From: Desulfosporosinus sp. BRH_c37
Lineage (GTDB): Bacteria > Bacillota > Desulfitobacteriia > Desulfitobacteriales > Desulfitobacteriaceae
Direction of reading: 5' to 3'
NCBI GenBank assembly: GCA_001516045.1
Contig: LOEW01000239.1
Location: 1 to 64,000 of the forward strand
Length of the DNA stretch: 64,000 bases
The notes under the pieces were generated by a model. It was not told the DNA's origin. It ran no database searches and saw only the letters and a list, made by a program, of their open reading frames with translations. Every line of letters begins with the position of its first letter. The stretch's first letter is position 1. Both the position numbers and the translations under genes were made by a program. Shown piece after piece: positions 1 to 64,000 of this stretch.

Positions 1-250
1 AGCAATTTTTTGGAGGGGAAGAGATGACGGAACAACTATCTAAAGAAGAACGTCATAGGTGACTCCCATATTCCTTAGCTGTTTGGTATGGCTGGCGATG
101 CACATGTACTTAATTCGCAAAATGCAAGAGGCAAAATCGAAAAAGAATATAAGGCAGTTTGAAATATGAATTCAAAGTTGCAATTCTAGAAAACATATAA
201 TAATATACTTATATAAGGAATGTTCGAGTATCGGAAAGGGGCTAAGGGTT
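1..250. repeat. Mosaic junction of cadA and CMD fragments
   Basis: Three pieces of DNA found elsewhere in the window are joined here. Positions 1-51 repeat 47372-47422, the ribosome site and first codons of the CadA-type ATPase gene. Positions 61-107 repeat 54541-54587, inside the CMD gene, with one mismatch. From about 107 the sequence follows the arsR upstream region at about 54887. None of the pieces encodes a protein here. The simplest reading is a duplicate of the 47-57 kb arrangement that lost about 7.1 kb and then about 0.3 kb. Confidence 0.85.
192..222 (+). promoter_or_regulatory. Probable promoter/operator of arsR copy 1
   Basis: An AT-rich block around atataataatatacttata is conserved upstream of three arsR paralogs, here, near 54977 and near 57655. 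It has partial dyad symmetry. Its conservation next to otherwise diverged sequence suggests an ArsR operator overlapping the promoter. The exact -35 and -10 boxes are not certain. Confidence 0.5.
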
Positions 251-265
251 ACGCGAATTGAGGAG

Positions 266-565
266 ATGGCTGAAGAATTTAAGGTGCTTGGGGATAAAAC
301 GCGGTTGAGAATTTTAGCGTTACTGCAGGGGCGGGAGTTATGTGTCTGTGACTTAACCGAAGTCTTAGGAATAAGCCAGCCTGGGGTGTCCCAACATATG
401 AGGCGGCTGCGTCAAACGGGCTTTGTTCATGAACGCAGGGGAGGACAATGGATTTATTATTCGCTGAATGGGGAACATTCGCTTCTTGGCTTGCTTTTGC
501 CCACGTTTCCAAAGGTCGAGGAAGACGAAGAACGGCTAATGCATGCCAAAGGATGCCCTACTTAA
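266..565 (+). CDS. arsR: ArsR-family metalloid-responsive repressor (copy 1)
   Basis: A winged-helix ArsR/SmtB repressor of 99 residues. The ELCVCDL motif in the region before the recognition helix supplies the vicinal cysteines typical of As(III)/Sb(III) sensing, followed by the helix-turn-helix SQPGVSQHMRRLR and the wing GGQWIYYSL. Two close paralogs start at 55031 and 57713. Those begin about nine residues earlier at TTG codons; here that start region is altered (no TTG) and the first ATG lies directly against the GAGGAG box, so translation may be weak. It lies 32 bases before the torD-like gene, suggesting cotranscription. Repression of this unit until arsenite is present is inferred from the family. 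Confidence 0.85.
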   Translation: MAEEFKVLGDKTRLRILALLQGRELCVCDLTEVLGISQPGVSQHMRRLRQTGFVHERRGGQWIYYSLNGEHSLLGLLLPTFPKVEEDEERLMHAKGCPT

Positions 566-597
566 GAATGTAAAAATTAGACTAAGGAGGCGAATCA

Positions 598-1263
598 ATG
601 ACTCAGGCTTCGAATTTCCAAAACGAGTCGGTAAACCGTGCAGTTCTATATAATTTGTTTGCAGGGTCTTTAGCTCGGAAAATTGATGACTCTTGGCTCA
701 ATCTAAGTTTTCGTGAGAAACTTCAAATGGGGTTGCCTGACATTTTCGGCAAAGAGAAACTCTTGGAAGCCCTTAAAAAAGCAGAGGAAGACCCCAATTA
801 TTTTGAAGAACTTCAATTGGACTATGACGCTTTGTTTAATGTACCTGGCCTCAAGCTTACTTTTCCGTATGAGTCATGCTATACCCATCGCAATATTGAT
901 GGAACGTATGGGCGTTTATGGCAAGAACCAGCTCAGGAGATGCATCGTATTTTAGGAGAGTGGGAGATTGTTTTTGCCGAGGGCTGGGATCTCATCCCGG
1001 ATCATGTCGCCCTTGAGCTCTTCTTTATGGCTGAGCTTTGTCGCCGTACCAGTCTTGCCCAAGAAGTTGAGGATCAGAAACGGCTGCAAGAATGGCAAGT
1101 TGAGTTTTTTCAGGCCCATCTCAATTCGTGGATGTTGGAGTTTGTAAATGTGTTAGAGATGAAAGCGGATACCGATTTTTATCGAGGCATAGCATATTTA
1201 CTAAGGGGCTTTTTAGAAGAGGAAAAAGAAGGATTATCGGATAAAATGGAGCGAATTGAATAA
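598..1263 (+). CDS. TorD/DmsD-like chaperone for molybdoenzyme
   Basis: A 221-residue, mostly helical acidic protein of the TorD/DmsD/NarJ redox-enzyme maturation family. The typical segment near residues 95-105 (TFPYESCYTH) and the central helical core with a conserved PDH motif (residues 138-140) are visible. Such proteins bind the Tat signal of a molybdopterin catalytic subunit and hold it in the cytoplasm until the cofactor is inserted. The obvious client is the Tat-signal-bearing reductase at 5411-8230. A clear GGAGG precedes the ATG. A decayed second copy lies at 55366-55846. Family membership is a sequence judgement; the client is inferred from proximity. Confidence 0.8.
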   Translation: MTQASNFQNESVNRAVLYNLFAGSLARKIDDSWLNLSFREKLQMGLPDIFGKEKLLEALKKAEEDPNYFEELQLDYDALFNVPGLKLTFPYESCYTHRNIDGTYGRLWQEPAQEMHRILGEWEIVFAEGWDLIPDHVALELFFMAELCRRTSLAQEVEDQKRLQEWQVEFFQAHLNSWMLEFVNVLEMKADTDFYRGIAYLLRGFLEEEKEGLSDKMERIE

Positions 1264-1278
1264 TATAAGGCGTTGCTA

Positions 1279-1312
1279 CCCCTCGATGTAAATCGGGGGG
1301 ATAGTTTTTTTG
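1279..1312 (+). terminator. Rho-independent terminator after torD-like gene
   Basis: A GC-rich stem (cccctcgat with atcgggggg, one wobble pair) is followed by a run of seven Ts. The same element follows the decayed torD copy at 55862-55896. Confidence 0.8.
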
Positions 1313-1560
1313 TCAATCAAAGAGTATAAGTTGCGGGTAGCATAAGAGCAACTAAGGCAGCCGCCTGCGCCAAGGCTGACAGAATGCTAATACGTGCGAA
1401 GATAGTGTCTGCAAGAGGGCTAATACGTGCGAAGACAGTGTCTTCGTGGGCGCCAGTCAAGTTTTCTTTATTGATTGATTGATCTAAACTAGGTGGTACT
1501 TGAGGAATGTATGAAGCACATAAGGACGATTTTTTTTGTGAATTAGAGAAAATTGGGATT
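1313..1560. repeat. Non-coding gap with a 25-base direct repeat
   Basis: No gene is visible. A 25-base unit beginning gctaatacgtgcgaaga occurs at 1386-1410 and 1419-1443 with one difference and a 33-base period. The segment around 1330-1370 resembles 59250-59300 downstream of acr3. Confidence 0.6.
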
Positions 1561-1615
1561 TACAGGAGAGTTATATAATTATATAATTATATAAAAGCGT
1601 GAATTGAGGAGCGCT

Positions 1616-2866
1616 ATGAGCCGAGGGAAACGATTTGTCTGGCATTGGGAACTGAGCGTCTGTCTTTTTTTAGCCTTCCTTGGATTTGGCGTCTTTTGGG
1701 CAGAAAGGTTATCACTGCAACATGTTCAAGTACAATTGCGTGAAGAGGTACTAGTCTCCGTGCGTCATGTGGGGGTCGAGCTGGGAAACTCTCTGAGTGA
1801 AGAAACTATGGATAAAGTCAACCCGGCCTTTGAGCACCTTCTGGAATTCGATCGTAATCTGACATTTCTCGAACTTTTGGATCAGGACCAACGCGTCATA
1901 CTGAAAAGTCGGCAGAGGTATTTCCAGGGTGAAGTAAACTTTGAGATACCTTTCCTTGAGCTTTATCAGTTCAGAGTTGGAATCTCCGATCTGCCGCTGC
2001 GAAAAATTAAGGAACAGTATCGCCCATTCTTAGGGATAGATTTATTATTGCTTGCCGTCTTTATGATTTCACGGCGCATTCAGGGCGGCTTGAGGATAAG
2101 AACCTGGTTTGTAACGAAGAACTCTTCCCACGATAAAAAAACCGAACAGGCACTCCAGGCGTACACCTATTCCTGGAATAAGATGGAGAGAGAAAGATCG
2201 GTTCTGGCCACGAACCTTCATGAGCAAATAGGACAATCCCTAAGTGCAGTACTTATGCGACTGGGGATGATTCCAAAACGTTCTTCGACAATCCAGCCTG
2301 GGGACCCGGGTGAAGCAGTGGAAGATTATCGTGAAGCACAAACTATTCTGCGCGAAAGCATTTCCGAGATTACCGAACTAACCGAACGATTACGGCCATC
2401 TGTTTTGGATACCTTGGGGATATGGACTGCCCTGCGGAGTTATATTCGTTGGTTTGAAAGTCAGGCGGGAGTTTGGGTAGAGTTTTCCGCACTTGGTGCT
2501 CAAGATATGCGTTTTCCGTCCGAAATTGAGATTCTCATTTTTAGAATTGCCCAGGAAGGATTAGAAAATATCCGCCGCCATGCACAAGCCGGACTTGTCG
2601 AGCTGACGTTCTGTGTTTGTGAGCGCGATTTAGCCATTCAAATCAAAGACGATGGAGTAGGGATCGAGCCCCAGCAACTGGCTAATTTTGAGGAGTCTAC
2701 CGGAGGTTTAAGCGAGTTAAAAAATCGCTTGCGCTACTATCAGGGGAGCTTGGAAATCACCTCAATACTTGGGCAAGGGACAATTGTAAAGGCGCATATC
2801 CCCATGAGTTGCGCCATCAAGAGGAGAGATGAGATTGAACCTGATTCGTGTTTTATTGGCGGATGA
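1616..2866 (+). CDS. Membrane sensor histidine kinase, NarX/LiaS-type (HisKA_3)
   Basis: A 416-residue kinase with two membrane segments (about 10-28 and 138-152) bracketing a short external sensor domain. A HisKA_3 dimerisation region follows with the phospho-acceptor histidine near residue 202 (LHEQIGQSLSAVLMRLG), then a HATPase with the DDGVGI box and a GGL glycine motif. The ATG at 1616 is preferred over the in-frame TTG at 1604 because GAGGAG sits four to five bases upstream. It overlaps the response regulator by 38 bases, so the two form a pair. Its position between the chaperone and the reductase operon suggests control of that operon, as TtrS/TtrR do in Salmonella. A full second copy lies at 56044-57294. 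Confidence 0.9.
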   Translation: MSRGKRFVWHWELSVCLFLAFLGFGVFWAERLSLQHVQVQLREEVLVSVRHVGVELGNSLSEETMDKVNPAFEHLLEFDRNLTFLELLDQDQRVILKSRQRYFQGEVNFEIPFLELYQFRVGISDLPLRKIKEQYRPFLGIDLLLLAVFMISRRIQGGLRIRTWFVTKNSSHDKKTEQALQAYTYSWNKMERERSVLATNLHEQIGQSLSAVLMRLGMIPKRSSTIQPGDPGEAVEDYREAQTILRESISEITELTERLRPSVLDTLGIWTALRSYIRWFESQAGVWVEFSALGAQDMRFPSEIEILIFRIAQEGLENIRRHAQAGLVELTFCVCERDLAIQIKDDGVGIEPQQLANFEESTGGLSELKNRLRYYQGSLEITSILGQGTIVKAHIPMSCAIKRRDEIEPDSCFIGG

Positions 2867-3485
2867 TCACTCTGTCTTACGTAAGGGCTTGAAGATCTTA
2901 TTAGACCGTGAAGAAGATATTGAAGTGGTAGGCGAAGCATCCGATGGGAATGAGGCTTGTCGCTTAGCTCAACTTCTTCAGCCGGATATTCTCGTCTTAG
3001 ACTTGAGCATGCCCGAACTGAATGGATTAGAATGTGCTACGAAGTTGAAACGAGATCTGCCTGATTTGCGTATTATAATCTTAACAATGTTTGATGACGC
3101 AGATTATCTTAAACAGGCTTTGTCGTTAGGAATACAAGGATACGTCCTGAAAAAGGCCTTAGACACAGAACTTTTGACCGCAATTCGTTCTGTCATCGAG
3201 GGACGGGATTATATTTATCCTCCGCTGGCGGCCAAGCTCTTGAGTAAAATTCATCAGGGTGGCGAGGGTTCTGGCGGGGGGGAGCTTAGTGAACGGGAAA
3301 AGCAGGTGCTTAAAGCGTTGGCTCTGGGGTATACAAATAATGAAATTGCCATAGAACTTTATATAAGCGTAAAGACTGTCGAAACTCACCGGCGAAGAAT
3401 TTCTGAGAAGCTAGGATGTAATAAACGATCGGAACTGGTTCGTTATGCACATAAAATGGGAATTGTTCGTTTAGAAGAAATATAA
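2829..3485 (+). CDS. NarL/LuxR-type response regulator
   Basis: A 218-residue regulator with a receiver domain (acidic pair D12-D13, phospho-acceptor D58 in LVLDLSMPE, lysine in VLKKAL) and a C-terminal GerE-type helix-turn-helix (LSEREKQVLKALALGYTNNEIA and SVKTVETHRR, about residues 150-215). It is translated from an ATG inside the end of the kinase gene, preceded by GAGGAG. It should receive phosphate from that kinase and probably activates the reductase operon starting at 3756. The paralog at 57257 is truncated, so this is the only complete regulator for both kinase copies in the window. Confidence 0.92.
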   Translation: MRLNLIRVLLADDHSVLRKGLKILLDREEDIEVVGEASDGNEACRLAQLLQPDILVLDLSMPELNGLECATKLKRDLPDLRIIILTMFDDADYLKQALSLGIQGYVLKKALDTELLTAIRSVIEGRDYIYPPLAAKLLSKIHQGGEGSGGGELSEREKQVLKALALGYTNNEIAIELYISVKTVETHRRRISEKLGCNKRSELVRYAHKMGIVRLEEI

Positions 3486-3534
3486 ATGCAGAGAACTCCT
3501 ACTTACTTATAGAAATGGAAGCCTATAATTTGGG

Positions 3535-3574
3535 AAAACCTCTTACAGAGATCTGAATCTGTAGGGGTTTTTTG
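3535..3574 (+). terminator. Terminator after response regulator
   Basis: Stem aacctcttacaga paired with tctgtaggggtt (one mismatch), followed by a T run. It separates the two-component genes from the reductase operon. Confidence 0.75.
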
Positions 3575-3755
3575 TTTTATGGAGAAAATTTGTAGGTATT
3601 TTCGGCAAAAGTGTTCGCTAATTGTAGGGGAAATCACTTAGGAATAGGTAAAAAACCTGACAGAGATAAGTGGTTTCCCTGATGGGATTGGTTGGATAAT
3701 CCTTTATACTTAAGTTTGTAAGAGTATTCACGAAAGAGATAAAGGAGTTGGGTGT

Positions 3756-4352
3756 ATGGGTCAACGGTATGCGATGGTAATCGACTTGCGAAAATGCGTC
3801 GGTTGTCATGCCTGTTCAGTCGCTTGTAAAAGCGAAAATAATGTCCCCCTCGGGGTATTTCGTGCTCGGGTAGAGGAAATGGAGTATGGACGCTTCCCCA
3901 ACGTTGCGCGGCATCGATTACCCCGCCTCTGTAATCATTGTGAGAATCCGACCTGTGTTAATGTCTGTCCCGTAAAAGCAAGTTATCAATTAGAGGATGG
4001 AACTGTGCTCATCGATTATGACAAGTGTATTGGGTGTAAGTACTGCATTGCAGCTTGCCCATATGATGCCCGATTTATCAATGAAGAGCGGCATAGCGCG
4101 GATAAATGCACGTATTGCCATCATCGCCTGGAAGCGGGACTTCAACCCGCTTGTGTTAATACGTGTATTGGTAATGCCCGCATCTTTGGAGATTTAAATG
4201 ATCCTAAGAGTGCTGTTAGTCGCTTAATGGCTGAGTTCCCAACCACCGTTATTAAGCCGGAAACGAATAACCGACCTCACACCTACTATATCGGTGCAGA
4301 CGATAAGGCGTTAAGGCCGAACCTTCTTGAATTGATCGGAGGGGATAAATAA
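3756..4352 (+). CDS. ttrB: Four-cluster ferredoxin subunit of TtrB/SrdB/DmsB type
   Basis: A 198-residue electron-transfer subunit with sixteen cysteines arranged for four [4Fe-4S] clusters, for example CVGCHACSVAC, CNHCENPTCVNVCP, CIGCKYCIAACP and CTYCHHRL with a later CVNTC. It has no signal peptide, so it would be carried across the membrane with the Tat-tagged catalytic subunit. It passes electrons from the quinol-oxidising membrane subunit to the molybdenum subunit. The next gene starts at its stop codon, as expected for a translationally coupled operon. The order B-C-A matches ttrBCA and srdBCA operons. The symbol gives the family only, not a proven substrate. Confidence 0.85.
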   Translation: MGQRYAMVIDLRKCVGCHACSVACKSENNVPLGVFRARVEEMEYGRFPNVARHRLPRLCNHCENPTCVNVCPVKASYQLEDGTVLIDYDKCIGCKYCIAACPYDARFINEERHSADKCTYCHHRLEAGLQPACVNTCIGNARIFGDLNDPKSAVSRLMAEFPTTVIKPETNNRPHTYYIGADDKALRPNLLELIGGDK

Positions 4353-5407
4353 TGAAGACTGTGCATTTTTTTGCCACGGAAACGACCATGTATTGGGGAT
4401 TAATGGTTGCCCTTTATTTTTACTACACGGGATTAAGTGCTGGAGTCCTCTTGATCAGTAGTTTAGGAAGTGTTTTTGGAATCGACACCTTGCGCAAAGC
4501 CGCGAAAATGGGTGCGGTCATTGCGTTATCCTTATTAGTAATTGCTCCTATTCATTTGATCCTTGATCTGGAAAAGCCTACACGATTTATCACCTTATTA
4601 GGGCATTTCCAAGCGACTTCGGCTATGTCTTGGGGAGCGTATATTCTGGTTCTTTACGGGATTGCACTCGCAATGTATACGTACAATCTCTTCCGAGGGG
4701 AACCAAAGAATTCCAAGTCGTTTGGAATTGCAGCGTTTGTTTTGGCACTCGCAGTTGAAGGATATACTGGTTTTCTGATGGGGAACATTCAAAGTCACGC
4801 CTTATGGAATACCCCCTTAATGCCGGTGATTTTTCTCTTCTCCGCCTTGGTTTCAGGTACTGCCTTTTTGATCATTGCTCACAGTCTTTTGGAAAAAGTC
4901 CTAGGGAATCAAGGAGACAATGTGAAGGCAGCAAATTCCCTGTTGAAAAATTGGTTGAAATGGTTTATCTTGGTGGACGGAGCTCTCATGGTTATTTATT
5001 TCATCGTTTTGTGGTCTGGACACACCGATCAATATGCCACGGCTTATCTGCTTTTGCATAAGGAGAGCTTTAGCTTCTTTTGGTTGGAAAACGTTGTTGG
5101 ATTACTGATTCCTTTTCTGATCCTGATTTATCGTCCACTGGCTGAAAAAAAAGCCGCAACCTTACTTGCTTCAGTACTGGTGGTTCTTGGAGTCTTTCTG
5201 ATGCGTTATAACTTAGTGGTGGATGGGCAAAGACTTCCTCTCGCGGGCAATACCTTGCTTGAATATCATGCGAGCAGTGCAGAGGTAACCGCTGCTTTGA
5301 TCCTGGCTTTGGTCGGCGTCGCGGGCATCGTGCTTTTACTTAAGGTTCTGCCGGCTAATCAGGGTAATTTTTCGGGAACTTCGAAAAGTGGCAAGGAGGC
5401 TGTTTAA
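4352..5407 (+). CDS. ttrC: NrfD/TtrC-type quinol-oxidising membrane subunit
   Basis: A 351-residue polytopic protein with about nine hydrophobic segments and no heme-binding pattern, as in the NrfD/PsrC/TtrC family. It anchors the reductase and oxidises menaquinol. Its ATG overlaps the ttrB stop codon by one base, and the catalytic subunit starts three bases after its stop. Membrane topology and the family's usual size (about 300-350 residues) support the call; direct catalytic residues cannot be pointed out with confidence. Confidence 0.85.
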   Translation: MKTVHFFATETTMYWGLMVALYFYYTGLSAGVLLISSLGSVFGIDTLRKAAKMGAVIALSLLVIAPIHLILDLEKPTRFITLLGHFQATSAMSWGAYILVLYGIALAMYTYNLFRGEPKNSKSFGIAAFVLALAVEGYTGFLMGNIQSHALWNTPLMPVIFLFSALVSGTAFLIIAHSLLEKVLGNQGDNVKAANSLLKNWLKWFILVDGALMVIYFIVLWSGHTDQYATAYLLLHKESFSFFWLENVVGLLIPFLILIYRPLAEKKAATLLASVLVVLGVFLMRYNLVVDGQRLPLAGNTLLEYHASSAEVTAALILALVGVAGIVLLLKVLPANQGNFSGTSKSGKEAV

Positions 5408-5410
5408 ACT

Positions 5411-8230
5411 ATGAAGGAAATAACACGACGTCGATTTTTGCAAGGAGCATCGGCCTTAGGAATTATGGGCGCGATTGCACCCCTTGCCTTTGCGGGAAAT
5501 GAAAACACAACTATCCCTAGTTGGCGGGAAGGAAATCCTCAAGGGGATACCCTGGATACGGATCCAAGTGTCAAGATGGTCCATTCCATTTGTCTTGGCT
5601 GTCATAGCGATTGTAATATCCGAGGAAAAGTTAAGGATGGAGTCTTGATCAAACTTGATGGCAATCCCTATAGTACGATGACTATGAATACTCCCCTGCC
5701 GTATAACACAGACCCCAAAGAAGCACGTAAATTTGCTGGCAAGCTTTGTCCGCGTGGGCAAGCTGGTGTTCAGATTCTCTATGATCCTCTACGTGTACCA
5801 CAACCTTTGAAACGGGCGGGGAAACGCGGGGAAAACAAATGGCAAGCGATTTCTTGGGAACAAGCCTATCAAGAAATCATCGAAGGTGGGAATCTCTTTG
5901 GGGAAGGAAATGTTGAGGGACTAAAGGGTGTTCGTGATCTCGTTACTCCCATAGATCCTGAAGCCCCAGAGTTAGGGACCAAAGCAAATCAGTTTGTCTT
6001 TTTAGCCGGACGGATCGAAGCAGGAAGGTCCGATTTAGCTAAGCGCTTTGTCAATGCAGCTTATGGGTCCATCAATTGGTTCGAGCACACCACAGTATGT
6101 GAACAAAGTCATCATATCTCCAGCGATCATACCTATGGCGGAACCCACCATTTGAAACCCGATTTTCAGAATGCTAAGTATATTCTTAACTTCGGCGCAA
6201 ACTATGGGGAGGGAAATTTCCCTATGAACCAATTGAGCCGTAAGATGACTGAATTCACAGCCAATGGTGGCAAGATGGTAACGATTGATCCCCGTTTCTC
6301 CGTGGCCGCCTCCAAATCGGCGGAATGGGTACCGGTTATTCCGGGGACGGATGCAGCCTTGATTATGGGCATGATTCAATGGATTCTTGAAAACAAACGT
6401 TTCGAAAAAAACTTTTTGGAAGCGCCTAATCAGCAGGCAGCAGCAAAAAGAGGAGAGAGCTCGTGGAGTGATGCAGGCTACCTAGTACGCTTAGATACTA
6501 AGAAATATTTGCGCGCTGATGAAGCAGGATTGCAAGGAACTGCGGAAGACTATGTTGTCCTTAGCTTGGGTCAACCTGGGTTAGCGAAAGAAGTGGATGC
6601 TGCTGATCTCTTGGGCGAAGTGGTGAGCGTCAATGGGATCGAATGTAAGACGGCCTTGCAACTTCTTTACGAACGTTCCAAAGAAAAAACGCTGGATGAG
6701 TATGCCAAGCTCTGTGACATCCCGCAAGAGACCATTGTGCGTCTAGCCGATGAGTTCACATCCTATGGTAAGTTGGCTGTGGCAGACTTTTATCGCAGCT
6801 TGGCACAACATACCAATGGGTTCCAAACCGGGAGGGCCATGTGTATCCTGAATCTTTTGGTAGGAAATATTGATCATCGGGGAGGGTATATTGCTGGTGG
6901 AAGCGCCTTAAGTGCCATGGGGGATAAGAATGGCAGATACCAGGTGGCGAAACTCCATCCAGGTGCGGTTAAACCGGCGGGCGTGAAAATCTCGCGCGAA
7001 GGCTTTGCTTATGAAAAAACCACGGAATTTAAAAAGAAGGGCTATCCAGCCCAAAGACCTTGGTTTCCCCTGACCAGTAATGTCTATCAGGAAGTCGTCG
7101 CGGGGGCCATGGATGCCTATCCTTATCCAATCAAAATCCTCTGGCTCCATATGGGAACCCCTGCCTGGGCGATTCCAGGCATGAAGGATAAAATCATCGC
7201 TGGTTTAAAAGATACGAAAAAGATACCCTTGTTTATCTCGACGGATATCGTCATTGGGGATACGACGATGTATGCAGACTATGTGTTGCCAGATGTGACA
7301 TATCTTGAACAATGGGGAGCTATGGGCGCTCCGCCAACGGTCGTGGGAGATGTTTCCTCAGTTCGCCAACCAATCACCAAAGCATTTCCGCAAGCCAAAT
7401 CCCTGGAAAACATCATGATCGACATGGCTAAGAAGATGGATTTGCCGGGCTTTGGGGATAATGGCTTTGGCGCAGGAATACCTTTAAATAAGGAAGACGA
7501 TTGGTTTCTTAAGTTGGTAGCTAACTTTGCTTCGCAAAATGGTAAAATTCCCGGGTCTACAGAGGAAGAACAAGTGCGTTATATTCTTGAGCGAGGTGGT
7601 GTCTTTGCAGATGACAGCAAGGGTTACGACCGGCTCATGATGAAAAAGAAAGTCGCCAAATTATGCACGATCTATGGGGAAAGAGTAGCTACGACGAAGG
7701 ACAGTATGACTGGAAAGGCGTTTGATGGGTTGCCCGCCTATATTCCTGTTCTGGATTCTAAGGATAATCCGATTCTGGATAAGGAGTATCCCTTCATTAC
7801 AAATACGTATAAAGTTTCCTTCCAAACCCATTCTCGAACCATCAGTGCCCCTTGGTTGACGGAAATTCTTCCGGAAAACTTCTTTGAATTAAATGATGAA
7901 GATGGAAGTAAGTTGGGTTTAAAAGATGGCGATTTGATCAAGGTGAGCAGTGCTACCAATAAGGAAGGGATTACTGGGAAAGTAAAACTTCGTCCGGGCA
8001 TCCGACCGGGAGTGATCTCTGCCTGTGTGGGCTTTGGGCATTGGCATTATGGTGCCGCGGACACCATCATCGATGGCAAGACTATCCTGGGAGACAAGAA
8101 ACGGGGGCTAGGAGTCAACATCAACTATGTCATGCGGGTTGATGAATCCGTTGGAAATACATGTTTGCAGGATAAGATCGGCGGAAGCTGTTCCTTCTAT
8201 GATTCTCGAGTTAAAGTAGAAAAAGCTTAA
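5411..8230 (+). CDS. ttrA: Tat-exported molybdopterin oxidoreductase, TtrA/SrdA clade
   Basis: A 939-residue catalytic subunit of the DMSO-reductase superfamily. A twin-arginine signal (TRRRFLQG, residues 5-12, with a hydrophobic stretch to an AFA cleavage region near 28) directs export. The cluster cysteines C61, C64, C68 and C113 follow CX2CX3CX44C. The stretch after C113 (PLRVPQPLKRAGKRG and EGGNLFGEG) resembles tetrathionate reductase TtrA and selenate reductase SrdA. C230 in HTTVCEQSHH is the likely molybdenum ligand. Respiratory arsenate reductase ArrA usually has a shorter final spacing (about 27), so ArrA is less likely. Tetrathionate, selenate, arsenate or antimonate all remain possible substrates. 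It lies in an operon with ttrB and ttrC, and the chaperone is upstream. Confidence 0.85.
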   Translation: MKEITRRRFLQGASALGIMGAIAPLAFAGNENTTIPSWREGNPQGDTLDTDPSVKMVHSICLGCHSDCNIRGKVKDGVLIKLDGNPYSTMTMNTPLPYNTDPKEARKFAGKLCPRGQAGVQILYDPLRVPQPLKRAGKRGENKWQAISWEQAYQEIIEGGNLFGEGNVEGLKGVRDLVTPIDPEAPELGTKANQFVFLAGRIEAGRSDLAKRFVNAAYGSINWFEHTTVCEQSHHISSDHTYGGTHHLKPDFQNAKYILNFGANYGEGNFPMNQLSRKMTEFTANGGKMVTIDPRFSVAASKSAEWVPVIPGTDAALIMGMIQWILENKRFEKNFLEAPNQQAAAKRGESSWSDAGYLVRLDTKKYLRADEAGLQGTAEDYVVLSLGQPGLAKEVDAADLLGEVVSVNGIECKTALQLLYERSKEKTLDEYAKLCDIPQETIVRLADEFTSYGKLAVADFYRSLAQHTNGFQTGRAMCILNLLVGNIDHRGGYIAGGSALSAMGDKNGRYQVAKLHPGAVKPAGVKISREGFAYEKTTEFKKKGYPAQRPWFPLTSNVYQEVVAGAMDAYPYPIKILWLHMGTPAWAIPGMKDKIIAGLKDTKKIPLFISTDIVIGDTTMYADYVLPDVTYLEQWGAMGAPPTVVGDVSSVRQPITKAFPQAKSLENIMIDMAKKMDLPGFGDNGFGAGIPLNKEDDWFLKLVANFASQNGKIPGSTEEEQVRYILERGGVFADDSKGYDRLMMKKKVAKLCTIYGERVATTKDSMTGKAFDGLPAYIPVLDSKDNPILDKEYPFITNTYKVSFQTHSRTISAPWLTEILPENFFELNDEDGSKLGLKDGDLIKVSSATNKEGITGKVKLRPGIRPGVISACVGFGHWHYGAADTIIDGKTILGDKKRGLGVNINYVMRVDESVGNTCLQDKIGGSCSFYDSRVKVEKA

Positions 8231-8233
8231 AGA

Positions 8234-8274
8234 CTGAAAGGCGCGCACAGAGAAAACTGATGCGCGCCTTTCAG
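8234..8274 (+). terminator. Stem-loop after ttrA
   Basis: Perfect 14-base arms ctgaaaggcgcgca and tgcgcgcctttcag with a 13-base loop. No T run follows, so it could be a weak terminator or an mRNA-stabilising hairpin. Confidence 0.65.
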
Positions 8275-8343
8275 GTAAAATTGAATAATTCTCGAGGGGT
8301 GTTAAGACGAAGCGGCGGTTGAGAGTAAGAGAGGAGGGGCAAC

Positions 8344-9966
8344 ATGGATGGGTATAGCTTGGTAATGCTGGGAGGACAGATTATCTTTATGGGAGCCATC
8401 CTTTTCTTCGTGTATGCTCAGTGGAAAATGCAGCAAGGAAGCAATGTGTGGTTGGGTGCTGAGATGGCGTGTGAACAGGAACGATTGGAGCGGATGCGTT
8501 CCGTTGAGCTCAGTACGGTATGGAGTGAGGAAGTGAGGCCACGAGCTATGGATGAGCTCGAAGGGCAAGAACAAGGTCTGCGTATGCTTAAAGCAGCCCT
8601 GTGTTCTTCGCATCCTCAACATGTCATTATATATGGACCGTCGGGGGTGGGCAAGACGACTGCAGCTCGCCTCGTTTTGCAGGAAGCCGTCGCCTCGGGG
8701 CGAACACCATTTGCGCCAGAGGCTCCGTTTATCGAACTTGATGGAACAACCGGTCGCTTCGATGAGCGGGGGATCGCCGATCCTTTAATTGGCTCAGTGC
8801 ATGATCCAATCTTTCAAGGAGCAGGAAAAATGGGGATGGCAGGAATTCCCCAGCCTAAGATGGGGGCGGTCAGTAAAGCCCATGGAGGGGTATTGTTTAT
8901 TGATGAGATAGGAGAACTTCATCCTATCCAACAAAATAAGCTGCTTAAAGTATTGGAAGATCGTAAAGTATTTTTGGAGAGTAGTTATTATCATCCGGAG
9001 GATACCCGGATACCTGAAGTTTTGCATGACATTTTTCTTCGCGGTATACCTGCGGATTTTAGATTAGTTGGGGCGACTACTCGGGGGCCAGAAAGCATAC
9101 CTGAGGCGCTAAGATCTCGCTGTGTGGAAATATTCTTTCTGCCCTTGCGCTCTGAACATATCCGAAGAATTGTGCAGCAGGGAGCTTGCCGGATGGGAGT
9201 GACGTTAAAAGAAGAGGAGGCATGTCTCATTGCAGAATGGTCTGGTAATGGACGTGACGGTATAAATCTACTCCAGTTAGCAGCTGGATTAGCCGAGAAT
9301 GCTGGACGCAAAGAAATGAATCGGGAGGATATTTTCCAGGTTATTCAAAATGGGAGTTATTCTTTACAGAGGACTCCGATTCTGCCAACAGGCGAACGTA
9401 TAGGTCGAGTCAGTGGTCTCGGAGTGTATGGAAAAGGACGGCAAAGTGGCATCTTGTTAGAGATTGAGGTTCGTAGTGTTCCGGTTTCCAACGGCCAAGG
9501 ACGGGTGGAGATGATGGGAATCATCGAGGAAGAAGAACTGGGGAATGAACAGCGACGGCACAGATATAAAAGCAAAGTGCGGAATTCCATTGATATTGTA
9601 CTTGCTGTCCTGCAAGCAGAAGGGGTTTATGATCCAAGTCAATGTGACCTTTATGTGCATTTTAATAGCGCGGTACCAGTGGATGGGCCTTCAGCAGGTT
9701 TAGCCATGGCTATTGCCATATATTCTGCCCTGAGAAAAATCCCTATACCGCAGGAATTGGGGATAACTGGTGAAATAGGGTTAAGTGGGGACGTTAGACC
9801 TGTTGGTGGAATCCAAGCAAAGTTGGAGGCAGCTGAGCAATCCGGTCTCAGGCAAGTCTTGCTTCCCATAGAAAATACGAAGGACATTCAGAGGTCTCAA
9901 AGTGTGGAGGTTTTCGGGGTCACAACGCTTCAGGAAGCCTTAGGACGGGTGTTTATGGCCAAGTAA
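8344..9966 (+). CDS. lonB: LonB-type ATP-dependent protease
   Basis: A 540-residue AAA+ protease close to Bacillus LonB in size and layout. A hydrophobic segment lies at residues 5-25, Walker A (GPSGVGKTT) near 98-106, Walker B in GVLFIDEIGEL, and a C-terminal Lon protease domain with the Ser-Lys dyad at about S450 (DGPSAG) and K493 (GGIQAKLEAA). It lacks the long N-terminal substrate domain of LonA. In Bacillus LonB acts in the forespore, so the gene supports a spore-forming host. It has its own strong GGAGG site. No functional tie to the neighbouring metal genes is evident. Confidence 0.88.
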   Translation: MDGYSLVMLGGQIIFMGAILFFVYAQWKMQQGSNVWLGAEMACEQERLERMRSVELSTVWSEEVRPRAMDELEGQEQGLRMLKAALCSSHPQHVIIYGPSGVGKTTAARLVLQEAVASGRTPFAPEAPFIELDGTTGRFDERGIADPLIGSVHDPIFQGAGKMGMAGIPQPKMGAVSKAHGGVLFIDEIGELHPIQQNKLLKVLEDRKVFLESSYYHPEDTRIPEVLHDIFLRGIPADFRLVGATTRGPESIPEALRSRCVEIFFLPLRSEHIRRIVQQGACRMGVTLKEEEACLIAEWSGNGRDGINLLQLAAGLAENAGRKEMNREDIFQVIQNGSYSLQRTPILPTGERIGRVSGLGVYGKGRQSGILLEIEVRSVPVSNGQGRVEMMGIIEEEELGNEQRRHRYKSKVRNSIDIVLAVLQAEGVYDPSQCDLYVHFNSAVPVDGPSAGLAMAIAIYSALRKIPIPQELGITGEIGLSGDVRPVGGIQAKLEAAEQSGLRQVLLPIENTKDIQRSQSVEVFGVTTLQEALGRVFMAK

Positions 9967-9988
9967 AGTGAGCTGCAAACCTCTTATA

Positions 9989-10040
9989 CGGTAGTTTACT
10001 CTTAATGGTTGCCCCCTCAACCATTAAGAGTAAGCTACCG
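9989..10040. repeat. 23-bp perfect-length hairpin, left boundary of acr3 remnant
   Basis: Arms 9989-10011 and 10018-10040 pair over 23 bases with one G-U wobble and a six-base loop. Part of the left arm (9991-10011) recurs in inverse orientation at 11052-11072 with one mismatch, so it brackets the truncated acr3. It could be a bidirectional terminator for lonB or the end of a small mobile element. Confidence 0.7.
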
Positions 10041-10074
10041 TTAATAACAATTAAAATTGGTAGGAGGGACAGGT

Positions 10075-11061
10075 ATGTTCTTTCCTAACTTAGCAAAGTC
10101 GCTGGGTGAATTTAGCACAGGAACAATATCCTGGCCGATAGCCATCGGTCTGATCATCATGATGTATCCACCCCTTGCCAAGGTAAAGTATGAAGAGATC
10201 GGAAAAGTTGTAGAAAATAAGAAAATCTTTTCCTTTTCGCTGATCCAAAACTGGATTATTGGTCCTATCTTAATGTTTGTGCTGGCTATTTTGCTGCTTG
10301 GAGATAAGCCTGGATTTGCGATTGGGCTGATTATCATAGGACTTGCTCGGTGTATTGCCATGGTTATTGTTTGGAATACCTTGGCTAAAGGTGATAACGA
10401 ATATTGTGCTGCTTTGGTAGCTCTTAACTCGATCTTCCAGATTCTTTTATACACGGTCTATATTTATATCTTTGTCACCCTCTTGCCAAAGTGGTTGGGA
10501 CTTTCCTGGGGAGGCCAGGTGGTAGACGTTTCAATGTGGGAAGTAGCAAAGAGTGTCCTTATTTATTTGGGTATTCCTTTTGCGGCAGGTTTTATGACAC
10601 GGTTTAGCTTAATACGAATTAAAACAAAAGAGTGGTACGAAAAGGTATTCATTCCGAAGAATTCTCCTTTAGCTTTGATCGCGCTGCTATATACCATTGT
10701 CATAATGTTTATTACCAAAGGGGAACAGATTATTAATAATCCTGGAGATGTCGTTAGAATTGCCATACCTATGTTAATTTACTTTGCCATTATGTTTTTT
10801 GTCAGCTTTTATATGTCCTATAAGGGCGGTTTCAGATATGACCAGACAGTAACCCTGGCGTTTACAGCAGCAAGTAATAATTTTGAACTGGCCATAGCGG
10901 TTGCGGTAGCTGTCTTCGGAATAGCATCGGATGTTGCTTTCACGGCGGTAATCGGTCCTTTAGTTGAAGTGCCAGTCTGGGGGTTACAGAGTAGAAGAGA
11001 CCACTCGTCGAATACGAGTGGTCTCTCTATCCTCCTAATGGTTGACAGTGTCAACCATTAG
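10075..11061 (+). pseudogene. acr3: Acr3 arsenite exporter, truncated at both ends
   Basis: The core closely matches the intact Acr3 at 58097: [33 protein letters not shown] with the conserved cysteine, and [20 protein letters not shown]. The first transmembrane segment (about 35 residues) is missing. After [10 protein letters not shown] the frame runs into unrelated hairpin sequence instead of the last membrane helix. A ribosome site (GGAGGGAC) stands before the ATG at 10075, so a shortened protein could still be made, but transport is doubtful. The unit is bounded by inverted repeats at 9991 and 11072. Confidence 0.8.
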
Positions 11062-11072
11062 GAGTAAACTAC
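10972..11072. repeat. Hairpin cluster replacing the acr3 3' end
   Basis: Three elements lie in tandem. Positions 10972-10992 hold a 21-base sequence also found at 24864-24884 (begins ccagtctgggggttaca). Positions 10996-11026 form a perfect 13-bp hairpin with a five-base loop. Positions 11033-11063 form a palindrome with 15-base arms, and 11052-11072 is the inverse of 9991-10011. The composition is unlike a coding region even though an open frame passes through. Confidence 0.7.
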
Positions 11073-11110
11073 ATTCGATGACATTAATATTGGAGGGAGG
11101 AACCTATATT

Positions 11111-11563
11111 ATGAAGAAAGTCATACTGGATATTTATAATTCGTTGCAGGATATTGCTTGGAATTTTGGAAGTCAAGGAGTTAATGGAGAGTGCTGCGGG
11201 AATTTGTCTTTGGTTGAATTTATGGCACTCAAAAATATTTACGAAAATAGTCAGTGTTCTATACAGGAAATAGGGCGTGGTTTAAATTTTACAAAAAGCG
11301 GGGCGACAAGAATTATCGACCGTCTGGAAAAGAAGGGCTATATCATACGTGAACGTTCTTTGGTGGATGGACGAATCTGTTGTGTAACGGTTACTGCTCA
11401 AGGAACTGATGTCATCAGCAACGTAGTGGAGCAAAATACTTTGTATCTAGATGATGTTCTTAAAGACTTAGAACCACAAAGGGTCGTTCAGATAAAGGAC
11501 GTATTAGAAATCTTGCTAAGCTCAGTGCGGCAACATGAATCCACATTGTCTAGAACCCTATAG
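11111..11563 (+). CDS. MarR-family transcriptional regulator
   Basis: A 150-residue winged-helix regulator with the MarR pattern: LSLVEFMALKNIYENS (helix 2), SIQEIGRGLNFTKSGATRIIDRLEKKGYI (recognition region), then the wing VDGRICCVTVTAQG. Two cysteine pairs, ECC near residue 32 and ICC near 93, make thiol or metal sensing plausible. The ATG at 11111 is chosen because GGAGG lies ten to fifteen bases upstream and the earlier frame runs through the palindrome. It is followed after 19 bases by the ArsP-like permease, which it probably regulates. The inducer is unknown. Confidence 0.85.
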   Translation: MKKVILDIYNSLQDIAWNFGSQGVNGECCGNLSLVEFMALKNIYENSQCSIQEIGRGLNFTKSGATRIIDRLEKKGYIIRERSLVDGRICCVTVTAQGTDVISNVVEQNTLYLDDVLKDLEPQRVVQIKDVLEILLSSVRQHESTLSRTL

Positions 11564-11582
11564 GGAATAGGAGGGGAACTTA

Positions 11583-12476
11583 GTGAACTCATTATCAAAT
11601 ACAATAAACTATTTTGTCTTTATCACGCTAGAACTCACAGTACTTTTTCTTGGGATTAGCACTTTGGTCGCTTTAGTACTCATGTACATACCACAGGAAA
11701 AAATTAAAAACTGGATGACAGGTAAGGGGATATGGGGTAATTTTATCGGGGCATCTATTGGCTCTTTGACACCTTTTTGTGCATGTTCGACGATTCCGAT
11801 GACGCTGGGCTTTCTTGAAGCTGGAGTACCCTTTGGTGCTGTTATGTCTTTCGTTATTTCCTCCCCGCTATTGAACCCTATAATATTGGCGATGTTAGTG
11901 GCCTTAATGGGCTTGCAAGCGGCTGTTATCTACTTCGTGGTCGTGTTTGGTGCTGCTATTGCTTTTGGTGTAATTTTACAAAAAGTGGGCGGATCGAAAC
12001 TGGTAAAGAATGTGAGGATTAAAGAGGGTGGGCATAAAGAAGATGAGGAAGTGCCTAAGGCTTTTTTAGGCAAGCTAAAAGTTTCCTTTAGGAAAGCATG
12101 GGGAGATTTTACGGCTGTCTTAGCGTATCTTCTGATCGGTGTAGGTATTGGAGCGGTCATCTATGGTTATCTACCTCAGGAGTTTGTCCTGAAATTCGCT
12201 GGCCCAACTAACCCAGTGGCCATTCCGATCGCAGCGGTTATCGGTATTCCTCTCTATATTCGTGCCGAAACAGCCATACCTATCGGCGTAGCCTTGATGC
12301 AGAAGGGTATGAGCGTTGGTGCTGTCATCGCTTTGATTATTGGCGGTGCGGGTATGGCGATTCCAGAGATGAGTATGTTGGCGAGTATTTTTAGAAAAAA
12401 GTTAGTGGGTGCTATTGTAGGAGTGATTTTTATTACAGCCGTACTGGGGGGTTATATTTTTAATATGATCTTATAA
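11583..12476 (+). CDS. ArsP/SO_0444-type permease
   Basis: A 297-residue membrane protein with about eight hydrophobic segments in two repeats, each with a conserved start: TPFCACSTIPMTLGFLEAGVP in the first and IGIPLYIRAETAIPIG in the second. This is the predicted-permease family that includes ArsP, an exporter of trivalent organoarsenicals. The cysteine pair in TPFCACS is the family hallmark. A central cytoplasmic loop (about residues 140-165) is highly charged. Translation starts at GTG after GGAGGGG. It lies with a MarR regulator and two small cysteine proteins, a typical ArsP-type operon. The substrate is inferred. Confidence 0.82.
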   Translation: MNSLSNTINYFVFITLELTVLFLGISTLVALVLMYIPQEKIKNWMTGKGIWGNFIGASIGSLTPFCACSTIPMTLGFLEAGVPFGAVMSFVISSPLLNPIILAMLVALMGLQAAVIYFVVVFGAAIAFGVILQKVGGSKLVKNVRIKEGGHKEDEEVPKAFLGKLKVSFRKAWGDFTAVLAYLLIGVGIGAVIYGYLPQEFVLKFAGPTNPVAIPIAAVIGIPLYIRAETAIPIGVALMQKGMSVGAVIALIIGGAGMAIPEMSMLASIFRKKLVGAIVGVIFITAVLGGYIFNMIL

Positions 12477-12521
12477 ACGAGATGATACTGGGTCCAAATA
12501 TTAAATAAAGGGGAGAATGTC

Positions 12522-12713
12522 ATGGAAAATAAAAAGAAAAAGGGATTTTTTGAAATGCTAATAGGCAGTAAGAAAGACAAGAAAGGGTCATGTTGTGGTG
12601 GTTTCGAGTTAGAAGAAGTATCTGAGGAAAAGCCTGACAATAAGGGTTCTTACGATCCTAACGATCCTAACGATCCTTCAGCGTCAGATAAGGATCCACG
12701 GTCTATTAATTGA
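12522..12713 (+). CDS. Small charged protein with CCGG motif
   Basis: A 63-residue protein: a lysine-rich N-terminus, a single CCGG motif near residue 25, then an acidic tail with a repeated NDP unit. It has no recognised domain. A GGGGAG site precedes the ATG. It sits between the permease and the DUF2703-like gene. A diverged relative at 24648-24797 keeps the FEIEELPEENADNK-type segment but carries SSGN in place of the cysteine motif. A role as an intracellular metal(loid)-binding partner of the permease is inference only. Confidence 0.6.
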   Translation: MENKKKKGFFEMLIGSKKDKKGSCCGGFELEEVSEEKPDNKGSYDPNDPNDPSASDKDPRSIN

Positions 12714-12830
12714 TGTATTTGAACATACCAAACTCGGGATATAGAAAAAAGTATTGATTTTATGCATCCATTTTCCAAAACCTCCGTCTTTATATGTGTA
12801 ATAAGATCTCAAAAAAATGGAGGTATGGAA

Positions 12831-13274
12831 ATGAAAACGCTGAAAATTGAATGGAAGCACCTTGATGTGGAAGGAGAGACCTGCAACCGTTGTTATGATA
12901 CGGGTGAAAATCTCAATCAAGAAGTAAAAAGATTAAACAGAGCCTTACAACCACAGGGGATTGAGGTAGAATGGTTCGAGACCAAACTTGATGATACCAA
13001 AATTCCTCAATCAAATACTATCCTTTTTAATGGAGTTCCCATTGAAGATATTCTGAATATCGAGGTATCACAGAACTACTGTGATTCCTGTACAACTTTA
13101 CTGGGAAATGAAACCTACTGTCGAACGATAAGGTATGAAGGCGAGGAATATGAAGATATCCCTGCAAAGGCCATCCGTCAGGCGGCACTCAAGGTATTGG
13201 GTATGGAGGAAGCAACACCAACAGCCCCAGCTGGAAATGCTGGCTGCGGTTGCAACAGCAACGGTTGCTGTTAA
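12831..13274 (+). CDS. DUF2703-like thioredoxin-fold cysteine protein
   Basis: A 147-residue protein with CNRC near residue 18 after a first beta strand (MKTLKIEWKHL), a second pair CDSC, and a C-terminal tail CGCNSNGCC. The layout fits DUF2703, a small family with a CxxC redox or metal-binding site. The ATG at 12831 is preferred to the one at 12825 because GGAGG at 12819-12823 gives a proper seven-base gap. It ends the marR-arsP operon. A role in thiol reduction or arsenical binding is suggested by the cysteines and context, not shown. Confidence 0.7.
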   Translation: MKTLKIEWKHLDVEGETCNRCYDTGENLNQEVKRLNRALQPQGIEVEWFETKLDDTKIPQSNTILFNGVPIEDILNIEVSQNYCDSCTTLLGNETYCRTIRYEGEEYEDIPAKAIRQAALKVLGMEEATPTAPAGNAGCGCNSNGCC

Positions 13275-13299
13275 CTAGTCATAAATCGATTCAGCCACT

Positions 13300-13760
13300 G
13301 CTAAAAATATATCCTCCATATCGATATGGACTTCGAAATCGATTGTTTTTTCGTTACACAGCTAAGAATGCACATCATGTCTTAGAACTTTATCGTCAGG
13401 GATTGGAGCATATCGACGAGGGCTAATTGATGAAGCTCATGATCTATCGCTAAATAATAAAGGTCCAAGGTCATTTTTTAATGACTTTGGACCTTTTCAT
13501 TTTGGCATATCGGCAAAGTATAAGTTTCTATAGAGGCACCACATCCGGATACAGGATTCATCTTTACTCTGGCGGATTTTTGGCCAGGATCAGCTAGAAA
13601 TTAACTGGATTATTGATGTAGAGGAATCCTTTTGCCCCCACGTTAAGAGAAACAGGGCTCCGATGATATTTAACCAGTCATCTATATAATAGACGCTAGT
13701 GTTAAATAAAAAGGCGGTAACCTAGAGAAGGGAAACCTTCGAGCCATACTATACTAAAAC
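13300..13760. pseudogene. Stacked fossils: cadC end, cfa end, MFS end
   Basis: No intact gene. Positions 13370-13425 match the end of the CadC-like gene at 50076-50128 (the LYRQGLEHIDEG tail). Positions about 13528-13590 match the 3' end of cfa near 29312-29372. Positions about 13600-13740 match the 3' end of the DHA2 transporter near 39619-39760, in minus orientation. The same three remnants occur in the same order at 50100-50460, so they were formed before the block was duplicated. Confidence 0.75.
13459..13496. terminator. Terminator-like hairpin
   Basis: Arms aaaggtccaaggtcatt and aatgactttggaccttt pair with a short loop, followed by a T-rich stretch. An equivalent hairpin at 50163-50198 follows the intact CadC-like gene, from which this copy evidently derives. 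Confidence 0.75.
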
Positions 13761-13819
13761 TCATTCTGGATAGTAATCGTATATTTAAATATTTTTTATA
13801 TTAGTCTATTAACATATTT

Positions 13820-13852
13820 GCATATTGACATATGTGAATATGCTGGTATAAT
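13820..13852 (+). promoter_or_regulatory. Promoter and operator of arsR-permease operon (copy 1)
   Basis: TTGACA at 13825-13830 and TATAAT at 13847-13852 are separated by 16 bases. A dyad gcatatt(N10)aatatgc at 13820-13843 overlaps the -35 box and the spacer, a good place for the ArsR encoded just downstream to bind. The second copy keeps both boxes at 50521 and 50543. Confidence 0.8.
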
Positions 13853-13916
13853 AATAACATAAACCATTTAAAACCGATGAGACAAGGATGATACTGTTTT
13901 AAAGGAGATGAATCAT

Positions 13917-14207
13917 GTGTCCCAAGAATTTCCAATGACTAGACTGGCTTTGAGTAATGATGAATACAAAATCCGCCAGGAAGCTAAACGCTATAAGGCC
14001 TTGGGGGATGAAACACGCCTTAAAATGTTCCGAGTCTTAGAAAAAGGAGAACTATGTGTCTGCGAACTGATGAATCACTTTCAGATGAACCAATCCGTAG
14101 CTTCACGTAATCTCAAGGTTTTGGAAAATGCGGGCTTGGTGGAGGGACTCAGAAGGGGGAAATTCGTCTATTACAGGATAGCGGAAGAGAGGGCGGACGG
14201 AATGTAA
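13917..14207 (+). CDS. arsR: ArsR-family repressor of permease operon (copy 1)
   Basis: A 96-residue ArsR repressor: ALGDETRLKMFRVL, then GELCVCELMNHFQ with the cysteine pair, the recognition helix NQSVASRNLKVLENAGLV and a basic wing. The GTG at 13917, nine bases after AAAGGAG, is preferred to the ATG at 13908 that abuts the box. The duplicate at 50615 has TTG at the same codon. It is followed by a permease and a CxxC redox protein, and it probably autoregulates this operon through the dyad at 13820. The duplicate differs at only a few residues. Confidence 0.85.
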   Translation: MSQEFPMTRLALSNDEYKIRQEAKRYKALGDETRLKMFRVLEKGELCVCELMNHFQMNQSVASRNLKVLENAGLVEGLRRGKFVYYRIAEERADGM

Positions 14208-14247
14208 ATAGGAATGACATAAAGAAGAATGCAAGAAGAACCTACAA

Positions 14248-15216
14248 GTGAGAGGACTGATTATTATGCTCCAAATGTTTGCTGATTATGTAGCATACAC
14301 ACTATTTGGGCTTCTACCGGACAGCCACCTTGGTGCCGCTGTTGACTTTTTTATCTATGATACGATTAAGATCTTTTTAATGTTAGGTACAATTATCTTT
14401 TTAGTTTCACTGATCCGTAGCTTTTTCCCACCGGAACGTACTAAGAAAATTTTAAGCCGTAAACGAGAATATGTTGGGAATATTATGGCGGCCTTGCTAG
14501 GGATCGTGACCCCGTTTTGTTCCTGCTCTGCAGTGCCGGTCTTTATCGGCTTTGTAGAATCTGGGGTACCCTTGGGGGTTACCTTTTCCTTCCTCATCTC
14601 TTCACCGATGGTGAACGAAGTGGCTTTGATTATGCTCTGGGGGATGTTTGGCTGGCAGATTGCAGCGATTTATATTACAACTGGGATTACCGTGGCCATT
14701 GTTGGCGGATTGGTGATTGGAAAACTTAAACTGGAACATTTGGTGGAGGGGTATGTTTACGACATCAAAATGGGCGAAACTGAATTGGCGGCCTTAACTT
14801 GGAGAGAACGGGTAGAATATGCTTGGGAATATGTTGTAGATATTCTGAAGAAGGTCTGGCCATATGTCATTATTGGGATAGCCATCGGCGGTGCTATGCA
14901 TGGCTATGCACCTGCTGATTTCTTGGTCAAATATGCTGGAAAGGATAATCTATTGGCTGTTCCTTTGGCAGTGCTCATCGGAGTACCTCTCTACTCCAAT
15001 GCGGCTGGGATCATTCCCATTGTCCATGTTCTGATGGAAAAAGGGATGGCATTGGGGACCGTTCTCGCTTTTATGATGGCTGTAACTGCTTTAAGTTTGC
15101 CAGAAATGATTATTTTACGCAAAGTTTTGAAACCCAAACTACTGGGTATTTTCGTTGGGATCATGACGGTGGCGATTATTTTTGTAGGGTATTTGTTCAA
15201 TGGGATACTTGCTTAA
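14248..15216 (+). CDS. ArsP/YraQ-type permease (copy 1)
   Basis: A 322-residue membrane protein of the same predicted-permease family as the gene at 11583, with two related halves, each of several membrane segments. Hallmarks are TPFCSCSAVPVFIGFVESGVP and IGVPLYSNAAGIIPIVHVLM. Near-identical to 50942-51910. The GTG at 14248 starts the track used here; an ATG at 14266 is an alternative. Members export organoarsenicals or are linked to thiol-metal stress. The operon with ArsR and a CxxC redox protein is a recurrent arrangement in anaerobes, suggesting metalloid efflux. The substrate is unproven. Confidence 0.8.
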   Translation: MRGLIIMLQMFADYVAYTLFGLLPDSHLGAAVDFFIYDTIKIFLMLGTIIFLVSLIRSFFPPERTKKILSRKREYVGNIMAALLGIVTPFCSCSAVPVFIGFVESGVPLGVTFSFLISSPMVNEVALIMLWGMFGWQIAAIYITTGITVAIVGGLVIGKLKLEHLVEGYVYDIKMGETELAALTWRERVEYAWEYVVDILKKVWPYVIIGIAIGGAMHGYAPADFLVKYAGKDNLLAVPLAVLIGVPLYSNAAGIIPIVHVLMEKGMALGTVLAFMMAVTALSLPEMIILRKVLKPKLLGIFVGIMTVAIIFVGYLFNGILA

Positions 15217-15288
15217 CTTGTTTTAGTCGTAGCAATAGATAGTTAATGCAAAATTGCAAATCAAGAGAAATACGAGGAGTGAATTGTA

Positions 15289-15534
15289 ATGAATATTAAG
15301 ATTTTGGGTTCCGGCTGTTCTAATTGCGCCAAGTTAGAAAAAGTTGTGCGAGAGGCTGTTGCGGATTTAGGGGTTGTCGTAGAGATCGAGAAAGTGCAAG
15401 ATGTGGCCAAGATTATGTCTTATGGGGTGATGAGTACTCCGGCACTCGTTATTGATGAAGTGGTCAAACTGGTGGGAAAAGTTCCTAACCGTGCGCGCGC
15501 GGTGGAGATATTAAAACAAGCTTTGCCTCAGTAA
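15289..15534 (+). CDS. Small thioredoxin-like CxxC redox protein (copy 1)
   Basis: An 81-residue glutaredoxin-sized protein: beta strand MNIKILG, active site GCSNCAKLEK with CxxC at residues 10 and 13, the cis-proline region MSTPALVIDE and a glycine-valine turn. This matches the MTH895-type redox-active disulfide proteins. It is the third gene of the arsR-permease operon and could reduce or hand over thiol-bound arsenic to the permease. A duplicate lies at 52027-52272. Good ribosome site (GAGGAG). Confidence 0.85.
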   Translation: MNIKILGSGCSNCAKLEKVVREAVADLGVVVEIEKVQDVAKIMSYGVMSTPALVIDEVVKLVGKVPNRARAVEILKQALPQ

Positions 15535-15673
15535 GCTTAGTATGCTACCGAGATCTTATCAATGATGGGGTTGCGTTTCAGGAGTGTAGGGTGCACATCT
15601 AATCTCCATTTGGGTGGATATTCCATGAGATGGAAAGGGCGAGTCTATGTCGGGAGAAGAAATAGAAAATTTG

Positions 15674-15718
15674 AACAGGGCTGTAAGAAAACTCAGTTTT
15701 CTTACAGCCCTGTTTTTT
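15674..15718 (+). terminator. Strong rho-independent terminator
   Basis: Perfect 20-base arms (aacagggctgtaagaaaact and its complement) around a one-base loop, followed by TTTTTT. It ends the arsR-permease operon; the homologous terminator of copy 2 is at 52461-52509. Confidence 0.9.
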
Positions 15719-15779
15719 CGCAGAGCTATCACAAGGATGGATGCGGCAAGAAGATTTTCGACGGTGCTGTGATTGAAGT

Positions 15780-15891
15780 AGATAAGCACTTTTTAATGAC
15801 CAGTCTTGATTTCGAACGGGAAAACAAAATCGACTCTACGGATGAGGAGTTAGAACAGGTTCTAACAGCTCTTAAGGCCATACTTGATTAA
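15780..15891 (+). pseudogene. C-terminal fragment ending NKID...LTALKAILD
   Basis: An open frame from 15562 crosses the terminator and is not a credible gene as a whole. Its last part reads ENKIDSTDEELEQVLTAL. A very similar tail (NKIDHTEEEFEQLLTAVKG) lies out of frame at 23323-23391 after the DGC gene. The two are remnants of one unrecognised protein family, found at the edges of two redox operons. Confidence 0.5.
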
Positions 15892-15996
15892 AATCTGTTA
15901 AGTCGTTCATTGATAAGGGGAATTTTGACCTAGGTCAAAGTAATTGCGGCCAATGCAAGCTAAAATGAAGATGAGAAAAAATTAGGAGGTCATGTC

Positions 15997-16212
15997 ATGA
16001 TCAAAAAGACTTATCAATTGGAAACAGTAAGCTGCCCCAGCTGTATCGCAAAAATTGAGGGAATGCTCAAAAAAACACAGGGCATTAATGAATCCGAGGT
16101 GTTGTTCAACACTTCTAGAGTGAGAGTCACCTTTGACGAAACTATGATTGAATCAGACGCGATTAAGAGTAAAATTGGCAAACTCGGATACAAAGTATTA
16201 GGAGAAAAGTAA
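15997..16212 (+). CDS. CopZ-like heavy-metal-associated domain protein
   Basis: A 71-residue HMA-fold metallochaperone with a beta-alpha-beta-beta-alpha-beta pattern and the metal site SCPSC at residues 11-15. It lies 21 bases before a P-type ATPase that itself lacks an N-terminal HMA domain, so it probably delivers the metal or acts as a detached N-terminal domain. The serine and proline around the cysteines differ from the usual MxCxxC of copper chaperones. The metal is unknown. Confidence 0.82.
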   Translation: MIKKTYQLETVSCPSCIAKIEGMLKKTQGINESEVLFNTSRVRVTFDETMIESDAIKSKIGKLGYKVLGEK

Positions 16213-16233
16213 GCTGAGAAAGGGGGTATCGGA

Positions 16234-18087
16234 ATGTCTAAAATGACCAAAGGCCAAAGGATAATAATTTCGGGTCTACTGGTGGCAATATCCTTTATAT
16301 TAGACAAAACAATAGGCTATGAGATGGTAACCATTATCGTTATGATTGCTTCCACTATTGTGGCCGGTACCCCTATTTTTATGAAAGCGATTGGGGCGTT
16401 AAAGTACCGCATTGTCGGGATTGACGCCCTAGTAACTATAGCAGTGATTGGTGCGCTGTTTATTGGGGAATATTGGGAAGGAACGGCAGTGACCTTCCTA
16501 TTTATGTTTGGCGATTACTTAGAGTCTAGAACAATAGAAAAAACAAGGTCCTCCATAAAAGCCCTGTTTGATTTAGCGCCGGATACAACAAGAGTCCGAA
16601 GGAACGGAACAGAAGTGGAAATAAGTCCCGCAGAGGTGCTCAAAGGGGATCAAGTGGTCGTCAAACCCGGAGAGAAGATTTCTGTAGATGGTACGATTAT
16701 TGAGGGGTCCGCATATATCAATCAAGCAGCGATTACCGGGGAATCCATTCCTGTCAGTCGAGGGGTTGAAGAAACTGTCTTTTCAGGAACCATCATTGAA
16801 TCAGGGTATTTAGTGATTCGAGCCGACAAAGTAGGAGACGATACGACCTTTGCCAGAATCCTGCAAATGGTAGAAGAGGCACAGGATAAAAAGGCCAAGA
16901 CACAAAAATTCCTGGAGAAGTTTTCAAGATATTATACTCCGGCAATTATTGTGCTGGCAGTTCTATTCTATCTTTTTACGAAAGATGTTGTCTTGGCTTT
17001 AACCTTATTGGTCATCGCTTGCCCGGGAGCCCTAGTCATCTCTGCACCGGTATCCATAGTAGCAGGTATAGGAAATGGAGCAAAGCACGGGGTGCTGGTC
17101 AAGGGCGGAGAAATCATGGAGAAGCTAGGTACTATTAAGGTCATCGCCTTTGATAAAACAGGGACCTTAACCATAGGGAAGCCTGCGGTAAAGCATATTA
17201 AAACGTATGATATTGCCGAAAATGAATTGTTAAGGCTTGCGGCCATTGGAGAATTATATTCCGAGCACCCATTAGCAAAAGCAATTATCAACGAAGCAAC
17301 CCAAAAGCTTGGAGCTCTTAAGGAAGTGCCGGAAGAGGCTGAGCTCATAACGGGACAAGGCCTTTCGTTTAAATTCGGTGGGAAAACCTATTGGATTGGC
17401 AACAGAAAGCTATTCGAAGCAAATGGAATTAATATCGAAAATCAGGAAGAGTATTTAAGATCGGAAGAGAACAAAGGGCAAACAGCTGTCATTGTAGGAG
17501 ATAGGGAAAGAGTTCTTGGCATTATATCCATCGCGGATAGTGTGAGAGAGGATGCCAAGAAGCTGATTTCCGACCTGAAATCCCTGGGAATACAAAAGGT
17601 TGTTATGCTGACAGGGGATAATCAAAGGGCTGCTAAGGCAATATCCGATGAATTAGGTCTGGATGATTATTATGCGGAACTTCTTCCGGAGGATAAGGTG
17701 CGAGTGTTGGGTGAGCTTCAAGAAAAGCATGGCAAAACGGCTATGGTTGGAGATGGAGTCAATGATGCCCCTGCATTGGCCTCGGCGGATTTAGGGATTG
17801 CGATCGGTGGAGCGGGAACAGATGTAGCAATGGAAACAGCAGACGTAGTTCTCATGTCGGCAGAAGTAAAAAAACTAACTTATGCGATAGGCTTAAGCCG
17901 AGCCACTGTCAGGAACATGAAGCAAAATATTTACTTCGCACTATTTGTAGCCGCCTTACTGCTGGCAGGAGTCTTGGTTAAGACAGTAAATCTGTCCTTT
18001 GGTATGCTAATTCATGAGTTATCGGTGCTGTTGGTAATTATAAATGCAGTTAGGCTGATAGGATATGAAGAAAAGGGAAGCTTTTGA
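16234..18087 (+). CDS. P1B-type metal ATPase with CPG motif
   Basis: A 617-residue heavy-metal P-type ATPase without a metal-binding N-terminal domain. Standard signatures are visible: TGES (actuator), DKTGTLT with the phosphorylated aspartate, the HP of SEHPLAKA, and GDGVNDAPAL. The membrane motif reads C263-P264-G265 (IACPGALVIS) rather than CPC. The final helices carry an HELS motif in place of the DxG of Zn/Cd pumps or HEG of P1B-4 pumps. Six to eight membrane segments are visible. It is coupled to the CopZ-like gene and followed by a Crp/Fnr regulator. Direction is presumably efflux; the ion cannot be assigned. Confidence 0.88.
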   Translation: MSKMTKGQRIIISGLLVAISFILDKTIGYEMVTIIVMIASTIVAGTPIFMKAIGALKYRIVGIDALVTIAVIGALFIGEYWEGTAVTFLFMFGDYLESRTIEKTRSSIKALFDLAPDTTRVRRNGTEVEISPAEVLKGDQVVVKPGEKISVDGTIIEGSAYINQAAITGESIPVSRGVEETVFSGTIIESGYLVIRADKVGDDTTFARILQMVEEAQDKKAKTQKFLEKFSRYYTPAIIVLAVLFYLFTKDVVLALTLLVIACPGALVISAPVSIVAGIGNGAKHGVLVKGGEIMEKLGTIKVIAFDKTGTLTIGKPAVKHIKTYDIAENELLRLAAIGELYSEHPLAKAIINEATQKLGALKEVPEEAELITGQGLSFKFGGKTYWIGNRKLFEANGINIENQEEYLRSEENKGQTAVIVGDRERVLGIISIADSVREDAKKLISDLKSLGIQKVVMLTGDNQRAAKAISDELGLDDYYAELLPEDKVRVLGELQEKHGKTAMVGDGVNDAPALASADLGIAIGGAGTDVAMETADVVLMSAEVKKLTYAIGLSRATVRNMKQNIYFALFVAALLLAGVLVKTVNLSFGMLIHELSVLLVIINAVRLIGYEEKGSF

Positions 18088-18192
18088 AAAGAGGATTTTA
18101 CACTAGTTGTAAAGAAGGTTAAGCCAGGTAGATGAGTTCAGGTGAGAAGTTTCTCATCTGAACTTAGTTTATCTTGCAAGGAGGAGATATTT

Positions 18193-18873
18193 GTGAGTTG
18201 TAATTGCCGTAAAAGAGGTGTAAACAATTGTATAGAGATTGTGCCAATCTTTAGCCACTTAACTCAAGCAGAGATGTTGGAGATTGCAGCGATCACCACT
18301 GATAAAAGCTTTGAAAAAGGTGAAATGATCTATTTAGCGGGTAACAAAGGAGAAAAGCTATATGTGATACATACAGGAAGAGTCAAAATTTCTCGACTGA
18401 GCGCTAATGGGAAGGAACAAGTAATACGGATCCTTGGTCCGGGGGAATTCATGGGCGAGTTAGCCTTATTCAGTCCCTTGTCCATGACGGATAATGGAGA
18501 GGCCATAGAGTCATCCACCATGTGTATGATAGAAGGTGTCAAACTCAAAGAGCTGATGAAAAAATACCCCTCTATAGCATTCAAGGTCATGGAGGAGTTA
18601 AGTAAGAGATTGGATAGAGTAGAGAATCTCATCGAGGATATCAATTTATATTCAGTAGAACAGAGATTGGCGCAAGCTTTATTAAAGATGTCCAATGGTA
18701 AGTGCGAGGTAGTGCTGAGTATGACGAAGGGAGATTTAGCCTCTCAACTAGGTATGAGCCAGGAAACTTTAAGCAGAAAGCTATCCTTGTTCCAAGAACG
18801 GGGACTAATCGAGTTAATAGGTCATAGAAGGATAATTATCCTCGATAGAGATAGCTTATATGAGGTGGTATAA
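18193..18873 (+). CDS. Crp/Fnr-family regulator with N-terminal cysteines
   Basis: A 226-residue regulator with a cyclic-nucleotide-type beta barrel (about residues 20-130; GRVKISRLSANGKEQVIRILGPGEFMGELALFS) and a C-terminal helix-turn-helix (TKGDLASQLGMSQETLSRKLSLFQERGLI). The N-terminus has cysteines at residues 3, 5 and 13, and another cysteine lies near 130 (STMCMIEG), a pattern that could hold an oxygen- or NO-sensitive Fe-S cluster as in FNR. The GTG start follows AAGGAGGAG. It lies between the P-ATPase and the lipoyl/DGC locus and could control either. Confidence 0.85.
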   Translation: MSCNCRKRGVNNCIEIVPIFSHLTQAEMLEIAAITTDKSFEKGEMIYLAGNKGEKLYVIHTGRVKISRLSANGKEQVIRILGPGEFMGELALFSPLSMTDNGEAIESSTMCMIEGVKLKELMKKYPSIAFKVMEELSKRLDRVENLIEDINLYSVEQRLAQALLKMSNGKCEVVLSMTKGDLASQLGMSQETLSRKLSLFQERGLIELIGHRRIIILDRDSLYEVV

Positions 18874-19345
18874 AGTTGTTAAAGCGATGGTGAACGAATT
18901 GGCCTTGCATACGTTTGACTCTCATTTGAATTCCCTGGTTCCGGTCATGGTTGATCCGATCTTGTGTTCGGAATTCGTTTAGAGGTACCAAGGGTCATTG
19001 ATATACCGGGGATTATGTTAATTGCCTATATCACGGCCAAAATACTCAACGAAAATGAAAAACAATACATCTATGATCAGGCGGGTAACGTCGCTTAAGA
19101 CAGCTAAGGGGAAAATGTTCTTCGCAGTAATGGGGGAATTATTATGTTATATGGAGATGAGCAACAGGGGTATTTGTACAGAAAGGAACAGATGCCCTGT
19201 TGTTTTTCTATTTAAGAACATCTTGGTCTTCAAGATAGAGAAGAAAAGGTATTAGTAAAATTGAATAAAATAATAGTGACATGATGATAGAAAAGTAGTA
19301 TTATATATCTATATTAGTATATGATAAATATATAATAATAGGGAG
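18874..19345. other. Non-coding or degenerate gap with hairpin and AT-rich promoter region
   Basis: A short open frame at 19022-19255 has no good ribosome site and crosses a hairpin whose arms are caacaggg (about 19161) and ccctgttg (about 19195), so it is not called. Different frames read like a broken peptide (for example LIAYITAKILNENEKQYIYD near 19018), so a dead gene is possible. Positions 19260-19340 are very AT-rich and probably hold the promoter for the lipoamide dehydrogenase gene. Confidence 0.5.
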
Positions 19346-19351
19346 GTGCGA

Positions 19352-20752
19352 GTGATCGATAAAAAGGATCAATCAATACATATCTGCATTCTTGGCGGCG
19401 GCCCTGCAGGATATGTAGCGGCAATACGGGCAGCTCAGTTGGGCGCCAAAGTGACCCTTGTTGAGGATAGAGAGGTTGGAGGAACTTGCCTTAATCGGGG
19501 ATGTATTCCGACTAAAGCACTATTGAAAACAGCGGAAGTCTTATCAATGATCAGTAAGTCTAAGGAATTGGGCATCGCCTCAGCAGTTTCGTCGGTCGAT
19601 GCAAGTGTTGGCAAGGCCAGGAAGGATCGAGTGGTAAAAAGTCTGAGGATGGGTGTAGAGCACTTGCTTGCCAAGAATGGGGTTGAAGTATTACGGGGCA
19701 AGGGTTGGATTGAATCCCCACAAAGGGTAACTGTAAAAACCTCGGACGGAGAAGTTGCAGTCAATTGTAACAGGTTGATTATTACTACAGGTTCAGAACC
19801 CTTAATCCCAGATATACCTGGCGTTATGTTAGATGGAGTTATGTCCAGCGATGAGGCTCTTGAACTAACGAAAGTCCCAGAAAGTATAACCATCATAGGG
19901 GCTGGGGCTATCGGGATGGAATTTGCGACTCTGTTTAATTCGTTGGGTTCCAAGGTTAATGTGGTCGAATTTCAAGAGACGATTCTACCGAGTGAAGACA
20001 AGGAAATTACAGCAGAACTCTTGAAGATCATGAAGAGGCAAGGAATTAAATTTTTGCTGGCAGCGAAGGTTAAGGAGATTTGCAAATCTGAGAATGGACT
20101 GGAGATCCTGGTCAAGGTAGGAGAAAAGGAAGTATCCCTACTCACAGAAAGGGTTCTTGTTGCCGTCGGAAGAAAGTTGGGGGGGTTATCACCGGACATC
20201 AGCGCTCTGGGTATCGAGGTGAAGAAAGGTGCTATCGTGGTTAATGAGAGTATGGAAACCAAGGTGACCGGGGTTTATGCGGCTGGTGATGTGATCGGCG
20301 GCAGTCTTCTGGCGCATTTGGCTTTTGCCGAGGGTCGAATAGCTGCTGAAAATGCCATGGGCATGCCAAGCAGACTGAATTACAGGGCTGTGCCTGCTTG
20401 TGTGTATACCAATCCGGAAGTGGCGTCGGTTGGTTTAAGTGAAGATCAAGCGATAGCCAAGGGCCTTACAGTTAAAGTTGGGCGCTTTGATTTTCGGAAT
20501 AATGGCAGGGCCTTATGTCATGGGGAGAGGGAGGGATTTGTTAAGGTCATAACCGAGGAGGGCACCGGGGTTATTCTTGGTGCGCGGATTCTGGGACCTC
20601 ATGCGTCGGAATTAATTTCCGAAATAACTCTAGCCGTTAGCCTTGGGGTTAAAGCAGAAGTCCTGGCAGACATGATCCATCCCCATCCAGCATTGGCTGA
20701 AGCAGTGATGGAGGCGTGTGGTGATGCCATAGGCAGGGCAATTCATAAATGA
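19352..20752 (+). CDS. lpdA: Dihydrolipoyl dehydrogenase
   Basis: A 466-residue flavoprotein disulfide reductase. The FAD-binding GGGPAGYVAAIRAAQLG, the redox disulfide GGTCLNRGCIPTKALL, the NAD-binding GAGAIGMEFATLFNSLGSKV, the second FAD motif GVYAAGDVIGG and the C-terminal HPHPALAEAVMEA with the catalytic His-Glu pair are all present, so it should be active. GTG at 19352 is five bases after GGGAGG. No 2-oxoacid dehydrogenase or glycine cleavage genes are near; the only lipoyl-type domain in the window is in the DGC-GcvH fusion at 21551. It therefore probably reoxidises or reduces that lipoyl group. The dithiol target would also be sensitive to arsenite. Confidence 0.93.
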   Translation: MIDKKDQSIHICILGGGPAGYVAAIRAAQLGAKVTLVEDREVGGTCLNRGCIPTKALLKTAEVLSMISKSKELGIASAVSSVDASVGKARKDRVVKSLRMGVEHLLAKNGVEVLRGKGWIESPQRVTVKTSDGEVAVNCNRLIITTGSEPLIPDIPGVMLDGVMSSDEALELTKVPESITIIGAGAIGMEFATLFNSLGSKVNVVEFQETILPSEDKEITAELLKIMKRQGIKFLLAAKVKEICKSENGLEILVKVGEKEVSLLTERVLVAVGRKLGGLSPDISALGIEVKKGAIVVNESMETKVTGVYAAGDVIGGSLLAHLAFAEGRIAAENAMGMPSRLNYRAVPACVYTNPEVASVGLSEDQAIAKGLTVKVGRFDFRNNGRALCHGEREGFVKVITEEGTGVILGARILGPHASELISEITLAVSLGVKAEVLADMIHPHPALAEAVMEACGDAIGRAIHK

Positions 20753-20887
20753 TACTAGAGGCACGGAGCTCGAGGCACAAGGTTCGAGTACAAGTGCGCT
20801 TCAGGGTCTTGAGATCTTCGTAAGGCGTGAACTTTATATACTATGTTATGCGCAAAAGAACTATTGATTGAATTGGAGGAGTTAAAC

Positions 20888-21262
20888 ATGTCTGAAAAAC
20901 AATTACCAGGTTTCATTATGTGTGTCTGCACAGGAAAATGCCCAGGTTTTCAAGCTATGGATATCTGGGATTTCATTAACCAGGTTAGGGTCGAGCTGCC
21001 GGTGGAATACGGATTTATTCATCCCCAGTTATGTGAGGAAGATGGAGATCGGTTCCTGGCAGATTATCTGAAGGCTCATAGAAAAGTTATCATAGGCGCT
21101 TGTGCTCCGAATATGCAGAGAAAAATGTTCAAACAAGCCTTTAAGGATGCGGGACTGGACATTGAAAAGGATGCCTATATGCTCGATATTCGGGATATGA
21201 CCAATGAAGCGGCGTTCAAAGTGGTAGAAGACTTAGTAGAAAAAATCGAAGCGGAGGGATAA
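20888..21262 (+). CDS. HdrA N-terminal-domain-only protein
   Basis: A 124-residue protein that aligns with the first domain of heterodisulfide reductase HdrA: a start strand with MCVCTGKCPGF (in HdrA VCHCG), a tyrosine-cysteine segment FIHPQLCEEDG, and the HdrA-like VIIGACAPNMQRKMFKQAFKDAGL. The flavin and ferredoxin domains of HdrA are missing. Five cysteines remain and could bind an Fe-S cluster. The ATG at 20888 follows TTGGAGGAG. It is two bases from a ferredoxin gene, so it may act with it as a split electron-transfer unit. Confidence 0.75.
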   Translation: MSEKQLPGFIMCVCTGKCPGFQAMDIWDFINQVRVELPVEYGFIHPQLCEEDGDRFLADYLKAHRKVIIGACAPNMQRKMFKQAFKDAGLDIEKDAYMLDIRDMTNEAAFKVVEDLVEKIEAEG

Positions 21263-21264
21263 AC

Positions 21265-21558
21265 ATGTCTGAAGAAACCTTCATGGGGGTTCCGAGAAAT
21301 ACCATCGACTGGAGTCCGATTATTGACTTTGACAAATGTAACTACTGTATGGAGTGCGTAAAATTTTGTCCTCACCAAGTGTATGAAGTCCGGGAAACCG
21401 AGGAGCAAAAGCTGATTGTAAAAAATCCGGACAACTGCGTTGTCTTCTGCCGAGCATGTGGTAAAACCTGCGGTGTGGATGCCCTGACCTTCCCAGATAA
21501 AGGAGCGACCACCAAGAAGATCAAGGAAACTCGAAAGGGGATGGCAGGCAATGAGTAA
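21265..21558 (+). CDS. Two-cluster ferredoxin-like protein
   Basis: A 97-residue protein with CNYCMECVKFCP, a normal [4Fe-4S] motif, and a second, modified set CVVFCRACGKTCGVDA. It overlaps the DGC-GcvH gene by eight bases, so expression is coupled. Likely partner of the HdrA-like protein. A second ferredoxin of different sequence ends the cluster at 23425. Confidence 0.82.
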   Translation: MSEETFMGVPRNTIDWSPIIDFDKCNYCMECVKFCPHQVYEVRETEEQKLIVKNPDNCVVFCRACGKTCGVDALTFPDKGATTKKIKETRKGMAGNE

Positions 21559-22423
21559 AAGCTTTGCTGTCTTACCTTGTAATGGGCTAGATAAAGGCGC
21601 TGGCTGTATCGCCCGGGAAATAGCGTTAAACCTTATCGAGAAATCCGATAGTGAGATGATTTGTCCTGTTCTATATCGGATTGCGGATGCCAGATACAAT
21701 AAAATCGCTCAAGAAAAACCACTGCTCGTGATTGACGGCTGTCAGACGCGATGTGCCAGCAAGCTTGCTTCGGAAAAAGGTTTAAAAGTTACGGCTAAAG
21801 TAACGGTAACAGAAGAAGCAAAAACCAGGGGGTTTGAGCTGGGAGACTCCTTAAGGCTCGGAGAAAATGACCTGAAACTGGCCGGGCTGGTTGCCGATGA
21901 ATTACTGCTGGAGACGGAGACGCAAAAGTCGCCAGGAAGTGAAACTACAGCAGAAAGCGCATCACTCTACCCTGAGACCTATGATTATGAAGTTTATAAA
22001 AAAGACAAATTTATATTCAGAGTGCCCAAAGAAGGCCTGTTATTCAATGAAAATGACAGTTGGGTCTATATATCGGGCAATAAGGCTCGGGTAGGGGTTA
22101 CGGATTATGTCCAGCAAAGCTTGTCGGATATCATGTTCTTTACCCCACCGGTGGTGGGGAGTGACGTGGAACAGTTCGGGGAGTTAGGCGCGATTGAGTC
22201 AGGGAAGGCTGTTTTCGAAGTCGTCTCCCCGGTATCAGGTAAGATCATCGCTGTTAATGAAGAACTTTCGGTAGCCCCAGAACTCATTAATCAGAATCCC
22301 TATGAAAAAGGTTGGATTGCCGAAGTGGAACTCTCCGATTTGGAAAATGATAAAGAATTGCTGCTTGAGTTTGAGGGATATTTCACGATTCTAAAAAGAA
22401 AGGTCGATGATTTTCATGTCTGA
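21551..22423 (+). CDS. DGC-domain and GcvH/lipoyl-carrier fusion
   Basis: A 290-residue two-domain protein. Residues 1-118 are a DGC (putative zinc-binding) domain: LPC at C10, C19, the name-giving IDGCQTRCA at 61-69. After a flexible linker (about 120-140), residues 141-290 read like glycine cleavage H protein: RVGVTDYVQQSLSDIMFFTPP, then ESGKAVFEVVSPVSGKI with the lysine K219 at the lipoylation position, and the typical YEKGWIAEVEL near the end. No P, T or L2 glycine cleavage genes are near, but lpdA is 800 bases upstream. A lipoyl arm fixed to a cysteine domain suggests thiol or sulfur transfer. The fusion itself is directly visible; the function is inferred. Confidence 0.85.
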   Translation: MSKSFAVLPCNGLDKGAGCIAREIALNLIEKSDSEMICPVLYRIADARYNKIAQEKPLLVIDGCQTRCASKLASEKGLKVTAKVTVTEEAKTRGFELGDSLRLGENDLKLAGLVADELLLETETQKSPGSETTAESASLYPETYDYEVYKKDKFIFRVPKEGLLFNENDSWVYISGNKARVGVTDYVQQSLSDIMFFTPPVVGSDVEQFGELGAIESGKAVFEVVSPVSGKIIAVNEELSVAPELINQNPYEKGWIAEVELSDLENDKELLLEFEGYFTILKRKVDDFHV

Positions 22424-22817
22424 GACGATTAAAGTAATCCCCTGCAGTGGGATGGGTAAGGTCTATGGCCTTGTGGCGAGGGAAAGCGCGTTGAAGGTTG
22501 TTCAGGAGTTGTGTCCGAAGGAATCGAGCACGGTATGCCTCGCCTATATCGTAACGGGGGATCCAGAAGCTAAGGAATTGATCGAGGGAGAAAAGTGTAT
22601 TACCCTCGATGGTTGCCCTGCCATGTGTGCGGCTAAAAATGCAGAGTTGGCAGGTGGCATCGTCGCGGAAAAGATAAGGGTTGTCGATTCGTTTCGGAAA
22701 CACAAAGGAGTCAAGCCAGGAACCGCGACGGAACTCACAGAGGAAGGCTGGTTAATTGCGGATGAAATCGCCGGTGAGATAGCCGAAAAGGTTAAATTAT
22801 TGAGTAGGGAGGGTTAA
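22416..22817 (+). CDS. DGC-domain putative zinc-binding protein
   Basis: A 133-residue single DGC domain with C10 in VIPCSGMGK and LDGCPAMCAAKNAELAG. It overlaps the fusion gene by eight bases. ATG at 22416 gives the same MSxxxxVxPC start as its neighbour; an ATG at 22407 is also possible and closer to AGAAAGG. It closely resembles the DGC half of the fusion and probably arose from it or acts beside it. Family function is unknown; metal or persulfide binding is likely from the cysteines. Confidence 0.82.
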   Translation: MSETIKVIPCSGMGKVYGLVARESALKVVQELCPKESSTVCLAYIVTGDPEAKELIEGEKCITLDGCPAMCAAKNAELAGGIVAEKIRVVDSFRKHKGVKPGTATELTEEGWLIADEIAGEIAEKVKLLSREG

Positions 22818-22819
22818 AG

Positions 22820-23314
22820 ATGTCCATAAATATGGTGAAAATAGGTGTTGTATCCTGTAGCGGTGAGGACTGTTTGGGAGGAACGATCTCAAGATTGGCA
22901 ACCCGGAAAATGCTGGACGAAGTTCGTCCCAACGCGACCGTGACAATATGTCTGCCCCTTTTTCTAGCAGGCGGCGTGGAAGAACGAGGATTTGCTGAAC
23001 AGTTCCCAACGATCTCTGTGGACGGATGCTCCAAGGCTTGCGCCAAAAGGGCTACGGAGAAATATAGTGGTAAGGTGAGTGCTGCAATTGACGTTTCGGA
23101 TTTGATCGGCAAAGAAGTTGCCGAAGCAGGGGCCTTGTCCACCAGAAACCTAACGGATGAACACAAAGCCATGGTCGAAAAGTTGGCCAGTGAGATAACA
23201 ACTAAGTTTGACGAAGTATTGAGGGTCGCGCAAAGAGATCAAGTGGCAAAAGGTCTGGCCATGGTGGGAGGGAGATCCTCTGGGGGCTGCGGCTGCGGGT
23301 GCGGGCCGAAGTAA
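22820..23314 (+). CDS. DGC-domain protein with Cys-Gly tail
   Basis: A 164-residue DGC protein: VVSCSGEDCLGG near the start, then VDGCSKACAKR, and a C-terminal GGCGCGCGPK. The gene begins two bases after the stop of the previous DGC gene. The Cys-Gly tail resembles the tails of the ferredoxin at 23425, ArsD at 59480 and the DUF2703-like protein at 12831. An unrelated open segment with the NKIDHTEEE tail follows at 23323. Confidence 0.82.
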   Translation: MSINMVKIGVVSCSGEDCLGGTISRLATRKMLDEVRPNATVTICLPLFLAGGVEERGFAEQFPTISVDGCSKACAKRATEKYSGKVSAAIDVSDLIGKEVAEAGALSTRNLTDEHKAMVEKLASEITTKFDEVLRVAQRDQVAKGLAMVGGRSSGGCGCGCGPK

Positions 23315-23424
23315 CGAATAAAATCGACCACACGGAAGAGGAATTTGAACAGCTTCTAACTGCAGTCAAGGGTATGTTAGAGTAGCTTTTTTAAAAAAAC
23401 TAATTTTCAAAAGGAGAACCTAGA

Positions 23425-23667
23425 ATGACGACAAAGTGGTATCCAATTATTAATTACGATAATTGCATTGAATGTGGGTCCTGTATTAATAAATGCTCAC
23501 ACGGTGTTTACGAAAAGGACAGCGCAAAGCCTGTCGTGATCTATCCTGAGGGATGTATTGATCACTGCACTGGTTGTCAGGCTTTATGTCCGGCAGAAGC
23601 AATTAGCTATTTCGGAGATGACGGAAATAAGACCGGAAACACGACCTGCAGCTGTGGTTGTGGATAA
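23425..23667 (+). CDS. Ferredoxin with CSCGCG tail
   Basis: An 80-residue ferredoxin with CIECGSCINKC and CIDHCTGCQALCP, enough for two [4Fe-4S] clusters, and a C-terminal CSCGCG tail. Good GGAG ribosome site. Followed after 29 bases by the HesB-like gene, so a role in cluster assembly or electron delivery within the same operon is plausible. Confidence 0.85.
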   Translation: MTTKWYPIINYDNCIECGSCINKCSHGVYEKDSAKPVVIYPEGCIDHCTGCQALCPAEAISYFGDDGNKTGNTTCSCGCG

Positions 23668-23696
23668 TATTAATAGACAAAAAGGAGAGCTTCGGC

Positions 23697-23987
23697 ATGG
23701 TTAGTATTACAGAAACCGCAGCGGCTAAGGTAAAGGAAGTATTGGAACAACTAAACTTAGAATCCGGGTATTTACGTCTTTATGTTATAGGCTTTGGCTG
23801 AGGGGGTCCGAATTTCGGTTTGACTCTGGATGAGTCGATGAAAGAAAACGATATGTTAGACGAGGAACATGGTGTAAAGATACTGTCCGATGACAAGCTG
23901 GTATCCTATCTAGAGGGGGCCGTAGTTGATTATGCCGAGGGTAGTTTTGAGATTAATACACCCGCAACCGGAGGAGGCTGCGGGTGA
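23697..23987 (+). CDS. HesB/IscA-like protein with in-frame UGA, probable selenoprotein
   Basis: Reading through one TGA gives a 96-residue HesB/IscA-family protein: MVSITETAAAKVKEVLEQ, then VIGFG-U35-GGPNFGLTLDES, and a C-terminal GGGCG. The TGA at 23799-23801 stands exactly where the family has its first cluster-binding cysteine (GxGCxG). HesB-like selenoproteins with Sec here are a known family. Both sides of the TGA stay in frame and conserved, arguing against a dead gene. A hairpin gactc-tggat-gagtc lies at 23822-23836, its loop about 26-30 bases past the TGA, and a second possible stem spans 23804-23826; either may be the SECIS. AAAGGAGAG precedes the ATG. Confidence 0.82.
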
Positions 23988-24089
23988 AAATAAGAGGAAT
24001 CTGACAGAGAATTATTGGCAATAAACGGCGAGAGTCACAGCGCTGTCAACACTTTGTCAAAGACAACTTAAAAAAGGTATGCAATAAAA

Positions 24090-24126
24090 GAAGATGATTC
24101 CTGAATTGAACGGGAGTCATCTTCTT
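24090..24126. terminator. Terminator after the lipoyl/DGC/selenoprotein operon
   Basis: Arms aagaagatgattcc and gggagtcatcttctt pair with small mismatches around a loop, followed by a T-rich stretch. It closes the operon. Confidence 0.65.
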
Positions 24127-24324
24127 ATTTACACCAATGGCTAAGATGATTAAATAAGCTTGAACTTGCTCGCCGCTTTGAAGTGTAATTAGGGCCCCAT
24201 TCTTCTTTTTGGCAAAGGATTTTACCCCATCCTCCAAAATGAGGTTGACACCCTTGTTAAAAATGTGCTCATGGATAATGGCGGCCATTTCATAATCCAG
24301 AGGAGCCATGACCTGATTACTCAT
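24127..24324 (-). pseudogene. Fragment of NADH oxidase/CoA-disulfide reductase
   Basis: The minus-strand frame reads MSNQVMAPLDYEMAAIIHEH and later GVNLILEDGVKSF and LQSGEQVQAYLIILAIGV, the central segment of pyridine-nucleotide-disulfide oxidoreductases of the NADH oxidase/CoA-disulfide reductase type. Both the N-terminal FAD domain and the C-terminal domain are absent, so this is an internal remnant. Confidence 0.65.
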
Positions 24325-24434
24325 CACAAACTTCTCCTTCAAATATAGATTTAAAAATAGCTCTTGAAATATCATAAAGTTAAAGTATCCTAGGATTAGT
24401 ATATTATAAAGCCATTATTTAGTTAAGAGGAGTT

Positions 24435-24560
24435 GATGTGGAGGCAGTTGCGGTAGCTGTCTTTGGTATCGCTTCAGATGTTGCTTTCTCGGCGGTAATC
24501 GGTCCTTTAGTTGAAGTGTTAGTCATGATTGCTCTGATAAATTCAACGCTCTTCTTCCAA
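24435..24560 (+). pseudogene. acr3: C-terminal fragment of acr3
   Basis: The frame reads [20 protein letters not shown] followed by [19 protein letters not shown], the last two helices of Acr3. It contains exactly the end that the copy at 10075 has lost, and is closer to that copy than to the intact gene at 58097. The open frame continues to 24644 into unrelated residues. Non-functional alone. Confidence 0.8.
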
Positions 24561-24647
24561 TGCAAGTATTTTGGTAAAAATGGCTTACCAGAGCATGGCC
24601 AATATAATTTCTTGTATAAAATAAAGAATCCGAAGGGGACTTGAAAT

Positions 24648-24797
24648 ATGAAAAATGAAAATGAGAAATTATTTAATGAAAATAAGAACGCAGAGAAAAG
24701 TTCTGGAAATTTTGAAATAGAAGAACTTCCAGAAGAAAATGCTGACAATAAGAGTAAAAAGGTTGGCAAAGTCCTCTTTGAGCTTCTCGAAGGGTAA
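24648..24797 (+). CDS. Small acidic protein related to 12522-12713
   Basis: A 49-residue charged protein whose middle, NFEIEELPEENADNKSKK, matches FELEEVSEEKPDNK of the CCGG protein at 12522. The cysteine motif has become SSGN. It follows an acr3 fragment just as its relative follows a permease gene. A ribosome site (GGGGAC) precedes the ATG. It may be a decayed or repurposed member. Confidence 0.5.
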   Translation: MKNENEKLFNENKNAEKSSGNFEIEELPEENADNKSKKVGKVLFELLEG

Positions 24798-24863
24798 TAA
24801 CGAATTACTAAAAAATGGTACCGGTGGCCGTTGAAAGAGCAGTTGATAGTAATATTAAAACTC

Positions 24864-24884
24864 CCAGTCTGGGGGTTACAGAGT
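24864..24884. repeat. 21-base sequence shared with acr3 breakpoint
   Basis: An exact second occurrence of the sequence at 10972-10992 (begins ccagtctgggggttaca). Both lie beside acr3 remnants. It could be the end of a lost mobile element or a recombination target. Confidence 0.7.
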
Positions 24885-24918
24885 TTTCAAAATCAACACT
24901 TTTAACTGGTACTCTATA

Positions 24919-25053
24919 ATGTTGAACCCCCCGACCCGGTCACCATCAGGGTCAATACACGCCCTTGCAGGTTGGCTTTGACTTCCTCAAGCATCGACAC
25001 GACGGTAGCTTTGATATTGGAAAAATGCCTGAGATAGTTCTTAGACTATCGTT
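24919..25053 (-). pseudogene. Fragment of the giant activase gene
   Basis: About 135 bases match 37184-37320, near the start of the activase gene at 33133-37395, with scattered differences. It carries part of the first ASKHA ATPase domain only. It lies directly downstream of the acr3 fragment area and just beyond the glgA stop codon. Positions 25054-25134 show nothing recognisable. Confidence 0.8.
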
Positions 25054-25134
25054 ATAAACTTCAGGTGCGTTTTGGTGGATTGAGAACGAGCGTGGTCCTA
25101 TCGTCTTTTTGGAGCGCAGAGTGAATGATTAGGT

Positions 25135-26574
25135 CTAAGACATCTCTAATAACGACCTATAAATCTTAAGATACTCTTGAGCTGAACGCTCCAAGCTGAA
25201 ATTACTGTGCATGGCATTATCTTGAATCCGTTTCCAAGCATGTTGATCCTCACGAAATAACTTAATGGCCCGTTGTATAACATACAGTAATTCATGAGCG
25301 TTATAGTTAGCAAAGGAAAAACCATTTCCTCGTTCTGTATCGTTTTCATACGAAATTACAGTGTCGCTTAACCCCCCTGTATTCCGAACGACCGGAACCG
25401 CTCCATAGCGCATCGCCATCATTTGCGACATCCCACACGGTTCAAACCGCGAGGGCATGATAAATAGATCTGCTCCAGCAAAAATCTTGTGGGCCAGTTC
25501 ATCGCTATAAAGTGTACGCACGGCTAGCTTTTCTGGATATTTTTCAGCCAAGCAATGTAACCTGCTCTCATAAGACATGTTTCCCGCACCGAGAATGACA
25601 AATTGCACATCAAGGCTCATGATTTCTTCTAAAATATGAGCTACAAGATCGATCCCTTTTTGTTCGGTTAAGCGTGTGACCATCCCCAGGAGGGGAACGT
25701 CCCCTCTGATCGGAAGATTTAAGAGACTTTGTAAATACAGCTTATTGTCCAGTCTAGGCTGAGTAGAATCACGATAGGGGACTTTGAGGAGGGGATCTTG
25801 CTCTGGATTATAGAGATTATAATCTAAACCATTTAAAATACCCTTCAGAGATTCCGAGCGTTTTTGTACCCACCCCTCTAAGCCACGACCAAAATAAGCG
25901 GTCTGAATCTCGCGGGCATAAGTCGGGCTGACCGTCGTAATCTGATCGGCGTGGATCAGGGCCGCCTTCATATAACTGATTCCGCCCTCAAACTTCAAAG
26001 TATCCTCAGTATAGAACGACTTGTCTAATCCAAGCACATCATAGAGAACTTCTTCAGGGAAGATCCCTTGGTACTCCATATTATGAATGGTAAACACAGT
26101 CTTAAGCCGATGATGCAAGGGATCTTGTTGATAAAATGCTTTCAGCATCATAGGGATGAGGGCCGTATGCCAGTCATGCAAGTGTAGAATATCCGGCTTA
26201 CAGGCCGGAATGTGCCAAAGAGCTTCAAGGACAGCTCTCGAAAAAAAAGCAAATTGTTCGGCCTTATCATATTCATCATAGATACTTTGGCGACTAAAAT
26301 AGTAGTCATTATCAAGGAAATAATATTGGATTCCTTGATAGGTCATTTCTTCCAAGCCACAGTATTGACTTCGCCAGCCCACTGGAACCTTGAATTTACT
26401 GATGGATTGGAACTTTTGACGGAAATGATCAGGGATACCTTTGTATTTGGGCATGATTACACGCACATCCACGCCGAGACGTTGCAAAGCTGCCGGCAAA
26501 GACCCTCCCACTTCCCCTAAGCCACCCAGCTTTAGAAAGGGTGTAGCCTCCGTAATTACAAAAATTACCTGCAT
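25135..26574 (-). CDS. glgA: Glycogen synthase, ADP-glucose type
   Basis: A 479-residue GT5 glycosyltransferase. The N-terminal ADP-glucose motif (KLGGLGEVGGSLP; usually KTGGLGDV) and the C-terminal acceptor region with FIMPSRFEPCGMSQMMAMRYG and RNTGGLSDTV are present. Length is normal for bacterial GlgA. It extends alpha-1,4-glucan chains. It lies 11 bases after glgP on the same strand; no glgC, glgB or glgD are in the window, so the set is incomplete here. It is housekeeping carbon storage and has no evident link to the metal genes. Ribosome site GGAGGGA. Confidence 0.93.
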   Translation of the reverse strand: MQVIFVITEATPFLKLGGLGEVGGSLPAALQRLGVDVRVIMPKYKGIPDHFRQKFQSISKFKVPVGWRSQYCGLEEMTYQGIQYYFLDNDYYFSRQSIYDEYDKAEQFAFFSRAVLEALWHIPACKPDILHLHDWHTALIPMMLKAFYQQDPLHHRLKTVFTIHNMEYQGIFPEEVLYDVLGLDKSFYTEDTLKFEGGISYMKAALIHADQITTVSPTYAREIQTAYFGRGLEGWVQKRSESLKGILNGLDYNLYNPEQDPLLKVPYRDSTQPRLDNKLYLQSLLNLPIRGDVPLLGMVTRLTEQKGIDLVAHILEEIMSLDVQFVILGAGNMSYESRLHCLAEKYPEKLAVRTLYSDELAHKIFAGADLFIMPSRFEPCGMSQMMAMRYGAVPVVRNTGGLSDTVISYENDTERGNGFSFANYNAHELLYVIQRAIKLFREDQHAWKRIQDNAMHSNFSLERSAQEYLKIYRSLLEMS

Positions 26575-26585
26575 CCTATTCCCTC

Positions 26586-29009
26586 CTACTTACCGAGATT
26601 CACTTTCCATATTTCCTGGGCATATTCCGTAATCGCTCGATCGCTAGAAAACCGACTAGACTTCGCAATATTAACCAAGGCCATGCGCTGCCACGTTGGC
26701 CGTTCGTGGTAAGCTGCCGTGAGGTTATTAAAGGTTTCAATGTAACTCTCGAAATCCTTGAGCACGAAAAATTCATCGTTATAAAGCAACAGTGAGTCGT
26801 AGATAATTCTAAACTCTTCACTCGCATCCTCATTAAAAAAGCCATTAATCAATTGATCCACACATTGTCTTAGGGCTGGATTCGAGTGGTAAACATCCCA
26901 AGATCTATAATTTCTTAGACGTCCAAAGTCAATAACCTCTTCCGCCGTTAAGCCGAACACAAATATATTCTTTTCACCAACGGCTTCCTTAATTTCGACA
27001 TTAGCACCATCCAGTGTTCCCAACGTCACTGCACCATTAAACATGAATTTCATGTTTCCCGTGCCGGACGCCTCTTTACTCGCAGTGGAAATTTGTTCGC
27101 TGACGTCAGCTGCTGGATACACTAATTCTCCTACCGTAACATTGAAGTTCTCCAGAAAGACAACCTGCAACCATTGACTTGCCACTGGATCCTTCCTAAT
27201 CTTGCGGGCCAACGAATTAATGAGCTTAATCACCGTTTTAGCATAATGATACCCCGGAGCCGCTTTTCCGCCAAAGATGAACGTGAAGGATTCCTTAAAA
27301 GCAGCAGGGTTTTCATAGGCTTGGTTATACAGATACATGATCTTTAGCACATTAAGTAATTGCCGTTTATAAGCATGTAACCTCTTGACATGAACATCAA
27401 ACAAAGACGCTGGATCAAGGATGACATCCTGTTTCTCTTCAACCCATTTTAGCAAGTTGACTTTGTTTTGATATTTCACCACTGCTAATTTTTCCAGGAA
27501 AGAGGCGTCCTGTTCATAGGCACGCAACTTTCGTAGTTCCCGGGCGTCTTTGATCCAGGCTGGGCCTAAACTCTCTGTCAGCAGACGCGACAACGTAGGA
27601 TTGGCCGCTAAGAGAAACCTTCTGTGATTAACCCCATTGGTTTTATTATTAAATTTGTAGCCAAAAACCCGATAAAAATCTTTAAATAGCTCATGTTTGA
27701 GGATATCCGTATGCAAGGCCGCAACCCCATTGACTGACGAACTGCCAATGACCGCTAGATTGGCCATCACAACCTGTCCATTCTTGAGGATTCGTGTTCC
27801 TTGAATTAGCTCCTCCTCACCTGGGAAACGAGAACGTAACGTTTCTAAAAATCGTCGTTCGATTTCATCTACAATCATAAAAATTCTCGGCAGTAAGTTG
27901 CTAAACATATCAATAGGCCAAACTTCTAAGGCTTCCGGCATGATCGTATGATTGGTGAACGAAATGGCATCGACGGTTATCTCCCAAGCCTCATCCCAGC
28001 ATAGGCCTTCTTCGTCTATAAAAATCCGCATTAGCTCAGGAATACACAGGGTTGGATGGGTATCATTAATATGAATCGCTATCCACCGTGCAAAATCGTG
28101 CCAAGCAATCTTTTTCTTCTTGTAAGTACGCACGATTGACCCCAACCCTGCAGCCACGAAAAAGTACTCTTGCTTCAAGCGTAATTCTTTGCCCGCACGG
28201 CTAGAATCATCAGGGTAGAGGACGTAAGAAATCGCTTCAATTTCCGAACTACTAGCCATAGCATGCTGAAAGTCTCCGTGATTAAACGATTCCAAATCCA
28301 GCTCTGAAACAGCCGGTTCCGCCCCCCACAGCCTCAGATTATTAATGGTAGCAGGATTCTGATAACTCATGACGGGTACGTCATAAGGCACGGCCAACAC
28401 AGGTTCATAATTTTCATGCCGTACTTTCAGTTTCCCCTCATTCATCTCCATACGCACATTTCCTTTAAACTTAACGATGATTGCCTTACCGGGTTTCCTC
28501 GTCTCCCAAGGAAACCCATTCCGCAACCAGTTATCGGCTACTTCATGCTGATAACCCCTTAGTATTCGTTGTTCAAACATGCCATATTTATAACGGATAC
28601 AATTACCATGTCCTTTGATCCCCAAAAAGGCCATTGAATCCAGATAACAAGCAGCTAATCTTCCTAAGCCGCCATTACCTAAACCTGGGTCACTCTCCTG
28701 TTGTAGTATCTCATCGAGATCAATGTTAAGCTCAGATAGTCCTGCGCGAACAATTTCCTGCAATTCAAGATTCACAAGATAATAATTCAAAAGTCTGCCA
28801 ATCAGAAATTCCATAGAGAAATAATAAACTTGCTTAGAGTTTCTCTCGACTTGTGTACCTGACACTTGACAGACTGCCATGTTTTCGTGTAGACAGCATA
28901 CTAAAGCACTATATTTATTCCACAACGTCGCTTCTTGCAGCAAGACCCCTTCTGTTTTGACTAAGGTCTGCTCATACTCCAGCTTAAAACTTTCTTTATC
29001 ACTGAACAC
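26586..29009 (-). CDS. glgP: Glycogen/maltodextrin phosphorylase
   Basis: An 807-residue GT35 phosphorylase. The pyridoxal-phosphate site EASGTGNMKFMFNGAVTLGT, the GLGNGGLGRLAACYLDS region near the N-terminus and KTNGVNHRRF are all recognisable. It releases glucose-1-phosphate from glycogen. A GTG at 29009 preceded by GAGGGGGG is preferred as the start; an ATG at 29051 extends the frame by 14 residues but has no ribosome site. It forms a two-gene operon with glgA. Confidence 0.92.
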   Translation of the reverse strand: MFSDKESFKLEYEQTLVKTEGVLLQEATLWNKYSALVCCLHENMAVCQVSGTQVERNSKQVYYFSMEFLIGRLLNYYLVNLELQEIVRAGLSELNIDLDEILQQESDPGLGNGGLGRLAACYLDSMAFLGIKGHGNCIRYKYGMFEQRILRGYQHEVADNWLRNGFPWETRKPGKAIIVKFKGNVRMEMNEGKLKVRHENYEPVLAVPYDVPVMSYQNPATINNLRLWGAEPAVSELDLESFNHGDFQHAMASSSEIEAISYVLYPDDSSRAGKELRLKQEYFFVAAGLGSIVRTYKKKKIAWHDFARWIAIHINDTHPTLCIPELMRIFIDEEGLCWDEAWEITVDAISFTNHTIMPEALEVWPIDMFSNLLPRIFMIVDEIERRFLETLRSRFPGEEELIQGTRILKNGQVVMANLAVIGSSSVNGVAALHTDILKHELFKDFYRVFGYKFNNKTNGVNHRRFLLAANPTLSRLLTESLGPAWIKDARELRKLRAYEQDASFLEKLAVVKYQNKVNLLKWVEEKQDVILDPASLFDVHVKRLHAYKRQLLNVLKIMYLYNQAYENPAAFKESFTFIFGGKAAPGYHYAKTVIKLINSLARKIRKDPVASQWLQVVFLENFNVTVGELVYPAADVSEQISTASKEASGTGNMKFMFNGAVTLGTLDGANVEIKEAVGEKNIFVFGLTAEEVIDFGRLRNYRSWDVYHSNPALRQCVDQLINGFFNEDASEEFRIIYDSLLLYNDEFFVLKDFESYIETFNNLTAAYHERPTWQRMALVNIAKSSRFSSDRAITEYAQEIWKVNLGK

Positions 29010-29200
29010 TTCTAATCCCCCCTCGTCCTTCAGCAATTTTCTCTGCGGCATGCCTTAGTATTAGTAACTTCGAATGAACATTGCGTCTCAAAGATGCTTT
29101 GGGGCGTTTGCTTTCTAAGCTTGAATCTTGAAATTGCTCCCCTCTCTAAGTTATTAAAATATCTATCGTGGCAGATAAAGCAAGTGTACGGCTCAGGTGC

Positions 29201-30376
29201 CTAGTTATAGATATAATCACGGGTCCATGGCAAGTGATTATTAGGTCCTTTGCAAAATATAAACTGGTGTAGGTCAATATTGCCACAGTTGAAGTTAGCA
29301 GCACACGATTGAAGATAGAGGTTCCACATCCGGATAAAGGATTCATCTTTACTCTCGCGGATTTTCGGCAGGGCCTGTTCGAAGTTATGAGCCCAGTGTT
29401 CTAATGTGCGGGTATAATGATTTCTCAGACTTTCAACATCGAGTAAGTAAAAATCATGACTTTCCATCTGACGAATCAGTTCAGAGACCATGGGAATATA
29501 GCCCCCAGGAAAAATGTACTTATTAATCCAGGAATTCGTGCCATTATCATCTCGTCCTGTGATGGAGTGAAGCAGAGAAATTCCCCCATCGACCAGTAAA
29601 TTTTGGACAGTGGCAAAATACTCACCTAAGTGTTCCTTGCCAACATGCTCGAGCATTCCTACACTAACGACTCGATCGAAGACCTGATCTTTAATCTCCC
29701 GATAATCTAACAGTTGAACCTCAACCCAATCGTTTAAATGTTCCTGCTCAATTCGGCTCTTAACCTGGTCATATTGTTCTTGGCTAAGCGTGATACCAAG
29801 GGCCTTAACGTGGTATTGTTTAGCTGCTGCAAGGATTAATTCCCCCCAACCGCAACCAATATCCACCAAACGCTGCCCTTCTTGAAGATCGAGTTTGCGC
29901 AGAATATGATCCACTTTATTTTTCTGGGCTTGAACCAAAGTATCTTCGGGAGATTTAAAATAAGCACACGAATAGGTTAAGGTGTCATCTAGCCATAATC
30001 GGTAAAAATCATTGCCAATGTCATAATGATGGTGCACGTTTTCCTTGCTTTTCCGGACCCCGTTGGAAATGAATTTAGCCAACTTCAGATAGGCCGGGTT
30101 ATGATGCAAAAAGCTGTCTTGGTTCTTATAAAGAGATTCGATCACATCCCGGACACTTCCCACGATTTCAAGTTTATCCTGCATATACGCTTCACCAAAA
30201 GCTAAGGAAGAGTCCCCGATGAGCTCTGACTTGGGAATGGGCTCACGCAAAATGATTTGGAACTTCGGATCCCCTTCACCAAACTGATGGATATCCCCAT
30301 CCCAGAAATTCACCTGGCAGGAATCAGAAAAAAGGCCCTCAAAGAGATTTTCATAAAATAGTTTGTCAACATTCAT
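29201..30376 (-). CDS. cfa: Cyclopropane-fatty-acyl-phospholipid synthase
   Basis: A 391-residue SAM-dependent methyltransferase: LVDIGCGWGELILAAA (SAM motif I), the preceding YDIGNDFYRLWLDDTLTYSCAYF segment, and SVGMLEHVGKEHLGEYF. It methylates unsaturated lipid chains in the membrane, usually under acid or solvent stress. AGGTGGGG precedes the ATG. Pieces of its 3' end recur as fossils at about 13528 and 50230, and its upstream region recurs at 52545-52745, so this gene once existed in at least one other copy. Confidence 0.93.
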   Translation of the reverse strand: MNVDKLFYENLFEGLFSDSCQVNFWDGDIHQFGEGDPKFQIILREPIPKSELIGDSSLAFGEAYMQDKLEIVGSVRDVIESLYKNQDSFLHHNPAYLKLAKFISNGVRKSKENVHHHYDIGNDFYRLWLDDTLTYSCAYFKSPEDTLVQAQKNKVDHILRKLDLQEGQRLVDIGCGWGELILAAAKQYHVKALGITLSQEQYDQVKSRIEQEHLNDWVEVQLLDYREIKDQVFDRVVSVGMLEHVGKEHLGEYFATVQNLLVDGGISLLHSITGRDDNGTNSWINKYIFPGGYIPMVSELIRQMESHDFYLLDVESLRNHYTRTLEHWAHNFEQALPKIRESKDESFIRMWNLYLQSCAANFNCGNIDLHQFIFCKGPNNHLPWTRDYIYN

Positions 30377-30852
30377 TAAAATTCCCCACCTTTCTTTTTA
30401 GGATGAAAAATAGTTTAAATGCCTACTAGAATACGCAAGTGTCTAGATCTATCGCCTTATAAGCTAAACTTATCAAATGCAGACCTCTTCATAAAAAGGA
30501 TTACTGGTTAAATATTCTAAAGGGTGATTTAAGAAAAACAAATTGACCCTTACTTGAAAGTAGGAAGGTAAATAACAGGTGCTAAAATTATTATATTAGA
30601 AATACATAATATAATAATTTTAGCACTTTATTCTTAAAAAACAAGGGGTACTTTTAATAATTATTTTAAGAAAGAAGCGGCCATGCCTGGCTTTAGGCAG
30701 AGGAAGTCGGTTTGAGTCAAAAGAGGGGAGGGAGAATTGTGCGCATGGTAATTTCAAATATTGTTGTACTTAAATCATAAATTATATTATAATATTATTA
30801 AATAGTTGCTTCTTGGGCAGATTATAATAAAATTAAGAATCGAGGGGTTTTT
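30377..30852. promoter_or_regulatory. Divergent intergenic region, cfa / arsR
   Basis: No gene is seen. The cfa promoter side (30377-30570) recurs at 52566-52745. A 48-base perfect inverted repeat lies at 30579-30626. AT-rich sequence at 30770-30800 (aaattatattataatattatt) precedes the arsR start and is repeated at 42210-42240 before the broken arsR copy. Confidence 0.7.
30579..30626. promoter_or_regulatory. Perfect inverted repeat, ArsR-type operator
   Basis: Two 20-base arms (gtgctaaaattattatatta and its exact complement) flank an eight-base spacer. The inner 15-8-15 layout is the same as at 41710-41747 and very near that at 54847-54882, both upstream of CMD/MFS operons. The AT-rich core fits ArsR-family operators. 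Confidence 0.75.
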
Positions 30853-31185
30853 GTGGAAGCACAGATCATATCCATGAAGAGTGATTTTTTTAAGGCTTTA
30901 GCACACCCTACTCGGATAAGTATCCTCGAACGACTGGCGAAGAACGGCGAAGAAGTGTGTGTTTGTGACCTGATTGAGGATTTGGGAGTTGAACAGTCAA
31001 ATTTATCCCAACACTTGAGTATTTTGCGCAAACAACAAATCATTACATCTACTAAAGTGGGCTTAAAAGTTATGTATCGAGTCAAATATCCTGAAGTACT
31101 AACCATTTTAGAGAAGGTCCAGAAGATTCTTTCTCAACAATTTCAAGAAGGGGAAGCTTTGATGAGGCATCTTGCCGACCGGTAA
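30853..31185 (+). CDS. arsR: ArsR-family repressor
   Basis: A 110-residue ArsR protein: FFKALAHPTRISILERLAKN, EEVCVCDLIEDLGVEQSNLSQHLSILRK with the cysteine pair, and a wing VGLKVMYRV. GTG start after GAGGGG. It belongs to a different subgroup from the arsR copies at 266 and 13917. A damaged duplicate is at 42283. It probably binds the AT-rich inverted repeats in this region. No efflux gene follows directly; the next genes are small cysteine proteins. Confidence 0.87.
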   Translation: MEAQIISMKSDFFKALAHPTRISILERLAKNGEEVCVCDLIEDLGVEQSNLSQHLSILRKQQIITSTKVGLKVMYRVKYPEVLTILEKVQKILSQQFQEGEALMRHLADR

Positions 31186-31383
31186 TAGGCTGGAAATGTT
31201 ATTCTTAAAGATGTAGTCCTCTGGCTTAGCGAAACCAAATTTTAGATTGAAAAGCTTCCTGTAGTAGACTTGCTTGTTGTTCTATTGCAGGAGGTTCTTT
31301 AATATAATTTGAATCTGTAATTAAAGATTGTATTGGCTAAGAGAAAATAGATGACTAAAGTAGGAAAATGGAGGGTGTGGCGT

Positions 31384-31620
31384 ATGAGAACATGTCGTAA
31401 CTGCGGTCTGAGTATTGAAGAAGGCAACAATCTAGTAAGCTGCTTTAAGTATAAGACGACGAATAATTCAGAAGAGGAAAAAGCTGATTGCCTCTATTAC
31501 ATTGAAAAAATTATTGAGGATGGTGAACCTTTACCTCCAATACAACATCTTCTTTTGGTAGAACAAGAATTAGGAAAAGGAAAAATGAAAATCAGTATAA
31601 ATGATGGTTTTCGACTATAA
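31384..31620 (+). CDS. Small zinc-ribbon-like protein
   Basis: A 78-residue protein beginning MRTCRNCGLSIEEGNNLVSC, with a CxxC knuckle, a later cysteine and a CLYY. No family is recognised. GGAGGG precedes the ATG at 31384; an upstream ATG at 31351 lacks a site. Its stop codon directly abuts the YnfA fragment, so the gene may have been joined to it by deletion. Confidence 0.55.
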   Translation: MRTCRNCGLSIEEGNNLVSCFKYKTTNNSEEEKADCLYYIEKIIEDGEPLPPIQHLLLVEQELGKGKMKISINDGFRL

Positions 31621-31622
31621 TC

Positions 31623-31826
31623 CTCATTCGTTACGGTGTCATACCCACCTTGCGGAAATTTCCAGATTTTGGCAGAGTTTATGCAGCTTATGGAGGGATT
31701 TTCATCTTTCTTGCTGTCTTATGGGGTTGGGGAATTGATCATAAAGTACCCGATATGTACGATTGGATCGGGACTGTTATATATCTAGTTGGTGTTTCTA
31801 TAATGTTGTGGGCTCCGCGTCATTAA
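31623..31826 (+). pseudogene. C-terminal part of YnfA/UPF0060 membrane protein
   Basis: Reads LRYGVIPTLRKFPDFGRVYA, then YGGIFIFLAVLWGWGIDHK and WIGTVIYLVGVSIMLWAPRH, the last two helices of the UPF0060 (YnfA) family. The first half and the start codon are missing. UPF0060 genes are often found in arsenic islands. Confidence 0.75.
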
Positions 31827-31864
31827 ATTTATAGACCCTTCGCAGTGAAAGGAATGGCTTAATC

Positions 31865-32209
31865 ATGAATATTGGAATTTTCCCTTGCCAAGGCCGATGT
31901 AATGTCAGTATGATGACAAAAACGGTGGCTGAATTTTTCGTTGATGACGAAATAATACGTGTACTACCTCATTTAAGTTTACCTCTTGAAAACGAAAGTG
32001 GGGTTAAGGAAAAGTATATTGCCCTTAATGGCTGCCCAGCAAAATGTGCTTCTAAGGAATTTGATCTCGCCAGAATTAAACCAGATGAGGAAATCGTTAT
32101 GACTAAGGATTTTGATCCAAAAAACAATGAAAAATATGCAGAGTTGTTAAATATTGATGAAGAGGTATTCTTAGTGCAGGAAGTGATCGAACGATTATTG
32201 GGTTCGTAA
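31865..32209 (+). CDS. DGC-like protein, NGC variant (copy 1)
   Basis: A 114-residue protein of the DGC/putative zinc-binding group: FPCQGRCNVSMMTK at the start and LNGCPAKCASKEF in place of DGC. Near-identical to 62032-62379. It lies before xdhC with 23 bases between. Repeated presence near arsenic genes suggests a role in thiol or metalloid handling, unproven. Confidence 0.78.
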   Translation: MNIGIFPCQGRCNVSMMTKTVAEFFVDDEIIRVLPHLSLPLENESGVKEKYIALNGCPAKCASKEFDLARIKPDEEIVMTKDFDPKNNEKYAELLNIDEEVFLVQEVIERLLGS

Positions 32210-32232
32210 TCATTGGTAAGGGGAGGAAGAAT

Positions 32233-33027
32233 GTGAAGATCTTAGAAGAACAGTTAAAAGCTGAGAAGGAAGGTATTTCCTATGCGCTGTTGACGGTGGC
32301 GGAGACCGAAGGCACCTCTCCCTGCAAGGTTGGTAAGAAGATGCTGTTGCTCGATGATGGAACCACTTTTGGGACAGTAGGCGGGGGCGAGTTTGAACGC
32401 CAGGCGCTTGAAGAAGCTGCCCAAGCAATTAAAGACAGACAGAGCTTTTTTAAGCGATACACCCATATTCCTACGTATGAAGAGCAGGGCCTGGGGTGCA
32501 GTTTTCAAGTGAGTTTGCTGGTGGAGGTCGTTTGTCCCACATTGCTGCTTGTGGTCTGCGGTGCCGGACATGTAGGCAGCGCGGTGTTGAGACTGGCAAG
32601 AATCGTTCATTTTGAGACTATACTAATTGATAGCCGACGGCCGGATCAAATTCAGGAAACAATTGAACTTGCAGATCGTTTTATATCCTGTGAGACATTT
32701 GAATCAGGAATTTCAAGTACAAGTATTCATGATGGAGCCTATTATTTGTGCTGCGCCCCAACGCACACTCAGGATAAATCTGCTCTTAAAGGTGCGTTGC
32801 AAAAGAATTTCGCCTATGTTGGGATGCTTGGCAGCATTAAAAAGACCAAGGAAATTTACCTACAGCTTGAACAAGACGGTATCAACAGGGATTTGCTTGA
32901 GCAAGTCTATACGCCTGTCGGTTTGGATATCTGCGACATGTCACCTGAAGAAGTAGCATTTTCCGTGTTAGCAGAGATTCTAATGTTAAAAAATGGTGGC
33001 ACGGGTAGATCTCGTAAAGATCGCTAG
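32233..33027 (+). CDS. XdhC/CoxI-family molybdoenzyme maturation factor
   Basis: A 264-residue protein with the N-terminal XdhC region (GTSPCKVGKKMLL, GTVGGGEFE) and a C-terminal Rossmann domain (LVVCGAGHVGSAVLRLA; GMLGSIKKTKEIY; GLDICDMSPEEVAFSVLAEI). XdhC proteins bind and sulfurate the molybdenum cofactor for xanthine-dehydrogenase-type enzymes; a short XdhC is linked to selenium-dependent hydroxylases. No such hydroxylase is in the window. GTG start after GGGAGG. Confidence 0.88.
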   Translation: MKILEEQLKAEKEGISYALLTVAETEGTSPCKVGKKMLLLDDGTTFGTVGGGEFERQALEEAAQAIKDRQSFFKRYTHIPTYEEQGLGCSFQVSLLVEVVCPTLLLVVCGAGHVGSAVLRLARIVHFETILIDSRRPDQIQETIELADRFISCETFESGISSTSIHDGAYYLCCAPTHTQDKSALKGALQKNFAYVGMLGSIKKTKEIYLQLEQDGINRDLLEQVYTPVGLDICDMSPEEVAFSVLAEILMLKNGGTGRSRKDR

Positions 33028-33087
33028 ACTTTGGGCCTTTTCCGTTGTCCAACGTAAGACTCCTGTGAAAATATTATGACAAAAATC

Positions 33088-33115
33088 AACCTCAATGGCC
33101 AGGGCCTTTGAGGTT
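33088..33115. terminator. Bidirectional terminator between xdhC and activase gene
   Basis: Stem aacctcaatggcc with ggcctttgaggtt (one mismatch), between two converging genes. Confidence 0.7.
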
Positions 33116-33132
33116 ATTTAACGATCATTGGC

Positions 33133-36100
33133 TTATGAAGAGGTCGATTCCCCATACGTTTTGTCCAGATTTTCCACGGCCACAGAAAGCATGAGCTTTA
33201 GGCGATTAAGTTGATTGACTTCACTAGCCCCGGGATCATAGTCAATAGGGGCAATATTTGCTTGGGGATAGGACCTGCGGATCTCGCGGAACATGCCTTT
33301 ACCCGTTATATGATTAGGCAAGCAGGCAAAGGGCTGTAAACAAACGATGTTATTGACCCCGCTGCGAATTAGCTCGACCATTTCCCCGGTGAGGAACCAA
33401 CCCTCTCCTGACTGATTGGCCAGAGAGAGGTGATTTGCCGCATATTTGGCGATTTCTTCAATGGGTTTAGGGGCTGTGAAGCGTTTACTGGCTCTGAGGG
33501 CCTTCTTCATCTCCTGGCGATAGGATTCTATTCTGTTGATGGAAAGATTACCGGAAACCATGCCCCAAAAACTACCCGAAAGTTTCTCATATTTAATGCG
33601 ATTATCCAAAGCTCCATATAATAGGAAGTCAGTAAGGTCAGGCACGACTGCCTCAGCCCCCTCAGCCTCCAAAAGTTCAACAATGTTATTATTCGCTGTA
33701 GGGTGGAACTTGACAAGAATTTCGCCAACCACGCCAACCTTCGGTTTGACCAGATCCTCATCAATTTTTAGATGATCAAAATCCTTCACGATTTGGCGAA
33801 TGGTCTCTGTGAAGTTCCTTTTGTTCCCTTTCTGCAAAGATTCTTGGCAGCGCTCAACCCACTCCTCATATAAACGATTGGCGGAGCCGGGAACGAGCTC
33901 ATACGGGCGTACTCTATAAAGAACCCGCATTAAAAGATCCCCATAGATCAGCCCCCGCATCAACTTATTAAACATCGGGAGAGTGATTTTAAAGCCGGGA
34001 TTTTTCTCCAAACTGGACGAGTTTCCCGTATTCAAGGCAATGACTGGGACATGTTCCATATGGGCGTCTTTTAAGGCCTTGCGGATAAAAGCGATATAGT
34101 TCGTCGCTCGACAGCCTCCACCGGTCTGAGAAATAATCACTGAGGTATTATTTAAATCATACTTGCCTGACCCCAAGGCCCTCATAATTTGTCCGACCAC
34201 AATAATAGCCGGGTAACAAGCATCATTATGCACGTATTTTAAGCCTTCATCGATCGCTGACTTATCCACTGAGGGCAAGATCTCCAGGGTATACCCGGCA
34301 ATTTCAAAGCTGGTCTTAAAAAACTGAAAATGAATCGGGGACATTTGAGGCACTAAAAGGGTATGCGTTTTCTTCATTTCCTTGGTGAATACGACTCTGG
34401 GGAGATTGGCAAATAGTTTTTCTGGTGTAAAGTTTCTGTTGTCGCGTTCTTTAATGGCGGCTATTAGGGATCGTACACGGATCCGGGCAGCCCCTAAATT
34501 GTTAATCTCATCAATTTTCAAAACGGTATAAATCTTTCCGAAAGCCTCAAGAATTTCCTTGACCTGGTCCGTTGTCACCGCATCTAAGCCACATCCAAAC
34601 GAGGTCAATTGGATTAAATCGAGAGATTCTTGTCCGGCCACATAGCTGGCGGCGGAGTACAACCTCGTATGGTAGACCCATTGATCTACAATGCGCAACG
34701 GTCGTTCGACTTCGCCTAGGTGGTTTATGGAATCTTCCGACAAAACAGCAAATCCATAGGCTTGAATCATCTCGGGGATGCTATGATTGATTTCCGGATC
34801 AATATGATAGGGTCTTCCTGCCAAGACAATCCCTTTAAGTTTATGGTTTCTAATATAGAGAAAAGCTTCTTCGCCTTTTCTTTTTACCTCGTCCTTATAC
34901 TTATCTAATTCCACATACGCCTTATCCATCGCCCTGAGGATCTCCTGTTTAGGGATTCCTTCCGGAGCCAACTCTTCAACTAAGCGTTTGCCCATTCTAC
35001 TAGGCTTATCCATGGGTAAGAAGGGATGATAAAAGGTCATATTAGGAGCCCGAAGGATATCCATGTTGGCATGAATAGTCTCAGGGTAAGAGGTGACAAT
35101 GGGGCAATTGTAATGGTTATTTGAGCCAGGATCTTCTGCGCGGTTGTAAGGGATGCAGGGGTAAAAAAGTTTAGTGATCCCTTTTTTCACTAAATCAGTC
35201 ATATGTCCATGGACAAGCTTAGCGGGGTAACAGGCTGACTCAGAAGGGATCGTATCCATGCCTTGCTCATAGAGCTGCTTGGAAGATCGGCTCGATAGGA
35301 TGACTCGATAGCCCAATTCTGTAAAGAAGGTAAACCAGAACGGATAATCTTCGTAGAGGTTTAATACTCGGGGAATTCCGATCGTCCCTCGGACGGCCTT
35401 GTCAGGGTTTAAGGGTTTATAGTTAAAAACCCTTTTGTACTTGAAAGCAAAAAGGTTGGGAATTTCAGAGTTTACGATGGCCTTGCCCGCACCGCGCTCG
35501 CAACGATTCCCGGAAAAGAACTCGCTTCCATTAGAAAAACGGCGGATCGTGACAAGGCAATTATTCCCACATAACCCGCAACGTCTCATGGTCGTTTCTG
35601 AGGTAAGTTTTTTGAGCGCTTCAAAGGGCAGAAGCGTCGTGTGATAGCCCGGTTGAAAACGCTCTTTGGCAATTAAAGCGGCTCCAAACGCTCCCATAAT
35701 ACCGGCAATATCCGGGCGCACGACCTCTCGCTGCGTAATTTGTTCAAGGGCCCGTAGGACCGTGTCATTATAGAACGTGCCTCCTTGGACGACAATTTTT
35801 TTCCCCAGGCCTTCCGCGCTTCTCAGACGAATCACCTTAAAAAGGGCATTTTTGATAACGGAAATGGAGATTCCTGCCGAAATATCGCAAACGTCGGCCC
35901 CGTCTTTCTGGACTTGTTTGACCTTGGAGTTCATGAAGACGGTACAGCGTGTCCCCAGATCGACAGGATGCTTAGATTCCAGGCCGATCTGCGCAAATTC
36001 TTGGACATTCATGTTCAGAGAGTTGGCAAAAGTCTCTACGAAGGAACCGCAGCCGGAAGAACAGGCTTCATTTAAAGTGATGGATTCAATCACCCCATTC

Positions 36101-37395
36101 CGGATGACTAAGCTTTTCATGTCCTGTCCGCCAATATCCAGCACAAAATCAACACCCGGCAGGAAGAAATTCGCGGCTGTGTAGTGAGCGACTGTTTCGA
36201 TTTCTCCGATATCCACGTTTAGGGCAGTTTTGATGAGCTGCTCTCCATAGCCAGTAACGGTTGAGTTGACAATCCTTATTTCGTTATTTAACTTTTCAAA
36301 CAACGTTCTTAAGGCTTCCATGGTTGAGTCTAAAGGATTGCCCTTATTACTGTCATAATAGGAATAGAGCAAACGTCCCTCTTCATCAATCAGGGCGATT
36401 TTGGTAGTGGTTGACCCGGCATCGATTCCCAGATAGGCTTTCCCGGCATAGCTTTCTAAGTCAACCCGCTGAACTTTATGTTGCGCCTGCCGTTTTTTAA
36501 AGACTTCATATGCTGCAACGTTTTCAAACAAAGGGTCTAATTCTTCTTTCCCGTCATGATTTATTTCATAAATCAAAGGGGAACGCTCATATAAACACTC
36601 TAGAGTAAACGTTTCTCGATTGCGTGAGGAGAGCGCTGCTCCGATCGCTACAAAAAATTGAGAATCGGCCGGGAAAATGATATTTTCGTTTTCTAGCTTG
36701 AGCGTTTCAATAAAACGCTTTCTTAGTTCCGACATGAAAAACAAAGGCCCGCCTAAAAAGGCAACTTTTCCTGTGATCGGACGGCCTTGGGCCAAGCCGC
36801 TAATTGTCTGATTGACAACGGCCTGTAAGACAGAGACAGCGATGTCTTCTTTGGCGGCCCCTTCATTTAACAAAGGCTGGATATCGGTCTTGGCAAACAC
36901 ACCGCAGCGAGAGGCAATCGGATAAATGGTTTGGTAGTTCTTAGCAAGTTCGTTTAAACCCTGAGCATCGGTTTGTAATAAGGAAGCCATCTGATCAATA
37001 AAGGCTCCTGTCCCTCCAGCACACGTCCCATTCATGCGTTGCTCCAGAGAGTCCCCAAAATAAGTGACCTTGGCATCTTCGCCGCCAAGTTCTATGGCAG
37101 CCTCTGTCTTGGGAATGACGCTATTAATGGCGTTCGAGCAAGCCATCACTTCTTGAATAAAAGGGACGTCTAAGATTTGGGAAATGTTGAAGCCCCCCGA
37201 CCCGGTTACCATCAGGGTTAATACATGCCCTTGCAGGTTGGCTTTGACTTCCTCAAGCATCGACACGACGGTCGCTCGGATATTGGAAAAATGCCTGAGA
37301 TAGTTTTTATAGACGATCGTTTGATCCTTATCTAAAACAACCAGTTTTACCGTTGTAGACCCAACATCGAGACCAATATTTAAAACGTCACTCAT
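33133..37395 (-). CDS. Giant CoA-dehydratase-type activase fusion (ASKHA-ASKHA-DUF2229)
   Basis: A 1420-residue protein. Two ASKHA ATPase domains of the HgdC/BadF type come first ([18 protein letters not shown] near residue 5; [20 protein letters not shown] near 315), each with the cluster-type glycine-cysteine motif ([25 protein letters not shown]). A C-terminal half follows with DUF2229 and a 2-hydroxyglutaryl-CoA-dehydratase-like region ([24 protein letters not shown]). Such fusions are common in anaerobes and carry out ATP-driven low-potential electron transfer; the target is often unknown. ATG at 37395 with GGAGGA is preferred to the frame start at 37476. A fragment lies at 24919. Confidence 0.88.
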
Positions 37396-37415
37396 TTTCT
37401 TCCTCCACTGGCTTA

Positions 37416-38456
37416 TTAAGCCCCTTTCCCGCATTCCCAGAGAGTTTCGTGGCAAAGAAGCGCAGTGCACCCGCATTGGTTTGTTTCGATTTCGATTGTC
37501 GTATGGGAGATCCCAAATTCTTTTAAGAGATATTGCTTTAATTGTTGGATGGTTTCCGTGCTTTGCTCCAGTGAACCATCGGGGTCAACGATCAGATGGC
37601 AACTTAGGGCAACCCGTTCCGGAGTCACACTCCAGACATGAAGATCATGAATATCCATAGCACCTTGTAATGTCCGAACAAAAGCCAGTAAACGATCATA
37701 TTCGAAATTGGTCGGAGCCCCTTCCATTAAAATGTGAAGCGTTTCTTTGACGATCTTCCAGGCATTCCAAGCGATCATAAGAGCAATCAAAACGGAGATG
37801 ATCGGGTCAATAACGTACCATTGGGTAAATTGCATGATCACTGCACCCAGAATAACGCCCGCTGAGGCGGCTGCATCCCCTAAAACATGGAGAAGAGCAG
37901 AACGGACATTGAGGTTATCTTCTCCGCCTCGGAAGCCAAAAGCGATTGCCAGATTAACAATCACGCCAACAGCTGCACTTAAATACATGATCGTGCTTTC
38001 GACGGGTTGAGGATTTTGAAAACGATGGAAGGCTTCATAAAGAATCACGAAAGCAATAATAATTAAGGTAAGGGAATTGGCTAAGGCAGCTAAAATTCCA
38101 GTGCGATGATAGCCGAAGGTTTTATCAAGGGTTGGAGATTTCTGCGCTTGAACGGCTGCAAACCAAGCAAGGCCTAAGGCGGCAACATCAGTCAGGACGT
38201 GTCCGGCATCACTGAGCAAGGCTAAGCTATTGGCTAGGCTTCCTCCAATTACCTCCACAGCCAAGATGAAGAAGGTAGCTAAAAAGGCCCATTTTAACTT
38301 AGTGCCTGTAGCATGGACGTGTCCTCCCAGAGCACCATGGTTGTGGCCGTGATGATCGTGGTCGTGGCCATTATCAGCATGATCGTGGTCATGGTCATGG
38401 TCATGGTCATGCTCATGATTATGGGATTGAACATTTAAATCATTGGGTTTTGACAT
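37416..38456 (-). CDS. czcD: CDF-family zinc/cadmium exporter
   Basis: A 346-residue cation diffusion facilitator. The N-terminus is very rich in histidine (residues 12-50), typical of zinc exporters. Six membrane segments follow, with the metal-site motifs [17 protein letters not shown] and [13 protein letters not shown], and a C-terminal regulatory domain ending in CGC. ATG at 38456 with GGAGGAG is preferred to the frame start at 38507. It lies 92 bases downstream of its SmtB-like repressor on the same strand. Confidence 0.92.
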
Positions 38457-38499
38457 TATTAAATCTCCTCCTTGATTAATGAAATATGGGTTCTGAGAT

Positions 38500-38532
38500 A
38501 TGAACACTTAAACATATAATTAAATGTTTGCT
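38500..38532 (-). promoter_or_regulatory. SmtB/CzrA-type operator upstream of CDF gene
   Basis: A partial dyad aaacatataattaaatgttt lies between the repressor gene and the CDF gene and resembles SmtB/CzrA operators. Likely the binding site of the repressor at 38549. Confidence 0.55.
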
Positions 38533-38548
38533 TAAAAAAATAATTACA

Positions 38549-38917
38549 CTAAAACTTAGGGAGGTGGTTGATATGGTCAAGCGCTTTTTCTAAGATAATT
38601 TTTACGTGTTCGTCGTGAATGCTATAGCGAACAAGCTTTCCTTCTTTGCGAGATCGGGCGAGACCCATAGTCTTTAGTAGTCTTAAATGGTGGGAAGCGG
38701 CTGAGATTGTCAAATCTGAAATTTGAGCAATATCACAAACGCAAAGATCGGGCTTCAGAAGCATGACATAAATAATCTTAACGCGCGTTTCATCAGCTAG
38801 AGCTTTAAAAATAGGGGTCACTCCTTTAATCTGTTCTACCGAGAGAACTAACTCCTTTAAACGTTGCGGAGTTTCGAAATCTGTAAGGCAAAGGTGATGA
38901 TGACCCGGATGGTTCAA
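38549..38917 (-). CDS. SmtB/CzrA/ZiaR-type metal repressor
   Basis: A 122-residue ArsR/SmtB protein with a His-rich start (HPGHHHLCLTD), the DLCVCDIAQIS region before the recognition helix TISAASHHLRLLK, and an alpha-5 site D-E-H with a later H (HDEHVKIILEKALDHINH). These sites suit Zn/Cd sensing. Coupled with the CDF zinc exporter downstream. Confidence 0.88.
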   Translation of the reverse strand: MNHPGHHHLCLTDFETPQRLKELVLSVEQIKGVTPIFKALADETRVKIIYVMLLKPDLCVCDIAQISDLTISAASHHLRLLKTMGLARSRKEGKLVRYSIHDEHVKIILEKALDHINHLPKF

Positions 38918-39002
38918 AATGACTCCTCCTATTATAAAGTGCTTCTTTAAAAGGTTACAATATTTGCTTTAGTGTTTATAAATATGGATTGCTATTTCTG
39001 CT

Positions 39003-39030
39003 AAGGTGGGGGGAGGCTAGCCCCCACCTT
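39003..39030 (-). terminator. Terminator
   Basis: Perfect ten-base arms aaggtggggg and cccccacctt with a short loop, downstream of the DGC gene on the minus strand. Confidence 0.75.
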
Positions 39031-39105
39031 GAAAATAAACGTCTTCCTGTGATGGACAATTGGATGCTAATCCATTGACTGAAATCATTCACGAAATCCT
39101 GAAGC

Positions 39106-39543
39106 TTATTTGAGTTCCTCAATCTTACCAAGGATCTTTTGTGTAATTTCAGACATCTTCTCTTGATCAAAATCAGGTCCCGGTTTCTTGTCAAGATTAA
39201 AATCTTCGTCCAAAACATAGCTCAAATCGACTTTAACGCCAACCTTCTCCAGAGCCTTCTTTAGACATCGGGCTTCACACCCATCGATGACAACCTGATA
39301 GTCATCGTACAATAAAACCTGGCTTGGCCCTTCAATTTCGGGAAAAAGGGCCAGCGGGCACCTCATAAAGGCATTAGGTATAGCCTTAACAATCTCCCTA
39401 GGAATAAATCCGCTCATTTGCCCTAAGTTTGAACTCCCAAAACATCCGTTGACTCCAATTGTTTTCCCGAATTGCTCATGTTGAGCCAGGATGGTTTTTT
39501 TGGCCATCTCCATTTTGATTTCTTGAACTGGTTTCTTTTCCAT
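39106..39543 (-). CDS. DGC-domain putative zinc-binding protein
   Basis: A 145-residue DGC protein: GVNGCFGSSNLGQMSGFIPRE, MRCPLALFPEIEG and VIDGCEARCLKKALEK. ATG at 39543 after GAGGAGG. It follows the DHA2 transporter gene on the same strand with a 76-base gap, so it may be the last gene of the CMD-MFS-DGC operon. The second MFS/CMD copy at 52864 has no DGC gene after it. Confidence 0.8.
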   Translation of the reverse strand: MEKKPVQEIKMEMAKKTILAQHEQFGKTIGVNGCFGSSNLGQMSGFIPREIVKAIPNAFMRCPLALFPEIEGPSQVLLYDDYQVVIDGCEARCLKKALEKVGVKVDLSYVLDEDFNLDKKPGPDFDQEKMSEITQKILGKIEELK

Positions 39544-39619
39544 GTTATAACCTCCTCGAATTATTATCTTAGTTTTTAAGTTGTTCACACTATGTGCATA
39601 TAACGGTAACGGAATAGGA

Positions 39620-41041
39620 TTATTGATTCTTAGGAATCTCTTTGCCTCCGCGATTGAGAGAAAACAGGGCGCCAATGATACTTAACCCAGCAGCTAAATA
39701 GTAGACGATCGCTGTGCTAGGCAAAAAAGCGGCAACATAGGGGAGGGAAACCTTGGCGTCCATGCTGTGCTGAAAAATAGCGACCGAGAGCGTAATCCCC
39801 AAGACCATACCTAAGTTTTTAACCAGTTGGCTTATGCCTGAGGCTACGCCCAGTTTATTCTTAGGGACCGCTCCCATAATACAGGAATTGTTGGGGGCTT
39901 GGAAAAGGCCTAAGGAGGCCCCCATGCCGAAGACGGCCAGAATTACTTGAATAACCGGAGTTTTATCGCCGACGTTGGCTAAGAGAACTAAAGCGAGGGC
40001 ATTGAGGATCATGCCACTGCTGGTTAAGAAGGTGTAGCCGATTTTGTCCGAGAGCCGTCCGGCGAAGGTCGCCATAATTGCCATGCCAAGGGGAAAGGCC
40101 ATCATAAACAGTCCAGCCATTTGTGGTGTATATCCTAAAACTTTTTGGTAGTAAAAGGGAAGGAGTACGGTACTAGAATACATGGTGATAAAGGAAATTA
40201 GGGCGGCTACAATCGAGGTCCAGAAAATACGCATTTTAAAGAGCTCGAAGTCGAGAATGGGGTTGAGTGCTTTTCGTTCCTGAAGAGCGACGGCGATCAG
40301 ACTAATTAGAAAAATTGTACCGCTTGTAAGAATTAGCGGAGAAGACCAACCAAAATCATTGAGATTGGAGACACCGTAGATAAAGCTAACCATCCCTATG
40401 ATGACGTAAATGGCTCCCCATGTGTCAAATTTTTTACTTTTTCGGTTTTTACCATGATCTGCCGGGATAATGAAATGCGAGGCTAAGAAACCAGTGGCAG
40501 CCACAATAGTAATGAGTAAAAAGATCATGCGCCATCCCCAGAGTCCAATCACAATGCCACCGAGGGAAGGCCCAGCCAAGCTGCCTATAGCTGCAACCGA
40601 ACCAAGGAAACCAATGTTTTTTCCGCGTTGTTCGGGAGGATAATTTTCTGTGGCGATGACTAAGCCGTTGGCCATGATCATGGCCCCCCCGACCCCTTGC
40701 AAGACCCGGGTAAAGATCAAGAGATAGACATTATTGGTCAGTATGCAGAGCAGTGAAAAAATACCAACTAAAGCAAACCCGCCATTATAAATTCTCTTTC
40801 GTCCGAACATATCAGCTAATGTTCCAAAAATAAGAAGTAAGGCAGACATGGTCAGCAGGTAAACGGAGGGTACCCACTGGATCATGGATAGGCTGACGTT
40901 AAATTCTGCTGCCATACGTGGGAGCCCGACGTTCACGACTCCTCCGTCAAACGTGGAGAGAAAGGCACCTGTCGCAACACAAGCTAGAACATAAGAACGT
41001 TTTTGTTGAGTTGCCGGTAAGGGAGATATAGGAGTCGACAT
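39620..41041 (-). CDS. DHA2-family multidrug transporter (copy 1)
   Basis: A 473-residue major-facilitator protein with fourteen membrane segments, of the EmrB/QacA type: motif A GTLADMFGRKRIYNGGF, motif C GPSLGGIVIGLWGWRMIF, and a first helix LSTFDGGVVNVGLPRM. It exports drugs or toxic organics by proton antiport. The start at 41041 follows GGAGG. It lies downstream of a CMD-family gene. Copy 2 is at 52864-54285. In arsenic islands such transporters are sometimes taken for organoarsenical or thiol-arsenic exporters, which is speculation here. Confidence 0.9.
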   Translation of the reverse strand: MSTPISPLPATQQKRSYVLACVATGAFLSTFDGGVVNVGLPRMAAEFNVSLSMIQWVPSVYLLTMSALLLIFGTLADMFGRKRIYNGGFALVGIFSLLCILTNNVYLLIFTRVLQGVGGAMIMANGLVIATENYPPEQRGKNIGFLGSVAAIGSLAGPSLGGIVIGLWGWRMIFLLITIVAATGFLASHFIIPADHGKNRKSKKFDTWGAIYVIIGMVSFIYGVSNLNDFGWSSPLILTSGTIFLISLIAVALQERKALNPILDFELFKMRIFWTSIVAALISFITMYSSTVLLPFYYQKVLGYTPQMAGLFMMAFPLGMAIMATFAGRLSDKIGYTFLTSSGMILNALALVLLANVGDKTPVIQVILAVFGMGASLGLFQAPNNSCIMGAVPKNKLGVASGISQLVKNLGMVLGITLSVAIFQHSMDAKVSLPYVAAFLPSTAIVYYLAAGLSIIGALFSLNRGGKEIPKNQ

Positions 41042-41219
41042 ATTCTTAACAACCTCCTTAGTCAATGCTGAGTACGGCTTGAACCACAGCATTCGTTACC
41101 TGTTCATCATATTTTTCAACCCGGCGATATACTGGCTAAGCAAAGGAGCGCGGCACGATTGTAGCCTAAGATGTTCGCTGTTTTTTTGTGTGTTACAAGA
41201 GTGTAGTTTACCTAGGAAT

Positions 41220-41258
41220 AATCGTTTTAATGACGATCATTCCTAGGTTGGATCGAAA
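41220..41258 (-). terminator. Terminator of CMD gene
   Basis: Arms acctaggaataatcgt and acgatcattcctaggt pair with one mismatch around a seven-base loop, just past the CMD stop codon. It separates the CMD and MFS genes but may allow read-through. Confidence 0.7.
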
Positions 41259-41261
41259 GGT

Positions 41262-41639
41262 TTACTCTTGGGGGAAGATGCGAAGCCCTGTATTAACTCG
41301 GTTCAGCCCAGTTGTACCGTCAATGACCGCGATAACTTCTAAGAGTTCTTCGTCTGTGACTCCCATGTTTCTTAGCTGTTTAGTATGGCTGGAGATGCAC
41401 ATGTCCGAGCCGTTGTTGATGGATGTGGTCAAGGCGATCAGCATTTTTGTTTTAGCATCGATTTTCCCGGGAGCCATAACGGTTTTCATTTTCATGAGGG
41501 TCGCTTTCATGTAATCGGGAAAGTTCGCTAAGGCGCGAAACGTAGGCGGGACCATTCCTTTTTCTTCCTCAAGGTGAGCAAAAATGTGTTTAACCTCCGG
41601 GGATGCATCTTGATCTTGGATGAGTTTTACAGTTGACAT
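41262..41639 (-). CDS. Carboxymuconolactone decarboxylase/AhpD-like protein (copy 1)
   Basis: A 125-residue CMD-family helical protein with the core SDMCISSHTKQLRNMGVTDEEL: one cysteine and a histidine four residues later rather than the CxxC of AhpD peroxidase adaptors. It probably has a thiol-based redox role. ATG at 41639 after GAGGAGG. It is the first gene under the 15-8-15 operator at 41710. Copy 2 is at 54445. Confidence 0.85.
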   Translation of the reverse strand: MSTVKLIQDQDASPEVKHIFAHLEEEKGMVPPTFRALANFPDYMKATLMKMKTVMAPGKIDAKTKMLIALTTSINNGSDMCISSHTKQLRNMGVTDEELLEVIAVIDGTTGLNRVNTGLRIFPQE

Positions 41640-41709
41640 GGGTTTTGCCTCCTCTTTTTTTGTAAATGTCAATGATGCAGAGTTATGAAGTGAAATATAG
41701 AGCATTTAC

Positions 41710-41747
41710 AAAATGATTATATTATGAATTTCTAATATAATCATTTT
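41710..41747 (-). promoter_or_regulatory. Perfect 15-8-15 inverted repeat operator
   Basis: Arms aaaatgattatatta and its exact complement flank an eight-base spacer, upstream of the CMD gene. Same geometry as 30584-30621 and 54847-54882. Confidence 0.75.
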
Positions 41748-41963
41748 AGCACTTAAATTTTAAAAAACAAGAGAAAATTTTAATAAAGTATATATTTTAT
41801 TTAGGCAGTTTGTTCTTCTCTTCAGATTAGTCTATTTAGGCTAATGAGGAGCCTTGAATGGCTGAAGATACCACTTGACACAACCAGCAAGTCCAATGAA
41901 GAAAGCGGCCAGGTCCCGGCGTTTAGGCAAGTGAACTCGTTCAACTAAAGTTGAACATCGAGT

Positions 41964-42125
41964 CTTCGGTGACGTAAGTCTCCTGTGGAGACTTACGCCG
42001 CAGGAGCTTAACCCTTGAAAAATACATACGCGCCGTAGGATGGACTCAACCTACTTCGCCGCAAAGTGTTTCTATTGGGAAGGCGGCTCGGCGATACTCT
42101 CCACTGGAGACTATCGTCACCGAAG
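41964..42125. repeat. MITE-like element with hairpin-bearing ends
   Basis: The left end (41964-42000) and right end (42089-42125) are inverted copies over 37 bases with six differences; the outer 11 bases are identical. Each end contains its own hairpin (gtaagtctcc-tgt-ggagacttac on the left). More hairpins lie just outside at 41939-41956 and 42140-42162. No coding capacity. It could be a miniature transposable element or a structured RNA. Confidence 0.65.
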
Positions 42126-42282
42126 CAGAATAAGGTGTACCACTCCTACTTGTAGTGGGAGTTTTACGATTTGGATAAAGCCGGTAAATTAAAATTTTGT
42201 TGTACTTAAATCCTAAGTTATATTATAATATTATCAGATAGTTGACTGCGGGAAAATATAAAAAAGAAATTGAGGGGTTTTT

Positions 42283-42606
42283 GTGGAAGTACAGATCGTA
42301 TCCATGAAGGAGCGATTTTTTAAAGGCTTTAGCACACCCTATTCGGATAGGTATCCTCGAACGATTGGCGAAGAAGTGTTTGTTTGTGAGCTAATCGAGG
42401 ATTTGGGAGTTGAACAGTCAAATATATCCCAGCACCTAAGTATTTTGCGCAAACAACAAATCATTACATCAACTAAAGTGGGCTCAAAAGTCCTGTACCG
42501 AGTCAAATATCCTGAAGTATTAACCATTCTGGAGAAAGTTCAGAAGATTCTTGCTCAACAATTTCAAGAAGGGGAAGCTTTGATGAGGCATCTTGCCGAC
42601 TGGTAA
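42283..42606 (+). pseudogene. ArsR gene with compensating frameshifts
   Basis: A copy of the arsR at 30853. After codon 10 one base is inserted, and about 45 bases later ten bases are lost, so the frame is restored but residues about 10-30 are scrambled. The first helices and the first cysteine of the CVC site are altered, while the DNA-binding end (SNISQHLSILRKQQIITSTKV) is intact. Such a protein is unlikely to fold as a normal repressor. Confidence 0.75.
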
Positions 42607-42615
42607 TAGGAGATT

Positions 42616-43005
42616 TTGAATTCTGTGGCGGAAATCAATTTTGATAATATTCGGCTACAGACCAAAGGTAGAGATATGCAGAAAAATGCACTTAAAGTCA
42701 TGCGCCAAACCCGTGATTCACTACCGGCTCTGGTACGGTATGTGGAGAATCATCTAAATTATGATAATATTAAGGTGTTTTTCACCCTAACGCTGCTTCA
42801 CCGAGGCGTTAAAGGATTTGGGTTCACGTACAGGATTTACCAGAAAGCCGGAAAGATAGGGGGATTGCTTGCCTGCAGAAGATAGTTATGCGTGTTTATT
42901 ATCCGGATGGAAAAAAGCGTGGTAAAAATAAACTTGGAGATAAGCTAAAGTTGGTATGGATTAGTCGGGAGGAACTCGTTCTACAATTTTCGCCGAACGA
43001 AGTAT
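42616..43005 (+). pseudogene. YkoP-like domain remnant with frameshift
   Basis: The first frame (42616-42885) reads MRQTRDSLPALVRYVENH and VFFTLTLLHRGVKGFGFT. A second frame from 42888 reads MRVYYPDGKKRG and LKLVWISREELVLQF. Together these resemble the YkoP domain found at the end of some polysaccharide deacetylases. The deacetylase part is absent. Assignment is tentative. Confidence 0.45.
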
Positions 43006-43052
43006 AATTGTCGGGGTTAATATACACATTTCGTGACAAATAAGGAGGAACT

Positions 43053-43598
43053 ATGTTTAAGAAGAAAGCTTTAATTGTCGTAATCATTATGGTGTTAATG
43101 GTTTCTATCGCTGGTTGTGCAAAAAAACCTACAACTTCAGCCCCTCAAACCAATACTGCTCTAACACCGGAAGGTCATCCCGCTGAAACTCCAGCTCAAC
43201 CAGGGGGTAAAGTAAGTCAGGTAGATGTAGAGACTAAAACAGTGGACTTGATAAATAAAAAGTACCCAGGGGACTGGAAAGTATTTGGAACGACTTTAAG
43301 CAAAGGACCTTATACTGAAAATGGCAATTATAAGATAGTGGATGATGTCGCCGCCTTGTTCCCAGATACCATGGGAGTATCCATTTTTGTGGGTGAGGAA
43401 AGAATCTCTTCCAGTGTTTTACAAGGCACCGAAAGGGTCCTACAAGGGTATCCTACCCCAGCAACGGTTGGCGAGGTCATGAAAAGTGGGACGCCGACAA
43501 GTACTCTTAGCGGTGGGTATCTGAAGGTCTATATTCCGTTTAAGGATAACAGCGGTAAAACTGTCGCAGTTATGACGGTGTCAGTACCTCAGTCATAG
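43053..43598 (+). CDS. Predicted lipoprotein, unknown function
   Basis: A 181-residue protein with a type II signal: KKK, hydrophobic core, lipobox SIAGC (C22). The mature part starts with a Pro/Thr-rich linker and then a globular domain (GDWKVFGTTLSKGPYTENGNYK; YLKVYIPFKDNSGKTVAVMTVSVP) somewhat like a small extracellular sensor fold. AAGGAGG precedes the ATG. No partner is evident. Confidence 0.75.
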   Translation: MFKKKALIVVIIMVLMVSIAGCAKKPTTSAPQTNTALTPEGHPAETPAQPGGKVSQVDVETKTVDLINKKYPGDWKVFGTTLSKGPYTENGNYKIVDDVAALFPDTMGVSIFVGEERISSSVLQGTERVLQGYPTPATVGEVMKSGTPTSTLSGGYLKVYIPFKDNSGKTVAVMTVSVPQS

Positions 43599-43639
43599 AT
43601 AAGGCACATTCAATAAAATAGCCAGTCACTAGTAAACAA

Positions 43640-43680
43640 AACCCCGGGAACGGTATTAACTTGCCGTTACGGGGTTTTTG
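43640..43680 (+). terminator. Terminator after lipoprotein gene
   Basis: Stem aaccccgggaacgg with ccgttacggggtt followed by TTTTT. Confidence 0.8.
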
Positions 43681-43792
43681 GGGGTCAATTTTACGGATTT
43701 CTGTATTTTGAGCAGGTCTGTTAATCTCAATTAACTTAACAATTCCCCAAGCTATGATCGCATAGACAATCATCGCAATAATGGTCGAGCAG

Positions 43793-44035
43793 GCCACACC
43801 CGTGTATGAAGCCATGCGTCTGGAAGAAGATCTGAAACGAGCGGATATAGCGAACAAATGGTGGGTCATTAATTCCTCACTGTATCACACAGGTACAACG
43901 AACCAACTGTTGTTTGCCAAGGCAAGCAACGAGATTGAGTGGATCAACAAGGTCGATAAACATGCGAATGGGAACTTTGCCGTCATCGCTTGGAGTGCAG
44001 ATGAAATCAAAGGGGATAAGTTGCTTACCCTTTAA
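43793..44035 (+). pseudogene. arsA: C-terminal fragment of arsA
   Basis: About 81 residues (TPVYEAMRLEEDLKRADIAN to GDKLLTL) match the end of ArsA at 59915-61651. The ATPase motifs are absent. The piece of minus-strand coding at about 43690-43790 (CSTIIAMIVYAIIAWGIV) is a different, unidentified membrane fragment. The downstream hairpin at 44077 matches the terminator after the intact arsA (61863). Confidence 0.85.
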
Positions 44036-44076
44036 ATCTAACGTGATGGAGTAAATAGGACCGTAAGGGAATTGAA

Positions 44077-44114
44077 TTAACCCGAGGAGCTGATACATTA
44101 GTTCCTCGGGTTAA
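44077..44114. terminator. Terminator, copy of that after arsA
   Basis: Arms ttaacccgaggagct(N)agttcctcgggttaa; resembles 61863-61901. It was probably duplicated with the arsA fragment and now may end the MCP gene on the opposite strand. Confidence 0.75.
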
Positions 44115-44149
44115 TCGTGTTTCCGCACACTGTTGTATAGAAGAGCATG

Positions 44150-45859
44150 CTAAAGTTTAAAGGTCGAAACGTTGTGTTGAAGATTCTTAGCTAGTGTATC
44201 AAGAGTCTCTGCGGAAGTGAATAAAGAGGCAGATGTGGCATTTTGTTCTTCTGCCGCAGCCGCGGCTGTTTGCGTGCCTGTTGAGATGCTTTCAGCTTCT
44301 TTTACGATTTTCTTGGTACTAGTTCGCATGTTTTGCCCTTCCTCCTGAATCTGATGAACTGAGGATTCAATCCCCTGGGCTAAGACCGCACTTTCTTCTA
44401 CAGATGCACGAATGGTCTCAAATTGGGTAAAGATTTCTCTTAAGTACGTCCCACCTTGATTGACGCTCTGTACACTTGCCTCCATCTCCAAATGCGCCTT
44501 TTGCGATGCTTGCTGCATTTCCTGAACACGGGCCGCGATGTCGCCAAGGCTATGTTGAACCTGTTCGGCTAATTTGCGTACTTCTTCAGCCACCACGGCA
44601 AATCCGCGGCCGTGTTCGCCTGCCCGCGCTGCTTCAATGGCCGCATTTAAAGCCAACAGGTTCGTTTGTTGGGCAATATCATTAATAATCTCAACCGTCT
44701 GGGCAATACGCTCAGATTTATCGTCTACTTGTCCAATAACTTCACTGAGATTAGTCACTTGTAATTCAATGGCTTCCATTTGTGTGACGACGTTTTGTAG
44801 AGATTCGCTTCCTGCTTTGGATAAGTTTGCTGAACGTTTGGAGGAGTGACTGACTTGTTCTGCTTGAGCTGCAGCTTGGCTCATTTCCTCGACCACCCGT
44901 CGCATCCGTTCCTGGTTTTCAGCCATGTGTTTTAATTGAAGCTGGGTATCCTCGGCAATGGTGCTTGTGGAGGCTGCCACTTGTTCAGCCGCCATCGCGG
45001 ACTGTTCGGCTCCAAGACGAATCTGTTCGGCCGTACTTGTAAGTTGCTCTCCCGATTCACTGACACTTCCGATCGTTGTACGTAACGATTGTATCATCCC
45101 GCGAAAGGCCTGTTGAATCTCTTCTCCCTCGCGGTTCCAGGGTTTCCAGGGGGCCTGTTTTCTTTGGGTTATATCACCTGCGGAGATTTTATTGGCTGTA
45201 AGTATAAGAGAACTCAACATTTTCGTTAGCGCTCGGCTCAGGAAGATTCCGATCAAGACGCTGCCTAGGACATCGAACACCACGAGAACACTGGAGATCC
45301 TTGAGTGAATTTGGAAAATGGCTTGGGATTCGATTTGACTGCTGGAATTGATACGGTCTATTTTCTTGTTTACCAATTGTTCCAGAATATCGTTGGCGGC
45401 TTGGTTACGTGCTCCTGCATTTCCATTGCGAGTCGAGGCATCTCCGTTGGCTATTATAGTCTGTACGGTTTTAGATGAGGAATCGCTGTAGGTTGTCCAG
45501 GAAGTTTTGAACTCCTGCCATAACTTCTCTTCATCCGGGGTACGGAACGTTGTGTCGAAGGAGGAAATAAGCTTATTAACCGTATTCCTTTCTTCAATGA
45601 CTTTCTCAGCATCTTGCTGACGTTCTTCCGGAGTTTGGACAGTTAGAATTTGCAGTACGCTGGAACGATAGGTTTGCAAATGATAGCGCAGATCGGAGAG
45701 AGTATTCAGCGGCAGGATGTCCTGCTGTTGTATCCTTGTGATGTTATTCTGCATCTGAGACATTCCGAAAAGTCCAATTATGCCGACTACTCCTGCAGCT
45801 AAAGCTATGAGTACGATAAGGGCAGTTACCTGAGTTCCTAAACGCCACTTTTTCATCAC
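44150..45859 (-). CDS. Methyl-accepting chemotaxis protein
   Basis: A 569-residue chemoreceptor: TM1 (about 11-31), a four-helix-bundle-type sensor domain of about 150 residues, TM2 (about 187-207), HAMP (SAGDITQR region) and a long cytoplasmic signalling coiled coil with the hairpin tip [42 protein letters not shown]. Membrane-bound. The ligand is unknown. No chemotaxis genes are nearby, so it is an orphan receptor. Confidence 0.93.
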
Positions 45860-46048
45860 TTGACACTCCTTTTAATCATTTTAGCGGTATCGTAGTGGAT
45901 TGCTGATTCGATCATTTCTGTTCAATCTCTCTATGAGATTTGTTCACATCCCTGCCAAGCTAATGTAACCTTTTGGTATATTAACCTTCCGCTTCATGAG
46001 ATGCTCTCGGCCTGTACCTGTGTTCAGCTTGATAATAATGTGTAAAAT

Positions 46049-46303
46049 TTACCGACCATTGTCTGCCCAGAGCAAACCTTGGTTTAGATCCATCTGAAAG
46101 GAAGAGAAAAAGAGGGCTGTATTTGGCTGACCATCTTGTCTCAGAGTTTGTTGAGCGTGCTCAAGGAGCCAGTCATGTATAGGACTCGGTGGATCAATGC
46201 GGGCTTGGAAGGGAGTGAGCGGGAACAAACTTATTTTAAGTAACTCACTAATTCCTGTCGCTATATGTGTGTCTATAAAAATCACCTCTTGTGTATTATT
46301 CAC
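46049..46303 (-). CDS. Small hypothetical protein
   Basis: An 84-residue open frame starting at GTG after CGGAG. No recognisable domain; the sequence has mixed charge and no membrane segment. Codon use looks ordinary. It may be genuine but support is limited to the ribosome site and length. Confidence 0.4.
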   Translation of the reverse strand: MNNTQEVIFIDTHIATGISELLKISLFPLTPFQARIDPPSPIHDWLLEHAQQTLRQDGQPNTALFFSSFQMDLNQGLLWADNGR

Positions 46304-46759
46304 TAATCTCCGACATGCCTAAAGGAAAGCCATTATCAGAACGGGCCCAAAGTTCTGAAACTCACGACCGTTATTGTTAGACCCACTTTGATAATTTTGC
46401 CGTCAAACGAGGAAAGAAGAAAAAGCAGCGAAAGAGGCCTTGCAGGGGCAAATCGCAGCCTAATATTATTTAGAATATTATAATATATACATAATCATTA
46501 TTGTACTCTTGAACTATATATTTGGCAAGAGAGGGAGAAACCCAAAGATATCTAAAAGATTGAGGTATTCATAGCCAAGATCTCTATTTGTTACGCCCAT
46601 CGTCTTTAAAACGGTAATATGATAGTATAATAATATTGATACATAGAGATAAGCAGCAAGAGAAACTCATCACCAAGCGATTATTCAGTCCATATGTTAA
46701 TTTCATCAATTGGATTACTGAAACAAGAGGTAGATTCTTAATAACGGGAGGTTAAGGTT
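46304..46759. other. Intergenic region, AT-rich promoter area
   Basis: No gene is seen. AT-rich partial dyads occur at about 46460-46500 (cctaatattatttagaat) and 46610-46640 (ggtaatatgatagtataa), probably promoter and operator for the gene at 46760. Confidence 0.5.
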
Positions 46760-47122
46760 ATGGTTCAAGTCGATGTGTTCGGAATCCGTGAAGAAGCTCC
46801 TGCCGGTGCGTGCAGTTGCGGCGGGGCTTGTGGCTCAGGGACGGAAAAGACCATGGGGGAAATGTATGAGGATTTAGCCCGGTTTTGTCAGGAAAGTGAT
46901 CTAGCGACTGACGTGCAATTGCAGTTTATCGATGTTCTTGAGGATGATCTAAAGGGCTACGATACCGCACATACAATGTTTAAAAATGGCTTTGCTTTAC
47001 CGCTGGTGGCAGTTAATGGGATTGTCCGTTTTTATGGCGGGATCAGTCACAGTAAGATCTATGATGAGGTTCGGAAGGATTGTGAATCACTCGAAGGGGC
47101 CTCAGTCCAACTCATGGGCTGA
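46760..47122 (+). CDS. Thioredoxin-fold protein with N-terminal Cys cluster
   Basis: A 120-residue protein with a strand VQVDVFGI, then ACSCGGACGSG (three cysteines), a helix, and the cis-proline type segment FALPLVAVNGIVRFYGGIS. This layout resembles ArsD and other small thioredoxin-fold metal-binding proteins, but the family is not certain. It is monocistronic with a terminator overlapping its end. A role in metal or metalloid thiol chemistry is suggested by its cysteines and its location before the CadA-type pump. Confidence 0.6.
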   Translation: MVQVDVFGIREEAPAGACSCGGACGSGTEKTMGEMYEDLARFCQESDLATDVQLQFIDVLEDDLKGYDTAHTMFKNGFALPLVAVNGIVRFYGGISHSKIYDEVRKDCESLEGASVQLMG

Positions 47123-47131
47123 GGCCCCTTT
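47093..47131 (+). terminator. Terminator overlapping the gene end
   Basis: Arms cactcgaaggggcctcag and ctgaggcccctttgagtg pair almost perfectly; the left arm is inside the coding sequence. Confidence 0.8.
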
Positions 47132-47304
47132 GAGTGAGATGCGGAGTTTACCCTGAAGTAAGACAACCTTTCCTTGGGAATTCGTCCAGCGCTGCTTTTC
47201 ATAGAATTGGCCTTAGGATAGGAGAGGTCATTAAGGCGTGAAATTGACTTAAAAATGAAGGTATAGAAGTTTTGATTGCAATTTCACGAAAGTCGTGTTA
47301 ATTT

Positions 47305-47335
47305 ACATATGAACAGTTAAACATATGAACATGAG
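47305..47335 (+). promoter_or_regulatory. Probable CadC-type operator
   Basis: Direct repeat catatgaac at 47307 and 47323 within AT-rich DNA, upstream of the pump gene. It could be bound by the repressor encoded at 49724. Confidence 0.5.
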
Positions 47336-47394
47336 TAGGGTAAATTATGCTTGGCATTTTAGATTTGATGTAGCAATTTTTTGGAGGGGAAGAG

Positions 47395-49599
47395 ATGACG
47401 GAACAACTATCTAAAGAAGAACAAGTGAAGTATCGTATTGAAGGGGAATTTTGTGCCAATTGTTCGGCCAAAATGGAGAGAATGCTGAGTGCAACAGAAG
47501 GAATAGGAGAGACAACGATCAACTATGCAACCAAGACGGTTTTCTTGCCTCCTTCGCGGGTCGTGCAGGCTCAGGATATTATGGAGAGGATTGAGGCGGG
47601 AGTTAAACTCGTTTCGATCCAAACGAAGCAAAAAGTAGCTACTCCGGATAATACTGCTGCTGTGGCTAAGGAGAATAAGTGGAGACTTACAAGGATTATG
47701 ATTGCGGGTGCGTTATTTGCGGTAGGTTTGGTATTTGAGTCGCGTTGGAAAAACAGTTCTTGGGCAATTCTTGAGTATTTGGTTTACTTAACGGCTTATT
47801 TTATAGTAGGCTACAAAGTTCTAGCCAAGGCTGTTCGCAACCTATTCAGGGGACAACTCTTTGATGAGAATTTTCTAATGTCTTTGGCAACCGTCGGGGC
47901 GATTGCCATTCATGCCTTGCCCGAAGCCGTTGCTGTCATGTTGTTCTACTCTGTGGGTGAATACTTAGAGGAGCGAGCGGTAAACCGTTCCCGTCATTCT
48001 ATTCAGGCTTTGCTAAATTTCCGTCCGGAGTATGCCAATCTAGTTCATCAGTTGGATGTGATCAAAGTTGATCCCGAAGAAGTGCAGGTTGGTCAGCAGA
48101 TTTTGGTTCGTCCAGGAGATAAGGTTCCTTTAGACGGCGAAATAGTGAATGGAAGTTCGTTTGTTGATACATCCGCTCTGACCGGGGAGTCCGTGCCGAG
48201 AAAAGTCCAAGTGGGGAATACCATTTTAGCCGGAATGATCAACACGACGGGGGTCTTGACGGTACGAGTTACGAAGGTGTTTGCTGAGTCATCCGTACAA
48301 AAGATTTTAGACTTGGTCGAGAACGCCAGTACCCACAAAGCAAGCACGGAAAAGTTTATTACAACTTTTGCTCGCTATTATACGCCTGCCGTTGTCGTGG
48401 CAGCTCTAGGAATTGCCTTAGTGCCTCCACTTTTGAGCGGCGGAGATTTTCAGGATTGGCTCTATAGAGCACTGACAATATTGGTCATTTCTTGTCCTTG
48501 CGCTCTGGTGATTTCTGTTCCCTTGGGCTATTTCGGGGGGATCGGAGGCGCTTCACGCCACGGTATCTTGATCAAAGGAGCGAACTATTTAGAAGCGTTG
48601 ACAGATTTACGCACCGTGGTGTTTGATAAGACAGGAACTCTGACGGAAGGGGTCTTTCAAGTTGTAGAAATCAGCCCGGCAAAAGGGTATACCAAGAAGG
48701 AACTTATAGAAATAGCAGCCAGAGCGGAAGCTCACTCTCCTCACCCTATTGCTAAATCAATTCGCGAGAAGTATGGGAAAGACTTGAAAGACAGTGATTT
48801 GACAGGCTTGCTAAGTTATGAGGAAGTAAGTGGACAAGGGATTCGAGCTATCTTTAATGGAAAGACCGTGTTAGTGGGTAAAGCTGAACTATTGGAGCAA
48901 ACCGGAATCTTAACTCCAAGACTTACGGTTGACAAGGGGTTAGGAACAGAGGTTTACATCTCCGTAAACGGAGACTATGCTGGGCAATTGATTATCTCTG
49001 ACCGAGTGAAGCCTGATTCCAGAGAAACGATCGTTGGCTTGAACCAGATGGGCTTGAAGACGGTTATGCTTACAGGGGATAACCCGGCGGTTGCCAAAGC
49101 AGTAGCGGAAGAACTGGCCTTAAGCGAATATTACTCTGATTTAATGCCAGAGGATAAGGTTTCTTGGCTGGAGACGCTTAGTCAAGCAAAAGGACAGGGT
49201 AAAGTGGCGTTTGTGGGCGATGGAATCAACGATGCTCCTGTTTTGACACGGGCGGATGTGGGGATCGCTATGGGCGGCTTAGGGTCAGATGCAGCGATTG
49301 AGGCTGCGGATGTCGTGATTATGGAAGATCAACCGGGCAAGCTCCTAGAGGCTATCCATATTGCTCGATACACAAAGAAGATTATTTGGCAAAATATTGG
49401 TTTTGCTTTGGGTGTAAAGTTACTGGTTATTTTGTTGGCAACCTTCGGACTGGCCAATATGTGGATGGCGATTTTCGCTGACGAAGGTGTCGCTTTGCTC
49501 GCGATTATGAACGCCATGCGGGTTAGGTGGTATAACAGCCCGAAAAATTCTCTTCCGGAAGCTTCGTTATCGCCAGTGTTTAAAGTGGCTGCACGCTAG
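47395..49599 (+). CDS. cadA: CadA/ZntA-type P1B heavy-metal ATPase
   Basis: A 734-residue P1B-ATPase. An N-terminal HMA-like domain has FCANCSAKMERML (CxxC). Then come TGES, the membrane metal site C367-P368-C369 (ISCPCALVISVP), the phosphorylation site DKTGTLT, the HP motif SPHPIAKS and GDGINDAPV. The last helix has ADEGVALLAIMNAMR, the DxG signature of Zn/Cd/Pb pumps. GGAGGGG precedes the ATG. Together with the CadC-like repressor it forms a cadmium/zinc efflux unit. The first 51 bases from the ribosome site are repeated at the left end of the window. Confidence 0.93.
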   Translation: MTEQLSKEEQVKYRIEGEFCANCSAKMERMLSATEGIGETTINYATKTVFLPPSRVVQAQDIMERIEAGVKLVSIQTKQKVATPDNTAAVAKENKWRLTRIMIAGALFAVGLVFESRWKNSSWAILEYLVYLTAYFIVGYKVLAKAVRNLFRGQLFDENFLMSLATVGAIAIHALPEAVAVMLFYSVGEYLEERAVNRSRHSIQALLNFRPEYANLVHQLDVIKVDPEEVQVGQQILVRPGDKVPLDGEIVNGSSFVDTSALTGESVPRKVQVGNTILAGMINTTGVLTVRVTKVFAESSVQKILDLVENASTHKASTEKFITTFARYYTPAVVVAALGIALVPPLLSGGDFQDWLYRALTILVISCPCALVISVPLGYFGGIGGASRHGILIKGANYLEALTDLRTVVFDKTGTLTEGVFQVVEISPAKGYTKKELIEIAARAEAHSPHPIAKSIREKYGKDLKDSDLTGLLSYEEVSGQGIRAIFNGKTVLVGKAELLEQTGILTPRLTVDKGLGTEVYISVNGDYAGQLIISDRVKPDSRETIVGLNQMGLKTVMLTGDNPAVAKAVAEELALSEYYSDLMPEDKVSWLETLSQAKGQGKVAFVGDGINDAPVLTRADVGIAMGGLGSDAAIEAADVVIMEDQPGKLLEAIHIARYTKKIIWQNIGFALGVKLLVILLATFGLANMWMAIFADEGVALLAIMNAMRVRWYNSPKNSLPEASLSPVFKVAAR

Positions 49600-49723
49600 T
49601 TTTCGTGCTGAATGGGCGCAATTTGCTGCCTAAAAGAGGGTGAGAAATTATCTTATAACCCGATTTTTGTGTTAGAATGAAAGTACAAGGGTTATTTATT
49701 TTTAAGTTCGGAGTGAAAGTAGT

Positions 49724-50128
49724 ATGATACTGAAAAAGCCAGAGGCTGATGCCGCTATCGATAAATCTGAAAATGTAGAGGACGCCGTGTGTGACTGCTT
49801 ATGCGTACATCATGAGGTGATTGATAAGTATGCAGACCAACTGATTACCCTTGACAGGGCGAATAGCTTGTCAGAGTTATTTAAGACGCTGGGTGACCCT
49901 ACGAGAATCAGAATTATGGATGCCCTGGCAAAATCGGAGTTCTGTGTTTGTGATCTGGCTGAATTATTAGGATTAAGCCAGTCTGCAACATCTCACCAAC
50001 TACGGGTGCTTCGGAACAATGATCTTGTCAAATACCGCCGGGAGGGGAAGATGGTCTACTATTCTGTGCATGACTCTCATGTCTCAGAACTCTATCGTCA
50101 GGGATTGGAGCATATTGACGAGGGTTAA
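49724..50128 (+). CDS. cadC: CadC/SmtB-like metal repressor
   Basis: A 134-residue ArsR/SmtB repressor. It has an N-terminal cysteine cluster (C23, C25, C27) followed by HH, a CVC pair at 74-76 (alpha-3N type site, as in CadC) and an alpha-5 site (D117, H119, H130). Thus both Cd/Pb-type and Zn-type sites are present. It lies 124 bases downstream of the cadA-type pump. A damaged copy of its last residues is at 13370. Confidence 0.88.
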   Translation: MILKKPEADAAIDKSENVEDAVCDCLCVHHEVIDKYADQLITLDRANSLSELFKTLGDPTRIRIMDALAKSEFCVCDLAELLGLSQSATSHQLRVLRNNDLVKYRREGKMVYYSVHDSHVSELYRQGLEHIDEG

Positions 50129-50162
50129 TTCGGTAACGCTCATAATCTATCACTAAATAATA

Positions 50163-50460
50163 AAGATCCAAGGTCATTTTATTATGACTTTGGATCTTTA
50201 TTATTTTGGCATATCGGAATGTAAAAGTTTCTATACAGGTGCCACATCCGGTTAAAGGATTCATGGTTATTCTCAGGGATTTTCGGCTAGGAGCAGCTAG
50301 ACTTAACTGGATTAATGATGTTGAGGAATCCCTTTGCCCCCAAGATTAAGAGAAAACTGGGCTTCGATGATATTTAACCCGGCAGCTAAATAGTAGACGA
50401 TCCCAGTGCTATGTAGAAAGGCAGTAACTTGGGAAGGGAAACCTTGGAGTCCATTCTCAT
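50163..50460. pseudogene. Terminator and fossil remnants (cfa end, MFS end)
   Basis: A strong hairpin (50163-50198) ends the cadC-like gene. Positions about 50230-50290 match the cfa 3' end, and about 50300-50460 match the DHA2 transporter 3' end in reverse. The set mirrors 13459-13740. An open frame at 50406-50600 crosses this and the promoter and is not a gene. Confidence 0.75.
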
Positions 50461-50520
50461 TTCTCATTTTAATGATAGTATTTGCATATTTACATATTTA
50501 TATATTAGGATATTATCATA

Positions 50521-50548
50521 TTGACATATATGGATATCTTAGTATAAT
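50521..50548 (+). promoter_or_regulatory. Promoter of arsR-permease operon (copy 2)
   Basis: TTGACA 50521-50526 and TATAAT 50543-50548, 16-base spacing, as in copy 1. Confidence 0.8.
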
Positions 50549-50614
50549 TAATAACATAAACCATTTGAGACTGATGAGGCAAGCGCGATACTGTGTTTAG
50601 AGGAGATGAACCAT

Positions 50615-50905
50615 TTGTTTAAAGAATTGCCAATGACTAGACTGGCTTTGGGTAATGATGAATGTAAAATCCGCCAGGAAGCTAAACGCTATAAGGCCTT
50701 GGGGGATGAAACACGCCTTAAAATGTTCCGGGTCTTAGAAAAAGGGGAACTATGTGTCTGCGAACTGATGGATCACTTTCAGATGAACCAATCCGTAGCT
50801 TCACGTAATCTCAAGGTTTTGGAAAATGCGGGCTTGGTGGAGGGACGCAGAAGGGGGAAATTCGTCTATTACTGTATAGCGGAAGAGAGGGCGGACGGAA
50901 TGTAA
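50615..50905 (+). CDS. arsR: ArsR-family repressor of permease operon (copy 2)
   Basis: A 96-residue near-identical copy of the repressor at 13917, with the same GELCVCELMDHFQ sensing region and DNA-binding helix. TTG at 50615 is used in place of GTG, nine bases from AGAGGAG. The difference at the start supports both copies being translated from this codon. Confidence 0.85.
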   Translation: MFKELPMTRLALGNDECKIRQEAKRYKALGDETRLKMFRVLEKGELCVCELMDHFQMNQSVASRNLKVLENAGLVEGRRRGKFVYYCIAEERADGM

Positions 50906-50941
50906 AGAAGGACACAAGCAAGACGCAAGAAGAACCTACTA

Positions 50942-51910
50942 ATGAGAGGACTGATTATTATGCTCCAAATGTTTGCTGATTATGTAGCTTACACACTATT
51001 TGGGCTTCTACCGAACAGCCACCTAGGTGCCGCTGTTGACTTTTTTATCTATGACACGATTAAGATTTTTTTAATGTTGGCCACGATCATCTTTTTGGTT
51101 TCACTGATCCGTAGCTTTTTCCCGCCTGAACGTACTAAGAAAATTTTAAGCCGTAAACGAGAATATATTGGGAATATTATGGCGGCCTTGCTAGGGATCG
51201 TGACCCCGTTTTGCTCCTGTTCAGCAGTGCCGGTTTTTATCGGCTTTGTAGAATCTGGGGTACCCTTGGGGGTTACCTTTTCCTTTCTTATCTCTTCGCC
51301 GATGGTAAACGAAGTGGCTTTGATCATGCTCTGGGGGATGTTTGGCTGGCAGATTGCAGCGATTTACATCGCTACTGGAATTACTGTCGCCATTATCGGG
51401 GGATTGGTGATAGGAAAACTTAAACTAGAACATCTGGTGGAAGGGTATGTATACGACATCAAAATGGGCGAAACTGAATTGGCGGCATTAACTTGGAGAG
51501 AACGGGTAGAATATGCTTGGGAATATGTTGTGGACATTCTGAAAAAGGTCTGGCCGTATGTCATTATTGGGATAGCCATCGGTGGCGCAATGCATGGCTA
51601 TGCACCTGCTGATTTCCTAGTCAAATATGCTGGAAAGGATAACCTGCTTGCTGTTCCATTGGCAGTGCTTATCGGAGTGCCACTCTATTCCAATGCAGCT
51701 GGGATCATTCCCATTGTCCATGTACTGATGGAAAAAGGGATGGCTTTAGGTACGGTTCTCGCCTTCATGATGGCCGTTACCGCTTTAAGTTTGCCGGAAA
51801 TGATTATTCTACGCAAAGTTTTAAAACCCAAACTGCTTGGCATTTTCGTGGGGATCATGACGGTGGCGATTATTTTTGTAGGGTATTTGTTTAATTGGAT
51901 ACTTGTTTAA
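50942..51910 (+). CDS. ArsP/YraQ-type permease (copy 2)
   Basis: A 322-residue permease nearly identical to 14248-15216, including TPFCSCSAVPVFIGFVESG. Almost all differences are silent or conservative, so both copies look under selection. The last residues differ slightly (NWILV against NGILA). ATG start. Confidence 0.82.
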   Translation: MRGLIIMLQMFADYVAYTLFGLLPNSHLGAAVDFFIYDTIKIFLMLATIIFLVSLIRSFFPPERTKKILSRKREYIGNIMAALLGIVTPFCSCSAVPVFIGFVESGVPLGVTFSFLISSPMVNEVALIMLWGMFGWQIAAIYIATGITVAIIGGLVIGKLKLEHLVEGYVYDIKMGETELAALTWRERVEYAWEYVVDILKKVWPYVIIGIAIGGAMHGYAPADFLVKYAGKDNLLAVPLAVLIGVPLYSNAAGIIPIVHVLMEKGMALGTVLAFMMAVTALSLPEMIILRKVLKPKLLGIFVGIMTVAIIFVGYLFNWILV

Positions 51911-52026
51911 CTTGAATTAGTCATATGGCTGATGTTCATCTGTGGTGCTATCGGTGATAGCCGAGGGTATAGCAATAGATAATTAATGCTGAATTGCTGA
52001 CAAAGATAAATAAGGAGTGAATTCTG

Positions 52027-52272
52027 ATGAACATTAAGATTTTGGGTTCTGGTTGTTCTAATTGCGCCAAGTTAGAAAAAGTTGTTCGAGAGGCCGTTGA
52101 TGATTTAGGTGTTGTCGTGGAGATCGAAAAAGTAATGGATGTGGCCGAGATTATCTCTTATGGGGTGATGAGTACTCCGGCTCTCGTTATTGATGAAGTG
52201 GTCAAGCTGGTGGGAAAAGTTCCTAACCGCGTGCGCGTGGTGGAGATATTAAAACAAGCTTTGCCTCAATAA
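52027..52272 (+). CDS. Small thioredoxin-like CxxC redox protein (copy 2)
   Basis: An 81-residue copy of the redox protein at 15289, with GCSNCAKLEK and MSTPALVIDE unchanged and six or seven substitutions elsewhere. Third gene of the copy 2 operon. Confidence 0.85.
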   Translation: MNIKILGSGCSNCAKLEKVVREAVDDLGVVVEIEKVMDVAEIISYGVMSTPALVIDEVVKLVGKVPNRVRVVEILKQALPQ

Positions 52273-52863
52273 GCGTTTTGCTCCCCTGAGATCTTATCGA
52301 TGATGGGGTTGTGTTTACAGGGGTGTAGGGAGCACCTCTAGTCCCTATTTTGGGGGTAGACCACATGAGATGGAAGGGGTGATTCTAGGTTGGAAAACGG
52401 GGTGGTGGCTTGTTTTTTACTGGAGATGAGGTCTCCTCAGGATGATAGTGCTGGTAGATAACAAAACGGGGCCGTAACAAAACTAAGTTTTGTTACAGCC
52501 CCGTTTTGTTCCGAGAATTTGTAGGATAGCAAGATCCCCATCGTGGCAAATAAATCGAAATTTTCATAAAATAGTTTGTCAACAAAATTTCCCACCTTTC
52601 GTTTTAGGATGAAAAATAGTTTAAATGCCTACTATATATACGTAAGTATTGCAGACCTCTTTATGAAAAAGATTACTGGTTAAATATTCCGAATGATTTT
52701 AAGAAAACAAAATTGACCCCTACTTTGAAAGTAGGAGCCATTAGCTGTTGGCCTTTATAAGGTGAGTCCCATCACCTGAAATAACTATGTACAGCAATTT
52801 TTAGTTTTAGTGCCGTTGTCAGAGTGTCAGAACTATTTTAGGATCATCAGGAACTTAACTAGA
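52273..52863. other. Gap with terminator and cfa upstream scar
   Basis: Positions 52461-52509 hold a strong terminator (20-base arms). Positions about 52566-52745 match 30349-30570, the first cfa codons and its upstream region, with small deletions. Positions 52746-52863 show nothing recognisable. No gene is present. Confidence 0.75.
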
Positions 52864-54285
52864 TTATTGAGGTTTAGGAATCCCTTTGCCCCCACGATTA
52901 AGGGAAAACAGGGCACCGATGATACTTAAGCCAGCAGCTAAATAGTAGACGATCCCAGTGCTATGCAAAAAAGCGGGAACATAGGCGAGGGAAACCTTGG
53001 AGTCCATGCTATGTTGGAAAATAGCAACGGAAAGGGTAATCCCTAAGACCATACCCAAGTTTTTAACCAGTTGGCTTATTCCAGAGGCTGCTCCTAGTTT
53101 ATTTTTAGGGACCACTCCCATAATACAGGAATTGTTCGGGGCTTGGAAAAGGCCCAAGGAGGCCCCCATGCCGAAGACGGCTAGAATCACTTGAATAACC
53201 GGAGTATTTTCACCGACGTTGGACAAGAGAACCAAGGCGAGGGCATTGAGAATCATACCACTGCTGGTTAATAAGGTGTAGCCGATTTTGTCAGAGAGCC
53301 GTCCGGCGAAGGCTGCCATAACCGCCATGCCAAGGGGAAAGGCCATCATAAACAGTCCAGCAAGTTGAGGCGTATACCCTAAGACTTTTTGATAGTAAAA
53401 GGGGAGGAGCACGGTACTGGAATACATGGTGATGAAGGAAATAAGGGCGGCAACAATCGATGTCCAGAAAATTCGCATTTTAAAGAGCTCAAAGTCTAGG
53501 ATGGGGTTAAGCGCTTTTCTTTCACGGATAACGATGGCGATAAGACTGATAATAAAAATTGTACTGCTGGTAAGAATCGTCGGGGATAACCAGCCAAAAT
53601 CATTGAGATTGGAGACGCCGTAGATGAAACTAACCATCCCTATGATGACGTAAAGGGCTCCCCAACTATCAAATTTCTTACTGGATCGTTCCTTGCCATG
53701 ATCAGCAGGAATGATATAGTGTGAGGCTAAGAAACCAGTGGTTGCCACAATTGTAATCAGAACAAAAATCATGCGCCAGCCCCAGAGACCAATCACGATC
53801 CCACCTAGCGAAGGCCCTGCCAGGCTGCCAATAGCTGCTACTGATCCAAGGAAACCAATGTTTTTCCCACGTTGCTCGGGGGGATAATTTTCTGTGGCAA
53901 TGGCTAAACCGTTGGCCATGATCATTGCCCCACCAACCCCCTGCAAAACTCGGGTAAGGATCAAGAGAAAGACATTATTGGTCAGAATACAGAGGAGTGA
54001 AAAAATGGCAACTAATGCGAACCCACCATTATAGATTCTTTTTCGTCCAAACATATCAGCTAATGTTCCAAAAATAAGGAGTAAGGCAGACATGGTCAGC
54101 AGATAAACGGAGGGCACCCATTGAATCATGGAAAGGCTGACATTGAATTCTGCTGCCATACGTGGCAGCCCGACATTAACGACTCCACCGTCAAACGTGG
54201 ACAGAAAGGCACCTGTAGCAACACAAGCTAAAACATAGGAACGTTTTTGTTTTGCTGCGGGTACGGTGGATATAGGAGTTGACAT
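52864..54285 (-). CDS. DHA2-family multidrug transporter (copy 2)
   Basis: A 473-residue transporter of the same size as 39620-41041 and highly similar, with the same motif A and motif C. Differences cluster in the loops near the N-terminus, around 200-260 and near the C-terminus. No DGC gene follows; a divergent fossil region lies downstream. GGGG-type ribosome site before the ATG at 54285. Confidence 0.9.
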   Translation of the reverse strand: MSTPISTVPAAKQKRSYVLACVATGAFLSTFDGGVVNVGLPRMAAEFNVSLSMIQWVPSVYLLTMSALLLIFGTLADMFGRKRIYNGGFALVAIFSLLCILTNNVFLLILTRVLQGVGGAMIMANGLAIATENYPPEQRGKNIGFLGSVAAIGSLAGPSLGGIVIGLWGWRMIFVLITIVATTGFLASHYIIPADHGKERSSKKFDSWGALYVIIGMVSFIYGVSNLNDFGWLSPTILTSSTIFIISLIAIVIRERKALNPILDFELFKMRIFWTSIVAALISFITMYSSTVLLPFYYQKVLGYTPQLAGLFMMAFPLGMAVMAAFAGRLSDKIGYTLLTSSGMILNALALVLLSNVGENTPVIQVILAVFGMGASLGLFQAPNNSCIMGVVPKNKLGAASGISQLVKNLGMVLGITLSVAIFQHSMDSKVSLAYVPAFLHSTGIVYYLAAGLSIIGALFSLNRGGKGIPKPQ

Positions 54286-54444
54286 ATTCTTAACCCCCTT
54301 AGTCAATACTGAGGACAGCTTGGACCACGGCATTCGTAACCTGTACACTTTTTTCGAGTTTAAGAACCCAGAATGACCGCTTTAACTTCAGCTCACTGAT
54401 CTGAAAAGCATGGGCTAATTCGGTCATTCTCGGGTTGGAAGGGT

Positions 54445-54822
54445 TTACTCTTGAGGGAAGATGCGAAGGCCGGTATTAACTCGGTTCAGCCCAACTGTAC
54501 CGTCAATGACAGCGATAACTTCTAAGAGTTCTTCATCCGTGACTCCCATGTTCCTTAGCTGTTTGGTATGGCTGGCGATGCACATGTCTGAGTTGTTGTT
54601 GATGGATGTGGTCAAGGCAATCAGCATTTTTGTTTTAGCGTCGATTTTCCCGGGGGCCATGACGGTTTTCATTTTCATGAGTGTCGCTTTCATGTAATCG
54701 GGAAAGTTCGCTAAGGCACGAAACGTAGGGGGGACCATACCTTTTTCTTCCTCAATGTGAGCAAAAATGTGTTTAACCTCCGGGGATGCATCTTGATCTT
54801 GGATGAGTTTTACAGTTGACAT
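54445..54822 (-). CDS. Carboxymuconolactone decarboxylase/AhpD-like protein (copy 2)
   Basis: A 125-residue copy differing from 41262-41639 at only a few positions, with the same SDMCIASHTKQL core. Together with the MFS gene it forms the second copy of the operon. Part of its sequence recurs at 61-107. Confidence 0.85.
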   Translation of the reverse strand: MSTVKLIQDQDASPEVKHIFAHIEEEKGMVPPTFRALANFPDYMKATLMKMKTVMAPGKIDAKTKMLIALTTSINNNSDMCIASHTKQLRNMGVTDEELLEVIAVIDGTVGLNRVNTGLRIFPQE

Positions 54823-54846
54823 GGGTTTTGCCTCCTCTTATTTGAG

Positions 54847-54882
54847 ATATGATTATATTAGAAAGTGCTAATATAATCATAT
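54847..54882. promoter_or_regulatory. 14-8-14 inverted repeat operator
   Basis: Arms atatgattatatta and its complement with an eight-base spacer, between the CMD gene and the divergent arsR at 55031. It fits the same operator class as 41710 and 30584. Confidence 0.75.
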
Positions 54883-55030
54883 TAGCACTTAATTCGCAAA
54901 ATGCAAGAGGCAAAATTGAAAAAATTTAGGGTAGGTAGTTTGAACTATGAATTCAAAGTTGCAATTCTAGAAAACATATAATAATATACTTATATAAGAA
55001 ATGTACGAATATCGGAAAGGGGGTAAGGGT

Positions 55031-55357
55031 TTGGGCTCTGAACCGCGCATTGAGGAGATGGCTGAAGAATTTAAGGTGCTTGGGGATAAAACGCGGTTGA
55101 GAATTTTAGCGTTACTGCAGGGGCGGGAGTTATGTGTCTGTGATTTGACCGAAGTCTTAGGAATAAGCCAGCCTGGGGTGTCCCAACATATGAGGCGGCT
55201 GCGTCAAACGGGCTTTGTGCATGAACGCAGGGGAGGGCAATGGATTTATTATTCGCTGAATGGGGAACATTCGCTTCTTGGCTTGCTTTTGCCCACGCTT
55301 CCAAAGGTCGAGGAAGACGAAGAACGGCTAATGCATGCTAAAGGATGCCCTACTTAA
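55031..55357 (+). CDS. arsR: ArsR-family metalloid-responsive repressor (copy 2)
   Basis: A 108-residue repressor, nearly identical to 266-565 over the shared part, with ELCVCDLTEVLG and SQPGVSQHMRRLR. TTG at 55031 after AAAGGGGG gives the same length as the paralog at 57713 and is preferred to the upstream ATG at 55001. Divergent from the CMD-MFS operon, with the inverted repeat between them, so it may control both directions. Confidence 0.87.
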   Translation: MGSEPRIEEMAEEFKVLGDKTRLRILALLQGRELCVCDLTEVLGISQPGVSQHMRRLRQTGFVHERRGGQWIYYSLNGEHSLLGLLLPTLPKVEEDEERLMHAKGCPT

Positions 55358-55365
55358 GAATGAAG

Positions 55366-55846
55366 CAGAGGAAGCCCCCAAGTATTTTGAAGAACTTCAA
55401 CTGGACTATGATGCTTTGTTTAATGTGCCTGGCCTCAAACTTACATTTCCGTATGAGTCATGCTATACCCATCGCAATATTGATGGGACGTATGGGCGTC
55501 TATGGCAAGAACCAGCTCAGGAGATGCATCGTATTTTAGGAGAGTGGGAGATTGTCTTTGCGGAGGGCTGGGATCTCATCCCAGATCATGTCGCCATTGA
55601 GCTCTTCTTTATGGCTGAGCTTTGTTGCCGTACCAGTCTTGCCCAAGAGGTTGAGGATCAGAAACGGCTGCAAGAATGGCAAGTAGAGTTTTTTTAGGCC
55701 CATCTCAATTCGTGGATGTTGGAGTTTGTAAAAGTGTTAGAGATGAAAGCGGATATCGATTTTTATCGAGGCATGGCATATTTGCCAAGGGGCTTTTTAG
55801 AAGAGGAAAAAGAAGGATTAACGGATAAAATGGAGCGAACTGAATA
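55366..55846 (+). pseudogene. Broken torD-like chaperone gene
   Basis: A copy of 598-1263 that has lost the intergenic spacer and roughly the first 60 codons by a deletion joining taagaatg to aagcagagg. It has a stop (TAG at 55695-55697) where copy 1 has a glutamine codon. The reading continues in frame to 55846 (AHLNSWMLEFVKVLEMKAD). It is non-functional as a chaperone. Confidence 0.88.
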
Positions 55847-55861
55847 ATATAAGGCGTTGCT

Positions 55862-55896
55862 ACCCCTCGATGTAAATCGGGGGGATAGTTTTTTGT
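55862..55896 (+). terminator. Terminator (copy of 1279)
   Basis: Same cccctcgat/atcgggggg stem with a T run. Confidence 0.75.
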
Positions 55897-56043
55897 TGAT
55901 TGATCTAATCGATGACGGGGTGGTACTTATAGGGATGTATGTAGCACATGAGGATGGAATTTTGCGTGAATTAGAGAAATTTGGGATTTACAAAAGAGTT
56001 ATATAATTATATTATCATATAAAAGGTTGAATTGAGGAGTGCT

Positions 56044-57294
56044 ATGAGCCGTGAGAAACGATTTGTCTGGCATTGGGAACTGAGTGTCTGTCTTCTTTTA
56101 GCCTTCTTTGGATTTGGCGTCTTTTGGGCAGAAAGGTTATCACTACAACATGTTCAATCACAAATGCATGAAGAGGCACTAGTATCCGTGCGTCATGCAG
56201 GGGTCGAGCTGGGAAACTCTCTGAATGAAGAAACTATGGATAAAGTCAACCCGGCCTTTGAGCACCTTCTGGAATTCGATCGCAATCTGACATTTCTCGA
56301 ACTTTTGGATCAGGACCAACGCGTCATACTGAAAAGTCGGCAGAGGTATTTCCTGGGTGAAGTAAACTTTGAGATACCTTTCCTTGAGCTTTATCAGTTC
56401 AGAGTTGGAGTCTCCGATCTGCCACTGCGAAAAATTAAGGAACAGTATCGCCCATTCTTAGCGATAGATTTATTATTGCTTGCCGTCTTTATGATTTCAC
56501 GGCGCATTCAGGGCGGCTTGCGGATAAGAACCTGGTTTGTAACGAAGAACTCTTCCAACGATAAAAAAACTGAGCAGGCACTCCAAGTGTATACCTATTC
56601 ATGGAATAAGATGGAGAGAGAAAGATCAGTTCTGGCCACGAGCCTTCATGAGCAAATAGGACAATCCCTAAGTGCAGTACTTATGCGACTGGGGATGATT
56701 CCAAAACGTTCTTCGACAATCCAGCCTGGGGACCCGGGTGAAGCAGTGGAAGATTATCGTGAAGCACAATCTATTCTGCGCGAAAGCATTTCCGAGATTA
56801 CCGAACTAACCGAACGATTACGGCCATCTGTTTTGGATACCTTGGGAGTATGGACTGCCCTGCGGAGTTATATTCGTTGGTTTGAAAGTCAGGCGGGAGT
56901 TTGGGTAGAGTTTTCCGCACTTGGTGCCCAAGATATGCGTTTTCCGTCCGAAATTGAGATTCTCATTTTTAGGATTGCCCAGGAAGGATTAGAAAATATC
57001 CAACGCCATGCGCAAGCCGGACTTGTCGAGCTGACGTTCTGTGTTTGTGATCACGAGTTGGCCATTCAAATCAAGGACAATGGAGTAGGGATCGAGCCCC
57101 AGCAACTGGCTAATTTTGAGGAGTCTACCGGAGGTTTAAGCGAGTTGAAAAACCGCTTGCGCTACTATCAGGGAAGCTTGGAAATCACCTCAATACTTGG
57201 ACAAGGGACAATTGTAAAGGCGCATATCCCCTTGAGTTGCGCGATCAAGACGAGAGATGAGATTGAACCTGATTCGTGTCTTATTGGCGGATGA
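56044..57294 (+). CDS. Sensor histidine kinase (copy 2)
   Basis: A 416-residue kinase, about 95 percent alike to 1616-2866 by eye. All catalytic motifs are kept: LHEQIGQSLSAVLMRLG, DNGVGI and the GGL motif. The sensor domain has several substitutions (for example QVQLREEV to QSQMHEEA), so its ligand response could differ. Its own response regulator is truncated, so it may signal to the regulator at 2829. Confidence 0.88.
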   Translation: MSREKRFVWHWELSVCLLLAFFGFGVFWAERLSLQHVQSQMHEEALVSVRHAGVELGNSLNEETMDKVNPAFEHLLEFDRNLTFLELLDQDQRVILKSRQRYFLGEVNFEIPFLELYQFRVGVSDLPLRKIKEQYRPFLAIDLLLLAVFMISRRIQGGLRIRTWFVTKNSSNDKKTEQALQVYTYSWNKMERERSVLATSLHEQIGQSLSAVLMRLGMIPKRSSTIQPGDPGEAVEDYREAQSILRESISEITELTERLRPSVLDTLGVWTALRSYIRWFESQAGVWVEFSALGAQDMRFPSEIEILIFRIAQEGLENIQRHAQAGLVELTFCVCDHELAIQIKDNGVGIEPQQLANFEESTGGLSELKNRLRYYQGSLEITSILGQGTIVKAHIPLSCAIKTRDEIEPDSCLIGG

Positions 57295-57553
57295 TCACTC
57301 TGTCTTACGTAAGGGTTTGAAGATCCTATTAGACCGTGAAGAAGATATTGAAGTGGTAGGCGAAGCAGCTAATGGAAATGAGGCTTGTCGCTTAGCACAA
57401 GTTCTCCAACCGGATATTCTCGTCTTGGACTTGAGTATGCCCGAATTAAATGGATTTGAATGTGCCAAGAAGTTGAAACGAGACCTGCCCGATATGCGAA
57501 TTGTAATCTTAATTATCTTGAACAACGGGGAACTATGGGCGACTTTCGGGTAA
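57257..57553 (+). pseudogene. Response regulator truncated after receiver domain
   Basis: A 98-residue remnant of the NarL-type regulator. It keeps D12, D13 and D58 but diverges at about 57514 and stops before the lysine of the receiver and before the DNA-binding domain. It could at most act as a phosphate sink. The break is followed 160 bases later by the third arsR, consistent with insertion of the ars operon. Confidence 0.8.
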
Positions 57554-57712
57554 AACTGAATAATCGAGGGTTGTGAAGATGAAGAGGCTGTTGTCAGCAG
57601 AAGCTTCTCAAAGATACCACTACAATCCAATAGAACGACTTGCAAAAAACAAAAATATATAATAATATACTTATATAAGCAATGCATTAATTAGAAGGAG
57701 GGGGTAGGCTCA

Positions 57713-58039
57713 TTGTATACTGAACCGCGTATTGAAACAATGGTTGAGGAATTCAAGGTATTGGGAGATAAAACGCGGTTGAGAATCTTAGCGTTACTGC
57801 AGGGTCGGGAACTGTGTGTCTGTGATTTGACAGAAGTCTTGGGAATAAGCCAGCCCGGGGTGTCCCAACATATGAGACGTCTGCGTCAAACGGGATTCAT
57901 GAAGGAACGCCGTGGCGGACAATGGAACTATTATTCGCTGAATATGGGAAATCCACTGCTGGCTTTGCTTATGCCTATGTTTCCAAAAGCTGAGGAGGAC
58001 GAGAAAAAGATAATGAATTCTAAAGGATGTCCTATTTAA
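57713..58039 (+). CDS. arsR: ArsR repressor of the acr3 operon
   Basis: A 108-residue ArsR repressor of the same subgroup as 266 and 55031 but more diverged near the C-terminus. It has the ELCVCDLTEVLG cysteine site. A TTG start nine bases after AAGGAGGGGG. It is the first gene of an arsR-acr3 unit, 57 bases before acr3, and should be released from DNA by arsenite. Confidence 0.9.
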   Translation: MYTEPRIETMVEEFKVLGDKTRLRILALLQGRELCVCDLTEVLGISQPGVSQHMRRLRQTGFMKERRGGQWNYYSLNMGNPLLALLMPMFPKAEEDEKKIMNSKGCPI

Positions 58040-58096
58040 GAAAGTAAATTCCGGTAATGCTAGGATGAGAAACATAACAAGGAGGATGATTAAAGA

Positions 58097-59173
58097 ATGA
58101 ATGTTGATTTGCCAGTAAGTCGTAAGTTATCAACACTAGATCGCTATTTAACCCTGTGGATTTTTTTGGCAATGGCAGTAGGTGTGGGCATAGGGTTTGT
58201 CTTCCCAGGTACGTCGGGTTTTATTAACCAGTTTCAGGTGGGAACGACCAATATCCCGATTGCCATTGGGTTAATCGTAATGATGTATCCGCCTCTGGCA
58301 AAAGTGAAATATGAAGAAATCGGACGTGTCTTTAAAAATGGTAAAGTCATGACTTTATCCTTAATTCAAAACTGGATTGTTGGGCCAATTTTAATGTTTG
58401 CTCTCGCCGTCATCTTTTTGCATAGTTACCCAGAGTACATGGCCGGACTGATTATGATTGGTTTGGCTCGTTGTATCGCTATGGTCATTCTTTGGAACAG
58501 TCTAGCTAAAGGAGACTCAGAGTATGCGGCAGCGTTGGTGGCGCTGAATTCTGTTTTCCAGGTTATATTCTATTCGGTTTATGCTTTCATCTTTCTTACC
58601 GTCCTACCAAATTGGCTCGGTTTTGCTTTGAATATTAATGTTAACATTAGTATGTGGGAGATTGCCCAAAGTGTTCTTGTTTATTTGGGAATTCCCTTCT
58701 TTGCGGGGATGCTGACGCGCTTTATACTGTTGCCTATGAAAGGAAAAGAGTGGTACGAGAAAAAATTCGTCCCCAAGATTAGCCCTCTTGCGCTCATTGC
58801 CTTGCTCTTCACGATTGTTATCATGTTCTCGCTCAAAGGTGAAAAGATTATTTCCGTACCCATGGATGTCGTAAGAATTGCAATACCACTGTTGATTTAC
58901 TTTACAGTTATGTATTTGGTCTCCTTCTATATGGCTTGGCGACAAGGACTTCCCTATGGTCAAACGGTCACATTAGCATTTACGGCGGCGAGCAATAACT
59001 TTGAACTGGCCATTGCTGTTGCTGTCGCGGTGTTTGGAATTAACTCCGGAGCTGCGTTTGCAGCCGTCATTGGTCCGCTCATCGAAGTGCCTGTGATGAT
59101 CGCCTTAGTTAATGTAAGTTTGTCCTTTGGCAAGAAGTATTTTAACAAAGAGGGAGCACCGATCAGAGGATAG
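58097..59173 (+). CDS. acr3: Acr3 arsenite efflux permease
   Basis: A 358-residue Acr3-family transporter with ten membrane segments. Hallmarks are [18 protein letters not shown], the [13 protein letters not shown] segment with its functional cysteine, and [21 protein letters not shown] with the conserved glutamate. It exports arsenite and probably antimonite. It is the only complete acr3 in the window. AAGGAGG precedes the ATG. Confidence 0.95.
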
Positions 59174-59198
59174 ACCACCTTTTATTGGAACATTTATG

Positions 59199-59311
59199 CC
59201 AGGAGGGGATTGTCGTCAAATTATCCCTCCTGGCCTCGTAGAAAGTATAGTTTAGTGGTGCATAAGGGTAACTAAGGCTCCCGCTTCCTGCAAGTTCGGC
59301 TTAAGCCGACT
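59199..59311 (+). terminator. Two hairpins after acr3
   Basis: The first (59199-59233, ccaggaggggat with atccctcctgg) and second (59293-59311, a palindrome ending cttaagccgact, then Ts) can end transcription, so arsD and arsA may have their own promoter. The remaining gap 59312-59479 shows no gene. Confidence 0.65.
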
Positions 59312-59479
59312 TTTTATATTTCAACGTAGATTTCTCGTTTTGGGGCCAACTGGAGCAAAATGAATATATGCAGTTATTAGAAAGCAAGATATACGAGAAG
59401 GATCATGAGAAGAGTTTAGACTCTACTTGATTAGTTTCTTGGTTGAACTTCTATAAATTAAAAACGAGGAGCGATTATC

Positions 59480-59866
59480 ATGAAAAGAATGCAGATATTT
59501 GAGCCTGCTATGTGCTGTTCCACAGGTCTCTGTGGTGTCGGGGTTGACACTGAATTGCTGCGGATTTCAACCGTGCTAAATTCACTCAAGAAAAAAGGCG
59601 TTGAGGTTGACCGTTTCAATCTTACAAACGAACCCATGGAATTCGTCAACAATAAAGTGGTCAATGACTTTCTTCATACTAAAGGGGTTGAGGAACTGCC
59701 GGCTACGGTCTTAGATGGAGAAATTCTGATCACGGGTAGATACCCGAGTAATGAGGAGTTTGCGAAGCTCCTCGATATCCCACTTGCCTTACTAGGTGAG
59801 CAAGAAAAGACGTTTACTATTCTTCCTAAAACTTCAGGATGTGGGTGTTCCGACGGGAATTGCTGA
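59480..59866 (+). CDS. arsD: ArsD arsenic metallochaperone
   Basis: A 128-residue ArsD: thioredoxin-like fold with MCCSTGLCG (C12, C13, C18), the conserved As(III) ligand set, DGEILITGRYPSNEEF near the middle, and a C-terminal CGCSDGNC. It delivers As(III)/Sb(III) to ArsA. GAGGAG precedes the ATG. It is 48 bases before arsA. Confidence 0.94.
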   Translation: MKRMQIFEPAMCCSTGLCGVGVDTELLRISTVLNSLKKKGVEVDRFNLTNEPMEFVNNKVVNDFLHTKGVEELPATVLDGEILITGRYPSNEEFAKLLDIPLALLGEQEKTFTILPKTSGCGCSDGNC

Positions 59867-59914
59867 CTCAGTAATATTTAAAATTAGGAGTTCTGGAAAT
59901 GAGGGTGACAAACG

Positions 59915-61651
59915 ATGCAGATTTTTAATCCACAGAAGATTATGCTGACAAACTATTTATTTTACACCGGCAAAGGCGGTGTCGGGAAAACTTCGACCGC
60001 TTGTGCGACTGCAGTGAACCTTGCGGACAGTGGTAAGAAGGTGCTTCTCATCAGCACTGATCCTGCTTCAAATTTGCAGGACGTTTTTGAGACGGAGCTG
60101 ACGAATAAAGGGGTTCCCATCAAAGAAGTGCCAAATCTAGTGGTCGCCAACCTTGATCCCATCCAGGCGGCAGCGGAATACAGAGAAAGTGTCATCTCAC
60201 CCTACCGTGGCAAACTGCCCGATGCCGTGCTTAACAATATGGAAGAGCAGCTTTCCGGCTCTTGTACGGTTGAAATTGCTGCCTTCAACGAGTTTTCCAA
60301 CTTTATAACCGATGAAAAAACGCAATTGGACTACGACCATGTTATTTTTGATACCGCTCCGACAGGTCATACCCTCAGGATGCTGCAGCTACCCTCTGCC
60401 TGGAGCAACTTCATTAGTGAAAGCACTCACGGTGCCTCTTGCTTGGGACAGCTATCCGGCTTGGAAAGCAAAAAAGAGATTTATAAAAAGGCTGTTGAAA
60501 CCTTAGCCGACGGCAAATTGACAACCCTCATTCTCGTTTCACGTCCCGAAGCAGCACCTCTTAAAGAAGCAGAACGAGCGTCAAAAGAGCTGGCGGAGAT
60601 TGGTGTCAACAATCAGGTAATGATCATTAATGGTGTGTTAACCTCGTATGATGACAGTATTTCTGAGAGTCTCTATCAAAAGCAGCAGAAAGCGCTGGTT
60701 GACATACCGCAGGGTTTACAAACCCTTACTACTTACATGGTGCCGCTCAGAGCCTATAACATTACAGGTATGGACAATGTAAGAGCCTTGCTGACGAAGG
60801 ATAATTATATCCTCCGTGAGGAGCGGATACAGGCTCAGGAAATCCCTCAGCTTAAGGATGTCATAGAGGATCTCGATCATACGCATAAGAAGGTTATCTT
60901 TACCATGGGCAAAGGGGGAGTGGGAAAGACGACCATCGCGGCAGCGATTGCTATGGGATTGTCCGCCAGAGGTAAGAAGGTACACCTTACCACCACTGAT
61001 CCTGCGGCCCATCTCAAATTCGTCCTCGAGGAAACTAGTGGCATCACCATGAGTCATATTGACGAGCAGGCTGAACTGAACAAGTATCAAGTGGAAGTGC
61101 TTGCCAAGGCCAGAGAAACCATGTCCGAGGAGGATATAGCCTATATCGAGGAAGATTTGCGCTCCCCTTGTACCCAGGAGATTGCCGTGTTCAGAGCTTT
61201 TGCCCAGATTGTGGAAAAGGCCGAAGATCAAGTCGTTGTTATCGATACGGCCCCGACTGGTCATACGCTTCTGTTGCTAGACTCCACGCAGAGCTACCAT
61301 AAGGAAATTCAGCGTTCCCAAGGCGACATTCCCGAATCTGTGAAAAATCTACTGCCACGGCTCCGCAATGTAGACGAAACCGAGGTCATCATTGTTACGC
61401 TTGCTGAAGCCACACCCGTGTATGAAGCAATGCGTCTCGAAGAGGATTTGAAACGTGCAGGGATCGCGACGAAATGGTGGGTCATCAATTCTTCCCTGTA
61501 TCATACAGGTACAACGAATCAACTGCTGTCTGCCAAGGCCAGCAACGAGATTGAGTGGATCAACAAAGTGGATAAACATTCGGAGGGGAACTTTGCCGTC
61601 ATCGCGTGGAGTGCGGATGAAATCAAAGGGGATAAGTTGCTTACCTTGTGA
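59915..61651 (+). CDS. arsA: ArsA arsenical pump ATPase
   Basis: A 578-residue ATPase with two homologous halves, each with a P-loop (GKGGVGKTSTACA; GKGGVGKTTIAAA) and DTAPTGHTL signal-transduction domain. Cysteines in GSCTVE, ASCLGQL and SPCTQE probably form the metalloid site. It uses ATP to drive an efflux permease; with Acr3 rather than ArsB it makes an Acr3-ArsA pump, a pairing known from other bacteria. A fragment of its end lies at 43793. Confidence 0.95.
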   Translation: MQIFNPQKIMLTNYLFYTGKGGVGKTSTACATAVNLADSGKKVLLISTDPASNLQDVFETELTNKGVPIKEVPNLVVANLDPIQAAAEYRESVISPYRGKLPDAVLNNMEEQLSGSCTVEIAAFNEFSNFITDEKTQLDYDHVIFDTAPTGHTLRMLQLPSAWSNFISESTHGASCLGQLSGLESKKEIYKKAVETLADGKLTTLILVSRPEAAPLKEAERASKELAEIGVNNQVMIINGVLTSYDDSISESLYQKQQKALVDIPQGLQTLTTYMVPLRAYNITGMDNVRALLTKDNYILREERIQAQEIPQLKDVIEDLDHTHKKVIFTMGKGGVGKTTIAAAIAMGLSARGKKVHLTTTDPAAHLKFVLEETSGITMSHIDEQAELNKYQVEVLAKARETMSEEDIAYIEEDLRSPCTQEIAVFRAFAQIVEKAEDQVVVIDTAPTGHTLLLLDSTQSYHKEIQRSQGDIPESVKNLLPRLRNVDETEVIIVTLAEATPVYEAMRLEEDLKRAGIATKWWVINSSLYHTGTTNQLLSAKASNEIEWINKVDKHSEGNFAVIAWSADEIKGDKLLTL

Positions 61652-62031
61652 TCCTAATTATGGGCGTCTTCAATCAGGGATTCCAAGATTATTACAAGCA
61701 TTTTTGACACGCGCATTCGCTCCTAACCTTTAACCTAAGCCTCTTTATCTAATCTCAAAATAACAAGTTCATTCATTGAAGAAATCTTTGTGGCGTGCCA
61801 TTACAATAAACCTCACAACGTGTAAAGGTGGAGAGACTATAGAAGAGACTTTTGTGCTAAAGAAACCCGAGGAACTGCGTACATTAGTTCCTCGGGTTTC
61901 TCGTTTTCCACATATCATCATTCTTTAATAAAAGGAAAAAAGGGAGACTGTGCAGAAGTCTTTATTTAATCAATTGACCGGAATAAATTAAATTTTTGTG
62001 CCTTCCAGCGCAGCGAAAGGAAGCTATAATT
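61652..62031. terminator. Gap with terminator (61863-61901)
   Basis: No gene. Hairpin aaacccgaggaact/agttcctcgggttt at 61863-61901. The stretch 61940-62025 is the promoter area of the DGC gene. Confidence 0.8.
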
Positions 62032-62379
62032 ATGAATATCGGAATTTTCCCTTGTCAAGGCCGTTGTAACGTCAGTATGATGACAAAAACGGTGGCTGAA
62101 TTTTTCGTTGATGACGAAATAATACGCGTACTACCCCATTTAAGTTTACCTCTTGACAACGAAAGTGGTGTTAACGAAAAGTATATTGCATTAAATGGCT
62201 GCCCAGCAAAATGTGCTTCCAAGGAATTTGAGTCTGCTAGAATTAAACCACATGAAGAAATCATCATTACTAAGGATTTTGATCCAAAAAATAATGAAAA
62301 ATATGAAGAGTTATTAAATATTGATGAAGAGGTATACTTAGTGCAAGAAGTGATCGATAGATTACTGGGTAGTAAGTAG
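62032..62379 (+). CDS. DGC-like protein, NGC variant (copy 2)
   Basis: A 115-residue protein nearly identical to 31865-32209 (FPCQGRCNVSMMTK, LNGCPAKCASKEF). AAAGGAAG precedes the ATG. It is adjacent to the ars operon here, whereas copy 1 is adjacent to xdhC. Confidence 0.8.
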   Translation: MNIGIFPCQGRCNVSMMTKTVAEFFVDDEIIRVLPHLSLPLDNESGVNEKYIALNGCPAKCASKEFESARIKPHEEIIITKDFDPKNNEKYEELLNIDEEVYLVQEVIDRLLGSK

Positions 62380-62752
62380 GTTAAAACTAAGACACTAATT
62401 TGACTCCCCCGATTCCCAAAGCAAGATAATACGTGAATTGCTCGCCAGAATCATTCTAAGAGGGGGAAGGTGTAACGGGCTTAGTAAAGAGGAACTGGTG
62501 TAGTTAAGGGATATTTTGGGTGGGATGAGTTTGGCTCCACTTTCTTGTGGAGTCGTTTTTGCATTCAAAGAGACGTTAATTGAGTTTCGATTCCTAACAC
62601 GTTGTTAAAGTGAAGATTATCGTTTTTGTGATGGTTTGCTATCTTTTGTCGAGCGTAACAAAATGAAGATGAACAGGAAGATCACTTAACACTCAATGCT
62701 AGATGTGTTAAATTGTAGAAGCGGGAGGTGATATTCTATATTCAGAAAGTTC
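62380..62752. terminator. Gap with terminator (62533-62558)
   Basis: A short stem ggctccac/gtggagtc followed by TTTTT. No gene is seen in the rest. GGGAGGTG lies at 62723-62730, before the cytochrome gene. Confidence 0.7.
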
Positions 62753-64000
62753 ATGCTAAACTGCAGGCAAGTATGGCAACATTTTGAATGGCTACTCCTG
62801 GGATCGGCTTTACTTTTGTTAGCTATGTTTATAGGAGTTATTTGGGCTAATAATCGTCCAACTTGGGAAACCTGGCAAACGAGCTATTACCGTTCTCAAG
62901 TTGTTCAATTAGATAGTAAAATTGCGGCAACACAAAATCCGGTGCTTAAGAAAGCTTTGGAGCAACAACGGGATAGTATGAAGAAACAAAAGCCGGAGAT
63001 CAAAACGTTAATCCTCCCCAATGGAAACCTCGAACGGTGCCAAACCTGCCACTTGGGAATCGAAGAAATATCCAAATCTCATCCGGCTGAAACGTTTGGG
63101 TGTGTGGTTTGCCACGGCGGAAATGCACTTTCCCTTGATCAAAATCAAGCTCATGCGGGGATGTATGGAGCGGGGCATCCAGGTCAATTAGCGGCTAGTC
63201 AATTGAGTTGCGGTTCCCAAAATTCGAACGGACAATGTCACTCTGGGCATGTGCGGATCGAAGATAATCAAGTGGACTTGATTCAAACATCCTTGATGGC
63301 GAATAAAGGAGGGGAGCTTTCCATGATTCGCTATATGCGCGGACTCGATGTTTCCCCGAAAATTTCAGTGAAATCGGGCGGAACCGCATCACAGGTCCCC
63401 GCGCCGTTGAATGGTCAACCCCTTGAACAAAATTTACAACAAAATTGCTTAGAATTATGCCACCAGCGCAAGGGGAAATTGCCGAAACAAGACTCCTCGG
63501 CGAATGGTTGCGAAAGCTGTCATGTCCTGACGAATTGGAACCATACCTATCAGGGACAGGATGTGACAATTCCTAAAAGTGAAGTAGGACATGGCCTGAC
63601 TCATCGTTTGACGACTCTGATCCCATACACCCAATGTAATCAATGTCATAATCAGGGGATGCCCGACCTCTATACAATACAGTTTAAAGCGCGTCCGGAT
63701 TTGGCACGTGTCAAAGTTTCCTCAGGTCCTAACCAAGAAAGTCCGAATGATCGCTTGCAGAATGTTTACCAGCCGGGCATGGTCTTCACGCAATGCGAAG
63801 TAGAGCTGGACTGTATTGATTGTCACACCCGGCAAGATGTTATGGGAGATGGGCATCTCTACGCTTCAGAATATCAGGCGGTGAAAATTCAATGTTTCGA
63901 TTGCCACGGAACCAAGAAAACTACTCCTATAGCACGGACGGTCAGTTCTCTTGACGACCTTGCTTTTGAAGAGGTACAGGTTAACCCGAATTTTCCAAGG
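62753..64000 (+). CDS. Membrane-anchored multiheme cytochrome c (partial)
   Basis: The frame is open to the window end (416 codons visible). An N-terminal anchor (WLLLGSALLLLAMFIGVIW) precedes an external domain with six CxxCH heme sites (CQTCH, CVVCH, CESCH, CNQCH, CIDCH, CFDCH), plus CLELCH (CX3CH) and CGSQNSNGQCH (CX8CH), which could be unusual sites. The protein could carry electrons outside the membrane to an external acceptor. ATG at 62753 is far from the GGGAGG site; an ATA at 62738 has better spacing. It continues beyond the window. Confidence 0.85.
   Translation, partial: MLNCRQVWQHFEWLLLGSALLLLAMFIGVIWANNRPTWETWQTSYYRSQVVQLDSKIAATQNPVLKKALEQQRDSMKKQKPEIKTLILPNGNLERCQTCHLGIEEISKSHPAETFGCVVCHGGNALSLDQNQAHAGMYGAGHPGQLAASQLSCGSQNSNGQCHSGHVRIEDNQVDLIQTSLMANKGGELSMIRYMRGLDVSPKISVKSGGTASQVPAPLNGQPLEQNLQQNCLELCHQRKGKLPKQDSSANGCESCHVLTNWNHTYQGQDVTIPKSEVGHGLTHRLTTLIPYTQCNQCHNQGMPDLYTIQFKARPDLARVKVSSGPNQESPNDRLQNVYQPGMVFTQCEVELDCIDCHTRQDVMGDGHLYASEYQAVKIQCFDCHGTKKTTPIARTVSSLDDLAFEEVQVNPNFPR

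Follow-up and report, generated by a model that had tools for sequence, protein, structure and literature searches.

The window analysed here, a stretch of 64,000 nucleotides from Desulfosporosinus sp. BRH_c37, encodes a protein in which a DGC domain is joined to a domain resembling the lipoyl-carrying H-protein of glycine cleavage (GcvH). The DGC family (PF08859) is labelled 'putative zinc-binding', and the question raised by this locus is what such a domain does in one polypeptide with a lipoyl carrier.

Architecture and distribution of the fusion

A sequence-only reading had assigned residues 1-118 of this protein to DGC and residues 141-290 to a GcvH-like domain with a lysine, K219, at the lipoylation position, an assignment that is borne out by profile searches and structure prediction. 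Pfam places DGC (PF08859) at residues 6-92 with 69.0 bits against a cut-off of 27 (E 4.2e-19) and GCV_H (PF01597) at residues 164-282 with 110.5 bits against a cut-off of 22.2 (E 6.4e-32), both far above the thresholds, and the AlphaFold model, built on 26 homologs and with a mean pLDDT of 84.3, contains two confident domains and between them a linker of low confidence (residues 121-138), in agreement with the proposed limits. Another fold without a lipoyl lysine was considered for the C-terminal half, and what was found is GcvH: structures of this protein occupy Foldseek ranks 1-22 (best E 1.8e-13, TM by target up to 0.93) and VIA-align superposes the half on pea H-protein 1htp with Z 21.8 and 1.1 A over 131 residues. 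The alignment with canonical GcvH (ESGKAVFEVVSPVSG in the fusion against ESVKA..PVSG) puts K219 at the lipoylation position, the residue is a lysine in 35/35 fusions, and by homology it is almost certainly the site that would carry lipoate. The four cysteines C10, C38, C64 and C68 are likewise retained in all 35 fusions, C64 and C68 lying within DGC..RC, the DGCxxxC signature of the DGC family. For the DGC domain itself, VIA-align returned only weak Rossmann-like structure neighbours, including ArsH and flavodoxins (Z of 7.2 at most).

Full-length fusions occur in many other genomes at 52-90% identity, and 35 fused loci were collected, for the most part from Clostridia, with Desulfosporosinus, Clostridium, Caloramator, Sedimentibacter, Fusibacter and Lucifera among the hosts; a species-representative genome collection holds 26 loci with a full-length fusion. 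Of 60 near relatives 8 carry the fusion, as do 9 of 398 genomes sampled across the phylum; both counts include the window's own genome, and this sparse and patchy distribution is as expected of an accessory trait. A frameshift or assembly-join artefact is ruled out by the 35 loci, the full-length homologs and the single clade that they form. In a tree of the carriers, the fused H-domains group together in one clade (support 100/98) to which none of 23 other GcvH proteins from these genomes belongs, indicating a single origin of the fusion in this sample. Unfused carriers found near arsenic genes, described below, are likewise a clade of their own (100/98), distinct from other GcvH. Fused and unfused carriers share one side of a branch supported at 82/76, with a long-branch warning, and we therefore do not claim that the two arsenic forms arose from one ancestor. 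The carrier motif is ES[GS]K, or ET-I-K in five of the six unfused proteins, and ESVKA in housekeeping GcvH. A plasmid search with the whole fusion protein returned separate GcvH genes only. At one locus (L085:8297-8710, G189) an ORF of 137 aa, which starts like the fusion and ends like the first stand-alone DGC protein (DGC1), occupies the fusion-DGC1 position of its relatives, apparently because an in-frame deletion joined the two paralogous DGC parts and removed the lipoyl domain.

The operon and its setting in the genome

Clustering of ORFs, which were called by a simple length rule under which small genes may be missed and on flanks some of which end at contig ends, revealed a recurring block in most fused loci, in the order dihydrolipoamide dehydrogenase (DLD), HdrA N-domain (HdrA-N), ferredoxin, DGC-GcvH, DGC and DGC (Table 1). 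In the window the genes are tightly packed, with overlaps of 8 bases between ferredoxin and fusion and of 17 bases between fusion and DGC1, and a gap of 2 bases between DGC1 and the second DGC protein (DGC2).

Table 1. Features of the window, with coordinates, strand and the basis of each assignment
Feature	Position	Strand	Basis
Acr3 arsenite efflux pump, ~11 kb upstream	10057..11061	+	TIGR00832, 396.8 bits vs cut-off 282.8
Further ArsP-family permease	11583-12476		
ArsR-type repressor, CVC motif	13908..14207	+	PF01022 match C239:14007
ArsP-family permease	14248..15216	+	BLAST cluster shared with L043:4321-5325 (PF03773 ArsP_1)
Crp/Fnr-type regulator located upstream, a candidate for control of the operon	18142..18873	+	cNMP_binding, HTH_Crp_2
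DLD/E3 (dihydrolipoamide dehydrogenase), operon gene 1	19346..20752	+	TIGR01350, 514 bits vs cut-off 408.8
HdrA N-terminal-domain protein, free-standing, 124 aa	20888..21262	+	Foldseek, alignment, weak sequence matches
Two-cluster [4Fe-4S] ferredoxin	21265..21558	+	Fer4_10, E 1.1e-7; Cys motif in 25/25 homologs
DGC-GcvH fusion, 290 aa, ATG start	21551..22423	+	Pfam, AlphaFold, Foldseek, VIA-align, alignment
DGC domain of fusion, residues 1-119, invariant C10, C38, C64, C68	21551..21907	+	PF08859, model
H-protein (lipoyl carrier) part of fusion, residues 141-290	21971..22420	+	PF01597, Foldseek, VIA-align
K219 codon (predicted lipoyl lysine)	22205..22207	+	K in 35/35 fusions; canonical GcvH alignment
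Stand-alone DGC protein 1	22407..22817	+	PF08859, E 2.9e-13; same position in most loci
Stand-alone DGC protein 2	22820..23314	+	PF08859, E 3.2e-16
Second ferredoxin, possible extra operon member	23425..23667	+	Fer4_10, E 2.7e-7
Second Acr3	58097-59173		TIGR00832
ArsA arsenical pump ATPase	59915..61651	+	TIGR04291, 844.6 bits vs cut-off 650

The DLD carries the redox disulfide GGTCLNRGCIPTK and the base motif HPHPALAEA, both of which are kept in 27/29 homologs. The second gene, whose start was set at 20888 by conservation (20843 in the ORF list), encodes the N-terminal domain of HdrA alone; this identification is weak by sequence, with an NCBIfam HdrA match confined to residues 22-108 (E 4.6e-5, far under the cut-off) and 7bkb HdrA as the best, weak phmmer match in the PDB (E 0.0012), and is supported by fold, Foldseek ranks 1-7 being HdrA chains without exception. 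Its alignment contains five invariant cysteines (C12, C14, C18, C49 and C72), candidate ligands for a [4Fe-4S] cluster. DGC2 ends in a cysteine-rich tail, GCGCGCGPK, which recurs in several homologs. No HdrB/HdrC or full HdrA was found among the conserved operon genes of the fused loci. HdrA-N and the ferredoxin are absent from the unfused version of the gene set and were not found at some fused loci, and they are therefore not essential to the shared core.

The genome contains a second copy of the operon on contig C204, with a fusion 89% identical to that of the window and with DLD, LplA, ArsR genes and a cysteine desulfurase as neighbours. The LplA gene, about 6 kb from this copy, is the sole match in the genome above the TIGR00545 cut-off. 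Of the 26 ArsR-type genes of this genome, 15 are located on the two contigs bearing operon copies.

Further features of the window were recorded around the operon. Three near-identical gene pairs, encoding ArsP-type permeases (14248-15216 and 50942-51910), sensor histidine kinases (1604-2866 and 56032-57294) and MFS transporters (39620-41092 and 52864-54348), make the arsenic island look internally duplicated. A molybdopterin oxidoreductase with ferredoxin and NrfD-like partners (5411-8230) was considered as ArrA; it falls far below the cut-off, is closest to TtrA (tetrathionate reductase; 549 bits against a cut-off of 1750) and is not a typical arsenate respiratory reductase. A P-type metal ATPase (16234-18087) has the membrane motif ACPGAL, a position at which related pumps usually have CPC. 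The ORF at 15562-15891 matches the C-terminal half of the DGC domain only (23.1 bits, under the cut-off) and is probably a decayed or divergent DGC gene within the arsenic island, and further stand-alone DGC genes at 31865-32209, 39106-39675 and 62044-62310 stand beside XdhC, an MFS transporter and ArsA, respectively; the window thus holds 7 of the 11 DGC matches of its genome.

Arsenic genes around fused and unfused forms

The genomic link of the fusion to acr3 exceeds chance. Of 27 fused loci 14 have an acr3 gene within 22 kb, against none of 30 other GcvH loci in these genomes (P 2.6e-6). In each of the eight single-contig genomes the distance between fusion and acr3 is 4.1-20.7 kb; the product of the chance probabilities for these eight, 3e-19, is overstated since four of them share one genus. 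Of the 35 fused loci, 29 have an ArsR-type gene within about 10 kb, in nine cases immediately upstream of the block, and the encoded proteins bear a CVC or CAC motif, which we take to be typical of As(III)/Sb(III) sensors. ArsM is encoded near three fused loci; in L069 its gene is flanked by two ArsR genes and closely precedes HdrA-N. The association is not uniform: no Acr3 was detected at E 1e-40 in 6 of 33 fusion genomes, none of Acr3, ArsP, ArsM and ArsC was found within about 10 kb at 14 of the 35 fused loci, several flanks being truncated, and in the window no ArsR gene adjoins the operon and the nearest Acr3 is about 11 kb off. Taken as a whole, the gene context strongly implies a role in arsenic handling.

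A survey of stand-alone DGC genes, together with a search with the unfused carrier, located a parallel, unfused arrangement near acr3 in six genomes (L077, L080 and L122-L125). GcvH is present in 6/6 of these loci, and DLD, a DGC-DGC-OsmC series and lipoate synthesis or ligation genes in 5/6 each. The order GcvH, DGC, DGC, OsmC is found in L077, L080, L122, L123 and L124, followed by DLD in the first four, the L124 contig stopping after OsmC; LipA and LipM-like genes come next in L077 and L080, and LplA in L122 and L123. L125 has GcvH, LplA and DLD around acr3 without DGC. The carrier gene adjoins acr3 on the same strand in L080, L123, L124 and L125. LipA and LplA score above their NCBIfam cut-offs where tested (L077, L080 and L122), and the LipM-like proteins resemble the large subunit of lipoate ligase. 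A third arrangement of DGC and lipoyl carrier is a row of ArsR, DGC, DGC, two small biotin/lipoyl-domain proteins and LplA (L072:15620-18080), a few kb from the fusion operon of the same genome.

DGC and the lipoyl carrier are thus linked in either arrangement, fused or unfused, and the lipoate genes of the unfused loci indicate that lipoate supply often belongs to the package. In this regard, the earlier suggestion that the fusion ties DGC to lipoate chemistry is upheld by the DLD encoded just upstream, by LplA near 10 of the 35 fused loci and by the unfused relative of the gene set with its own LipA/LipM or LplA. LplA proximity was rejected as a sign specific to the fusion, with 9 of 27 fused and 8 of 30 other GcvH loci having the gene nearby. 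The arsenic link, which that reading did not contain, is a more informative clue to DGC function than the lipoate link. Among 13 DGC neighbourhoods, the stand-alone genes of L081-L083 have no arsenic gene alongside, and the DGC family is therefore not exclusively arsenical.

A proposed lipoyl relay and its alternatives

Arsenic is believed to inhibit lipoyl enzymes by acting on their reduced lipoate (PMC6453569), and relays in which electrons of NADH pass by way of DLD and a lipoyl protein to a protein with reactive cysteines, such as AhpD or OsmC/Ohr, are established (PMC8945050). On the grounds of this known arsenic target, of these relays and of the recurring OsmC and AhpD-like genes, it is proposed that the DGC-GcvH operon encodes a dedicated lipoyl-dithiol module for arsenic handling, recharged by DLD and with DGC as its cysteine partner, a proposal that we consider probable. 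A fuller version, on which our judgement is nearly balanced and leans slightly to the cautious side, is a lipoate-dependent arsenic pathway with its own lipoate enzymes and DLD, in which the dithiol arm binds or reduces arsenic and hands it to DGC and the arsenite pump. Lipoate would be placed on K219 by LplA or by a LipM/LipA-type route, and DLD would hold the lipoyl arm in the dihydro form using NADH, with HdrA-N and ferredoxin probably providing an extra low-potential entry or exit for electrons in the fused version only. The dihydrolipoyl dithiol, a classical arsenite ligand, could swing between DLD and the four-cysteine DGC sites, available in cis on the fusion and in trans on the two DGC proteins, at which the arm would carry arsenic or reduce it to As(III), and the product would exit via Acr3/ArsP-type pumps or be methylated by ArsM. 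What we infer is lipoylation itself, the direction of electron flow, the placement of arsenic on the lipoyl arm with DGC as its acceptor, and the type of reaction, be it carriage of As(III), reduction of As(V) or the supply of electrons to peroxidases. Among the matches of the L069 ArsM is NCBIfam NF041537, an ArsM fused to an AhpD domain (a selenoprotein); AhpD is a lipoyl-dependent reductase, and this fusion hints at lipoate in arsenic methylation as well.

The supply of electrons to peroxidases could also be the whole function, the carrier, DLD and DGC passing electrons from NADH to AhpD/OsmC-type proteins in response to arsenic-linked oxidative stress and never contacting arsenic. AhpD and OsmC/Ohr are reduced via lipoyl proteins and DLD (PMC8945050), OsmC belongs to five unfused operons and AhpD-like genes lie near 6 of the 35 fused loci; however, most hosts are strict anaerobes, neither gene occurs at most fused loci, the constant partner is DGC and no peroxidase, and it is acr3 and arsR that the gene order tracks, which makes this explanation unlikely. 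We see an equally low probability for a sulfur relay of the sHdr/LbpA kind, with sulfane sulfur on the lipoyl arm, perhaps making or breaking thioarsenicals, and with HdrA-N and ferredoxin accepting the electrons. Although HdrA-N, lipoyl carrier, DLD and lipoate genes as a set resemble sHdr (PMC6067878), and a cysteine desulfurase is encoded near 9 of the 35 fused loci, the Se/S-carrier DUF3343 in five and a rhodanese at L077, the conserved operon genes include neither HdrB/HdrC nor a full HdrA, the desulfurase genes are confined to a minority of loci, and the link to acr3 and arsR is left unexplained unless the substrate is a thioarsenical.

Two further explanations dispense with a relay. A spare H-protein, DLD and lipoate might serve as a decoy that sequesters As(III), or stand in for lipoyl enzymes that have been inactivated, in keeping with the standing of lipoyl enzymes as the classical arsenite target (PMC6453569) and with the LipA, LipM and DLD genes of the unfused arsenic operons. 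The carrier, however, constitutes a separate clade with its own motif and is no copy of the housekeeping ESVKA form, and neither the fixed DGC fusion nor the co-transcribed DGC pair would have a role, so that we regard this possibility as very improbable. Least probable of all, and barely credible, is an ordinary glycine cleavage H-protein that acquired a DGC domain by accident. The protein does share with GcvH the fold and clear GCV_H domain, the lipoyl lysine and the PVSG and NPYE.GW-type motifs, yet it differs in its separate clade, its DGC part, its ES[GS]K motif and the lack of GcvP/GcvT. It falls below the gcvH equivalog cut-offs (TIGR00527, 106.8 against 115.85; NF002270, 114.2 against 117), no gcvP or gcvT was found near the fusion, the fusion is conserved in 35 loci, and a canonical gcvT-gcvH-gcvPA-gcvPB set is encoded elsewhere in the host genome, on contig C225, where the genes for LipS1, LipS2 and a lipoyl/octanoyl transferase-like protein come after it. 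Assignment as the glycine cleavage H-protein was rejected on the sub-threshold score, the absence of neighbouring gcvP/gcvT and the host's own gcvH.

With ars operons (ArsR, Acr3/ArsP, ArsC, ArsM, ArsA) the lipoyl-dithiol module proposed here shares loci and the same ArsR-type regulators. Neither lipoyl carriers nor enzymes of lipoate synthesis are, to our knowledge, among the ars gene products described so far, and open-licence PMC papers yielded none. With known PF08859 proteins it shares the domain and the DGCxxxC signature, and it differs from them in that DGC shares a polypeptide or a transcript with a lipoyl carrier, the first partner to hint at its chemistry. The likeness to LbpA/sHdr (PMC6067878) extends to a GcvH-like lipoyl carrier outside glycine cleavage, an HdrA-related protein, nearby lipoate ligase or synthesis genes and, in archaeal clusters, DLD, whereas here only the N-domain of HdrA is present, HdrB/HdrC are missing from the conserved genes, and the carrier is fused to DGC and tied to acr3/arsR instead of sulfur oxidation; judged by HdrB/HdrC, the gene set falls outside sHdr. 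Lipoyl thiol-peroxidase relays (DLD, lipoyl-E2 and AhpD; Ohr/OsmC; PMC8945050) have the same chain of NADH, DLD, lipoyl protein and cysteine protein, and OsmC or AhpD-like genes at part of the DGC/carrier loci, but the present set has a dedicated H-protein paired with DGC in an arsenic gene setting. No description of a DGC/GcvH/lipoate system linked to acr3 was found in the open-licence PMC literature, and because there is no described match and both glycine cleavage and sHdr membership fail, the gene set is judged to be new, a judgement made on genomic evidence.

In conclusion, DGC and a lipoyl carrier, as one protein or as several, stand near arsenic genes in many anaerobic bacteria and suggest an undescribed, lipoate-using system for handling arsenic. 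Lipoate is the textbook victim of arsenic, and if the proposal is true, the cofactor that is arsenic's main target becomes a tool for handling it and DGC proteins acquire a first function. That arsenic operons encode a lipoyl carrier together with DLD and a lipoate synthase or ligase suggests that some anaerobes have adapted the same chemistry for detoxification, which may add a role for lipoate to those in dehydrogenases, glycine cleavage and sulfur oxidation, and may be relevant to arsenic mobilisation in anoxic, metal-rich sediments. For the uncharacterised DGC family, it provides a concrete partner and a substrate to test.

Follow-up and report, generated by a model that had tools for sequence, protein, structure and literature searches.

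The gene at positions 23697-23987 of the window, by which we mean the whole stretch of 64,000 nucleotides from Desulfosporosinus sp. BRH_c37 that was analysed, is very probably functional, with a HesB/IscA (A-type) iron-sulfur carrier that contains selenocysteine as its product, and stands last in a redox operon. Our high confidence belongs to the selenoprotein reading, and the clients that we propose for the protein lie outside it. We build the case for a selenoprotein on comparison, i.e., on the TGA found in 42 homologues and on frozen synonymous sites, because the hairpin downstream of this codon is by itself unremarkable against chance.

A HesB/IscA frame spanning an in-frame TGA

A preliminary description made from the letters alone had placed the TGA at 23799-23801 at the first cluster-ligand cysteine of an otherwise intact HesB/IscA frame, and frame, Pfam match, and alignment agree with this placement. 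The features of the gene are as follows:

23682-23687, forward strand: ribosome-binding site AAGGAG, recognised in the sequence 9 nt 5′ of the ATG
23697-23987, forward strand: HesB/IscA-like selenoprotein gene, predicted to encode 96 residues with Sec35 (97 codons when the terminal TGA is counted)
23799-23801, forward strand: in-frame TGA (codon 35), predicted to be read as Sec, with TGA or Cys in homologues at this codon and an aligned Cys in solved relatives
23808-23818, forward strand: hairpin CCGA-ATT-TCGG, first of the two, with conservation restricted to TGA copies; the fifth pair present in the relatives is lost here
23820-23838, forward strand: hairpin UUGACUC-UGGAU-GAGUCGA, second of the two and probably the core of the SECIS (stem of 7 bp, loop of 5 nt with G at its positions 2-3, -7.7 kcal/mol, spaced 25 nt from the UGA)
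23985-23987, forward strand: terminal TGA (codon 97), then AAA TAA; aligned with C101, the third ligand Cys of IscA
24089-24125, forward strand: strong 15-bp inverted repeat 3′ of the gene, found by folding

From the ATG at 23697, the frame is open on both sides of TGA35 up to the TGA at 23985-23987, and the read-through protein scores 33 bits against Pfam Fe-S_biosyn (PF01521; cut-off 26.3) over residues 2-84 with the TGA spanned by the match. Its alignment with HI1723, AQ_1857, and E. coli IscA, which are IscA/ErpA-type proteins of solved structure, runs from one end to the other, and position 35 falls on their first conserved cysteine. The predicted structure adopts an IscA/SufA fold (mean pLDDT 84) with AQ_1857, IscA, HI1723, and SufA as top PDB matches, and PF01521 score and fold together place the product in the HesB/IscA domain family. 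Comparison with the nearest homologues shows purifying selection both 5′ and 3′ of TGA35 (dN 0.12-0.22, with dS saturated or above 1.8). The inverted repeat at 24089-24125 is probably the end of the transcript; it has no T run and is absent from the output of our terminator scan.

When contigs were scanned with the single window protein, the sole close relative came from a Peptococcaceae MAG (51% identity), and the rest were distant IscA/ErpA proteins. A plasmid search returned nothing but ErpA-like proteins with less than 60% identity, so that no plasmid with the window copy was found.

Homologues and selenocysteine decoding machinery

We searched 61 genomes, detected matching HesB genes in 50 of them, and extracted 77 distinct HesB-family genes, a few of which are distant. 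The codon aligned with TGA35 is TGA in 42 and Cys in 30 of these genes (72 in total), which are mostly from one genus and family and therefore do not represent independent lineages. The preliminary description had named Cys homologues at residue 35 and the Sec genes of the host as checks of its reading, and both are indeed present: the host genome carries the complete set for Sec decoding, with selA on contig C303, adjacent genes for SelB and tRNA-Sec (selC) on C212, and a selD on C74 that contains an in-frame TGA of its own. It also encodes a second HesB selenoprotein (L001; contig C154, 1498-1827) with TGA at the equivalent codon and a full, Cys-rich C-terminus. A third HesB paralogue of the host (L002; contig C240, 1405-1773, minus strand) encodes Ser (AGT) in place of Sec, and its SECIS-like element has decayed (43 bits).

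Evidence for an RNA element downstream of TGA35

Comparison of TGA and Cys copies provides strong evidence for a Sec-specific RNA element in the 12 codons 3′ of the TGA. Synonymous codon identity, calculated as the share of gene pairs with the same amino acid that use the same codon, reaches 0.916 over codons 36-47 among TGA copies (n = 41) compared to 0.469 among Cys copies (n = 30), while the flanking codons show 0.51-0.55 in either set. This freezing, seen in the Sec copies only, coincides exactly with the hairpin region, and since TGA and Cys sets encode nearly the same peptide there, it is the RNA that is conserved. The two hairpins show pairing in 96.7% of cells for the TGA copies versus 82.2% for the Cys copies. 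A covariance model of the element matched only the three HesB genes in a scan of the whole genome, among them the copy with Ser (AGT), and an Rfam scan of 20000-26000 gave no match.

The hairpin reported by the preliminary description at 23822-23836 proved real and extends to 23820-23838, but the account of element and frame given there overlooked both the preceding hairpin at 23808-23818 and the coincidence of TGA97 with the third ligand Cys. Published constraints for bacterial SECIS elements ask for a loop of 3-9 nt, a stem of 4-16 bp, a G within the first two loop bases, a distance of 16-37 nt from the UGA, and at most -7.5 kcal/mol (PMC13188914). The hairpin at 23820-23838 lies within these bounds, with a loop of 5 nt, a stem of 7 bp, G at position 2, a distance of 25 nt as anticipated, and -7.7 kcal/mol. 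Its fold z-score against shuffled sequences is only -0.9 and not significant, and around 5% of all TGAs in the window have a comparable hairpin downstream (-6 kcal/mol or better). Covariation is scant as well, with one two-sided change in A1, because the TGA copies hardly vary. We counted neither shuffle statistics nor covariation as support for a SECIS.

Could this simply be an ordinary HesB gene of the Cys type in which a nonsense mutation or a base-calling error produced TGA35? The 4-residue loop deletion and the shortened C-terminus that set the window copy apart from close relatives would fit such a pseudogene or sequencing error. Yet the same codon is TGA in 42 homologues, purifying selection is strong 3′ of it, the frozen synonymous sites are specific to Sec copies, and the host has the full Sec machinery, which makes a defective or misread gene extremely improbable. 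For the selenoprotein that we favour instead, comparison strongly supports a scenario in which SelB with Sec-tRNA would bind the mRNA hairpin at 23820-23838 and the UGA at codon 35 would be read as Sec. The product would be a 96-residue protein of IscA fold in which, judging from alignment and predicted fold, the thiolate of the first cluster ligand gives way to a selenolate. Within the same genomes, synonymous sites are frozen in Sec copies and drift in Cys paralogues, a clean natural experiment from which the requirements of a bacterial SECIS can be mapped. The mapping would extend to the leading hairpin of the tandem pair, which has no place in the usual model of a single stem-loop.

The terminal TGA and the C-terminal ligands

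In the alignment with solved relatives, codon 97 falls precisely on the final Cys of their CGC motif, i.e., the third IscA ligand, and this raises the question of a protein with two Sec residues at the first and third ligand positions that would end in ...GGGCGUK before a stop. With TGA97 translated as Cys, the TIGR00049 score rises from 58.6 to 63.5 (cut-off 58.8), a TAA follows TGA97 after a single AAA codon, and at least two C-terminal Cys are found in 70 of the 72 genes compared to one in the window copy if TGA97 is a stop. Against a second Sec, there is no SECIS after TGA97, where the best hairpin within the permitted distance has +2.2 kcal/mol and shuffled sequences fold at least as well, and none of the homologues checked (72 genes) has TGA at the aligned codon, while 5 of these 72 genes, including the window gene, apparently terminate at a TGA. 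We consider the two-Sec protein very unlikely, and TGA97 is most likely a true stop.

A-type carriers are recognised by three conserved ligand Cys (35, 99, and 101 in IscA). In the window protein, the first would be Sec, the second is C95, and the terminal TGA takes the place of the third, so that function as an Fe-S carrier is assigned by analogy. Cluster binding by the window copy, which is one C-terminal Cys short, may be altered relative to IscA.

Relation to known protein families

HesB-like selenoproteins with a UxGP motif have been published (PMC1794560, PMC13188914), which bears out the preliminary description in calling them a known family. The window gene has UGGP at codons 35-38 with Cys homologues at codon 35 and, by domain, Sec position, motif, predicted SECIS, and host machinery, is a member of this family. 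It shares the Cys homologues, the downstream bSECIS, and the anaerobic host with the proteins described by TIGR01911, whereas the shortened C-terminal Cys motif and the operon-linked clade set it apart. Its scores fall below the NCBIfam cut-offs (46.6 versus 66.35 bits for TIGR01911 and 52.3 versus 85 for NF038090), but since four relatives sharing the TGA also fall short of them, we read these scores as a sign of narrow models and not of non-membership. Desulfitobacterium hafniense has a Cys form with a remnant SECIS (PMC1794560). The HesB-like selenoprotein of Methanococcus maripaludis, which carries the same family name but is archaeal, was identified via mutagenesis and 75Se labelling, and nitrogen fixation was unimpaired in a disruption mutant (PMC11097638). 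With IscA, ErpA, and SufA (PF01521), the window protein has in common the fold, the overall alignment, the first ligand position, and a Cys (C95) at the second, while it differs from these A-type carriers by Sec instead of Cys35 and a stop codon at the third ligand Cys. What is new here is mainly where the gene lies, as the last one of a redox operon that has been little described.

Linkage to a redox operon

The preliminary description had located the gene directly downstream of a redox operon, from which it is indeed separated by only 29 nt while having its own ribosome-binding site, and this linkage recurs in other genera. The operon comprises the following genes:

19346-20752, forward strand: dihydrolipoamide dehydrogenase-like protein, the first gene of the operon (domain match)
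20843-21262, forward strand: small protein resembling the HdrA N-terminus (weak match)
21265-21558, forward strand: 4Fe-4S ferredoxin (domain match)
21551-22423, forward strand: fusion of a DGC domain with a lipoyl carrier domain of the GcvH type (domain match)
22407-22817, forward strand: DGC-domain protein (domain match)
22820-23314, forward strand: DGC-domain protein with a CGCGCG tail (domain match)
23425-23667, forward strand: ferredoxin with a CSCGCG tail, immediately upstream of the selenoprotein gene (sequence and domain match)

The GcvH part of the fusion contains ESGKA, which we take to be a kept lipoyl-lysine context. Across a sample of 398 genomes of the phylum, nine encode a DGC-GcvH fusion, and none of the papers searched mentions both a DGC domain and GcvH. 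A second copy of the fusion, 89% identical and with its own operon, is located on contig C204 of the host genome. The closest operon analogue is the sHdr-LbpA system of sulfur oxidation (PMC6067878), which likewise features a GcvH-type lipoyl carrier, Hdr-related genes, and a lipoate ligase nearby; unlike this system, the window operon has only a short HdrA-like protein along with the DGC-GcvH fusion and several DGC proteins.

We examined 18 loci with a full-length DGC-GcvH fusion, the window included. In four of them, the operon has a HesB-family gene next to it, on either side and in three genera: the window copy (Sec) lies downstream, those of G032 and G064 (both Sec) upstream, and that of G040 (Cys) downstream. 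In the tree, the copies from G032 and G064 join that of the window (support 98/80), and three of the four members of the clade that the window copy forms with its closest relatives flank an HdrA-like/ferredoxin/DGC-GcvH/DGC operon. In G040, G045, and G064, we recognised by eye a lipoate-protein ligase-like gene next to the operon. Beside the operons of G032 and G064, we saw no match to dihydrolipoamide dehydrogenase.

How these observations are read decides what the selenoprotein might do. An extra copy of the gene could have landed downstream of the operon by chance and without any functional tie, which we regard as a serious possibility if somewhat short of an even chance. This would be in line with the lack of an adjacent HesB gene at most of the 18 loci, including most other copies in the same genus and the host's second operon, and with the closest relatives of the window copy belonging to another genus. 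Conversely, genomes have only about one to four HesB genes, so that repeated adjacency in 4 of 18 loci is unlikely to arise by chance; given the many operon copies without a neighbouring HesB gene, a functional tie is only suggested. More specifically, a dedicated Sec A-type carrier might serve an undescribed lipoyl/DGC/ferredoxin redox system made up of lipoamide dehydrogenase, HdrA-like protein, DGC-GcvH fusion, DGC proteins, and lipoate ligase, an idea that we put forward tentatively and consider rather unlikely as it stands. From the neighbourhood, the protein would most likely accept and pass on Fe-S units, or act as a selenolate/thiolate relay of metal or sulfur, for the neighbouring ferredoxins and DGC proteins. 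We infer that selenium may be used in the operon's pathway, as the preliminary description had proposed. The repeated presence of a Sec copy beside one redox operon suggests partners for HesB-like selenoproteins, and a dedicated carrier, if true, would make selenium part of that pathway and provide the first partner set for this family.

Genomic neighbourhood

The surroundings of the operon have a metal/metalloid flavour, with an ArsP-like permease, a small thioredoxin, and a P-type ATPase at 14248-18087 and an ArsR-type regulator together with another DGC protein at 30853-32209. A link to SAO (selenocysteine-assisted organometal), raised by the ArsP permease, the P-type ATPase, and HgcB-like ferredoxin scores, was dropped after none of eight scanned window proteins matched a Sao model. 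On the minus strand, 24046-24375 encodes a fragment of a pyridine nucleotide-disulphide oxidoreductase (109 aa) that is probably a truncated gene.

Remnants of DGC genes are found at 23315-23386 and 15562-15891. The former encodes TNKIDHTEEEFEQLLTAVKGMLE and matches the end of an intact DGC-like gene in G001 (locus L093), which sits between DGC3 and the second ferredoxin. At locus L099 (G094), a cysteine desulfurase-like gene, recognised by eye, lies downstream of DGC3, behind the DGC operon, and hints at sulfur trafficking.
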